The notes under the pieces were generated by a model. It ran no database searches. It saw only the letters and a list, made by a program, of their open reading frames with translations, and was not told the origin of the DNA. This document shows positions 1-35,463 of a stretch of DNA of 35,463 nucleotides, piece after piece (position 1 is the stretch's first letter; each line of letters starts with the position of its first letter). This stretch comes from a virus, in IMG/VR virus record IMGVR_UViG_3300031718_000096, positions 1-35,463 of that record. One strand, given 5' to 3'. Both the position numbers and the translations under genes were made by a program.

Positions 1-1
1 T

Positions 2-127
2 AATCGGCTGGAGTCATGGAATTACTTAGGGGTTGCTGTTACACCCGCCGGCGCCAACGGATTGGACAAAAAAGTTGCACTTACTTCCGAGCTAAATGCG
101 CTCTCAAATCCGGAACTGTCAATCGCC
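2..127. repeat. Left copy of 126-bp terminal redundancy
   Basis: These 126 bases are identical to 35338-35463 at the other end; base 1 (t) differs from 35337 (a). The repeat spans the 3' end of the FN3 gene and the start codon of the lysozyme-like gene, so joining the ends restores a continuous gene order. A direct overlap of this size is what assembly of a circular or circularly permuted genome leaves. A true short direct terminal repeat cannot be excluded. The unique genome length is about 35,336 bp. Confidence 0.95.
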
Positions 128-384
128 GTGACTACATAGAAATATTTCGTCGCTCCAGCGCCAGCCGTATCGACATAAGTAAGCGTCGTTACTGCAATCG
201 GGGTTGTATTCTGTTTTGTATACGGCCCCCCCGTGGTGGTTCCTCGATACACATTGAATCCGGTAGCGAGATCCGCTCCCTGGGTGTAGCTCCAACCAAT
301 CGTGATGCTATGTTGCGTTTGCGGCCAGGCCACAACCGCTAGAAGCAAAAACGCAAAAATCGAAATACCGAATCTTCGTTTCAT
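22..384 (-). CDS. Exported single fibronectin type III domain protein
   Basis: A 120-aa protein starting at ATG 382-384, with AAGGAG five bases upstream; a longer reading to 519 has no such site. Residues 1-22 form a Sec signal peptide: Lys-Arg-Arg, a hydrophobic core, then AWPQ. The rest is one FN3 domain with the GFNVYRGTTTGGPYT strand pattern, a core Tyr-Val-Asp-Thr stretch and YFYVVTAIDSSGFES. FN3 domains of this style are common in secreted Acidobacteria proteins and in phage surface proteins, where they bind carbohydrate or cell surfaces. The gene lies just upstream of the lysozyme-like gene across the circle junction. Its exact role, such as surface adhesion or lysis accessory, is unknown. 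Confidence 0.85.
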   Translation of the reverse strand: MKRRFGISIFAFLLLAVVAWPQTQHSITIGWSYTQGADLATGFNVYRGTTTGGPYTKQNTTPIAVTTLTYVDTAGAGATKYFYVVTAIDSSGFESAFSSEVSATFLSNPLAPAGVTATPK

Positions 385-394
385 GTTTTCTCCT

Positions 395-640
395 TTATCC
401 GCCCGCCCCGCCAGATCGCAACCACTGAATATAAACGGGGTTAAAGTACCTTGTTGCAAAGTGAACAAACAACCACAAAATGAGTCCAAGAGTGATGGGC
501 CATGGAATATAGCGGACAACGGCCTGCGTCAGCATGGGTATGTCCTTTTTCCTCTCAATCCCGGCGAACATCTCATAGGCCAGAAAGAAAAGAATCCAGA
601 AACACCAAATCATTGTTCCCCACGTATTCCATGGCTTCAT
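395..640 (-). CDS. Small two-TM membrane protein, holin candidate
   Basis: An 81-aa protein with two hydrophobic helices. The first is near residues 8-27 (MIWCFWILFFLAYEMF) and the second near 47-66 (WPITLGLILWLFVHF). A charged loop (ERKKD) lies between them and the tail is short and Gly-rich. Size, two-TM topology and position next to the exported FN3 gene and the lysozyme-like gene make it a holin or other lysis-cassette candidate. No sequence signature proves this. The start ATG at 638-640 is preceded by an AAGGACGG ribosome site. Other readings are a superinfection-exclusion or generic phage membrane protein. Confidence 0.75.
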   Translation of the reverse strand: MKPWNTWGTMIWCFWILFFLAYEMFAGIERKKDIPMLTQAVVRYIPWPITLGLILWLFVHFATRYFNPVYIQWLRSGGAGG

Positions 641-652
641 GGCTCACCGTCC

Positions 653-1183
653 TTAAAAGTAGATGTTCAAACCCGTAGAAATATTCTGCGCGTTGTTGGT
701 CGTGACAAAACCATTTTGCACGCCGCCATGCAGATAGTCGATTCCGATGATCTGCAACGAAATATGATCCGCAAGCGGATAGCTGAAATGCACGCCTGCT
801 GTTTCCGCAATCCGGTTCACCGTAGGCTGAAGAAGTTTTCCCGCGCCCGCACTGAAGGTGACTCCTATTTTCGTGGTATCGAACAAAATCTTTTTAGACA
901 GAGTGGCCCCGAGTAGCTCATTAAGCGGCCTCGTATAAGCGACAACACCCAATTCCCATCGGGCGCTTGCGGAGGAAACAGAGATGTGCTCATAGCCGAC
1001 GGAGATGGTAGGCGTGACCTGAATTGCCGCCGTAGCAATCACCGCCGGTGTCGTGGAGCTGCTCGAACGGAATTCCGAATAGTTTCCAGACATCGTAAAC
1101 AGATTAGGTGCCGGAATGGACTGCGCGTGCAGGCCGATAGCAAAGAGAGAAGCGAGAAAAGCGATTGCGAGTTTCATCTTCAT
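653..1183 (-). CDS. Phage-encoded outer-membrane beta-barrel protein
   Basis: A 176-aa protein. Residues 1-21 are a Sec signal peptide ending GLHAQ. The mature part has alternating polar/hydrophobic strands typical of an 8-stranded barrel (for example ISVGYEHISV, WELGVVAY, KIGVTFSAG, GVHFSYPL, ISLQIIGIDY). It ends in Leu-Asn-Ile-Tyr-Phe, the C-terminal aromatic beta-signal recognised by the BAM complex. It has no cysteines. Known phage outer-membrane proteins such as lambda Lom and other small OmpX-like barrels alter the surface of the infected cell or block superinfection; that role here is inference. AAAAGGAG precedes the ATG. The upstream gap is filled by the possible readthrough tail of the tailspike. 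Confidence 0.82.
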   Translation of the reverse strand: MKMKLAIAFLASLFAIGLHAQSIPAPNLFTMSGNYSEFRSSSSTTPAVIATAAIQVTPTISVGYEHISVSSASARWELGVVAYTRPLNELLGATLSKKILFDTTKIGVTFSAGAGKLLQPTVNRIAETAGVHFSYPLADHISLQIIGIDYLHGGVQNGFVTTNNAQNISTGLNIYF

Positions 1184-1199
1184 TTTGTATTTCTCCTTT

Positions 1200-1316
1200 T
1201 TAGAAAATAATCATTGGCCCATTTGTTGCAGTTCCTGATCCACCACCGCCCCCACCGCCAGTAGGATAGCAAACAGTTGGATCAAACAATTTTATTCCGG
1301 TAGCATCCCGCGATTC
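1200..1316 (-). other. In-frame 38-codon extension after the tailspike amber stop
   Basis: The preceding 628-aa gene stops at TAG 1317-1319. The same frame stays open for 38 codons (1316 to 1203) and ends at TAA 1200-1202, which abuts the ribosome site of the next gene. The extension reads like a virion-protein tail: it contains FDPTVCYPT, seven glycines, then SGTATNGPMIIF. No ATG occurs at its beginning; a TTG at 1287-1289 is the only plausible independent start. It is either a readthrough extension, the result of a recent nonsense mutation, or a tiny TTG-started gene. Confidence 0.55.
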
Positions 1317-3203
1317 CTAATTGTAGCAAACCTCGGCAGGGATGGCATTGGCATGTCCTGCTAGCGTCGAGCTATCAAGATTGCCGCCTGTCACATCAGG
1401 GCCAATTGGAGGCCACGGCACACTTCCGAACCAAGAAGGCTTTGATGCATGAACAAACGAAGCGGGAAGCGTGTGTGTGATCGAATCGTTCCAGATGATC
1501 GAATTGCTGGCTATATCGAAATTGCCGTGTTGAAAAAGAGTGCCTGATGCAAGACCAACCCAATATCCCGCCGTTGGCCCAGGACCATCGGAAAAGGTTG
1601 TAACTCCAGAGCCGGATGAATCCGGGCCATTGTCATAGCCCACACTCACAGGATAAAGAAAACTCTGAAAATTTCTGCTGGCTGAAGGAATCACGGTTGA
1701 AGTAAAAGGAGATGGCCCTCCGTTGTACTTGCCATTTGTCGCCGCCGTCACTGCATCCGCTGAACCGAGAATATTGCCAATGGCGTTTGTGTTCGTATGA
1801 ATGAAAGCATTCGTGATCGGATACATGTACTGATTTGCAAGAGTCGTGCTAGACCAGTTCACAGTTTGTCGTCCTGAAACATTTGTGGGAGATGCAAGAG
1901 TTTCTACCCCTCGGAACAGCCCCCGGAAGAATGTCTCATTCGCCCCAGATCCCCAGAAGCTATCCATCGTGATGGTGTTGCCGATGTTTCCCTCGTAGAG
2001 ATTGAACTGTGGATGTGCTCCATGCTCCACAAATGAACCGAGAATAGCAGTCGGAGAAGATGTGCCATTGCATGATCCGCAATCGAAATTCCCGATGCTG
2101 TAATTATAGGCAATCACATTGCCAGCAGCTCCCCATTCCAGCATGATCCCGACGTGAAGACGTTCGGCGATATTGTTTTCGACAAGCGTGGCCGATGTTT
2201 TGTTGAGGAGATCCACATCGGAATCCGAACCTCCGGAAGAATGTGTGTATGCATTCGAGAAATAACTATCACGAATTTCACCGTGCAAACTCCAATAAAA
2301 ATCCACATGATCAGCATCGGCATAATTGTCGAACACTTCTTTGATCCAGCAGGAGTAGCAAGCCGTTCCAGTAAACACCTGGGAATAGCCCGTGCCGTTT
2401 GAAAACACCTGCAAGAGTTCCACGCCTGCAAAATTGGTCGCGGCATATGGATAAACCAGGGCCGGACCCGTAGAAGTCGCAGTGCCATAATTCGTATATA
2501 GCGCCGGCGAAATGGTCAACGTCGTTCCGGCAACATTTGTGACAAGCACCACCTGGCCGCGCGTGCGGACTCCGTTGTCTCCCGTGCCATCACAAAAAGT
2601 ACATCCGCTTGGATTTTGTATCGAATGTATCGAGACATAAACGGGATCGTTCAATTCAGATACGGCCAGCAAAGTCCCGCTTGATATTCCCGAGGCGCTC
2701 GCAACTACAATGCTCGTTGAACCGGCTGTTGCCCCCGAACTGATTGAAGTAGATGCTGGGCTCGTGAAGTTCGGTCCGGTTAGATTCCCAAGGCTGATTA
2801 CGGCACCGCTCGTCCCAGTGGCATTCAAAATTGTTTTGAGCGTTCCCGCCCCACGCAATGTGCAATTGGACGGCACGGTGAGCGTACCGTTGATCGTGTA
2901 AGTTCCGGTAACGAGAAGAACGACTTGCCCTCCAGAACAGGAAGCGAGGGCCGCATTTAATTGGGCGAGCGTGGCGCTTGCTCCAGCCGAAGTTGCCGTC
3001 ACGCAGGCTGCCGTTATGCAGATCGTCGTTCGATTAGGAATCCCGCCGACGACTCCAACGCCAGACCAATCCACGGCCCATTTCTGTGGAGAAGAAACAC
3101 TCTCGCCACTGCCGGATGGAGCGTTCAGAAGCGTAGACCAAAGTTGCGCATGCGCGACGGCTGGCAGGAATAAACAACACAACAAAAGGACTAAACGTCT
3201 CAT
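1317..3203 (-). CDS. Exported right-handed beta-helix (pectate-lyase-like) tailspike-type protein
   Basis: A 628-aa protein starting at ATG 3201-3203, which overlaps the TGA of the preceding gene, so it is probably translationally coupled; an in-frame ATG at 3216-3218 is an alternative. Residues 1-20 are a signal peptide with a Leu/Cys core ending VAHAQ. Residues about 60-130 hold LLVTGTYTINGTLTVPSNCT, the usual entry turn of pectin-lyase-fold helices. The middle repeats NVIAYNYSIGN- and LVENNIAERLHV-type coils, which indicate a parallel beta-helix that binds or cleaves polysaccharide. Several close Cys pairs (CTFC, CYSC, CGSC) suggest disulfides. The best guess is a receptor-binding or depolymerase spike that is exported; an acquired secreted host enzyme is the alternative. 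An amber stop is followed by an open extension. Confidence 0.85.
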   Translation of the reverse strand: MRRLVLLLCCLFLPAVAHAQLWSTLLNAPSGSGESVSSPQKWAVDWSGVGVVGGIPNRTTICITAACVTATSAGASATLAQLNAALASCSGGQVVLLVTGTYTINGTLTVPSNCTLRGAGTLKTILNATGTSGAVISLGNLTGPNFTSPASTSISSGATAGSTSIVVASASGISSGTLLAVSELNDPVYVSIHSIQNPSGCTFCDGTGDNGVRTRGQVVLVTNVAGTTLTISPALYTNYGTATSTGPALVYPYAATNFAGVELLQVFSNGTGYSQVFTGTACYSCWIKEVFDNYADADHVDFYWSLHGEIRDSYFSNAYTHSSGGSDSDVDLLNKTSATLVENNIAERLHVGIMLEWGAAGNVIAYNYSIGNFDCGSCNGTSSPTAILGSFVEHGAHPQFNLYEGNIGNTITMDSFWGSGANETFFRGLFRGVETLASPTNVSGRQTVNWSSTTLANQYMYPITNAFIHTNTNAIGNILGSADAVTAATNGKYNGGPSPFTSTVIPSASRNFQSFLYPVSVGYDNGPDSSGSGVTTFSDGPGPTAGYWVGLASGTLFQHGNFDIASNSIIWNDSITHTLPASFVHASKPSWFGSVPWPPIGPDVTGGNLDSSTLAGHANAIPAEVCYN

Positions 3204-6200
3204 CAATGTGCCGTCCATGTTCCGGTAAAAGATTTTGTAAGGTAATGCGTTGGATCTCGGCCAATGATGCACACCTGATCCCCCACGGCCCCCGCCGAAG
3301 TAAATGTTCCTGTTCCCGCTGTTCCATAGGCCGTGCGGGCGGTGTTCTCATATTGAGCACCACTGCCAAGCGCTCCAAGCGTGATGACCGAACTAACATT
3401 GTCATCATTCATTACGCAGAATTGATCTCCTGCGGCTGGAACAGGTGGAGTCACGGTGCATGCGGCAGTGCAAACGAAGAAACCGTTTGGCGCTACGACT
3501 ACGTTTCCGGTGCTTGAGCCGATAGCAAGGGGAACTGGAGCAACAAGAGCTACAGGCTGACCGCTTTCGGTAATTTGTCCATCCGCATTAACAGGTCCGC
3601 CAACATCAAGAGTATAGATCGTTCCCAGAAGCGAAGGTTTTTTACCAATGCCGAAGTGATCGCCAGATCCTAGACCGAGCCATGAATCTACGCCGCCTTC
3701 ACTGGCAAATTTCAACCAGTATGCCGTGGAAAATATCTGTGGAGTCCCTGTTCCCGTTGGAGTTCCGCACCCAAAATTGAAGGAAGTTTGATTCGTCGTT
3801 TGGAAATAAGAATTCTCTCCTCCTGACGTGGTGCCGTACCAGATGCGGTATACGGGAGAAGCAAACGCAGGAGCATAGTTGATGGTGATGATTTGTCCGC
3901 CAGCCCCGGTACTGGCGCTTGTCTCCTGCGTCTGCGGGGTAATTTTGGTCCAACCGATTCCATCGCCTTGACTAAGCGCAAAGAAATAAGTAATTCCTGA
4001 CGCACAACTTCCGCCCGCGCCTCCATTCGTAATAGTGAATGTTGGTGGCGGTATCAATATGGCCGCTTCAGGCACATCTCCGTTGCCATTGTTCGGAAAG
4101 TTCATGAAGAATTGACCGCCAACAATCTGGCGCTTTGCGCCCGTGCGCGTTTCCCCTAAATTTAAATCTTGATCGGCTGGCAGAATGTTTCCATCCCAGG
4201 ACGATACAGAGCTACTTGTGATTGAAAGAGGAAGATCCGCGCCAACTGTCGGATCGCTGCCTCTTGGCATGTTCCATACGTCATTGCCGACAAGTCCAGC
4301 GATGTTAGGAGCGGCGCATCCGGTAGTGCCTGCCCTCGGAATGTAATATTCACCCTTATAAGCAGCTTGATCCGCGCCGATGAAGAACTCTTGAATGTTG
4401 TCCAATATGCCAACTCTCGTATCAAAGGGAGAATTTGTGCATCCAGTATCCACTGTGAACATTCCCTTGGACCGAACGCTCTCCGTAAACAATTGACTCC
4501 ACTTGCCGAATTTCCAAGCAGAGATGCCCTGGCCTGCGTTCGGCGCAGGAGAATCAACTTTGACCGCTCCATAAAACAAAGCGAAATCCCGCACTTCCCA
4601 ATCCACCGATACGTTCTGTCCGCTGTTCCAGACATTCGTTAAATAAATCGAGTAGCGATTCACGGGAGCGCCGAGTTCCACTGATGCCGCATTGCATTTG
4701 AAGTTATAAATCTTGGCGAAGATCACGTTTGCATTTGCATAGAGACAATCTCCCCCGACGCTATGCTGCCCTGAAAAATTGTCGATCGTGACGCTACTTG
4801 TTCCAGTTGTGGGGATATTGGCAAAAATTAAGTCGTGACTGGCAGAAGCAATTGACGTACTAGCGCCACGCACGGTTTGGTTTCCGCCTTCGAATAACAT
4901 CCCATCCATTTCACTTTGCAGACTTTGGGGAGTATAGAATGCGGAGCTATCCGTTGCAATTTCCACCTGATTATCTATATTAAAAATGACTTGACTTGCT
5001 GTATGGCTGTGCCCGATCAAAGTTCCGTTATAGCTCATTACTATAGGGTGAGTTACTGGCTCAATGATTCCAGTAGCATCTAGCGTGTAACCTTGAACCG
5101 GAGGACCAACGCCGCCAATTTGCAACCTGGATACGAGATAATGACCGGATGGCAGTATTACTTCGGGACCTCCAATTGGACCATTCGCAACCGATGTCGC
5201 CGCCGCGGCTATGGCATTCATGATCGGTAACTGATTGTCATGAAATGTGAACGCCGCCGTATTCGATGTCACTGCGCTTGTGGCAAGCACTAAATTGTTG
5301 GTTCCAGCTCCCGACACGATCGTTGTTTTCAACAGATCAGCGGTAGCTGTGGATGGTGGAGTGCTTGGGCAATTTAAATTGCGATTCCACACGGTGCCAT
5401 CATCGTTGAATGCGGGCATATAGGTCCGACCGAGGAAACTGTTGTTTCTATAAACACAGAGATAATCCACGTCGCCAGGCGCGCCGGATGCGCCTGGAAA
5501 CTGAAAACCAAAATAGACCCAAATGTTGTCAAGCGCCGTAAGGGTCGCTGGCCCGTTCGTGACTGTCAATGTGGCAGACTTCGCCGAGCATCCACCGTTG
5601 TGCCCCACAGCGCAGACATTGTATGTGTATGTTGTCGTACCTGGATTCGTTCCCTCGTAAAGAGCCATCCCCTGATTGAGAGTGCCGCCACTAGATGAGG
5701 TATTCGCCCCTGCCTGATTCCATGTCAGTGTAGTTGTTCCATTTCCTCCGGTTGTGAAGAACACCCCGTTATATGTGGAATCCGTCACCCCTATGACTTG
5801 CACATAAGAACTGGTCTGAATCGGACCGATAGACGAAACCGTAGCCGTCACCACGCCGGACAATCGTGAAATCGAAGAAATCGAAATCGGATTTACATTG
5901 GGAGCCTGAACCGTCGCCAAGGGGCCACAGCCAAAAAGGCTGATGTATTGTCCATTTTTCCAATCTCCGGGCAGCGTATTTGGTGCGGAATAAGTAGCCG
6001 TAAGCGTGACATTTGGAGATGTGGCATTGCAAGTAGCTCCAAATGTAGCTGTCGAACTCACGCATCCATAGGCGGTGCAATCAACAAAAGGATCTGGCCC
6101 TTTAATGCTTAAACTATTTCCGTCCGGAGTGGTTATTCCCGAAGCGCCGCCAAACACGCCTAGATTGTTAAATTGAACTTGCCCACTGCTACCGGCCGGA

Positions 6201-6598
6201 TTTCCACTTCCACCGCTTGCGAGACTCGGAGAAATCACGAATAATTGCCCGGTGACTCCCGATCCCGTCTGACTCGCCAAATATCCGGACGTGCTGGGCG
6301 TGATATAAAAACCCCAATTTCCATTTGCATCCGCAGTGAAAGGATTCGGAGCCACAACCGTCAATGCGGCATTGGAATAGATCGTCACAAGAGGTGAGCA
6401 TGGAATCCCGCCGCCGGTTGAAGCGCAGACGGTGATCTGCGCATTGGGAACCGCCTGCAAAACAGAATTACCCGGAATCCCCGGAACGCTTGTGGGAGTA
6501 TTAACAACGGCCTGGCCCGAAATGAATACACCCTGCGCATGGGCCGATAGAGTCAATCCTAAAATAAGACCAATGAGAATCAGCGTTCTACGAAACAT
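3203..6598 (-). CDS. Exported giant tail fibre/tailspike-type protein
   Basis: A 1131-aa protein. The start ATG 6596-6598 has GGAGGG just upstream; the open frame extends to 6697 but would bury the signal peptide. Residues 1-22 are a signal peptide ending LSAHAQ. The N-terminal region has the fibre motif TIYSNAALTVVAPNPFTADA, as in phage fibre anchor domains. Then come GSSGQVQFNN (fibre-shaft style), an FN3/Ig-like stretch, a beta-helix section introduced by VILPSGHYLVSRLQIGG, and a C-terminal knob ending TGTWTAH. I count about 20 cysteines, far more than in the head proteins, with close pairs such as CTAAC. It is the largest gene and follows another fibre gene with a similar signal peptide. 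Receptor binding is likely; why it carries a Sec signal is unexplained. Confidence 0.85.
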   Translation of the reverse strand: MFRRTLILIGLILGLTLSAHAQGVFISGQAVVNTPTSVPGIPGNSVLQAVPNAQITVCASTGGGIPCSPLVTIYSNAALTVVAPNPFTADANGNWGFYITPSTSGYLASQTGSGVTGQLFVISPSLASGGSGNPAGSSGQVQFNNLGVFGGASGITTPDGNSLSIKGPDPFVDCTAYGCVSSTATFGATCNATSPNVTLTATYSAPNTLPGDWKNGQYISLFGCGPLATVQAPNVNPISISSISRLSGVVTATVSSIGPIQTSSYVQVIGVTDSTYNGVFFTTGGNGTTTLTWNQAGANTSSSGGTLNQGMALYEGTNPGTTTYTYNVCAVGHNGGCSAKSATLTVTNGPATLTALDNIWVYFGFQFPGASGAPGDVDYLCVYRNNSFLGRTYMPAFNDDGTVWNRNLNCPSTPPSTATADLLKTTIVSGAGTNNLVLATSAVTSNTAAFTFHDNQLPIMNAIAAAATSVANGPIGGPEVILPSGHYLVSRLQIGGVGPPVQGYTLDATGIIEPVTHPIVMSYNGTLIGHSHTASQVIFNIDNQVEIATDSSAFYTPQSLQSEMDGMLFEGGNQTVRGASTSIASASHDLIFANIPTTGTSSVTIDNFSGQHSVGGDCLYANANVIFAKIYNFKCNAASVELGAPVNRYSIYLTNVWNSGQNVSVDWEVRDFALFYGAVKVDSPAPNAGQGISAWKFGKWSQLFTESVRSKGMFTVDTGCTNSPFDTRVGILDNIQEFFIGADQAAYKGEYYIPRAGTTGCAAPNIAGLVGNDVWNMPRGSDPTVGADLPLSITSSSVSSWDGNILPADQDLNLGETRTGAKRQIVGGQFFMNFPNNGNGDVPEAAILIPPPTFTITNGGAGGSCASGITYFFALSQGDGIGWTKITPQTQETSASTGAGGQIITINYAPAFASPVYRIWYGTTSGGENSYFQTTNQTSFNFGCGTPTGTGTPQIFSTAYWLKFASEGGVDSWLGLGSGDHFGIGKKPSLLGTIYTLDVGGPVNADGQITESGQPVALVAPVPLAIGSSTGNVVVAPNGFFVCTAACTVTPPVPAAGDQFCVMNDDNVSSVITLGALGSGAQYENTARTAYGTAGTGTFTSAGAVGDQVCIIGRDPTHYLTKSFTGTWTAH

Positions 6599-6731
6599 CG
6601 TCCCTCCGAAGTGCAGCAAATGATCATCATGTTTCCGCCAATCTTTTCTGGCAAACAGAGCCATGGAGAAACCAGTCGATTGTGGCGAGTAGCGCATCCC
6701 GTGAATATCATTACCACCAGGATAAGCATCT

Positions 6732-7901
6732 TCAATTTGCCGTCAACTGTTCCAAAACTGGAACGATCACATAGGACGGACCGGGAGAGCAGCTTCCCCC
6801 AAGTGTATAAGTCGTTGAATATTGAATTACCGTTCCTGCCTTCGCCCGGATCGTGCCAGTGTTCGCAAAAGCCGAACTATTCGGATATGTAATGCTGAAC
6901 GCATATGCAGCACCTGGAACCCCATTCTCGTTGCCGCTACTTGTGAGAAGAAAGGAAACGCCAGGATTAACTGTGATCGGAGCAGCCGCAAATGGATCGG
7001 TATAAGTAAGAAACGGTTGTACGCTTGTGTTGCCAACGCAACTTGTTCCTGCCGCCGATAATTCAAAGTAATAGGAAAAGCGATACGTCGCATTGCTTCC
7101 GCCCACCGTGACCATTGTCGTCGCGCCGATGCTTGCGGCGCCGGAAGCGGATGGGGTGCTATACACAGTGGTGGGAATAAACAGTCCACAACCTGAACCA
7201 AGCGTGCAAGTTGTTGAACCGATCGATGTCACTCCGCTGCCAGGAAACTGCGAGAGCGTAGCTACGCCGGCAATGCTTGGAAGCGTATTCCAAGTAGCCG
7301 TGCCGATACTCGATAAGACAGGAACCATGCCATTCGATGGACTCCCTAGCAATTGATATCCGCTCCAAAATTGGGCATTCAAATTCGGAATCGTCGTTGT
7401 GTTCGAAATGGAAAATGTCGTGAATCCTGGCGTTCCGGAAAATGCGGGATTCCCGGTAAAGGTTCCGGTGAGGTTTCCGCCATTGATGCTCGCTCCACCT
7501 GAGAATGTCTGAAACGCAGTCCATGTATTCGGCGTGCTGAATAGATTCAAGCTTCCGCCGCCGATGCCTACCACTCCATCGATGATGTATTGCTGAACGC
7601 CAAATTGATCCTGCACAAGAATTCGGTAGGTATCACCGGCGATCAACCAGATCGAGACAAAACCGCCGGCATCGCACGTCACAGGATTCGGATTTGGAAT
7701 GGTTCCCGCGTTGTCGAAGAAAGTTCCGAGTGGTGTGCTTGTGCCGGAAATATATGTGAAGATCTTACAACCTGCCAAGGGCTCTCCCGTCTGCGAAAAA
7801 AACTGCGGATGCGGAATGGGCATGAGTCCCACGGAAGTCTGCGCATAAGCTGACAGGCTCAGTCCCAAAATAAGACAAAGGAGAAGTGCTAACTTTTTCA
7901 T
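6732..7901 (-). CDS. Exported tail-fibre-type protein
   Basis: A 389-aa protein. Residues 1-21 are a signal peptide ending SLSAYAQ, closely similar in its CLILGLSLSA core to that of the next gene. The mature N-terminus (PIPHPQFFSQTGEPLAGC, then GTFFDNAGTIPNPNPVTCDA) is a phage tail-fibre connector pattern: product-dimension/default-value strands followed by IWLIAGDTYRILVQDQFGV. The shaft has the typical TWTAFQTFSGG repeat and NAQFWSGYQLLG. The C-terminal 130 residues form a beta-rich knob with six cysteines in total in the mature chain. It starts with an ATGA overlap on the upstream ejection gene, so it is expressed with virion genes. The fibre assignment is firm by pattern; the signal peptide is anomalous for a fibre. 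Confidence 0.85.
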   Translation of the reverse strand: MKKLALLLCLILGLSLSAYAQTSVGLMPIPHPQFFSQTGEPLAGCKIFTYISGTSTPLGTFFDNAGTIPNPNPVTCDAGGFVSIWLIAGDTYRILVQDQFGVQQYIIDGVVGIGGGSLNLFSTPNTWTAFQTFSGGASINGGNLTGTFTGNPAFSGTPGFTTFSISNTTTIPNLNAQFWSGYQLLGSPSNGMVPVLSSIGTATWNTLPSIAGVATLSQFPGSGVTSIGSTTCTLGSGCGLFIPTTVYSTPSASGAASIGATTMVTVGGSNATYRFSYYFELSAAGTSCVGNTSVQPFLTYTDPFAAAPITVNPGVSFLLTSSGNENGVPGAAYAFSITYPNSSAFANTGTIRAKAGTVIQYSTTYTLGGSCSPGPSYVIVPVLEQLTAN

Positions 7902-9307
7902 TGGTTCCCCTGCATTGCAGAAGCGATGCTTGTTCCTGCCGCGAGCGGCATGCCTGCCGATGGAGCGATATTGAATGGAGTTGTGCGAACCGGCTGCAAG
8001 TTTCCCATTCCGCGCCGAATGAGCACATCCGGCTTATTCAAGTAATTAGATAATTCACCGGCAAGAATGCTGAGTCCTCCTGTCGGAGCTGCGCCGGCAA
8101 GTCCAACAATCCTCCCGAGAGACATTGGCTTTGCGCGATCCGCAACGTTCACCCTACGTTCTACTGCATCCTGCAAGGTGTCCAAGGCTCCATAGCGCAA
8201 TCGAGCATCACGCACTCCGGTTTCACCATTCTTTTCAAGTGTGTCCAAGAATTGATTCCTCAGCTCGGCGCGCGCCGCTTCCCATCCTGCCGTTTCCGGA
8301 TTATTCATCAAATTAGCTCGCCGCGCTGCCGGAAACTTTTGGAAATAGGATTCAAGTTGTCCATTCGCATATTTGAGAAGTTTGTTTGCGCTGGTTACAT
8401 CCCGCGCCGATTCTAGTTTCTTTGCAAAGGATTCCAATTTCTCGGCGTTGCCTTCGTCAAATTCTTTCATCTCGTCTGAGATTTGCGCCCGGACTGCATC
8501 GGCGACCGGCTGCATTTCAACAGGTTGTTTCGCCTGACGCTGCAAGGCAGGTTCGACTTCTTCACTCCAAACCTTCTGCTTAATTTCTGGAATGGCATCA
8601 TTTAGATCATGGACATTCTGAATTGGCGATTGTGCATCATAGGCTTTTAAATCTCCTGCCGCGCGTTGAAGGGAAGTATCGAAACCGCTCATGCTCGTGC
8701 GCGGGCTGATACCCTGTTTCATCAATTCTTCGCCGCTTGATGCGAGACCCATCGGATTGCCAATCTTGCGCCAACCGTTGCGAATCGCATCTCCGGAAAC
8801 TTCAGAAATCTTGGGAATGACTCCCGTATCGGCAACCGCTTTAGGTCCGGCAAGAGCAAGCCCTATTCCCGTGCTTATTCCAAGGCCGCTGGCAATTTTC
8901 CCCTGCATGAAATCATTTGCCGCTGCATCCATCTGGGGACCGAGAAAAGGAATGGCCGCATGGAGAAGGTGTGCGGCGCCTTCAGCATAGTTCCCTTTCT
9001 TGAACGCCTCTTCAGCATTTTTATAAACTTCCGTGCGCATGGCCGCATCATTTTTCAGGCTTTCAATGGGATGCGCCGTTAATTGCGCTGCGCCTTGCAC
9101 GGCGGCAATCGGGCTTATTTGTTTCCAGAGAGCTGAACCGAATTCCTTTGCAGGTTCCCAGGATGAGGGCGGTTGATCGGGACTACTTTGCACCGTACCT
9201 TGATCCTCGTATTTCGAGAAGTCAATAGATGGAGGATTTGCTTCCGCAGAAGGTCCGCTAGGAGAAGAAGCATATTTACTCCAATCGATTTGTGGCGCTG
9301 CGCTCAT
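7898..9307 (-). CDS. Putative ejection / internal virion protein
   Basis: A 469-aa protein with no recognised domain. The N-terminus has two short degenerate repeats (IDWSKYASSP, then IDFSKYEDQG) followed by a Pro/Ser-rich linker. A central Ala/Gly-rich hydrophobic stretch near residues 130-165 (GKIASGLGISTGIGLALAGP) could insert in a membrane. The second half is Glu/Lys/Arg/Ala-rich helix with likely coiled coil. Position after the gp10-like and DNA-transfer genes and before the fibres matches the P22 gp7-gp20-gp16 ejection block, so it could play the gp16 role of escorting DNA across the envelope. It has no cysteine. The start ATG overlaps the preceding stop (ATGA), and its own stop overlaps the fibre start. 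Confidence 0.75.
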   Translation of the reverse strand: MSAAPQIDWSKYASSPSGPSAEANPPSIDFSKYEDQGTVQSSPDQPPSSWEPAKEFGSALWKQISPIAAVQGAAQLTAHPIESLKNDAAMRTEVYKNAEEAFKKGNYAEGAAHLLHAAIPFLGPQMDAAANDFMQGKIASGLGISTGIGLALAGPKAVADTGVIPKISEVSGDAIRNGWRKIGNPMGLASSGEELMKQGISPRTSMSGFDTSLQRAAGDLKAYDAQSPIQNVHDLNDAIPEIKQKVWSEEVEPALQRQAKQPVEMQPVADAVRAQISDEMKEFDEGNAEKLESFAKKLESARDVTSANKLLKYANGQLESYFQKFPAARRANLMNNPETAGWEAARAELRNQFLDTLEKNGETGVRDARLRYGALDTLQDAVERRVNVADRAKPMSLGRIVGLAGAAPTGGLSILAGELSNYLNKPDVLIRRGMGNLQPVRTTPFNIAPSAGMPLAAGTSIASAMQGNQ

Positions 9308-10944
9308 TTCACTTTGTATCCCGCGGCCTTCGCCTGCTTCGTCGCTTCTTCCACCGAAACATTATGATCCTTCGCAGCTTGCTCAATCTGCGCCAAGCTG
9401 AGAATTTTCTCTGGCTGATTTGGAGTTGCTTTCGGCACCTTTGTATTGCCTATCACTTTATCAAGCGTCGTCACATTGCCATCTTTATCCATTGCGGGAA
9501 CTTGATCAGGAGTGAGTCCATGTCCTTGTGCGATTAATGCGCTGCTTGTCAGGGCTTTTTTGTGCGCTCCATCAATAAGCAAGTCGGTGAGTTCGTTTCC
9601 CTCTTTTGCGAGCTGTGCGCTTAGTTTTCCGGTTGCGGCCTTTGTCGCCCAGGCATTCCAGCGTTCCGCCCATCCACCAGGCGCACCGGCGGCAGCGGCT
9701 TCCGTTGGAGGAACACGGCTAATTCCACCAGCTTTACCAATACCAAGAACTTCCATCGTTGGCGTCAATGATGTCAGCAAACCATTTCCATTTGCGCCAG
9801 CAACGATAGCTTTTTTGGTGTCTTGAATCTGCGCCAAAGTTGCCGCGAAACCGTGTTGCGGATCACTCCAAATCTTGTCATTTTCGGTCAGGCCAGCTTC
9901 ACCGAATTTATTTCCCATCATTGCGCGGGCTTGCGCGAGAGAGGCTTGCTTCATCTGCTCCGATTTGTATGCTTCATCGGCACGCGCCTGAATCTTTTCG
10001 ACGGCGGCAATCGTCGGCGCATTATTAATTTCCGCTTGGAATCCTTGACGCATTGGCGCGGGAAGAACGTCATATGTCGAGATCGTTTGATTTGCCAATC
10101 TTCGATCATTTTCATCTGGAACGGCAGTTTTCTGTTTTTCGGAAAGTTGCTGGGCCTGTTTAGTTCCATACTCCAAAACATCCTGCATTCCGCCTGTAAG
10201 ATTCAAAATTTTATCCACGTGCAGAGGATCGGCCTGCATGAGCGCCTGATGCAAGGAAGGATCAAACGTCGAAGCCTTCTGCAATTCAGGCTCAGCAGCC
10301 TGTAGCATCGCCGCGCGCTTGGTGGGATCTTGCTCCGCACCAATCGGCGCAAGAACCTTATTTATTTCCGCAAGGCCGTTCTTAACGAGTTCCTGCTTAT
10401 CTGCGGTCTGTTTCAGCACGTCAGCGCGAAATTTGATGAGTGATTGCGCAGTAGCCGCTACCGTGTTTGGAGTTACGCCCGCCCGGATCATCCCATTTGC
10501 CTGCTTTGCGAGTGGATCATCCGAGGACAGACCAAGCATCTGTTCAGCGAAATTAACCTTAGCAGGAGCCGCTACAGCGGGCGCAGTCGGATTTGGGGCA
10601 TTCTGGCCCATTGCGCCGCCGATCGAGGCAGGAGGAGCCATTTCCGTCGCAGGACTGGCCTGTGTAGGAGTATCCGCTTCGTACTTTTCAGGGTTGGACC
10701 AATATTCCATCTGCTTCTGCTGATCCTGAAGCGCAATTTGCCTCTGCTGATTCTCCAGCTGGAGTTGCTGCGCTTGTTGCTGCTGAATTGGAATCTGCGC
10801 CTGTGTTGTTGCGGTTTGGGCTTGGGATTGCGCTTGCTGGTAAGGAAGCATGGCTCGCGCCCGCATGGCGTCGGACATCGACGTAAAGTTCTGCGCGACT
10901 TCGGGACGCGCCATCAGAGATGCGAGCGTTGCGTTATCTGCCAT
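9304..10944 (-). CDS. Putative ejection / internal virion protein, Gln-rich coiled coil
   Basis: A 546-aa protein. Residues about 35-85 are an extreme Gln/Ala run (QTATTQAQIPIQQQQAQQ and following) predicted to be a long helix. After a Pro-rich linker comes a largely helical body with Lys/Glu heptads, no cysteine, and a C-terminal LAQIEQAAKDHNVSVEEA segment that looks like a small three-helix motif. It sits between the DNA-transfer protein and the 469-aa protein and is translationally coupled to the latter. By position and helical composition it is an analogue of P22 gp20/gp16 ejection proteins. No catalytic motif is visible. Confidence 0.75.
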   Translation of the reverse strand: MADNATLASLMARPEVAQNFTSMSDAMRARAMLPYQQAQSQAQTATTQAQIPIQQQQAQQLQLENQQRQIALQDQQKQMEYWSNPEKYEADTPTQASPATEMAPPASIGGAMGQNAPNPTAPAVAAPAKVNFAEQMLGLSSDDPLAKQANGMIRAGVTPNTVAATAQSLIKFRADVLKQTADKQELVKNGLAEINKVLAPIGAEQDPTKRAAMLQAAEPELQKASTFDPSLHQALMQADPLHVDKILNLTGGMQDVLEYGTKQAQQLSEKQKTAVPDENDRRLANQTISTYDVLPAPMRQGFQAEINNAPTIAAVEKIQARADEAYKSEQMKQASLAQARAMMGNKFGEAGLTENDKIWSDPQHGFAATLAQIQDTKKAIVAGANGNGLLTSLTPTMEVLGIGKAGGISRVPPTEAAAAGAPGGWAERWNAWATKAATGKLSAQLAKEGNELTDLLIDGAHKKALTSSALIAQGHGLTPDQVPAMDKDGNVTTLDKVIGNTKVPKATPNQPEKILSLAQIEQAAKDHNVSVEEATKQAKAAGYKVK

Positions 10945-10947
10945 CGT

Positions 10948-11796
10948 TTATCCCTGCGCGAGCGCCGGCCCGCCATTCATGTTGAATGGTACAAAGCCCG
11001 CGCTTCCTGGCGCGTTGTAGGAAGGCGCTGGAATTGGCGGAGGCGCTGCGCTGCTTCCCGTAGACCCGCCATACATGCCCATCGCGTTTCCTATGGAATT
11101 TCCGAATCCAGCCATGCCGATTGCCTGTGCGCCGCCAGCTTGTGCCTGATATCCCGCCTGCTGACTTGCTGCAAGCTGTCCTTGCTGGCCATACAGACCG
11201 GCTCCTTGCATATTTGCGCCAACGCTAGTTTGCGTGGCTCCAAGTCCAGTACCGGCAAGTCCCGAGAGTCGATTATAGAGATTCGATTGATTGTTCTGGA
11301 ACTGGAGATATTGCTGCTGATACTGCTGCATCGCGTTGTTGTAGACCTGCTGGTAATTGGTCGATGCGAGCCCCTGCCCATATTGTTCAAGCTGCTTGCC
11401 GGTTCCTGCACTGAGAAGTCCACCACGAGCCGCCGCCGAGTTTTCAAGTGCCTCTGTGCCTTGCTGCATCTGGAACTGATAGCCCGGAGTCGCTTCCGCT
11501 TCCGCTGCTGTCGGAGCCGTAAAACTTCCAGTGTACGAAGCGAGCGGACCTTGCCCGGAAAGCGCTCCTTGCATTGCGCCACCGAGACTCTGCATTGCCT
11601 GACTTCCGGTAGAAATGTACGGACTTAGTTCCGCCTGACTTTGGGTAACTGCTTTCTCGGTATTGCCCTGTGCCTGAGCGCCGGCCGCTTGGACAGTTCC
11701 AGCCGCCTGTTTATCAGCCTTGGATTGTCGCGCTGCCGCTCCAAGCCCGAACAGGCCGCTGATCAAGCTTCCGATAATGGGGATTGCAGCCGCCAC
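10948..11796 (-). CDS. DNA-transfer (ejection) protein, P22 gp7-like
   Basis: A 282-aa protein with a GTG start at 11794-11796. The N-terminal 20 residues (IPIIGSLISGLFGLGAAARQ) are a Gly/Ala-rich amphipathic or membrane-active helix. Then comes QAELSPYISTGSQAMQSL, a motif I associate with phage DNA-transfer and internal virion proteins (Q..L.PY...G..A...L). The body is Gln/Ala/Gly/Tyr-rich and helical, for example NNAMQQYQQQYLQFQNNQSN, and the C-terminus is Gly/Pro-rich. It has no cysteine. P22 gp7 and relatives are packaged in the head and enter the cell envelope ahead of DNA. The family match is recalled, not searched. Confidence 0.78.
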   Translation of the reverse strand: MAAAIPIIGSLISGLFGLGAAARQSKADKQAAGTVQAAGAQAQGNTEKAVTQSQAELSPYISTGSQAMQSLGGAMQGALSGQGPLASYTGSFTAPTAAEAEATPGYQFQMQQGTEALENSAAARGGLLSAGTGKQLEQYGQGLASTNYQQVYNNAMQQYQQQYLQFQNNQSNLYNRLSGLAGTGLGATQTSVGANMQGAGLYGQQGQLAASQQAGYQAQAGGAQAIGMAGFGNSIGNAMGMYGGSTGSSAAPPPIPAPSYNAPGSAGFVPFNMNGGPALAQG

Positions 11797-11797
11797 G

Positions 11798-12247
11798 TTA
11801 TCCGCCTCCCGCTATAGAAAAGGCTTCCCAATTCGATTTGCCATCGGGAATCAAAACAGTTGCCCGCCATTGCGCCGCCGTTAACGCCAGAATTCCCGCA
11901 CCATTAATTGTGTCTGTTCCGGTTGGCGCAACGGTAATCACGCCAGTTCCATCCGCCTGAATCACGATGTACATGCTGAAAGGAGAGGTTTTTGACGGTC
12001 CTAAAATAAGACTGAATGGCGCGCCACCCGTTGTTATAAATAAAACGTTGTGGACCGAATCCACGATCATCGGTGAGAGCGCGGCTGGAACGAGCGTAGG
12101 GTTAAACGGTTTTTGCGCTTGAATAGCCTGCAATGCCCGCAATCCAGCGATACTCAGTCCTGACGCACTTGATTTGTCAAGGAACTGCGTAGCTCCATTG
12201 ATGAGCGGAGCTTGCGTTGGCGTTTTCCCTGTGACGACTTTGACCAT
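11798..12247 (-). CDS. Small tail/virion protein with C-terminal beta knob
   Basis: A 149-aa protein. I take the start at ATG 12245-12247, which overlaps the TGA of the gp10-like gene; a longer reading to 12355 overlaps that gene heavily and has an unnatural N-terminus. An N-terminal helical part (SGLSIAGLRALQAIQAQ) is followed by a beta-rich domain with GTGVITVAPTGTDTING and SNWEAFSIAGGG, resembling knob or decoration domains of phage surface proteins. It occupies the position of P22 gene 26 (tail needle), right after the gp10-like gene, but lacks an obvious long coiled coil. A plug, needle tip or tail decoration role is inference. Confidence 0.7.
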   Translation of the reverse strand: MVKVVTGKTPTQAPLINGATQFLDKSSASGLSIAGLRALQAIQAQKPFNPTLVPAALSPMIVDSVHNVLFITTGGAPFSLILGPSKTSPFSMYIVIQADGTGVITVAPTGTDTINGAGILALTAAQWRATVLIPDGKSNWEAFSIAGGG

Positions 12248-13803
12248 CACGCACCCATCTTTCGATACATTGCCTTCAAGGAAACACTCGGAGTAAAGCC
12301 GGGATTCGCCTTTAAATAGGCGTCCACAATGCGCCAGGAAATTGGATCGCTGCATGTAAACTCAAATACACGATCTCGGGACTTTCCCATGCGGCGCTGC
12401 ATGGCGCGCACTTTATATTTACCGACTTGTCCAAAATTGATCGTGTGGTAATTCCCCCAAATGTGTCCGCCATCATCCGACCATCTGAGAAAACCTTGCG
12501 GATCGCGCGGATTGCCTTGCGCGTCAAGAACTGTTCCAATTCCTACTTCCGCATCGATCTGAAGCTGTTTATAGAAAATCCATTCCTGCTCTTCTGAAAT
12601 GTGCGGAGCCCTGCGCATCCGGACAATTGGCGTTCCGGCATCATCGAAGTAGTTTTGGGACATGTCATAAATCGTTCCGCTTTTTCGATCACCCACGAGA
12701 TGTTTTCCGAAGGCATACATATGGCAGCGGGCAAGATGCGCGACGTAGTTTCCGGTCTGCGTATTCCAAAAGAGCCGCTTGTGCCACATCGAAGTCGTTA
12801 GGTCGTATACCCAAGTGATATTTCCAGAAGGGAAAAAGAGCACATAAAAGGTGTGTCCGCGATCCTGTTCCGACCAGCCAATTGCGTCAGAAAAGGTTGC
12901 CATGTTCTGAATCGACAATTCGACTGCATGATTGCTGATGCGCACCGGGGTATATCCGGTCATTCTGCGTACAATGCCGCCGCCGCGCTCATCCCCGCCC
13001 AAAAAGAAAATATCGTTGCCTGCCTTGGCAACGCTGTTTGCGGCAATGATCCCTTCCTCGATTTCCGAACCTTGAATTACGGTAAGCGGGAAATTTGGAT
13101 CTCCGGAGTTGTAGTACCAGACACTTTGCTTTGGTCCAAAGAATCCCATCAGGCGATCGTTCTGAATCATTGCCAGCACGTTATCCGTGAACACCGAAAT
13201 ACCGGCCGCACCGGGCGCATTTGCGCTTGTCCAATCCAAAGCGTTCAATAAAGCGGAAAGCTGGAACTGGTTTGTGCCTGCTAGTAGCGCGACAAAAAAC
13301 CCATCGCAATAGGCAACCTGACTGACTGGCACGCTGTTGTTGAAGCTTGCCGCTGGAATTACGGTTACGCCTGCGGGTGGCACCGCCGTAAGATCCAGAA
13401 CATAAGCAGTGCCGCCGCTACAAAACAGCAACTGCCATACACCACCGCCAGCGGACCCATTCGGTCCCGCCGCGAAATACACAGGTTGTCCGTCATCCTT
13501 GATAGGTTGCGTAAATTGAGTGAGCGAGCCATCGGCATTCACCTGATAGAGAAAGGTTCCAATTGCGGCAAAGTACCGGCCCGGATTGTTGGGAGTCGCA
13601 TTACTCAGAACAGCAAATTCCCCGCGCACCGATACCGCATTCGGAACAGCACCAAATACTTTGAGTCCCGGCGTTGGCAAAAGCGGAAGCGTGGACTTAG
13701 CCGCGCCATCCGCCATTTCAGGAAAGAAGTTGATACATTCCTCGGCATTGACGTTCGGGGAAAGCTCGGGATAGGAAGCTCCGCAGAATCCGAAGCGGCT
13801 CAA
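12247..13803 (-). CDS. P22 gp10-like packaged-DNA stabilisation / tail accessory protein
   Basis: A 518-aa protein with a TTG start at 13801-13803 inside a TTGA overlap with the previous stop. It begins with a FCGASYPELSPNVNAEECIN segment typical of the P22 gp10 family (tail hub, Phage_stabilise). Repeated beta-propeller-like blades follow, with Trp/Tyr-rich strands such as FFGPKQSVWYYNSGDPN and HTFYVLFFPSGNITWVYDL. It ends with DGGHIWGNYHTINFGQVG. In P22, gp10 binds under gp4 and forms the tail hub that closes the portal and carries the needle and spikes. The gene order gp4-like then gp10-like matches P22. Family membership is from sequence memory, and I am fairly sure. Confidence 0.88.
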   Translation of the reverse strand: MSRFGFCGASYPELSPNVNAEECINFFPEMADGAAKSTLPLLPTPGLKVFGAVPNAVSVRGEFAVLSNATPNNPGRYFAAIGTFLYQVNADGSLTQFTQPIKDDGQPVYFAAGPNGSAGGGVWQLLFCSGGTAYVLDLTAVPPAGVTVIPAASFNNSVPVSQVAYCDGFFVALLAGTNQFQLSALLNALDWTSANAPGAAGISVFTDNVLAMIQNDRLMGFFGPKQSVWYYNSGDPNFPLTVIQGSEIEEGIIAANSVAKAGNDIFFLGGDERGGGIVRRMTGYTPVRISNHAVELSIQNMATFSDAIGWSEQDRGHTFYVLFFPSGNITWVYDLTTSMWHKRLFWNTQTGNYVAHLARCHMYAFGKHLVGDRKSGTIYDMSQNYFDDAGTPIVRMRRAPHISEEQEWIFYKQLQIDAEVGIGTVLDAQGNPRDPQGFLRWSDDGGHIWGNYHTINFGQVGKYKVRAMQRRMGKSRDRVFEFTCSDPISWRIVDAYLKANPGFTPSVSLKAMYRKMGA

Positions 13804-14597
13804 TTGCCACGCCCATTCCTGGCAGGAGTATCGCTGTAGAAATCGTAATAGCCTCGGCGACCGCTGATCGCGTCGAGTCCTGTCACCATATCGACGACTT
13901 CTGTATTGAACGACTTGATCAGGTCCATTCCCTGATCCGCCATCATCTTGATCAGCGGCGCGCGCTCCATGTCGCCGGGAAATTCAATGAGGAACCGGAA
14001 TGCCAAGTTGTACTTGACCGCTTCCGCATATGCTGGCGGAAAAGTGAATTGCGAATCAAGATCCGGAAAATAGGAAAGCGCGATCCATGGATAGATGGTT
14101 GCCTGCATTCCCGCGCTCGGCACCGGCCAGTAATTCAAGAGCCGCATCGGAAATCCCTTGTCATCCCATACAGCAAATGAAATAGGAGCGGGAAGCGGTT
14201 GTGTTCCGGTTTTGCCGATTGGAAGTTCCTGCCATTCCTTCAACGTAAGTGGATGAACGGGAAACTCGATTTGCGATGGCAGGATGCAGCCATAGCGCTC
14301 GATGCGCGGAGGCCGAGGAATATCGAAATCCCCGCCCGATCCGACCGCATAAGTTTGCTGATTGACATTCAAATTAAATATCAGCCTCTGGATCGTGAAG
14401 ATCATCAGTTCCATCGAGTTCCACGTATCCATCATCTGATTCAAACTCGTAAGCCCTGATTCGGCGTCTTCCGCAGAAACGGATTCGCCAGCCGACTGCG
14501 ATCCACACAGAATCAGGGCTTGCGTGATGAAATCGAGCGCCGCCTGCGTCAATCCAGGTGTCGGAACAGGCGGCGCGGCTGGAGGTCCTATTGGCAT
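13800..14597 (-). CDS. P22 gp4-like tail accessory factor (head completion)
   Basis: A 265-aa protein. The helical N-terminus (AALDFITQALILCGSQSAGE then LNQMMDTWNSM) and NLNVNQQTYAVGSGGDFDIPRP match the P22 tail accessory factor gp4 family, a dodecameric ring under the portal that completes the head and recruits gp10. The C-terminal region is helical with AEAVKYNLAFRFLIEFP, also family-typical. Its ATG directly follows the TAA of the 204-aa gene and its TGA overlaps the gp10-like start, so all three are co-translated. P22 gp4 also has muramidase activity; I see no clear catalytic motif to claim that here. Confidence 0.85.
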   Translation of the reverse strand: MPIGPPAAPPVPTPGLTQAALDFITQALILCGSQSAGESVSAEDAESGLTSLNQMMDTWNSMELMIFTIQRLIFNLNVNQQTYAVGSGGDFDIPRPPRIERYGCILPSQIEFPVHPLTLKEWQELPIGKTGTQPLPAPISFAVWDDKGFPMRLLNYWPVPSAGMQATIYPWIALSYFPDLDSQFTFPPAYAEAVKYNLAFRFLIEFPGDMERAPLIKMMADQGMDLIKSFNTEVVDMVTGLDAISGRRGYYDFYSDTPARNGRGN

Positions 14598-15212
14598 TTA
14601 CTTGATCGCTGACTCCGGCGTGCAAGCCGGACTTCGGAACCATCCTGGCCCCAATGCTTTCAGGGCTTCCACATCCCTGACTTCCCGCATGATCGGTGTC
14701 TTCACAAAGAGTTGAAAATCAACAAATGTCTTTGGATGATTCTTGGTTTTCCAGGTTTCCCATTCGGCGGCCTGGATTTGCAGCACGAGCGTGCGCCGCA
14801 ACATGCGGATGGCCGTGGGATCAGGAACAATCTCGGGAAGCGCCAGCTGCCTGAAATCGATTTCCAAATTGATTTCCAAAAGCCGGTCCAGAAAAGCGTC
14901 CCAAGCTTTTTGACGATCTTTATCCTTCGCCGCCACAATTGCGGCCAAATCGTTTGAAACTTCCTTGGACATGATCAATCTCGGCTGATAGACCGCCATC
15001 GGATAATCCTGATGACGGTAGATGATCGGCATGTATTGTTTTCCGGCATTCGGTTTGCGCGGGTTATCGGCATAGATGTGATTCTTCTGCGCCGCTGGAA
15101 CAGCCGGCGCTGTCCTCTGAAAGCGTTCGTATCCATCGATATCATCAATCCATGGATTCTCGAGGTCCTCGAGAAGCACTGCCTGGCCTGCTGCATTCAA
15201 CATGGGATTCAT
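14598..15212 (-). CDS. Conserved-type phage protein between coat and gp4-like genes, function unknown
   Basis: A 204-aa protein, not recognised. It has an acidic N-terminus (LEDLENPWIDDIDGYERF), a basic Pro/Tyr region with MPIIYRHQDYPMAVYQPRLI, and a helical C-terminal half rich in Leu/Arg/Glu (AWDAFLDRLLEINLEIDFRQ). It has one cysteine and no signal peptide or membrane segment. A good AAGGAG site lies before ATG 15210-15212, downstream of a strong intercistronic hairpin. The position suggests a minor head or head-tail connector component. Nothing catalytic is visible. Confidence 0.75.
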   Translation of the reverse strand: MNPMLNAAGQAVLLEDLENPWIDDIDGYERFQRTAPAVPAAQKNHIYADNPRKPNAGKQYMPIIYRHQDYPMAVYQPRLIMSKEVSNDLAAIVAAKDKDRQKAWDAFLDRLLEINLEIDFRQLALPEIVPDPTAIRMLRRTLVLQIQAAEWETWKTKNHPKTFVDFQLFVKTPIMREVRDVEALKALGPGWFRSPACTPESAIK

Positions 15213-15243
15213 CTGTGATTCTCCTTAGTCTTATTTTGAGACT

Positions 15244-15269
15244 GCGGGCGAATCCGAAGACTCGCCCGC
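15244..15269 (-). terminator. Very stable intercistronic hairpin with cUUCGg tetraloop
   Basis: On the minus strand the 8-bp arms GCGGGCGA and TCGCCCGC enclose a G.U pair and a TC-TTCG-GA cap, giving about an 11-bp stem closed by a UUCG tetraloop. It lies between the exported 285-aa gene and the 204-aa gene. A second, weaker hairpin (AGTCT/AGACT) follows just downstream. There is no U-tract after the stem, so it is a weak Rho-independent terminator at best. It may be an mRNA 3'-end stabiliser or attenuator that separates high coat expression from tail genes. Confidence 0.65.
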
Positions 15270-15280
15270 CCGCGCATCCA

Positions 15281-16138
15281 CTACGTGATGGAACTTGGAA
15301 CCCACTTTGCGTTGAGAGAATCCCAACAGAAAGTGATTGAGGTGCCGGCCGTAACGGTGCCGCTCGCCACGGAAATATTTCCTGCCGCCGTCCAGCTAAA
15401 AACACCATCGGCAATCGCCGTGAAACATCCCTGGCCAGGATTCCCCGCTGTTGCATTGGCGTTGAATCCAAGTGGAATGTTGAATCCGGTAACTGCCGCA
15501 GTGCCTGTAATGTGAAAGAACGGCCCGGAAGGAGTAATTGCGCCAGCCGCCGAAGCGACTGCCGTTGTGAGTCCCGCCGGCATCTGTGTGTTTCCGAAAC
15601 CCGGCACCCACGTCCCTGTAATCGTGGAACAGAGCCATTGAAGCCCTGTCTGGATATCAAGGAATGGATTGCTCAAGGTTGCGAGAGTGAGACAGGAACC
15701 ATTGGCGGCATACCAATTTCCGCCATATGGCGATCCTGAATTGAATTGATTCAAATTTCCCAAGAGCACCATCGATCCGGTTTTGTGCTGCTGGGCGGGA
15801 GTTGAACCATAGCTGCGAGTGACTTGCACGACTCCAGTTGTCGCGTTGAACGAAATTACGGCCATTGCTTCGCGGTCAATGTAGATGATCGACTGCGGAA
15901 CGTTATTGACCGCCGCAACAAGGTTGGTCGTGCTGGCAATCGTCAGGAAGGTTACATAGGCGTTGCTAACTCCGGAATACAGAGTAGGACCAGCGCCCAT
16001 TTCGTTGGTCAATGTCGTCTGCGTTAAGCAACTCGACGGTGAGGCCGTGCATTGTGCCGGGGCATATTGCGCGAAGGAAGGACTTGCGCAAAACGCCAGC
16101 ACAAGCAAAAGCAGCAGCACTTTCAGGATTGTTTTCAT
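15281..16138 (-). CDS. Exported structural/decoration-type protein next to the coat gene
   Basis: A 285-aa protein. I choose ATG 16136-16138; the frame could begin at an upstream TTG (16150), which only adds four residues. Residues 1-24 are a strong signal peptide with a poly-Leu core, ending PSFAQ. The mature N-terminal half has a phage structural module: ASTTNLVAAVNNVPQ, YIDREAMAVISF and VQVTRSYGSTPAQQHKTG. This strand pattern (…YIDREAM…V.RG…A..H..G…) is widespread in tailed-phage virion proteins. The C-terminal half is a knob-like domain ending with ITFCWDSLNAKWVPS. There are six mature cysteines. A virion-type module behind a Sec signal is unusual. It follows the coat stop by one base. 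Confidence 0.83.
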   Translation of the reverse strand: MKTILKVLLLLLVLAFCASPSFAQYAPAQCTASPSSCLTQTTLTNEMGAGPTLYSGVSNAYVTFLTIASTTNLVAAVNNVPQSIIYIDREAMAVISFNATTGVVQVTRSYGSTPAQQHKTGSMVLLGNLNQFNSGSPYGGNWYAANGSCLTLATLSNPFLDIQTGLQWLCSTITGTWVPGFGNTQMPAGLTTAVASAAGAITPSGPFFHITGTAAVTGFNIPLGFNANATAGNPGQGCFTAIADGVFSWTAAGNISVASGTVTAGTSITFCWDSLNAKWVPSSIT

Positions 16139-16139
16139 G

Positions 16140-17363
16140 TTAGCTCGCAATTCTCACCCCCAATTGTGGGTACTTGGTGCCCCATCCATACAGGATGTCG
16201 GCCCGAAGCGGAGCCCGGTCCAAGTTGATGTCATACATGCGGATAATGCGGATACTGACTCCTAATTCCCGCGAAGCAGCGCGATCGCCCATGTCGAGCC
16301 CGCCATAAAGCGGAAGATCGGCACAAACAAAAGCGAAAGCATCGGGATGGAAGCATATACCGCGCGGAGAGGAAGTGCCTGGCGCGCCTTGAACCGTTAC
16401 GGCAACGCCATTGCCAGGACTGTTTGATGCGTTCTGGAATTGCCCGGCGACGATGATCCCATTTCCATCAGGACCGGCGATCGGCAAGACTGCCGCGCCA
16501 GCGCCGACGGAAGCCACGGGAGCGGTGATTACCCATTGCGCTAGCGCGCCAGTAGATGCGCGGCTTTGTGGGTTCACGGCAAACACGCCCGCAAAAGTAA
16601 CAATGTCGCCGACATTTAAAATCGGCTGGTTTGCGGTCCATGCTGTCGTGATGATGTTTGCTCCGGTTTGATTGGCTCCGTTCACGGTGGGAGCGCCGAA
16701 TCCGCCGACGGGATTGCCGACGGTCTGGACGCGGACGTTCTGGTCCATGGCGAAGTCGAGTCCGAACGAAGTTCCCATCTCGCCCTTGGCATATTGTTCC
16801 GCGACCAGATCGGACTTCTGGAAAAGTCCCTTGAGAGCATCGACCAGGGAGGTATTCATTGCGGGAGAGTACGCAACGAAGCGCTGGCCGTCTCGCGGGA
16901 CTGACATTTCATCCAGTCTTTGCGCGGCTTGCAGGTAGGTCAGGTCCGAGTTCGGTATCGTCCCCGGAACACCAACTTCATTGAATAGATTCAGATATTG
17001 GAGCAATCCATCTGCGTCTATCCGGTTGGAAATCTGTGCGATGGATGGCCTGAGAAATCGATCCGAAAACTCATCGATGAAGAGTCCGAGTTCCTGCGAT
17101 GTGAAAGCCATGTCCACATGAACTTGGGAATTCAAGGTGAGTGGAACGAAAGTCTCAACGGCGTCCTGAAGCGCGAGCGCCTGACCAACCACCGCGATAG
17201 GACGAATCGGCTTGCGCAGGTTAATGCTCATGCCGATCTTCGCCCCATCCACACCAAAGTGCGAATCATATTCGCGCTTGATTCGTTTCGTGAATGATGT
17301 CTCGTTCACGAGAACGATCAAGGTTTCCTTGGTGATCATTCCGATGGTTAAAAGTTGATTCAA
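16140..17363 (-). CDS. Major capsid protein, P22 coat family
   Basis: A 407-aa protein. It starts with TTG at 17361-17363, seven bases after AAGGAGAA. The N-terminus (LLTIGMITKETLIVLVNE then NETSFTKRIKREYDSHFG) and INLRKPIRPIAVVGQALALQ are typical of P22-type coat proteins with the HK97 fold. The central VGDIVTFAGVFAVNPQSRAS strand region fits the telokin-like insertion domain. The C-terminus is FHPDAFAFVCADLPLYGG then IIRMYDINLDRAP. Directly upstream lies the scaffold gene, as in P22. It has only two cysteines. Its role is the T=7-type shell; the triangulation number is inferred from the family. A non-AUG start on the most abundant virion protein is worth noting. Confidence 0.93.
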   Translation of the reverse strand: MNQLLTIGMITKETLIVLVNETSFTKRIKREYDSHFGVDGAKIGMSINLRKPIRPIAVVGQALALQDAVETFVPLTLNSQVHVDMAFTSQELGLFIDEFSDRFLRPSIAQISNRIDADGLLQYLNLFNEVGVPGTIPNSDLTYLQAAQRLDEMSVPRDGQRFVAYSPAMNTSLVDALKGLFQKSDLVAEQYAKGEMGTSFGLDFAMDQNVRVQTVGNPVGGFGAPTVNGANQTGANIITTAWTANQPILNVGDIVTFAGVFAVNPQSRASTGALAQWVITAPVASVGAGAAVLPIAGPDGNGIIVAGQFQNASNSPGNGVAVTVQGAPGTSSPRGICFHPDAFAFVCADLPLYGGLDMGDRAASRELGVSIRIIRMYDINLDRAPLRADILYGWGTKYPQLGVRIAS

Positions 17364-17469
17364 AGTGTTCTCCTTTTCTAGTTGTCACTCAGAAAGGAAA
17401 AAACTTTGAAGAGGATGGATTAGGGGTCTCCGCTCCAATTAAACATTCTGAAGTGCTACTGCAACAAAA

Positions 17470-18504
17470 TCAATTTGCGCGGCGCGCGATTCGCATTGCC
17501 CGCCGGGCGCGAATGTATTCTTCGGTGCCGTCCACGCCTTGCTTTTCAGCGATATCCTCGAGCTTGGTTCCATGCGCCGCCGTGCGCCTTCCTCCAGGGG
17601 TGATGGGCTCCGGAGGCGCATTCCTCTGGCGCCTGGTTGTTCCATTTCCATTTGCGCCTGCGCGCGCGGTGAGCTTGTCCGATATTCTGCCAGCCTCGAT
17701 GATCTGCTGATTATTGGTCAACTTGTTCATGCGCTCAAATTCTTTCGGATTCTTGGCAAGGAAGTACAGTACGTCCGCGCTGTTATTCATTTCACGGATC
17801 GCAAAATCGACAGCAATCGGAAGAAAAAGTTTTTCGGCAGACTTCGCGATTTGGTCCCAATCATCATATCGATCGCGGGCTTCTTCGATTCGCACGGCAT
17901 GGGCATCAAGGACTTGCTTGACTCGTTCCTGTTCTTCCTGCATTCCTTCCTTATAATCTTCATTGCGCTTTGTCCAATCGATCATCTTTTCGAGGTACTG
18001 GCCCTCGTCCTGGAAGTCGATTCTCTTTGGTTTACCAGGCAGATCTGCAACATTTGGAGTCGATGAATCATCCGTAGGTTGTTTCTCGCCGCGTTCGAGA
18101 GCAGACAGCCTGGCCTCCAGCTTCGCCCGCGCCTCTCGTTCAATCCGCAACTCTTCCGCGATTCGCGCGTTGCGAGCAGTAAGTTTATTGACGCGCTTGG
18201 ACCAGTTTCCCTTAACAGGTTCGGCTTCATCGGCGATCCGCTGCGCTTTTTGCTCCGGAGTTTCCTCGACATGTTCGGCCTCCGCTTCTACTCGCTCGCG
18301 TTCAGCTTTTTGTTCGGCAGTCTCCGTTTCCGCAAGCGTGGCTTCGGCAGCTTTCCTTGCCGCTTCATCAGCCGCTTTCTTTTCAGCAGCCGGAATAAAC
18401 GGATCTTTCCAATTGTCTGAAACCGCATGCTCTATGGCTTCTTGGCTTTCGGTGGTGCTGGACAATACAAGATCGCTGGGTGTTTGAGCAACTGCGCGCG
18501 TCAT
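17470..18504 (-). CDS. Scaffolding protein (P22 gp8-like role)
   Basis: A 344-aa protein, extremely charged and helical. Residues about 35-130 are Ala/Glu/Lys/Arg-rich coiled coil (DEAARKAAEATLAETETAEQ and following; IAEELRIEREARAKLEARL). A middle KRIDFQDEGQYLEKMIDWTK segment is reminiscent of other phage scaffold/minor head assembly proteins. The C-terminus is basic (EYIRARRAMRIARRAN), as in P22 gp8, whose basic helix-turn-helix binds coat. There are no cysteines. It lies immediately before the coat gene with an AAAAGGAG ribosome site. Function rests on position, composition and the basic tail. Confidence 0.82.
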   Translation of the reverse strand: MTRAVAQTPSDLVLSSTTESQEAIEHAVSDNWKDPFIPAAEKKAADEAARKAAEATLAETETAEQKAERERVEAEAEHVEETPEQKAQRIADEAEPVKGNWSKRVNKLTARNARIAEELRIEREARAKLEARLSALERGEKQPTDDSSTPNVADLPGKPKRIDFQDEGQYLEKMIDWTKRNEDYKEGMQEEQERVKQVLDAHAVRIEEARDRYDDWDQIAKSAEKLFLPIAVDFAIREMNNSADVLYFLAKNPKEFERMNKLTNNQQIIEAGRISDKLTARAGANGNGTTRRQRNAPPEPITPGGRRTAAHGTKLEDIAEKQGVDGTEEYIRARRAMRIARRAN

Positions 18505-18518
18505 GTGGCATTCTCCTT

Positions 18519-18977
18519 TTAGCCCAAGCCTACAGCTGTGAATCCTTGCCCAACAATATGCCAGAAACCATTCAGAGCACGAAGCGTGACACCGCCGCCT
18601 GGAAATGCAGGAAGTGTGATCACGGTTTTTACGGCCACGCCAGCTTTAATGATCGCTGCCGGCGCGGTGATCGTATGCGCAAATGCGCTATCGGACCAAA
18701 TGTTGATTGAGACGCCATCATCACCACCAACAGAAGGGCCGCCAGGAAGCGGAGCGCCGAGAGTGATCGGATCAAGGGCGGCGGATTTAATCACATAATT
18801 TCCAGATGCATGCGGATTGATCGCATCTGGATTAGCAGCCACGCCTACCAGATTCGTGATCGGTCCTTGGAAGGAATCTCCGTCAACGATGTCTTGCTGC
18901 GCCGATTGATCATAAGAGCCACCAGAATGATTCTGCACTCCGCGTGAAGGTGTATTACCAGGTGTTGCGAATGGCAT
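18519..18977 (-). CDS. Capsid decoration/head-fibre-like protein
   Basis: A 152-aa protein between portal and scaffold. It is Gly/Ala/Pro-rich and mostly beta. The C-terminal segment (AFPGGGVTLRALNGFWHIVG) matches a knob or decoration motif seen in many phage structural proteins (…G..V.L.A.NG.W.V…). There is no signal peptide and no cysteine, unlike the exported knob proteins elsewhere in this genome. An AGGAGAAAAG site precedes the ATG. The likely role is capsid surface decoration or a head-fibre subunit. Not identified beyond the fold impression. Confidence 0.68.
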   Translation of the reverse strand: MPFATPGNTPSRGVQNHSGGSYDQSAQQDIVDGDSFQGPITNLVGVAANPDAINPHASGNYVIKSAALDPITLGAPLPGGPSVGGDDGVSINIWSDSAFAHTITAPAAIIKAGVAVKTVITLPAFPGGGVTLRALNGFWHIVGQGFTAVGLG

Positions 18978-18988
18978 TTTCTTTTCTC

Positions 18989-21205
18989 CTATTGCCCCGG
19001 TTGTGGGGGCTGTGGCGGCAAGAGCGCCGCTGAAAGATCGGGCTTCTTCTGTTCCGGGGCAGTTACTTCGGTGGGCGGTATCGGTTCCTGCGGCACTTCA
19101 TCGACAAACATCTTCGCGTGTACTTGCTCCATGAAGTGCGTGATCGTTGCAAGCTGCGCATCAAGCGCCCTCAGCCCAGCTTCGCCCTGGGTCTTGGCTT
19201 GCTGGATCAGCAATTGCACTTGCGCTTGTAGCATACTCGCTTCACGTTTTTGGTCAAGTTCTAGTTTTTTCGTGCGAATCATTTCACTCGCGCTATTAAG
19301 TTCCTTCACCACCGCATCGTGGCTCTGCATCATGGCCTGAAGCTGAGCCTGCACGGTCTGTAGCTGCTGTTTAGGATCGCCCTCGGCCGGATCTGGCAGC
19401 ACATTTGGAGGAATCATTTTTCGTACCCGGTCCGACATTGCCTGCGCTTCTGGGAAATCGAGATTCTTGAGGATCAAATCTCCGGCTACCTGCATCAGTT
19501 GCGGATAGGCATCGACCAGCTTCATGAGCGCAACAGCAGCCTCTTGACGCCTTGACTGATAAGTTTTGCCGACACCGACGGTGACATCGTAAGTGCCCGT
19601 GCCAACATCGTATATTGTTTTGATTGCCGCTTTGTCAGCGGCGAGTTCTTGGAGTCTTTCCTTTGCCTCTTCCTCATTGTCATGTTCCGAATTATAGATT
19701 CCGACATGAGTAGTTGTCCCATCCGGATTAATGATTCGTTGAAGCCGGGGAGCTGTGATGATCTTGGGCAAGAGATCGACAAGGATCTTTCCAATCTGTC
19801 GGATGAATCGCGCATGATTGCCCGTATAGTTCAGGATTGCGATGTCGCCCTGGTTTTGGCGGGCAATTACAGCTTCTCCAGATTCCTGCGGGCTATTCAT
19901 CTTGCCCATCGAAGCGTCTTGCAAACCGAATGTGGCCTTTAAGTCATTGTCGGCCTGGCGAATCATTTCCACCATGCCGCCAATCGGAGCTTCCTGCGTA
20001 ATTTGCTGTGGAGGCGGCAGTACCTGATCGCCAACTTTCACTGGTTTATACAGAAGCATGGGAAGCCGGCGCATATTCGCGCTTTCCCAGAGCTTTGAAA
20101 AACCTTCCTGCTGTCCGCTCGCCAAGAGCCATTGAGCTTTAGGGCTGAGTGCGACTTTTTCCGATGCTGAAGTTATCCAGTAGTTGTAGGCGCGCTGCGC
20201 ATCCTTTGGAACACGCACGGCCCCCGCAAGATATCGTTTTCCGTCCACATCGAAATCATCCGCAATGTCCGGCACAACGGGAATGCATTTCCCTGGCCAG
20301 TCCTTTTTATCGAGAGTCTCAATACCATTGATCTTCGCCCATTTCACCGTTGGCCGGTAGCGCTTGACAACTTTCTGCGGGGTTTGGCCATTCGGAATAT
20401 CTTCCTCACGAACCGTGGTTCCATCCTTCAAAAGCGCCAGAGTGTATTCTTCCTTTTCAATGTAGAAATATTCTGCCACGCGCACACTATCATGCTGAAG
20501 CCAGCCAGGAGCCTGATCACCCACGCTTTGCCAATCCGTCAAACTTGCAAGCGCGGAATCCGGATACTCTCCGCGGTACTCATCCTTCTGCACATTCTCA
20601 ACAATGAAACACCAACCCATATCCGAATAGTCGGGTCTCTTCGTGCCAGGATCTGAATAGACGGTAAATTGGTTACGGATCGCTTCAATCACGCAATCCA
20701 GATCCAGGGAATCGTCATCCGCATATTCGGTGAGCACACGAGCCCACATAATCCCGGTGCGCGCCATGCCCTCAAAGGTGCAATCGTAGGCGGTATCCGC
20801 ATCGCTGCGCTGCTCGACGTGGCGCACGTAACCCTGAATAATTTCCGCTGTCTTTACATTGGCTCCGGAACCAACAGGACTGACTTCAATGCCTTGTTCC
20901 TGGGATCTTTGATCGTTGCAGATCATCCGCAGGAATCCTGCGATGCGATTGATCGTCAGGCATGGCATATCCTCCGAAGATCTGGATGTGACAACTGCGC
21001 TATCCCATTGATCACCCAGAGAGAACTTCAAATCTTCAAGGCATTTTTTTCTGGTATCGCGCTCCGCTTCTTCGGCGAGCTTGAAACGTGCGCGGGCAAG
21101 TGCGAGGAATTGGCGTTCTTTACTGAGAGCTTCTTCGGCAACTGTCTTTTTGCGCGGCTTGGTTGTCGCGCGGAGCGGGGCTGAATTGGGAGACTTTTTC
21201 GCCAT
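18989..21205 (-). CDS. Portal protein, P22-like
   Basis: A 738-aa protein, close to the 725 aa of P22 gp1. The N-terminus is basic. The family pattern follows: FSLGDQWDSAV, then LTINRIAGFLRMICNDQRSQ, then residues resembling EIIQGYVRHVEQRSDADTAY and MGWCFIVENVQKDEYRGEYP, all typical of P22-like portals. The C-terminal 150 residues are coiled coil (Gln/Ala/Leu/Lys-rich), corresponding to the P22 barrel that projects into the head. The ring acts as DNA gate, packaging-motor dock and head-tail junction. The gene follows the GroES-like gene by six bases and begins the head operon segment that continues to decoration, scaffold and coat. Confidence 0.93.
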   Translation of the reverse strand: MAKKSPNSAPLRATTKPRKKTVAEEALSKERQFLALARARFKLAEEAERDTRKKCLEDLKFSLGDQWDSAVVTSRSSEDMPCLTINRIAGFLRMICNDQRSQEQGIEVSPVGSGANVKTAEIIQGYVRHVEQRSDADTAYDCTFEGMARTGIMWARVLTEYADDDSLDLDCVIEAIRNQFTVYSDPGTKRPDYSDMGWCFIVENVQKDEYRGEYPDSALASLTDWQSVGDQAPGWLQHDSVRVAEYFYIEKEEYTLALLKDGTTVREEDIPNGQTPQKVVKRYRPTVKWAKINGIETLDKKDWPGKCIPVVPDIADDFDVDGKRYLAGAVRVPKDAQRAYNYWITSASEKVALSPKAQWLLASGQQEGFSKLWESANMRRLPMLLYKPVKVGDQVLPPPQQITQEAPIGGMVEMIRQADNDLKATFGLQDASMGKMNSPQESGEAVIARQNQGDIAILNYTGNHARFIRQIGKILVDLLPKIITAPRLQRIINPDGTTTHVGIYNSEHDNEEEAKERLQELAADKAAIKTIYDVGTGTYDVTVGVGKTYQSRRQEAAVALMKLVDAYPQLMQVAGDLILKNLDFPEAQAMSDRVRKMIPPNVLPDPAEGDPKQQLQTVQAQLQAMMQSHDAVVKELNSASEMIRTKKLELDQKREASMLQAQVQLLIQQAKTQGEAGLRALDAQLATITHFMEQVHAKMFVDEVPQEPIPPTEVTAPEQKKPDLSAALLPPQPPQPGQ

Positions 21206-21211
21206 TCAGTC

Positions 21212-21562
21212 TTATTTCAGGACACCGGAACCTTCCACCTGATCAACGCCAAGTTCATTATGCGTGAACTTGTCAATGCCAATCCTAACAGGAGAATCGA
21301 TCTTGAACATGATGTCAGCTTCCTGAATCAGTACAATGCCTTCCTTGTCATAATCCGTGAAGCGTCCGAAAGAGATCATTTCGTTTGGCTTTACATCGTG
21401 AACCTTTGGACCAACGGAAAGCACAATCCCAATGTGCGCAGCATCCTTGTACTTTTTGGGAATGATGATCAGGCTGCGCTCGGGCTCATCGATGCGCCTA
21501 ACGAAAAGACGATCTCGCATGGGTTGCCAGGGAAATTGCAGGAGGTCGCTGCCGGCATGCAC
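21212..21562 (-). CDS. GroES-like co-chaperonin (Cpn10 family)
   Basis: The frame is open from 21685, but the first 40 residues look like non-coding Arg/Ser/Gly shadow. I place the start at GTG 21560-21562 (116 aa), with ATG 21518-21520 as a shorter choice that would cut the first strand. The match to GroES is clear: PMRDRLFVRRIDEP corresponds to GroES PLHDRVIVKR, then a mobile-loop-like SLIIIPKKYKDAAHIGIVLS corresponding to the GroES loop and GEVLAVG strand, and EGIVLIQEADIMFKI corresponding to the final strand. T4 gp31 and similar phage co-chaperonins cap GroEL to fold coat protein. Its position directly before portal, scaffold and coat fits that. The start codon is uncertain. Confidence 0.83.
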   Translation of the reverse strand: MHAGSDLLQFPWQPMRDRLFVRRIDEPERSLIIIPKKYKDAAHIGIVLSVGPKVHDVKPNEMISFGRFTDYDKEGIVLIQEADIMFKIDSPVRIGIDKFTHNELGVDQVEGSGVLK

Positions 21563-21674
21563 TTCTGCACCATTCGAGCTATGGGCGTAGGAAGATGGGC
21601 GCTCTAACCCATCCGGGCATCGTTTCCCGGTTGCGCTGGCCGCTCCTGCTCGGTCAGTTCTTCTGCCGGAAGGA

Positions 21675-21947
21675 TTATTCCGCATCTTCGGCTTTCTGAT
21701 CTTCGCAAGTTTCCGGTGCAGGTTGCTCCGCTAATTGCTCATCAAGCGGCATTCGTTGTGGTACATAATCTTCGACATGCTGCACTTGCGGAACACCCAT
21801 TCCTTGCGGCATGACGGGTTCATGAATATCTGCGCCTTCGCCGCTCACTCCTATGCCCATGGAAACACCGCCATGACCTTCTGCCGGATGAACAGATTCC
21901 CCTGGGATTACTGGTTCGTGCGGATCGCGTAGTTCGTTCATCATCAT
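21675..21947 (-). CDS. Small acidic Pro/His-rich protein, unknown
   Basis: A 90-aa protein, not recognised. It has a Met-Met-Met start in an ATGATGATG run that overlaps the stop of the upstream gene. It is rich in Pro, Glu, His and Gly (HEPVIPGESVHPAEGHGG, repeated as HEPVMPQGMGVPQVQHVE, so it contains an internal duplication of the HEPV.P unit). The C-terminus is very acidic (CEDQKAEDAE). Right after its TAA a minus-one frame continues with a similar acidic composition to 21604. It may be a disordered virion or chaperone-adapter protein. Confidence 0.6.
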   Translation of the reverse strand: MMMNELRDPHEPVIPGESVHPAEGHGGVSMGIGVSGEGADIHEPVMPQGMGVPQVQHVEDYVPQRMPLDEQLAEQPAPETCEDQKAEDAE

Positions 21948-22129
21948 CGTCCTCTCATCGCAGCGCCTATGCTGCGTCCTTTCTTTTTGTCATGCTTACG
22001 TTGCATCGCGCGCCCCTTGGCCGTAACCTTACTTCCTCGCATCGCGCCGATAGCGTTCATCGTTCCATAAATGGCGTGAGGGTTGTTGCCATATTCCTTT
22101 TTGAGTTTGTCTTCAAGAAACTTTGGCAT
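21944..22129 (-). CDS. Small basic phage protein, unknown function
   Basis: A 61-aa protein with pI clearly basic: an N-terminal FLEDKLKKEYGNNPHAIYGT segment followed by MNAIGAMRGSKVTAKGRAMQ and a Lys/Arg tail. Short proteins of this form (KEYG.NPHA.YGTMN..G.MRG.K.T.KG) recur near portal or terminase genes of many podoviruses and siphoviruses, from memory; function is not known. An AAAGGGAAAAG site precedes the ATG. The stop overlaps the next gene's start. The in-frame region upstream to about 22225 is open but lacks a start codon. Confidence 0.72.
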   Translation of the reverse strand: MPKFLEDKLKKEYGNNPHAIYGTMNAIGAMRGSKVTAKGRAMQRKHDKKKGRSIGAAMRGR

Positions 22130-22140
22130 CTTTTCCCTTT

Positions 22141-22189
22141 CGCGGCTCCGGCCGGAAAGCTCTGAGGGTAGCCCTCCGACCGGATCGCG
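22141..22189 (-). other. Structured intercistronic RNA (nested inverted repeats)
   Basis: In the 104-base gap between two small genes several complementary arms are nested: CGCG (22141-22144) with CGCG (22186-22189), CCGG with CCGG (22148-22151 and 22180-22183), and GAGGG/CCCTC around TAG (22164-22176). Together they could fold into one long imperfect hairpin just upstream of the ribosome site of the 61-aa gene. It may limit read-through or control translation. No U-tract follows, so it is not a classical terminator. Confidence 0.4.
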
Positions 22190-22233
22190 TGCCCACGCCT
22201 GCCACCCTGCCCAGGGAGCGGCAAGATCAATTC

Positions 22234-22611
22234 CTATTCGTCCTCTTCCTCTTTTTCTTCTTCCTCACCCTCGTTATCATCTGTTTCGGTGGATGCGTTT
22301 TCGCGCTCCTTATGTTTTTTGTTTCCCTTGCTTGGTCCTTCATCCTCGCTTTCAAGTTCATCTTTATCTTCCTTGCCCTTGATCTTGCCGCCCACTTTGG
22401 CGTGCTTTTGGATATGGGCCATCAACTTTTCGCCGTCTTCCTTGCCGAAGATGTGGGGCTGCTCTTCCCCGCCTCCGAAGTCTTCAGGGCCGCCGCCGCG
22501 CATCTCGTGATGGACGACATGCCCGCCGTCCTTACCAATCTCAATTCGAATTGCGTGAATGTGCCGAGGTTCCACTTTTGGTTTTGCTTGCGCTGATCGC
22601 ACTTCCGCCAT
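22234..22611 (-). CDS. His-rich/acid-tail phage protein, unknown
   Basis: A 125-aa protein. The N-terminal 80 residues have a compact pattern, HIHAIRIEIGKDGGHVVHHE then HIFGKEDGEKLMAHIQKHAK, which I recall from small proteins near terminase/portal genes of podoviruses. The C-terminal third is nearly all Glu, Asp and Lys, ending in an acid run. AGGAGGAATT precedes the ATG, a near-perfect ribosome site. It has no cysteine and no membrane segment. An acidic tail of this type could mimic DNA or bind coat/chaperone. Function unknown. Confidence 0.75.
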   Translation of the reverse strand: MAEVRSAQAKPKVEPRHIHAIRIEIGKDGGHVVHHEMRGGGPEDFGGGEEQPHIFGKEDGEKLMAHIQKHAKVGGKIKGKEDKDELESEDEGPSKGNKKHKERENASTETDDNEGEEEEKEEEDE

Positions 22612-22619
22612 AATTCCTC

Positions 22620-23723
22620 CTAGTGTTGCTCGTAGACAATGCTTACATCAGATGCCCCAGCAGCTGATCCGGTCATGCATAGAGCGTCTGCTGCCACATT
22701 CGTTGTGAGCGGACCGGATGAAGTGAACGGCACATCAACATCATCTCCAGCAAGGGTATTGGGATTGAGAAGAATTTTTCCCCATAATTGGGTTTGCCCG
22801 GTGCCGCAATTGGTGCCAGTTCCCTCAACCGGAGTAACCGTCATAGCTGTCGCGCTATTGTTGGAAATATAGATGTGACATACACGGATTTTCTGCGCAG
22901 CAACTCCTGCCACGATCTGGGTCGTTGTAGCAGCAAGGGCTGATATAAAAGCGGATTTGTTACAAGTGATTGCGCGGTCCCAGGAAACGCCGTTAAAGAG
23001 CAATGGCCCGGTGAGAGGAATTGCAGCACTAGTATTATCAGAAATGGCGAATGAAGTATTTGCATTACTTACTCCATCTGATCCCGCTCCCAAATTGGCC
23101 TGAACGGCTACGCCACCGTTGGAGTTTGTGCGAATCGTTTCAACGGTTACTCCGTTAGAACCGGCAACAAGACATGGATTCCCGCTTGTCGCAGAGCCGG
23201 AGGCGGCGCCATTGCAATTAGATGACGAACCACTTCCGATACCATTGGCACTAGCGTCGGCTCCCTGCTTTGGCCTATATCCAAAAGCCATGTAAGTGAC
23301 ATTCGCTCCAGCGCCGGTAAGGACCGTCACATTCACGCTAATCCAGGGGTAAAATTCAAACAGTGAAGATTGATCTGCGGTGATGGTCGTAAGTGGATGA
23401 ACTGAGGCTGAACCGACATCGGAACTTGGCCATACCACCCAAGTCCCAGGAGATGCATTGCTGTCCGGAGCTTGGTCAAGTTCAATCGAAACTGTAGCCA
23501 CGCTTCCGTTTCCAAATTCGTAGAGCGTCCAATTCGTACATCCAGTAAACCGATTGTCATAGACTGGAGAAGAGCGTCCCGTTGTCGTTACTGTGAAAGG
23601 TCCGATCTGGCAATCTGGAATTCCAAGCTGAGGAATGTTTTGCTGTGGTGCCGGTCCTTGCGCGAATGCACAGGACGCACTCAGCAGCATGAATGCAAGA
23701 AGTCTTTTCACCATTTTTGTCAT
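22620..23723 (-). CDS. Exported structural-type protein between terminase and portal
   Basis: A 367-aa protein from ATG 23721-23723, in an ATGA overlap with the terminase stop; ATG 23714 and TTG 23732 are alternatives. The signal peptide ends SCAFAQ. The mature protein begins with Pro/Gln and then beta-rich segments: NIPQLGIPDCQIGPFTV, SSLFEFYPWISVNVTV (binding-domain-like), and a C-terminal half with RVCHIYISNNSATAMTVTPV resembling domains that phages carry in baseplate or decoration proteins. There are eight cysteines in the mature chain, an even number. It shares expression with terminase and head genes, yet is predicted to leave the cytoplasm. Function unknown. Confidence 0.8.
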   Translation of the reverse strand: MTKMVKRLLAFMLLSASCAFAQGPAPQQNIPQLGIPDCQIGPFTVTTTGRSSPVYDNRFTGCTNWTLYEFGNGSVATVSIELDQAPDSNASPGTWVVWPSSDVGSASVHPLTTITADQSSLFEFYPWISVNVTVLTGAGANVTYMAFGYRPKQGADASANGIGSGSSSNCNGAASGSATSGNPCLVAGSNGVTVETIRTNSNGGVAVQANLGAGSDGVSNANTSFAISDNTSAAIPLTGPLLFNGVSWDRAITCNKSAFISALAATTTQIVAGVAAQKIRVCHIYISNNSATAMTVTPVEGTGTNCGTGQTQLWGKILLNPNTLAGDDVDVPFTSSGPLTTNVAADALCMTGSAAGASDVSIVYEQH

Positions 23724-25270
23724 CGCATCCAACCTGTCGAAGACCCGAATTTTCGTGTTTGCATTGGTCCGCCTGTCAGTCTATTCTCGAATTCCTTTTC
23801 TTCAGGAGTCGCAACCTGTATTACCACTGAATAGCTCATTGCGCAAGCATCTCCTTGATCCGGGCTCATCAATCCTCGCAACTTCATCTCATCTTTCCGT
23901 TCCAATTGAATCTTCTGATCCGATGAATATTTGTAGCGGATGCCCGTCAGTTGATCGGCAAGCTCAGGATCATCTGGGATTTCCATGCCCGCCTTGAGCG
24001 CGTCACGCATCTTGCCCCACACCTCGGCACGCTTGTTGAAATACTTATTCGGATCGTCCGGAGTCTCACCACCATGAAACTCATAAAGATTCTTGCCATA
24101 GCCACGATGATTCAGGTTGTCAAATACGCCGGCGCCCAGACCATCCGAATCAACGATAACTCCATCTGGAGATTCAAGACCGATCCATTCAATTACTTTT
24201 GATGTCGTTTGAAATGTATCCCATCCGCACTGCTTCTCGAGGATTCGGAACTTGCGGCCCTGGCGCACTGCAATGACTGTCTCATCGTCACCGAATCGCG
24301 CGACATCGACGGTTAGAAACTTTGGCAATACTTCGAATCCATTCGCCTTATATTTTCGGCACTTCTCCACGGATTCACTCGAGATGAATTGGAATGATCC
24401 GAACCGCGGGAACTGCCCTTTCACCCAAATACGTACAAAGTCAGAATCCTCGCCTTCGTCCTCGACCCATTTGGCAATCTGTTCCTTATTCGTTCCTTCA
24501 ACCGTGCGGGAATCAATCTGACGCGTGACCCATCTGTGCTTCTTCTTGCCGAAGAATTCCCTGAACTCGCCCGTATTCTCCGTGGGATTGCCGAAGGCCA
24601 CAACAATCAATTCCGTTTGTTCATCCGTGAGAAATCCTTCGATCACATCCCAGATAGGTTTTGGGATCGTACTGGCCTCATCCACCACCACAATGATCCG
24701 CCGCCCGCGATTGTGCAGGCCGGCCGATGCCTCTGGATTCTCAATGCTCCATGTGAGGAAGTCAGCACGCCAAGTCTTAATGCGATCCGTGAGTTTTGAG
24801 AAGACTGCCGTGGAAGTAATCGTCCACCAGAATCGATTGATGGCCATGCGGAACCAGCGCTGAACCTCGGGTGCCGTCTTGGTAGCCAATTGTGTTCCTG
24901 TGTTGGCCATGAGCACAATGCGGCAATCCTCACAGGTAGACATCCCCCAATTTGTGATCATTGCAATTAGTGCCGTCTTGCCGATTCCTTTGCCGGATGC
25001 TACGGCTATTCGTAAGGCCGTGAAGCGCGTCTTGGAATTACGGAGATGTTTGCCAATTACGGTGAGGATATCCTTCTGCCAGGTACGCGGTCCTTCGTGG
25101 CCTTCCAGATCTTTCTTTCCCCAGGGGAAAACATATTGAACGAAGCCGAGAGGATCATGCGTGTAGCTGGCTATATCGCGGATTAACTGAACTGAGGGAG
25201 AAACTTCGGGAGGACCGCTGATAGTCGATGCGCTATCAGGCGCGACGTTTGGCACAGTCCTCCCACTCAT
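23720..25270 (-). CDS. terL: Terminase large subunit
   Basis: A 516-aa protein. The ATPase domain has Walker A near residues 91-99 (ASGKGIGKT), an aromatic-rich linker, Walker B near 192-198 (IIVVVDE, catalytic Glu), and a coupling-type segment GNPTENTGEF near 228-237. The nuclease domain has RNase H-like acidic residues: VDVARFGDDE (Asp about 322), VIVDSDGLG (Asp about 374) and SPDQGDACAMSY (Asp about 471-474). It translocates DNA into the prohead and cuts concatemers; a P22-like headful mechanism would agree with a circularly permuted genome. It is coupled to the exported 367-aa gene by an ATGA overlap. Confidence 0.95.
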   Translation of the reverse strand: MSGRTVPNVAPDSASTISGPPEVSPSVQLIRDIASYTHDPLGFVQYVFPWGKKDLEGHEGPRTWQKDILTVIGKHLRNSKTRFTALRIAVASGKGIGKTALIAMITNWGMSTCEDCRIVLMANTGTQLATKTAPEVQRWFRMAINRFWWTITSTAVFSKLTDRIKTWRADFLTWSIENPEASAGLHNRGRRIIVVVDEASTIPKPIWDVIEGFLTDEQTELIVVAFGNPTENTGEFREFFGKKKHRWVTRQIDSRTVEGTNKEQIAKWVEDEGEDSDFVRIWVKGQFPRFGSFQFISSESVEKCRKYKANGFEVLPKFLTVDVARFGDDETVIAVRQGRKFRILEKQCGWDTFQTTSKVIEWIGLESPDGVIVDSDGLGAGVFDNLNHRGYGKNLYEFHGGETPDDPNKYFNKRAEVWGKMRDALKAGMEIPDDPELADQLTGIRYKYSSDQKIQLERKDEMKLRGLMSPDQGDACAMSYSVVIQVATPEEKEFENRLTGGPMQTRKFGSSTGWMR

Positions 25271-25283
25271 TGGAGGGTATCTC

Positions 25284-25556
25284 TTACAGCTTTGCGCGCG
25301 AACCTGGCATCTTCAGACCGGCCAGTCCATCCGATTCGGAACCAACCGTAGGCGATACCACTGGCCCATGGCTATGTTCATAGTTGTCCTGATTCGGAGC
25401 ATGGGATTGCTGATCGGGCTCGCTCGTCGCGCCCATATCCATATTGGACTTGTGAGCCGATTCAAGCCGCGCAATATCCGAGTCATGCTTCGAGCCCTGG
25501 GAATGCTTTATATAATGCGAACTGCGAATCGATCCACTTGGAAATGACATTTTCAT
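25284..25556 (-). CDS. Small Ser/His/Pro-rich protein between terminase genes, unknown
   Basis: A 90-aa protein, hydrophilic and probably disordered, with many Ser, His and Asp (RSSHYIKHSQGSKHDSDIAR; ARLESAHKSNMDMGATSEPD). AAGGAGAA precedes two in-frame ATGs (25556 and 25550); the second has the better spacing, the first gives an ATGA overlap with the previous stop. No domain recognised. The location between the small- and large-terminase candidates suggests a packaging or head accessory, but nothing in the sequence shows it. Confidence 0.55.
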   Translation of the reverse strand: MKMSFPSGSIRSSHYIKHSQGSKHDSDIARLESAHKSNMDMGATSEPDQQSHAPNQDNYEHSHGPVVSPTVGSESDGLAGLKMPGSRAKL

Positions 25557-25915
25557 TTCTCCTTAACTGCTGCGCGCTTTCGCGCTTCTGCAATCTCTTC
25601 GGGGAGGTTATCCAAATCCCCTACACGAATATCTTGTATCACCTTTCCTTCCGTCCGATCAAGCACGATGTTTGCGAAAGATGGATTCTTGTGCGCACCC
25701 TTGATGATCGATTGAGCCAACTTTTCAGCCAATTGCTTTTTCGTCTTGGGATCGACTTCATTGAGTAGTGCCTTCATTGCTGCGGAGATCGAGCGACCCT
25801 TGGGGCGGCCGCCTGGATTTCCTGATTGGCCAGGCTTGAACATATAGGGCTTCGCCGCTTCCGGAAGCGTGTGCTTCTTCTTGTTTTCCTTCTTGTTTTG
25901 AGGAATTCGTTTCAT
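25553..25915 (-). CDS. DUF5681-type protein, small-terminase candidate
   Basis: A 120-aa protein. The basic N-terminus leads into FKPGQSGNPGGRPKGRSIS, the hallmark of the DUF5681 family, found in phages directly upstream of large terminases. A helical region with MKALLNEVDPKTKKQLAEKL and HKNPSFANIVLDRTEGKV follows. In many phages this protein takes the small-terminase place; DNA recognition by it is inferred from position and basic charge. It begins the packaging/head run, and its TGA overlaps the next ATG with a strong AAGGAG site. Confidence 0.82.
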   Translation of the reverse strand: MKRIPQNKKENKKKHTLPEAAKPYMFKPGQSGNPGGRPKGRSISAAMKALLNEVDPKTKKQLAEKLAQSIIKGAHKNPSFANIVLDRTEGKVIQDIRVGDLDNLPEEIAEARKRAAVKEK

Positions 25916-25961
25916 GCGCCGAAGTCTATCACGCGCTGGGCAGATTGGTGCTCTCTTCCAA

Positions 25962-26111
25962 TTAAGTCTTTCTCATCCAACGTACGACGGTCACCACTGT
26001 GGCGATTGCCGCCGCACACAATAGAAGCACGCCCAATATAATAATCGCCAGCAATACCGCGTCCGCATCGCTGTGAACTAAACTGAGTACCGCAACTATG
26101 CGTTCACTCAT
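25962..26111 (-). CDS. Small single-TM membrane protein
   Basis: A 49-aa ORF starting at ATG 26109-26111, which overlaps the TGA of the preceding gene (ATGA). It has a polar N-terminus (MSERIVAVLSLVHSDAD), one clear transmembrane helix (AVLLAIIILGVLLLCAAAIA) and a basic C-terminus (RWMRKT), so the N-out/C-in orientation is likely. It is conserved in form with many phage mini-membrane proteins but I do not recognise it. The tight coupling and clean TM make it credible despite its size. Confidence 0.65.
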   Translation of the reverse strand: MSERIVAVLSLVHSDADAVLLAIIILGVLLLCAAAIATVVTVVRWMRKT

Positions 26112-26452
26112 TGCACTATCACCGAATCAATCATTGGTGGATCGGGAGGCGCCATCCAGGTCAGCACTCCGGGTGCCGTGAGCCTGAGTGATCCGCAGCC
26201 AATCATACATGGTGTCAAATCCGTCATGGAATTGACCAGCACAAACCTAGAGAGCCCTGTCTTTGTGGAATCACCGGCAATCCAAAGTGTGCGCAATGGC
26301 GGAATGGATGAGTCCGATTCGGAGATCGGTGCTCCAGTGGTGCTGAATTCCAAGCCGACAACATTGAACGTTGAGATCGTGAAGCCCTGATTGGTCCAGA
26401 GATTAACACCCATTGCGAATTGCAGTGCAGCAAGTAAGGCTAGGTGTAGCAT
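26108..26452 (-). CDS. Probable exported or membrane-anchored small protein
   Basis: A 114-aa protein from ATG 26450-26452 (AGGAAAAG upstream, TGATG overlap with the previous stop). The open frame extends further upstream in an implausible Arg/Cys-rich segment. The N-terminus LHLALLAALQFAMGVNLWTN looks like a short uncharged signal peptide or TM anchor. The rest is beta-rich with FTISTFNVVGLEFSTTGAPI and one CMIGC pair that could form a disulfide outside the cytoplasm. Not recognised. It is coupled to the small membrane protein downstream. Confidence 0.6.
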   Translation of the reverse strand: MLHLALLAALQFAMGVNLWTNQGFTISTFNVVGLEFSTTGAPISESDSSIPPLRTLWIAGDSTKTGLSRFVLVNSMTDLTPCMIGCGSLRLTAPGVLTWMAPPDPPMIDSVIVQ

Positions 26453-26682
26453 CACTTTTCCTGCCCTTGCTCGGACCTGGGGCTGCCTTGGCCTCGTCCG
26501 TTTTCCGCTTCTGCAACCAATGCACGAATCGTCCAAGGAATGCAGATCATACCGCTCGAATGCACGGCAGCCAGACCCACCACGCTTGACCGTTTTGGCT
26601 TCAGAACAGGCTCTTTCTTCGCACATCCTGGGCAGAAGATCATGGCTTCTTTAATCGCGTTATCATAAATTTCATCGCTCAC
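26452..26682 (-). CDS. Small protein with CxxC knuckle, unknown
   Basis: A 76-aa protein, taking the GTG at 26680-26682 (AAAGGGGAA upstream); the longer reading to 26826 runs through a region where two other frames look more like protein. It contains FCPGCAKKEPVLKPKRSSVV, a CxxC that resembles half of a zinc ribbon, then GMICIPWTIRALVAEAENGR. A second Cys lies near ICIPW but no full Cys4 set is visible. The product overlaps the next start by TGATG. Function unknown. Confidence 0.55.
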   Translation of the reverse strand: MSDEIYDNAIKEAMIFCPGCAKKEPVLKPKRSSVVGLAAVHSSGMICIPWTIRALVAEAENGRGQGSPRSEQGQEK

Positions 26683-26785
26683 TGGTTTCCCCTTTCGCCT
26701 GCCCTTGCTCGGCGCGGAGGGCGGCCATTCGGTCTCGAAACTTTTCAAACTCTGCCGTGTGCGGCCAGATACCGTGCTTTTGCCA

Positions 26786-26953
26786 TCATTCCGCCTCTTC
26801 CAGCCGCGCCTTAGCCACTTCCTCATGGATGCGCTGGGCGGAGTCGGCTAGTTGGGCTTTGAGAGCGTCAATGGTGTCGAGCAGGTCGCGCTCGATGCTC
26901 GTCAGATGCATCTCGCGCCGCAAGTTAGCTAAATCTTGATTCGTCAGTCTCAT
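26786..26953 (-). CDS. Small coiled-coil protein with in-frame open extension
   Basis: A 55-aa ORF from ATG 26951-26953 to TGA 26786-26788, entirely helical: LTNQDLANLRREMHLTSIER then DTIDALKAQLADSAQRIHEE. The start overlaps the previous stop (ATGA). After the TGA the same frame stays open for 37 codons to 26672 with coding-like sequence (GIWPHTAEFEKFRDRMAALR), so the gene may originally have been about 93 aa. It resembles the many short helical proteins in phage early regions. Function unknown. Confidence 0.6.
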   Translation of the reverse strand: MRLTNQDLANLRREMHLTSIERDLLDTIDALKAQLADSAQRIHEEVAKARLEEAE

Positions 26954-27081
26954 GCTTCACCCTTCTGCCTGCCAGAGTTGGCCGCTTGTTTATGTAACGG
27001 CTTCTTTTCGATAGGAAGTTGTACTCTTGGGCTCGCTGGATGACAGACCCACAAGTTCCCATAGTTTTTGCAGCCATTCAT
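26950..27081 (-). CDS. Small Cys-containing protein, unknown
   Basis: A 43-aa ORF starting at ATG 27079-27081 with GAGG about nine bases upstream and ending in an ATGA overlap with the coiled-coil ORF. It begins NGCKNYGNLWVCHPASPRVQ, a compact Cys/Trp segment followed by a basic tail (EKKPLHKQAANSGRQKGEA). Its overlap with neighbours and normal composition support it as a gene; there is no recognised family. Confidence 0.5.
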   Translation of the reverse strand: MNGCKNYGNLWVCHPASPRVQLPIEKKPLHKQAANSGRQKGEA

Positions 27082-27088
27082 TTCATCC

Positions 27089-27169
27089 TCACTTTTCCGC
27101 AGACTTGGCATTCTCCGTTGTCGGGAGTGCGGCGAGTGCTGCTTCGACCATTTGCTTGGTTGAATTCAT
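27089..27169 (-). CDS. Possible 26-aa leader/mini-ORF
   Basis: ATG 27167-27169 to TGA 27089-27091 encodes a short Ala/Thr/Lys-rich helix (MVEAALAALPTTENAKSAEK). It sits two bases from neither neighbour but keeps the tightly packed pattern of this stretch, following the 151-aa gene by six bases. It could be a real microprotein or a spacer; coding is not proved. Confidence 0.35.
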   Translation of the reverse strand: MNSTKQMVEAALAALPTTENAKSAEK

Positions 27170-27175
27170 TCCACA

Positions 27176-27631
27176 CTAAGAAAGGTAACCAGCTTCGTTC
27201 ATATCATGGACTTTTTGTAAAGCGGCAGCTAAGAAGTTCACCAACTCCCTAATCGGCCTAAGCAGTTCCTCGTCGTGCTGGGCTAGTGCATCGGTTGAGG
27301 CGAGGTCGCGTACCGATTCGGCGATTCGCGGGATCATTGTGCGTAACACATCTGCTGTCCAAGAGTCGGGCGGCTTCGATAGGAACTCAAATTCTGGGTC
27401 GTACCATTTCTTCCAGTCGTCTATCGTGTCAGCCACCAACTTCGCCATCGCCGCGCCTGCCTCGATGTCGCGCTCGATGGCCGGGATGAGGGATTCGAGT
27501 TCGTCGGCCACCGTTTCGTAGGCTGCCTGACGTTCAAGATTTACCTCTTCCGTGGACAGTCCGCTGTAATGGTTGCTGGACTTGCGCCACTTCTTGACAG
27601 CATCTCTCAATGGTTGCGTAATCGGATTCAT
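27176..27631 (-). CDS. Helical early/accessory protein, unknown
   Basis: A 151-aa protein from ATG 27629-27631, with a GGGAGGGG ribosome site ten bases upstream; the frame extends further but enters the methyltransferase pair. It is wholly alpha-helical and acidic: TEEVNLERQAAYETVADELE, SLIPAIERDIEAGAAMAKLV, and a C-terminal RPIRELVNFLAAALQKVHDM. There is no cysteine and no known motif. It lies immediately after the methyltransferase genes. Anti-restriction DNA mimicry would fit the acidity but is only a guess. Confidence 0.7.
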   Translation of the reverse strand: MNPITQPLRDAVKKWRKSSNHYSGLSTEEVNLERQAAYETVADELESLIPAIERDIEAGAAMAKLVADTIDDWKKWYDPEFEFLSKPPDSWTADVLRTMIPRIAESVRDLASTDALAQHDEELLRPIRELVNFLAAALQKVHDMNEAGYLS

Positions 27632-27665
27632 CGACTTGGCCCCTCCCTTTCTACAGCGCCAGCGC

Positions 27666-28610
27666 TCACTTGGGGTTCTCCGGGGCGGGGCGCTTACATG
27701 CATGCAGCCTTGATGAACTCTGCCGCGAGCGGCGCACAGATTGCATCGCCGTAACCGCGCAGTCGCAGAACACGCGCGGGAGCCCCTGCAACCAGCGGGA
27801 ATGTGCCGGGTTCAGTTGGGCACCATTCCCAATCGTCACGATTCCATCTCTTGCGGAGTATCCAATCCGCATCTCGCCAGAAACCGTTAACATGGACTGT
27901 GCTGATAGCCTGTCCGTCCTGTCCCTCTCCGAACCATCCAGGTTCGTTGCTGTGAGTGCCATTCCCTGCGTGTCTTTCCAGTCCCGCGCCTTGGGAATGG
28001 CCCACGTCGCCAGATGCACGCTCCCCGCGAGGCCCGCTCCTACTATCGGAATGCCGCGCTTCTCCGAGTCGTTCGAGATTGGCGTGTTCCAACCTGCCAA
28101 CGTCACCGCGGATTCCAAATCCGTTGGAGTGGTTCGTCCCGGTTCGCGCAGGAACTTCGCCAAGTCGTGCGAACGCTTCGGTAGCTTGGGAGTGGGCCAC
28201 GATGTACAGCCGTTGCCGGATGTGCGGTGCCCCGACGCTGCACGCTCCAAGTACCGCCTTCCCAACGGCGTAGTTCTCCCTTTCCAGGTCAGTTTGAACA
28301 AGGTCGAGCCAGCCGTATCCAATTGAGTCATCAACCTGTTCTCCAAAGATCGTTGGAGGCTTGCACTCGCTGACGAGTCGCGCCCAATCAGGCCAGAGGT
28401 GACGAGGGTCGTTAAACCCTCCGCCCTTGCCTGTCGCTGAGAAGCTGGGGCAAGGACAACTTCCCGTCCAAACAGATCGGTCATCAGGCCATCCGGCGAG
28501 GCGCAGGGAATAGCTCCACACTCCGATTCCGGCAAAGAAATGGTGCTGGGCGTATCCGGCGAGGTCTTGCGGCTGGACTTCCTTAATGCTTCGCGTGTCA
28601 ACGTCGCCAT
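27666..28610 (-). CDS. Overprinted methyltransferase-associated protein (alternative frame)
   Basis: A 314-aa protein in a different minus-strand frame inside the methyltransferase gene; 917 of its 945 bases are shared. ATG 28608-28610 is preceded by GGGAG at nine bases. It contains segments I recognise from a widespread phage family often found beside C5 methyltransferase genes: TAGSTLFKLTWKGRTTPLGR, HRTSGNGCTSWPTP and AQLNPAHSRWLQGLP followed by CAVTAMQSVRRSRQSS. Relatives read LNPAHSRWLMGLPP.W. The Pro/Trp/Thr/Arg-rich composition is normal for that family, not random. Its function is unknown; an association with the methyltransferase or DNA is inferred from co-occurrence. Confidence 0.68.
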   Translation of the reverse strand: MATLTREALRKSSRKTSPDTPSTISLPESECGAIPCASPDGLMTDLFGREVVLAPASQRQARAEGLTTLVTSGLIGRDSSASASLQRSLENRLMTQLDTAGSTLFKLTWKGRTTPLGRRYLERAASGHRTSGNGCTSWPTPKLPKRSHDLAKFLREPGRTTPTDLESAVTLAGWNTPISNDSEKRGIPIVGAGLAGSVHLATWAIPKARDWKDTQGMALTATNLDGSERDRTDRLSAQSMLTVSGEMRIGYSARDGIVTIGNGAQLNPAHSRWLQGLPRVFCDCAVTAMQSVRRSRQSSSRLHACKRPAPENPK

Positions 28611-28689
28611 GCGCTACCACTCCCTGCCGAATCAGTTCGCGCAGCCATTCGGCTTTGTCCTTGTCGATTTCGTTGTAATAAACACTCAG
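27694..28689 (-). CDS. DNA (cytosine-5) methyltransferase
   Basis: The motifs in order are HHFFAGIGVWSYSLRLAGWP (motif I, SAM binding), WTGSCPCPSFSATGKG (motif IV, catalytic Cys in PCP), IFGEQVDDSIG (motif VI-like, with GEQV replacing the usual ENV), GAPHIRQRLYIVAH (motif VIII) and LRLRGYGDAICAPLAAEFI (motif X). A short target-recognition region lies between. The N-terminal VYYNEIDKDKAEWLRELI, present in close relatives, lies upstream of the first GTG (28620). I therefore extend to CTG 28687-28689, seven bases after GGGAG (331 aa). It probably methylates phage DNA against host restriction. A second protein is encoded in another frame across nearly all of it. Confidence 0.88.
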   Translation of the reverse strand: MSVYYNEIDKDKAEWLRELIRQGVVAHGDVDTRSIKEVQPQDLAGYAQHHFFAGIGVWSYSLRLAGWPDDRSVWTGSCPCPSFSATGKGGGFNDPRHLWPDWARLVSECKPPTIFGEQVDDSIGYGWLDLVQTDLERENYAVGKAVLGACSVGAPHIRQRLYIVAHSQATEAFARLGEVPARTGTNHSNGFGIRGDVGRLEHANLERLGEARHSDSRSGPRGERASGDVGHSQGAGLERHAGNGTHSNEPGWFGEGQDGQAISTVHVNGFWRDADWILRKRWNRDDWEWCPTEPGTFPLVAGAPARVLRLRGYGDAICAPLAAEFIKAACM

Positions 28690-28726
28690 TGCGCTTCTCC
28701 CTCTTCCTTATCCCCCGCTCACCGGG

Positions 28727-29065
28727 CTAGGGCAGAACTTCGATGACCTCGCAATGCCATTTCTTTATCTTGTTTTTGCTGCGCTGCTTCCAGTTGTGGA
28801 TCACGATCTTTCCGCCACAGGCGAGCCACCATTGCGCCGATGCGTTCGTAAGAATCTTCTCGATGTGCTCGGGAAGGTGTGTGTTCACGCATTGAAGAGC
28901 GCAAATCTGCCCGCCCTTCCCGTCCACTGGCAGATAAAGCGCGATGGCGTCGATGAAGCCGAAAAGATCTTGCCGAATCTTGGCGAAGGGATTCCAGTGT
29001 TCCGTTTTCGCCACGATCCAGCCTTCCTTTCTAAGCATCTTCATCGAGCGTTCAAGGGATCGCAT
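28727..29065 (-). CDS. Phage nuclease-like protein (PD-(D/E)XK candidate)
   Basis: A 112-aa protein matching in form a common phage family with the layout basic N-terminus, GWIVAKTEHWNPFAKIRQDL, then FGFIDAIAL, then GQICALQCVNTHLPEHIEKI and AQWWLACGGKIVIHNWKQRS. The order Asp (FGFID), beta-strand with Gln (ICALQC) and a Trp/Lys end resembles VRR-Nuc/Holliday-resolvase-like PD-(D/E)XK folds, but a canonical E-x-K is replaced by Q-x-V, so catalytic activity is doubtful. It sits between the methyltransferase and the HNH gene, in a DNA-modification context. Confidence 0.68.
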   Translation of the reverse strand: MRSLERSMKMLRKEGWIVAKTEHWNPFAKIRQDLFGFIDAIALYLPVDGKGGQICALQCVNTHLPEHIEKILTNASAQWWLACGGKIVIHNWKQRSKNKIKKWHCEVIEVLP

Positions 29066-29068
29066 TGA

Positions 29069-29227
29069 TTAATCCCGTGCCTCACTCTCGCCATCCTTAT
29101 GCAGCTTGACTTTTACTTTTTCGGATTCGTGGACAACGGTGATTTCCAGACCATTGTGATGGTAATGCATTTTGTTGTGCCGCTTCATCGCATTGAGCAA
29201 ATCCGTTTTGAGCGGCTTCTCAGTCAC
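29069..29227 (-). CDS. Small basic protein, unknown
   Basis: A 52-aa ORF starting with GTG 29225-29227, overlapping the end of the MKIYRQ mini-ORF, and stopping four bases before the next ATG. The sequence is KTDLLNAMKRHNKMHYHHNG followed by ITVVHESEKVKVKLHKDGES, a helix then two amphipathic strands, rich in His and Lys. It has normal codon composition and tight spacing. Not recognised. Confidence 0.58.
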   Translation of the reverse strand: MTEKPLKTDLLNAMKRHNKMHYHHNGLEITVVHESEKVKVKLHKDGESEARD

Positions 29228-29285
29228 CTTTCGGGATTGAGGCTACTTCTTTGAAAAGCACATCGCCTTGTCTATAGATTTTCAT
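29220..29285 (-). CDS. 21-aa remnant or mini-protein starting MKIYRQGDV
   Basis: ATG 29283-29285 follows AAGGAGAA and encodes MKIYRQGDVLFKEVASIPKG then Asp and TGA. The opening is that of a recognisable, normally longer phage protein family (M.IYRQGDVL...V..IP.GA.), which here stops after 21 codons. It is either a decayed gene that kept its strong ribosome site, or a leader peptide coupled to the overlapping 52-aa gene. Confidence 0.4.
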   Translation of the reverse strand: MKIYRQGDVLFKEVASIPKGD

Positions 29286-29326
29286 TTCATTTCTCCTTAT
29301 CGGAAATTCCGCGCCTTCCGTTGCGC

Positions 29327-29560
29327 TTAGAAATGTCCAGGCTGTCCGTGTAAATCCAATTTTATGTGGCACGCTCGGCAGCGGCATGCCGTGTTTTCCT
29401 CGGTATCCGATCCGCCGCATCCGCGTGGAATGTTATGTGACAACTCAAGCCAGTTCGTTCCGCCGCAATCTACGCAGCAATTTCCGTCACGGTCAAAGAC
29501 ACGTCGCCTAAGATCGCTCATTGCCTGTCCGTGGAGACGAATTGAGTTGCGAAATCTCAT
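29327..29560 (-). CDS. HNH endonuclease
   Basis: A 77-aa protein. A basic start (SDLRRRVFDRDGNCCVDCGG) gives the first zinc CxxC. It is followed by LELSHNIPRGCGGSDTEENT (His of the HNH with the Asn further on) and ACRCRACHIKLDLHGQPGHF (second CxxC and final His). The complete beta-beta-alpha-metal HNH with structural zinc is present and the length is typical of small phage HNH nucleases. Such proteins assist packaging or nick DNA; here it is in the early region, away from terminase, so a replication or defence role is as likely. The start overlaps the previous stop by ATGA. Confidence 0.85.
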   Translation of the reverse strand: MRFRNSIRLHGQAMSDLRRRVFDRDGNCCVDCGGTNWLELSHNIPRGCGGSDTEENTACRCRACHIKLDLHGQPGHF

Positions 29561-30186
29561 TCTCCCTCCACTTCCGCCTGCAATATTTTCTCATCCGTCC
29601 CATTCACAAGCTGCGCAATGGCTTCCCAAATCGTGATGATGTTGGCTGGCCGCGTTTCCTCGATGTTCATATCCAGATGCAGAACATACGCCATCTTGTC
29701 CTGGGCCGCAATGAGCCGATCATAGACCGCTTCGGGAATACGTACCGCGAAGGTTTTCCATTTGTCAGGTTCGATACCATACTTCTCTTTGCGGATCTTG
29801 GCTATGGTTTCCTTGAACTCTTTCGGTTTCTGGGAAACCGCTTTAGAGACGATTTGCGGGGCTTTGCGGTCCTTTTGAGCCAGTTTGACTAGTTCACGCG
29901 CGTTTGCCTCGGGAATAGCCTCCAGCGTGCGAGCGGGAATGCTTTTAAGGGCACGGTACGACTGCAATTGACGATAGATGTGGGATGCCGACTCATCGAA
30001 GGTTTCAGCCATCCATTCGCGGGCGGTCTTGCCAAGCAGCCGTGGCACGCCAAAGTCGATTGATTTTTCGACTTCGCGGCCAAGATGCAGCCAGCCCTTT
30101 TTGAGCATGGCAAAGTCCCGCTTGTGGCGATTCGTGCGCAGTTCAGCATCGCGCTTCGTGAATTCTTTTTTGGCTAGTTGAGTCAT
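29557..30186 (-). CDS. DNA-binding-type early protein, unknown
   Basis: A 209-aa protein, basic and helical. The middle section, SHIYRQLQSYRALKSIPART then EAIPEANARELVKLAQKDRK, resembles the HTH segment of ParB/SpoJ-like phage regulators (S..Y..L....AL..IP...L..I....A..L..L). The C-terminal region has KWKTFAVRIPEAVYDRLIAA, which looks like a ribbon-helix-helix-type strand-helix. I cannot name it. It sits between the zinc ribbon and the HNH gene and shares an ATGA overlap with the latter, in the replication cluster. Confidence 0.7.
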   Translation of the reverse strand: MTQLAKKEFTKRDAELRTNRHKRDFAMLKKGWLHLGREVEKSIDFGVPRLLGKTAREWMAETFDESASHIYRQLQSYRALKSIPARTLEAIPEANARELVKLAQKDRKAPQIVSKAVSQKPKEFKETIAKIRKEKYGIEPDKWKTFAVRIPEAVYDRLIAAQDKMAYVLHLDMNIEETRPANIITIWEAIAQLVNGTDEKILQAEVEGE

Positions 30187-30190
30187 TGTC

Positions 30191-30370
30191 TTATTCTTGG
30201 ACAGGGACCAGAATTTGCCTCAAGAGTTCCTTCGGAACCAAATCAGTTCCACATTTGCAACGTGGGCAGATGGCCGGCAGCCACGCGGACATAAGTTGCA
30301 ATCCACAATGGCACATCCACTCCATCGGTCTGAACGGCTTCGGCTGAATCCCACTTTGATTGAACGTCAT
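30191..30370 (-). CDS. Zinc-ribbon mini-protein
   Basis: A 59-aa protein from ATG 30368-30370, with GGGGAGGATTAAG upstream (a strong ribosome site); the open frame extends to 30655 but overlaps the helicase-loader gene. CHCGLQLMSAWLPAICPRCK is a rubredoxin-like CxC..CxxC zinc knuckle. The tail LVPKELLRQILVPVQE is helical. Such ribbons bind nucleic acid or replisome parts. It lies one base after the stop of the helicase-loader-like gene. Confidence 0.72.
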   Translation of the reverse strand: MTFNQSGIQPKPFRPMEWMCHCGLQLMSAWLPAICPRCKCGTDLVPKELLRQILVPVQE

Positions 30371-30371
30371 C

Positions 30372-30965
30372 TTAATCCTCCCCTGGCTGTCTGAATGAAA
30401 TTGGTGCGTGCCACGGCTTTTGCGCCTTAATCCTGGCATTCTGTTCCTGCTCGATTCGCCAAGATTCCTCGCGCGACCGCCACCCGCTTTCCTTCCGTCC
30501 CTTTCCGTACTTGGCTTCGTCTTCCTTATCCGCATCAAAGTTCCAGCGCATGCCCGGCATAGGCTCTGAATCTTTTGCTTTGTGCTCATCCCAAAATTCA
30601 GATAGCAAGTTATTCCATATGGCCCTGTCATTCGCTGTCTCTTTCGGCGATTCATAGGAAACTGCCGTTCCCGGCGTTGGTTGGCGATCCTGCCATTCCC
30701 GCAAGCATTCGAGCATCTCGGCCACGCTTGGAAAGAATTTACATTTCTGGATGCTCTCTTGGAATGCCGCCTTGAGTTCCTCTTCGTTTAAATGCCTTAG
30801 GCCCATCTGATAAAGTAAAATCGATTCCTCACCTGGTGGATCTTGCCGGTAATATTGGGCGAAGTCGTTCAGGTATCCTTTCAGGGTGGTCGAGAATCTC
30901 AAGAGCTTTTCTTGCTCGGTCTGCTCTTTCCTCTCCCTTGCTTCGCGTTCGGACTTCTTCGACAT
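30372..30965 (-). CDS. Helicase-loader/replisome-organiser-like protein
   Basis: A 197-aa protein. The charged N-terminus is followed by LKGYLNDFAQYYRQDPPGEE and ILLYQMGLRHLNEEELKAAF, then CKFFPSVAEMLE. This layout (L..Y...L..L..E.L..A......KFFP...E) recurs in phage replication partners of initiators, and I recall it from replicative helicase loaders. The C-terminus is Trp/Arg/Glu-rich. Its first 137 bases overlap the end of the initiator gene in another frame; ATG 30963-30965 has a GGGAGA site. It would recruit the host DnaB helicase, since no phage helicase is seen; this is inference. Confidence 0.72.
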   Translation of the reverse strand: MSKKSEREARERKEQTEQEKLLRFSTTLKGYLNDFAQYYRQDPPGEESILLYQMGLRHLNEEELKAAFQESIQKCKFFPSVAEMLECLREWQDRQPTPGTAVSYESPKETANDRAIWNNLLSEFWDEHKAKDSEPMPGMRWNFDADKEDEAKYGKGRKESGWRSREESWRIEQEQNARIKAQKPWHAPISFRQPGED

Positions 30966-31530
30966 GCCGGGTCTCCCTTTCCCGCCCGTATACGGACCGC
31001 CGCGGCCAGGATTTTACTTTCTTCTTCCGATGCCCCATGCAGAGATCTTGCCTTGCTCCGCATTTGGGGCAGGCGCCGGGCGCACTTTCTTCCTGTTTAT
31101 GTTCTAATTCAACTTCTAATTCAGTGGCACTGTATTTGCCCCTGGTCTGCCCCTGGCGTTCCTCTGCTTTGCCTCTGGTCTGCCCCTGGTCTGCCTGTGC
31201 AAAGTTTTCCCCTGTGTCCTCATTGATACACTTTGGTATGTAAAATCCATCTCGCAACACTCCAGTAATGGTGTATTCGTTGCGGCCAGTCCATTTGTCG
31301 CCGCCGTGTTTGCTGCGTGCAACTTCAATATCCCCAAGTTCTACTAAGCGTTCAACGATGTAACGTATTCCACGAGTGCTCATTTTCGATTCAGCAGCAA
31401 TAGTTTTTATGGATGGCCATGAGCCGGTCCCATCAGGATGAGCATGGTTGGCAATAATATACAAAACAAGAAGTTCTGAACCTTTTGCTTTTGATTTCTG
31501 TCCAACCCACGCTGAGGCTTCATGGCTCAA
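30829..31530 (-). CDS. Replication initiator, winged-helix (lambda O-like role)
   Basis: A 233-aa protein with TTG start at 31528-31530 after AAGGGGG. N-terminal winged helix: KGSELLVLYIIANHAHPDGT, SWPSIKTIAAESKMSTRGIR and IVERLVELGDIEVAR. This is the helix-turn-helix domain 36 type found in phage replication initiators. The middle holds two GQTRGK repeats and an ELEVELEHK stretch, whose DNA forms iterons and an AT-rich tract. The C-terminus has CPKCGARQDLCMG (zinc knuckle-like) and a charged tail. As with lambda O, the initiator probably binds repeats in its own gene and hands DnaB to the origin through the next gene. A hairpin precedes it. Confidence 0.8.
   Translation of the reverse strand: MSHEASAWVGQKSKAKGSELLVLYIIANHAHPDGTGSWPSIKTIAAESKMSTRGIRYIVERLVELGDIEVARSKHGGDKWTGRNEYTITGVLRDGFYIPKCINEDTGENFAQADQGQTRGKAEERQGQTRGKYSATELEVELEHKQEESAPGACPKCGARQDLCMGHRKKKVKSWPRRSVYGRERETRHVEEVRTRSKGEERADRARKALEILDHPERIPERLRPILPARSTR
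31102..31195. other. Candidate replication origin: iterons plus AT-rich direct repeats
   Basis: Within the initiator gene lie GGTCTGCCCCTGG at 31144-31156 and at 31177-31189 (part of 20-base near-identical units 31136-31155 and 31169-31188), and a third partial GGTCTGCC at 31188-31195. Immediately beside them TTCTAATTCA occurs twice, at 31102-31111 and 31114-31123, in an AT-rich stretch. Iterons beside an AT-rich tract inside the initiator gene is the lambda origin plan. The assignment is inferred from layout. Confidence 0.5.
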
Positions 31531-31556
31531 TTGGTATCCCCCTTACGGGATATAAA

Positions 31557-31580
31557 GGCCGGGAGGTAAGGCTCCCGGCC
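31557..31580 (-). terminator. Hairpin upstream of the initiator start (terminator or attenuator)
   Basis: A perfect 9-bp inverted repeat, GGCCGGGAG/CTCCCGGCC, with a 6-base loop. On the minus strand it is followed by TTTATAT, so it has the stem plus short U-rich tract of an intrinsic terminator. It lies in the leader of the initiator gene, 27 bases before its TTG start, with the ribosome site in between. It may terminate read-through from the recombination operon or act as an attenuator controlling initiator amounts. Confidence 0.6.
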
Positions 31581-31639
31581 CCAGGAGTGTGGTTTCGTCA
31601 GGAACACGGCAGTGGATGCCGCATCCGTATTCTCCATAG

Positions 31640-31690
31640 TGTACTCTAGGAGTCAAGCGAATACTGTATTGACTTTGCACATTTCAATAA
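31640..31690 (-). promoter_or_regulatory. Regulatory gap with operator-like inverted repeats
   Basis: The 165-base gap ahead of the initiator contains two short inverted repeats, ACTC-TAG-GAGT (31643-31653) and AATAC-T-GTATT (31660-31670). The latter is a near-palindrome of the kind bound by dimeric repressors. Minus-strand TTGACT (31651-31656) could be a -35 element, but I find no convincing -10 at 17 bases. I treat this as a probable promoter/operator block for the replication genes, not a defined promoter. Confidence 0.4.
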
Positions 31691-31695
31691 TTTCT

Positions 31696-31815
31696 TCACA
31701 AAACCTGCCAAGCGATCAGCAGGCACATTAGGATGGAAACAGCCGCCGCAAGTAACGCAAATGTGATCACATCCTCGACGGATGGGACCGGATCAATTTT
31801 CAAAGGATACTCCAT
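31696..31815 (-). CDS. Small single-TM membrane protein
   Basis: A 39-aa ORF from ATG 31813-31815, overlapping the last 23 bases of the ERF gene. It has an acidic N-terminus (KIDPVPSVEDV) then one TM helix (ITFALLAAAVSILMCLLIAW) and a very short tail. The longer upstream reading is an Arg/Ser-rich shadow. It is the last gene before the regulatory gap. Function unknown; phage early mini-membrane proteins commonly act on host membrane targets. Confidence 0.58.
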   Translation of the reverse strand: MEYPLKIDPVPSVEDVITFALLAAAVSILMCLLIAWQVL

Positions 31816-32866
31816 CAATGCGCACAATCCCCGCAATGTTTGAATATTTTCCGTTCTCCTTCGTTTCAAACATTGCTGGCTTGCCGATCGCCGCCTGAAG
31901 GATGGGCCAGATTCCCTTGTCGAAGGTCGAATGCTCTCGGCCATTCCATTTCACGTGCATGAATGGTTTTTTACCTTCCTTCTCGACAATCTTGGCCGCA
32001 ATCAAAATCGGATCGGTGGACTTCGCTGGAGCGGGTTGATCCGGAAAAGCCGGTGGCGGCGGAATGACAGCCTTCGGAAGCGTGGAATTTTTTACTGTCT
32101 TTGCCGGCTCGCTCCACTTCGTTTGTACATTGAACCGCGCGCATAGGTCCTGAAACTTAAAGACCAACTTCTCATCGAGACAGAATACGGACTTGTCATA
32201 CATCTTGATTCCGAAGAAGGCTTTATCGTCCTCGTCCATTTCTGACCGGACAATGTTCAGCCCCGCCCCGGAAAGGGCCACTAAGCCCTGTTTCCAGGCA
32301 ACGAGATGCACGATTGCATGGATTTTGTCCTGAGAGGCCACAGCAGACGCCGAAGCCGTTGAATCGGCTCCCTTGCCTTTTTTGCTCTTGTATTCCTCAA
32401 TCTTCCGATCCGCGACAGATTGAGCGGCTTCGCGCGTTCCGGAAGGTTCGCTGATTGAATTCGCGTCATCATCCATTTCGGCGGCTACGCCAATGATGGC
32501 CTGATAGGAATATCTGCGCGCGTAAGTAATTGCAGTTCCAATCGTTTGCGCATCATATTTCGAGCCGCCGCCCTTCTCCCTGCCAACCGCCGGAAGCATA
32601 AGTTCGATGCGTTTCCATTGTCCGGACGAGTGAGCAAGTTCGCTAATCACCCCCGCTTCTTGTAGTTGGGCATCGTTCAGCGGCCATTGGGTCACGACAA
32701 GGCCATATTTGGCGAGTGCTGGCTGCGTGGCCTTGATCACCGCAGCAAGATCCGCATAGCGTGACGCGTAGTAGGGATTCTCCGATTCCTTGTGGACCGG
32801 GCCAAATTCAAGCTGCGCCTTGGCTAGAGCGCCAATCAGTTCGTTTGTCTGCTCGGATTGGTTCAT
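31793..32866 (-). CDS. erf: ERF-family single-strand annealing recombinase
   Basis: A 357-aa protein. The ERF-superfamily core spans residues about 10-140: AKAQLEFGPVHKESENPYYA, SRYADLAAVIKATQPALAKY, GLVVTQWPL and TIGTAITYARRYSYQAIIGV followed by AAEMDDDAN. ITYARRY...GV....DDD is the family signature. The C-terminal half has a Lys/Gly/Ala/Ser linker and a second folded region ending EYSF-like (GRDHSTF-type residues EHSTFDKGIW). It anneals complementary strands for recombination and concatemer formation, which headful packaging requires. P22 itself has the founding Erf. It is coupled to the KTSC gene by an ATGA overlap. Confidence 0.9.
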   Translation of the reverse strand: MNQSEQTNELIGALAKAQLEFGPVHKESENPYYASRYADLAAVIKATQPALAKYGLVVTQWPLNDAQLQEAGVISELAHSSGQWKRIELMLPAVGREKGGGSKYDAQTIGTAITYARRYSYQAIIGVAAEMDDDANSISEPSGTREAAQSVADRKIEEYKSKKGKGADSTASASAVASQDKIHAIVHLVAWKQGLVALSGAGLNIVRSEMDEDDKAFFGIKMYDKSVFCLDEKLVFKFQDLCARFNVQTKWSEPAKTVKNSTLPKAVIPPPPAFPDQPAPAKSTDPILIAAKIVEKEGKKPFMHVKWNGREHSTFDKGIWPILQAAIGKPAMFETKENGKYSNIAGIVRIDGVSFEN

Positions 32867-33081
32867 TTCGCCTCCAACTTGTGAAACGGGAAGGAGTTGC
32901 GAATGTTGGCGTGGAAATGTTTTCCGATGCTCTCCGAAGCCATGAGCGAGGCGTGAACCTCGGGTTCAACACCCGCGTAGTGATAGACCGATCCTGAATT
33001 GAATTCCACTTCAAGAACCTTCTTTTCGCGATCATAACCGATTGATTTGATCTGGCTGCTTTTTACGGGCATGCGTTCCAT
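32863..33081 (-). CDS. KTSC-domain protein
   Basis: A 72-aa protein. MPVKSSQIKSIGYDREKKVL then VEFNSGSVYHYAGVEPEVHA and SIGKHFHANIRNSFPF match the KTSC domain, named for its likeness to the C-terminal region of Lys-tRNA synthetase (V.SS.I...GYD....L.V.F..G..Y.Y..V). It is a short stand-alone KTSC, common in phage early regions, usually of unknown function; RNA or protein binding is presumed. AAAGGAGAAAG precedes the ATG. Confidence 0.85.
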   Translation of the reverse strand: MERMPVKSSQIKSIGYDREKKVLEVEFNSGSVYHYAGVEPEVHASLMASESIGKHFHANIRNSFPFHKLEAK

Positions 33082-33121
33082 AGGCTTTCTCCTTTCAAAA
33101 CAAGATTCACGTGACCAGCTG

Positions 33122-33862
33122 CTATCCCCGCCAAGTTCCTGAAGGCTTTTTCACTAACTTTGTCCCTGGAATGGAATATTTATCCTTGCGGTTTGTGGCC
33201 TCATCGCGCAACACCGACTCCACAGCCTTTGTGAAGCCCTGGCTATATTTGAAGATCTGGAGCAGAAACTCATCCTCGGCTAGATGTTTCAAGAAAACTT
33301 TCATGTCCGTGACTTCCGCCGAATAAAGCATGCGAATGCTTTGTCCGCCCGAGGCTTCCACGGCCGGCGCAATAATAGGAGCAACAACCGAATTGATTTC
33401 CTCTCTGGCCTCCCTGATTTCCGCCTTTGTTGCCCCGAGCGCCTTCAGTTCATCGATCACGCGTTTCGCTTCGATCCTGTTCAGGCGATCCTGTTCGGCA
33501 TCCGCCGCCGCTTGCTTCCTTTTCTTTTCTTCCTCGGCTGCCACAATGAAGTTCGTCACGGCAACCTTGAGCGCGGCCATAGGCTTCAGCACCGGCTCTT
33601 TAAATTCATCCTGAGCCTTGATTGCCGCTTTCCATGCCTTGTGCGTGGCATCCCGAACCGGGTTCATGATCCGGTCAACCGAGTCAATCCATTGTTTGCA
33701 ATGAAGGATGATTTCGTTTGCGCGATCGATGTCCGCCTGATCCGTGATCTTGATCGTTGTCAGTCTGCGCGAGAGTTCTGGAGCCTGCGCCGCAAGCTGC
33801 GTTTGGTTTGCCCGATCGTAACTGATTTTCACTTCCACTATTCCCGCTTTTGCCGCGCTCAT
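33122..33862 (-). CDS. Coiled-coil protein of the recombination module, unknown
   Basis: A 246-aa protein. Long helices rich in Ala, Glu, Lys and Arg (FIVAAEEEKKRKQAAADAEQ and beyond) flank a central loop and a C-terminal FLKHLAEDEFLLQIFKYSQG, then SVLRDEATNRKDKYSIPGTK. I recall this kind of protein next to phage recombinases; it is not Gam or RecT. It has one cysteine (ILHCKQ) and is otherwise soluble. It overlaps the upstream stop (TAATG) and lies ahead of KTSC and ERF, so a recombination-accessory role is plausible. Confidence 0.7.
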   Translation of the reverse strand: MSAAKAGIVEVKISYDRANQTQLAAQAPELSRRLTTIKITDQADIDRANEIILHCKQWIDSVDRIMNPVRDATHKAWKAAIKAQDEFKEPVLKPMAALKVAVTNFIVAAEEEKKRKQAAADAEQDRLNRIEAKRVIDELKALGATKAEIREAREEINSVVAPIIAPAVEASGGQSIRMLYSAEVTDMKVFLKHLAEDEFLLQIFKYSQGFTKAVESVLRDEATNRKDKYSIPGTKLVKKPSGTWRG

Positions 33863-34029
33863 TAGTTTGGCTCCTTTCCATCCAGAGGAATGTTGATCGG
33901 CGACATCACTTCAAGCCAGGTAGCGCCATGCTCAATTTCCCAGGCTATGTTTCTAACGAAGACTGCCTGCGCTGTGCGGCCTTCCGCTTCGCAGCGATCC
34001 GCCCACGATCTCAGTTCGATGATGTTCAT
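33862..34029 (-). CDS. Small phage protein downstream of RHH gene
   Basis: A 55-aa ORF from ATG 34027-34029 (ATGA overlap with the RHH gene) to TAA 33862-33864. It has helical segments IIELRSWADRCEAEGRTAQA and VRNIAWEIEHGATWLEVMSP. The pattern ELR.WAD.C...G......R..A...E.GA.WLE is that of small early proteins in phages, and could be an anti-repressor or regulator partner. No further assignment. Confidence 0.65.
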   Translation of the reverse strand: MNIIELRSWADRCEAEGRTAQAVFVRNIAWEIEHGATWLEVMSPINIPLDGKEPN

Positions 34030-34175
34030 GATTTCGCCTTCTTTCTGTTCTTGAGGTAAGAGATTAATGCCTCATTGATCAGATAGCTGATGTGCCTGCC
34101 TTCCTCTTTGGCCCATTCACGGTACTGTTCCAGCGTGGAAAGCAGGACCCTTGTATGCGTCATTTCATCGGTCAT
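34026..34175 (-). CDS. Ribbon-helix-helix transcriptional regulator
   Basis: A 49-aa ORF from ATG 34173-34175 with GGAGGATGTAGCA upstream. It folds as strand-helix-helix: TRVLLSTLEQYREWAKEEGR then HISYLINEALISYLKNRKKA. This is the Arc/CopG/MetJ arrangement of a short beta strand, two helices and a basic tail. It is the first gene after the strongest promoter in the window, whose spacer and -10 are covered by a two-copy tandem repeat, the classic target of RHH dimers. It likely autoregulates the early operon. Confidence 0.78.
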   Translation of the reverse strand: MTDEMTHTRVLLSTLEQYREWAKEEGRHISYLINEALISYLKNRKKAKS

Positions 34176-34190
34176 TGCTACATCCTCCAT

Positions 34191-34225
34191 GAACACAATG
34201 ATACCAGATGATAACAGAATGTAAA
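34191..34225 (-). promoter_or_regulatory. Early promoter with embedded tandem operator
   Basis: On the minus strand, TTTACA (34220-34225) and TATCAT (34198-34203) are separated by 16 bases, a good sigma-70-type promoter. Transcription would start near 34191, just before the GGAGG (34184-34188) of the RHH gene. The interval 34198-34217 is two 10-bp direct repeats with one mismatch, ATGATACCAG and ATGATAACAG, covering the -10 and spacer. An AT-rich run lies upstream, as in UP elements. RHH autoregulation is inferred. Confidence 0.65.
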
Positions 34226-34231
34226 GTATTA

Positions 34232-34260
34232 TTATTTTAAGGTATTGTCTTATTTTAAGA
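34232..34260. repeat. AT-rich direct repeats and small palindrome
   Basis: TTATTTTAAG occurs at 34232-34241 and again at 34250-34259 (18-bp period), and the second copy is inside TCTTA-TTT-TAAGA (34248-34260). They sit between the end of the lysis-region genes and the early promoter. They may act as an UP element, as regulator sites, or as a weak transcription boundary. Confidence 0.5.
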
Positions 34261-34268
34261 ATGGCAGG

Positions 34269-34463
34269 TTATTTCTTGATCATCATGGCAATTGCGAAAA
34301 TCCATCCCGCGATCCCGAAGATCAGGGCGAAGATCAGCTTCTTGTCCGCAGCGGCAAGTTTCTCGGCGAGTACCAGGGCCATGGCTGTAGCAGCAAAACG
34401 TTCATTATGAACGGCCACTTCCAGTTTAACCCTGCACAGCGCGTGGGCATCATCTTCAAGCAT
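34269..34463 (-). CDS. Small C-terminal-TM protein, lysis-region
   Basis: A 64-aa ORF from ATG 34461-34463 (GGGGAT upstream), overlapping the end of the previous gene by eight bases. The N-terminal half is soluble and helical (VAVHNERFAATAMALVLAEK), followed by a Lys-flanked TM helix (KKLIFALIFGIAGWIFAIAM) ending MIKK. Single-TM proteins like this close many phage lysis cassettes (holin or antiholin type); role unproved. It is the last gene before the early promoter. Confidence 0.62.
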   Translation of the reverse strand: MLEDDAHALCRVKLEVAVHNERFAATAMALVLAEKLAAADKKLIFALIFGIAGWIFAIAMMIKK

Positions 34464-34704
34464 GCGTATCCCCAGCGGGCGGCAAGGTTGGCGAGGCTGC
34501 CCATTCTGCAAGTTTGGGAATCCAGACTTTGCCTTCCGCCGTGGCGATGATGATGGCCGTAGCTTTGAGGATGGCGATGATTCCGGCGCGATCATGGAAA
34601 TTAAATAAATTCGGAAAGGCCGCCATAAGTCCGGAGTTCCCGAGCACCACGCCAACCGCCTGTTTCGCGCTGACAATGAGAAAGAATTTAAGTTTTGGAT
34701 TCAA
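34456..34704 (-). CDS. Small hydrophobic phage protein, unknown
   Basis: An 82-aa ORF with TTG start 34702-34704, in a TTGA overlap with the previous stop. It contains a Lys-rich beginning then AKQAVGVVLGNSGLMAAFPN, RAGIIAILKATAIIIATAEG and a Trp/Pro end. The hydrophobic segments are moderate, more membrane-associated than deeply spanning. It is similar in style to small proteins downstream of endolysin genes in other phages, from memory. Function unknown. Confidence 0.62.
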   Translation of the reverse strand: MNPKLKFFLIVSAKQAVGVVLGNSGLMAAFPNLFNFHDRAGIIAILKATAIIIATAEGKVWIPKLAEWAASPTLPPAGDTHA

Positions 34705-34898
34705 GGTTTAATGTCCCTTCCATTAATTCTTTGTGTAGTGCCTGGTTCGTACCCCCGAGGATATCGGATCACTCCATCGCTTTCGTGGACGTGAGGCGGA
34801 TACTCGCGGAAAATGAAAAAAAAACGTACGACCCCAAACCAGAGCGGCAAACCAAGTACAACGATCTCGGCCAGGTGGATCATTGTATCGGTGCTCAT
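34701..34898 (-). CDS. Small single-TM protein following the lysozyme-like gene
   Basis: A 65-aa protein. A TM helix near residues 6-30 (IHLAEIVVLGLPLWFGVVRF) is followed by FIFREYPPHVHESDGVIRYP and a polar tail. Its ATGA overlap with the lysozyme-like gene and size suggest a lysis accessory (spanin or holin-like partner) but no lipobox or spanin coiled coil is visible. It is translationally linked on both sides. Confidence 0.65.
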   Translation of the reverse strand: MSTDTMIHLAEIVVLGLPLWFGVVRFFFIFREYPPHVHESDGVIRYPRGYEPGTTQRINGRDIKP

Positions 34899-35353
34899 GC
34901 GGTTTCCCCCTGCTCATCGATTTGAGATTTAACCCATTCGGCGAGCGTTTCAATGGTCTCTACATTCAGTTTTGCGCACACGATCTTTGCCCACGCGCCC
35001 GGATTGTCACCGCCGGTCCAGCCGTGATTGCCGTCATGCCCACCGGCAAGCTCGAGAAAAGTATCATCGACGCTGTAAACGCCGGACCCTCCGGTAAGAA
35101 TGGCGAGACATTCCCGGCGCAAGGCCGAGCATCCATCCGTGTGATCCTGCCACTCGGCATTCCAATCCGCTTTTAAGTAAATGGTCTTACCTTGCTCGGT
35201 TCCCCATCCCTTATCGCCAAGTTCCATGTCACCCGGATTATGGATGCGGAAGGGCAGCGTGCCGGGAATATTGCCGCCCTCCGCAAGCTCGATAGCGCGA
35301 GCCAAGTCGCTCGCCAGTTTCTCAATGAACGGATTGAAATCGGCTGGAGTCAT
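34895..35353 (-). CDS. Lysozyme/transglycosylase-like endolysin candidate
   Basis: A 152-aa protein. The opening helix (FIEKLASDLARAIELAEGGN) is followed by FRIHNPGDMELGDKGWGTEQ, an NPG motif with aromatic context seen in phage cell-wall hydrolases of the lytic transglycosylase/muramidase type. DGCSALRRECLAILTGGSG and a Trp-rich end then follow. A unique catalytic Glu cannot be assigned with confidence. It has no signal peptide, consistent with holin release. It starts at 35353, which is position 17 in the repeat, so it follows the FN3 gene across the junction. It is the best endolysin in the genome. Confidence 0.68.
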   Translation of the reverse strand: MTPADFNPFIEKLASDLARAIELAEGGNIPGTLPFRIHNPGDMELGDKGWGTEQGKTIYLKADWNAEWQDHTDGCSALRRECLAILTGGSGVYSVDDTFLELAGGHDGNHGWTGGDNPGAWAKIVCAKLNVETIETLAEWVKSQIDEQGETA

Positions 35354-35463
35354 GGAATTACTTAGGGGTTGCTGTTACACCCGCCGGCGCCAACGGATTG
35401 GACAAAAAAGTTGCACTTACTTCCGAGCTAAATGCGCTCTCAAATCCGGAACTGTCAATCGCC
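35338..35463. repeat. Right copy of terminal redundancy
   Basis: Identical to bases 2-127. It carries the ATG of the lysozyme-like gene and the 3' 106 bases of the FN3 gene, showing that the two genes are neighbours across the joined ends. Confidence 0.95.
35358..35463 (-). CDS. Partial duplicate of the FN3 gene 3' end
   Basis: Corresponds base for base to 22-127, the last 34 codons plus stop of the exported FN3 protein. It is present only because of the terminal redundancy and is cut by the window end. It should not be counted as a second gene. Confidence 0.9.
   Translation of the reverse strand, partial: AIDSSGFESAFSSEVSATFLSNPLAPAGVTATPK

Follow-up and report, generated by a model that had tools for sequence, protein, structure and literature searches.

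P22-type tailspikes have no signal peptide and reach their fold within the cytoplasm, and P22 heads that lack spikes are completed in vitro when purified tailspike is added. To our knowledge, the whole assembly of tailed phages, including the folding of their fibres, is understood to take place in the cytoplasm. The tailspikes of P22 and Sf6 (gp9 and gp14), Pam1 and Pan3 lie in the same gene neighbourhood as that observed in the window (the whole 35,463-base record analysed here), with a P22-type portal, coat, gp10 hub and ejection genes, and share the anchor fold and N-terminal register of the 389-aa protein F1; relative to these tailspikes, F1 adds a predicted signal peptide and cysteine pairs. 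Rhodoferax phage P26218 and Xanthomonas phage PBR31 are the closest isolates by tailspike anchor, are among the closest by portal and carry the anchor at the same gene position, but their tailspikes are unsignalled; in each phage a convincing signal was observed only in the protein encoded one or two genes further downstream. The authors of PBR31 named this part of the tailspike the virion-binding domain, by its resemblance to P22 and Sf6 (PMC10975493). The Sec-exported endolysin Lys44 of fOg44 and the SAR endolysins are late phage proteins that, ahead of lysis, pass through the Sec machinery of the host (PMC6116005). They would share this route with the signalled proteins of the window, but are lysis enzymes rather than virion parts and lack an anchor domain. 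ORF22 of Thermobifida phage P1312, encoded just after the tail genes, contains a signal peptide, a phosphodiesterase and a CBM, and its authors took it to be a protein secreted to the cell wall (PMC4569894). It resembles the window fibres in bearing a signal and in following the tail genes; unlike F1, no head-binding domain was reported for it.

The window ends in direct terminal repeats of 126 bases (2-127 = 35338-35463) and is therefore a complete circular assembly. It is a P22-like podovirus and a soil-type virus of bacteria, with its main genes on the minus strand. PHROG matches identified a large terminase, a scaffold and a 265-aa head-tail adaptor at 13800-14597, as well as the portal, coat, gp10-type hub (head closure Hc3) and a DNA-ejection protein (PHROGs 156, 283, 578 and 598) (Table 1). 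Portal relatives, at 34-40% identity, included P26218, PBR31 and P22-like Vibrio and Shewanella phages. The three consecutive fibre/spike genes of 628, 1131 and 389 aa named in the preliminary description (here F3, F2 and F1) were confirmed. F2, p285 and p364 received no assignment at useful scores from Pfam, PHROGs or NCBIfam, and tblastn of these three and F3 against annotated phages returned no match. Against PDB sequences F3 gave only weak antibody matches, which were disregarded. A single, partial homologue of p364 was observed (L327), and F2, F3 and p364 are regarded as putative virion parts.

Table 1. Features of the window, with positions numbered from its first base.
Feature	Position	Strand	Basis
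F1, 389-aa tailspike/fibre	6732..7901	-	gene position, anchor domain and signal peptide
F1 predicted Sec signal peptide MKKLALLLCLILGLSLSAYA, 20 aa, cleavage predicted between A and Q	7842..7901	-	weight matrix 8.75, h-region mean KD 3.51, +2 n-region
F1 mature virion-anchor domain (P22-type tailspike head-binding), Cys45/Cys76 (mature 25/56)	7557..7841	-	tblastn and AF2 matches
F2, 1131-aa putative fibre, 21-aa predicted signal peptide at 6536-6598	3203..6598	-	weight matrix; two invariant Cys in N-terminal domain
F3, 628-aa pectate-lyase-like putative fibre (PF12708, below cut-off), 19-aa predicted signal peptide at 3147-3203	1317..3203	-	profile match and weight matrix
p285, coat-adjacent protein, 23-aa predicted signal peptide at 16070-16138	15281..16138	-	weight matrix; homologue family
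p364, terminase-adjacent protein, 18-aa predicted signal peptide at 23661-23714, 8 mature Cys	22620..23714	-	weight matrix
176-aa putative outer-membrane beta-barrel, 20-aa predicted signal peptide at 1124-1183, no Cys, C-terminal ...NIYF	653..1183	-	weight matrix and sequence
FN3-like 120-aa protein, borderline signal ending ...VVA before WPQ	22..384	-	weight matrix
P22-type coat protein, without signal peptide	16140..17363	-	PHROG 283
P22-type portal protein, without signal peptide	18989..21205	-	PHROG 156
gp10-type hub / head closure Hc3, without signal peptide	12247..13803	-	PHROG 578
Three consecutive ejection-module genes (282, 546 and 469 aa), without signal peptide, no Cys	7898..11796	-	282 aa PHROG 598; 546 and 469 aa by position only
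Large terminase, without signal peptide	23720..25270	-	PHROG 2

Signal peptides were scored with a hand-entered von Heijne-1986 weight matrix, coupled to rules for h-region hydrophobicity and n-region charge, rather than with SignalP 6, and the weight-matrix cut-off for the cleavage site was 5.5. Six proteins passed (F1, F2, F3, p285, p364 and the 176-aa barrel); they scored 7.6-12.7 and had cleavage sites of the A-Q type. The predicted N-termini of the fibres were MRRLVLLLCCLFLPAVAHA for F3, MFRRTLILIGLILGLTLSAHA for F2 and MKKLALLLCLILGLSLSAYA for F1, each followed by Q, and mature F1 is predicted to begin at Q21 (QTSVGLMPIPHPQFF...). Seven signal-bearing proteins had been listed previously, of which six thus have convincing Sec/SPase-I signal peptides; the seventh, the FN3 protein, has n- and h-regions and is borderline because its cleavage site is weak (4.2 against the cut-off). 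The terminase-adjacent protein, given before as 367 aa, does have a predicted signal and is 364 aa long from the best ATG, the longer form using another start. Among the 182 ORFs that six-frame translation gave at a minimum length of 60 aa, seven satisfied the scoring rule, namely the six genes above and one antisense ORF, and N-termini shuffled from the same residues satisfied it in 1.4-7.5% of cases. The signal set in the window exceeds chance. No signals were observed by weight-matrix scoring on portal, coat, scaffold, ejection, hub or adaptor proteins in the window and related genomes, and a looser rule called one of 89 core virion or packaging proteins from 19 genomes, this sole call being an internal start in a terminase. 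The predicted signals are on external appendages, with none on the internal and capsid-forming proteins.

The annotated start codons of the signalled genes are credible because several overlap or directly follow an upstream stop. F1 and the ejection gene before it (7898-9307) share an ATGA in which start and stop overlap, with AGGGGA upstream, the F3 ATG overlaps the F2 stop, and p285 and p364 start directly after the coat and terminase stops, respectively. The F1 signal start overlaps the upstream stop in three loci (the window, L014 and L016); since the ATGA overlap is in part a trivial outcome of Met-Lys/Arg codons, it was counted only in these loci, in which the upstream ORF was checked.

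In a tblastn search of F1 against annotated phages, only residues ~20-99 were matched, and these to the N-termini of P22-like podovirus tailspikes and fibres. Residues 23-98 aligned with the extreme N-termini of the tailspikes of P26218, PBR31 and others, from about residue 4 and all without a signal, and in characterised P22-like relatives the unsignalled head-binding domain begins at residue 1-10. The PBR31 tailspike begins MAVQIAPLPVMRFYDNNNNPLAGGQLFTY, and F1 reads MKKLALLLCLILGLSLSAYA and then, past the predicted cleavage site, QTSVGLMPIPHPQFFSQTGEPLAGCKIFTY. An AlphaFold2 model of mature F1 had a pLDDT >90 for most of residues 11-90, low confidence beyond ~105 and values <50 after ~115, the part in which a P22-type tailspike would have its beta-helix receptor-binding or depolymerase body; the weak pectate-lyase match falls in F3 and not in F1. 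Aligned with VIA-align, the modelled domain matched the P22 tailspike head-binding domain (1lkt; Z 10.1, 1.6 A, 80 residues) and the Pan3 tail complex (9vyg; Z 12.7, 1.2 A, 82 residues), with further structural matches to Sf6 gp14N and Pam1. Model residue 10 aligned to residue 8-13 of the matched chains, and signal cleavage would therefore restore the usual N-terminus. The F1 gene directly follows the ejection genes, which is the tailspike position in PBR31, P26218 and H6/1. On this modelling, F1 is predicted to consist of a signal peptide and then a P22-type tailspike head-binding domain with the corresponding fold.

Viral contigs yielded almost nothing when scanned directly with the single F1 protein or with the portal, and alignments were therefore needed; with these, viral contigs were scanned twice and genomes once for anchor domains. 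A total of 165 distinct anchor domains were obtained, 139 of which have only a few residues between a plain start and the domain and 26 of which follow directly on a predicted signal peptide, the latter count including L109/L110 and L119, which were judged by eye since the scoring rule fails on a charged c-region or a long n-region. The 26 fusions comprise the window, 22 other viral contigs and three bacterial contigs, and the signals that the preliminary description proposed to seek in homologous fibres of related phages are thus present in 22 or more further viral contigs. In a 116-domain tree, six changes account for the distribution of the signal, compared to 23.6 for shuffled labels. The F1 signal may have a single origin; independent origins were considered, and the six changes are compatible with a single one, so they are not claimed. 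The single F1 homologue was signalled in 10 of 10 related complete or near-complete genomes (that of G004 taken from separate scoring) and in none of eight control P22-like phages, and it was the only head-binding-domain protein found in these related genomes. Further signalled fibre genes often followed it in a run, with five in G001, five in G011 and three in G012. Under strict scoring, 33 of 361 proteins were signalled in the related genomes, the window included, compared to 4 of 273 in the controls (P=2e-5). Coat-adjacent p285 homologues carried a predicted signal in 61 of 63 distinct cases, the other two being one cut by a contig end and one with a likely missed signal, and a P22-type coat gene lay beside the homologue in nearly all loci. 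Rare unsignalled members (G011, G020, L102) start at the same domain residue, and p285 appears to follow the same on/off pattern of signals as F1.

F1 was without a signal in the close relatives L096 and L098, and also in L102 and L136, in which F2/F3-type or other downstream fibres were nevertheless signalled. Export is therefore not needed for the anchor to function, which weighs against the reading preferred below. The mixture of signalled and unsignalled members in L102 and L136, the borderline FN3 protein and the 176-aa protein, which by its C-terminus looks like an ordinary outer-membrane beta-barrel, speak against the earlier suggestion that all seven proteins form one coordinated export set; they are not one uniform set.

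Cysteines were compared between signalled and unsignalled proteins. They made up 51 of 2852 mature residues in the signalled proteins of the window versus 21 of 4110 in its unsignalled structural proteins (P=4e-7), the median content of F1 homologues was 2.39% when signalled versus 0.76% when unsignalled (P=1e-11), and the count was even in 59 of 61 members of the p285 family (P=8e-16), with all three P values inflated by the relatedness of the sequences. Even counts were also observed in 22 of 25 full-length F1 homologues, and in 31 of 75 core proteins with cysteine. Sixteen of the signalled anchor domains contained two cysteines and none contained one, and the unsignalled domains had none in 102 cases, one in 36 and two in a single case. 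In aligned rows the pairs occupied mature positions 25+56, 22+25, 26+79 or 30+35, always with both residues or neither. Because cysteines are frequent and paired in the signalled proteins, they indicate folding in an oxidising compartment, and four different pairings are hard to explain unless export is real. The cysteine pattern also points to selection for pairs able to form disulfides. Judged from sequence, export of the signalled proteins is well supported.

The remaining ten signalled anchor domains have no cysteine, an observation that counts against the reading preferred below.

The host of the window is likely a member of the Acidobacteriota. A P22-like phage contig with signalled p285, F1 and 485-aa genes (L192) was binned with an Acidobacteria MAG, and the three bacterial fusions are on Acidobacteriota chromosomes, within the Acidobacteriales. 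The two of these loci that were examined (L169 and L172) lie outside recognisable prophage, so the fusion may also serve a role at the cell surface. The link to the phylum is not strict, as an acidobacterial P22-like prophage (G219) has an unsignalled anchor. Host phylum as an explanation of the signal had been considered when the genome scan first had all Acidobacteriota matches signalled and 0 of 28 others, and was dropped because L169 and L172 are not prophage and G219 is unsignalled. A search for p285 homologues in 396 Acidobacteriota and 398 Pseudomonadota genomes returned only matches too weak to point to a host.

We favour, with a probability of roughly 0.6, the reading that the external appendages leave the cytoplasm by the Sec route, acquire disulfide bonds in the periplasm and join spikeless virions at lysis. 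The appendage proteins would be made as Sec precursors, cut by signal peptidase I after AxA, and would fold into disulfide-bonded trimers in the periplasm; heads with portal and tail hub but without spikes would be assembled in the cytoplasm. At lysis the spikes would meet these heads and dock through the head-binding domain, a late step that the in vitro completion of P22 heads would make feasible. Possible benefits would include disulfide-stabilised spikes for harsh soil, a depolymerase kept apart from the sugar precursors of the cytoplasm, and removal of polysaccharide from the cell surface ahead of release. The interpretation first offered, that the proteins exit the cell and meet the virion outside it or at lysis, is partly supported: the signals and paired cysteines argue for export, and joining is favoured for F1, because its signal directly precedes a P22-type head-binding domain, from which we infer docking after export. 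The broader proposal of a tailed-phage lineage that finishes its virions outside the cytoplasm, with DNA-filled spikeless particles inside, disulfide-matured spikes and surface proteins in the periplasm, and completion only at lysis, has about even odds. We know of no isolate among the signalled phages, and in the part of the literature covered no report of a signal-bearing tailspike was found.

The exported fibres might instead be no part of the virion and act as depolymerases, adhesins or superinfection blockers after secretion from the infected cell or on its surface, with the anchor a generic beta-sandwich or docking elsewhere. We consider this unlikely, although several observations are in its favour. 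L102 and L136 export only distal fibres, and secretion for another role is therefore possible there; such fibres could also dock onto already bound F1. The acidobacterial chromosomal genes, the predicted export of a putative outer-membrane barrel by the window and the secretion proposed for the Thermobifida phage protein (PMC4569894) point the same way. However, F1 is the sole head-binding-domain protein found in these genomes and occupies the tailspike position, its anchor keeps fold and N-terminal register, and a spikeless P22-like particle is not expected to infect. An improbable variant would have the distal fibres and p285 truly exported and F1 dual-localised, with internal starts or leaky targeting giving a cytoplasmic fraction that assembles. 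Met27 just after the window F1 signal, and an ATG or GTG at or near the domain start in several homologues, would allow this, but no start codon lies between cleavage site and domain in five others (L106, L167, L095, L169, L147), the internal starts lack clear Shine-Dalgarno sites, none is conserved, and the paired cysteines argue for one oxidised population.

Two readings deny the signals an export function. The hydrophobic N-termini could stay uncleaved as membrane anchors or assembly elements, for which the SAR signals of phages are a known precedent (PMC6116005); this is very improbable, given that most have AxA-type sites followed by Q and high matrix scores and that cleavage would restore the register of unsignalled homologues. 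Least probable is that the signals are recent, functionless relics of recombination with host genes for secreted proteins. The fibre genes are mosaic and the F1 and F2 signals are alike (LILGLSLSAYAQ and LILGLTLSAHAQ), but the n/h/c architecture has been kept through free sequence divergence in 26 anchor and 61 p285 sequences, and the cysteine pairs appear together with the signal.

If periplasmic maturation followed by docking at lysis is correct, virion assembly would be split between two compartments, the use of disulfide-stabilised receptor-binding proteins by such phages would be explained, and spike secretion and folding would become directly testable. Metagenome annotation could then no longer treat a signal peptide as evidence that a protein is not part of the virion. 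The finding also points to secreted depolymerases that could be useful against polysaccharide-rich soil bacteria.

The N-terminal domain of F2, with its invariant cysteines, was considered as a second head-binding domain and is not claimed as one, the hhalign probability being only 41%. For p285, a head fibre or decoration protein is our guess. Its AlphaFold model had a mean pLDDT of 87.5, and the N-domain matched a VP1 capsid entry chain (9in6) and the JBD30 baseplate at Z 10.2 and a GP4 portal-tail complex at Z 8.9, with the Chi tail tip within 8.9-10.2, all by a modest margin over unrelated rows.

Genes that join a signal peptide to a P22-type head-binding domain, as in the window's tailspike F1, were observed in the chromosomes of three Acidobacteriota: Acidobacteriales 59-55, Terriglobus albidus and one more genome (G267). 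The surroundings of the L169 and L172 genes were without phage genes, and these chromosomal genes possibly represent a domesticated phage spike. An Acidobacteriota genome (G219:C402, L332-L333) was also observed to hold a P22-like prophage, which encodes a 4203-aa ORF and whose anchor protein is unsignalled.

Unsignalled F1 anchors were likewise observed in two phages, and the signalled, Cys-rich genes downstream of it in L102 are homologues of the fibre proteins F2 and F3 and of the FN3 protein. The signalled protein past the tailspike of Xanthomonas phage PBR31 was annotated as a 'putative structural protein'.

Features by locus or window position
Feature	Position	Source or remark
Signal peptide + P22-type head-binding domain	L169:8001-9731	Acidobacteriota chromosome
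Same	L172:7923-8765	Acidobacteriota chromosome
Same	L215:1501-1833	Acidobacteriota chromosome
Unsignalled F1 anchor, then signalled Cys-rich fibre genes downstream	L102:7986-16006	Phage
Same	L136:7977-12312	Phage
Strong signal peptide, 1 or 2 genes past unsignalled tailspike	L238:24659-25483; L239:15489-15998	PBR31; P26218 (Rhodoferax phage)
Putative phage-encoded outer-membrane beta-barrel	Window 653-1183	Signal peptide, C-terminal aromatic residue (GLNIYF)
Long overlapping ORFs, 314 and 308 aa	Window 27666-28620	Same strand, different frames

The putative barrel could serve in superinfection exclusion or lysis. A small signalled protein similar to it was placed after the fibre at L016 (9358-10119).

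Upstream of the scaffold gene, a 152-aa protein of the window (18519-18977) resembles the C-terminal part of G011's unsignalled homologue (L207:1501-2142) of the coat-adjacent protein p285, with IWSD, AHT and LRA.NG.WH as common motifs, and this resemblance suggests domain shuffling among head-region proteins. The window carries a 126-base terminal repeat (2-127 and 35338-35463), and its assembly is therefore circular and complete. The 308-aa ORF looks like a DNA cytosine methyltransferase.
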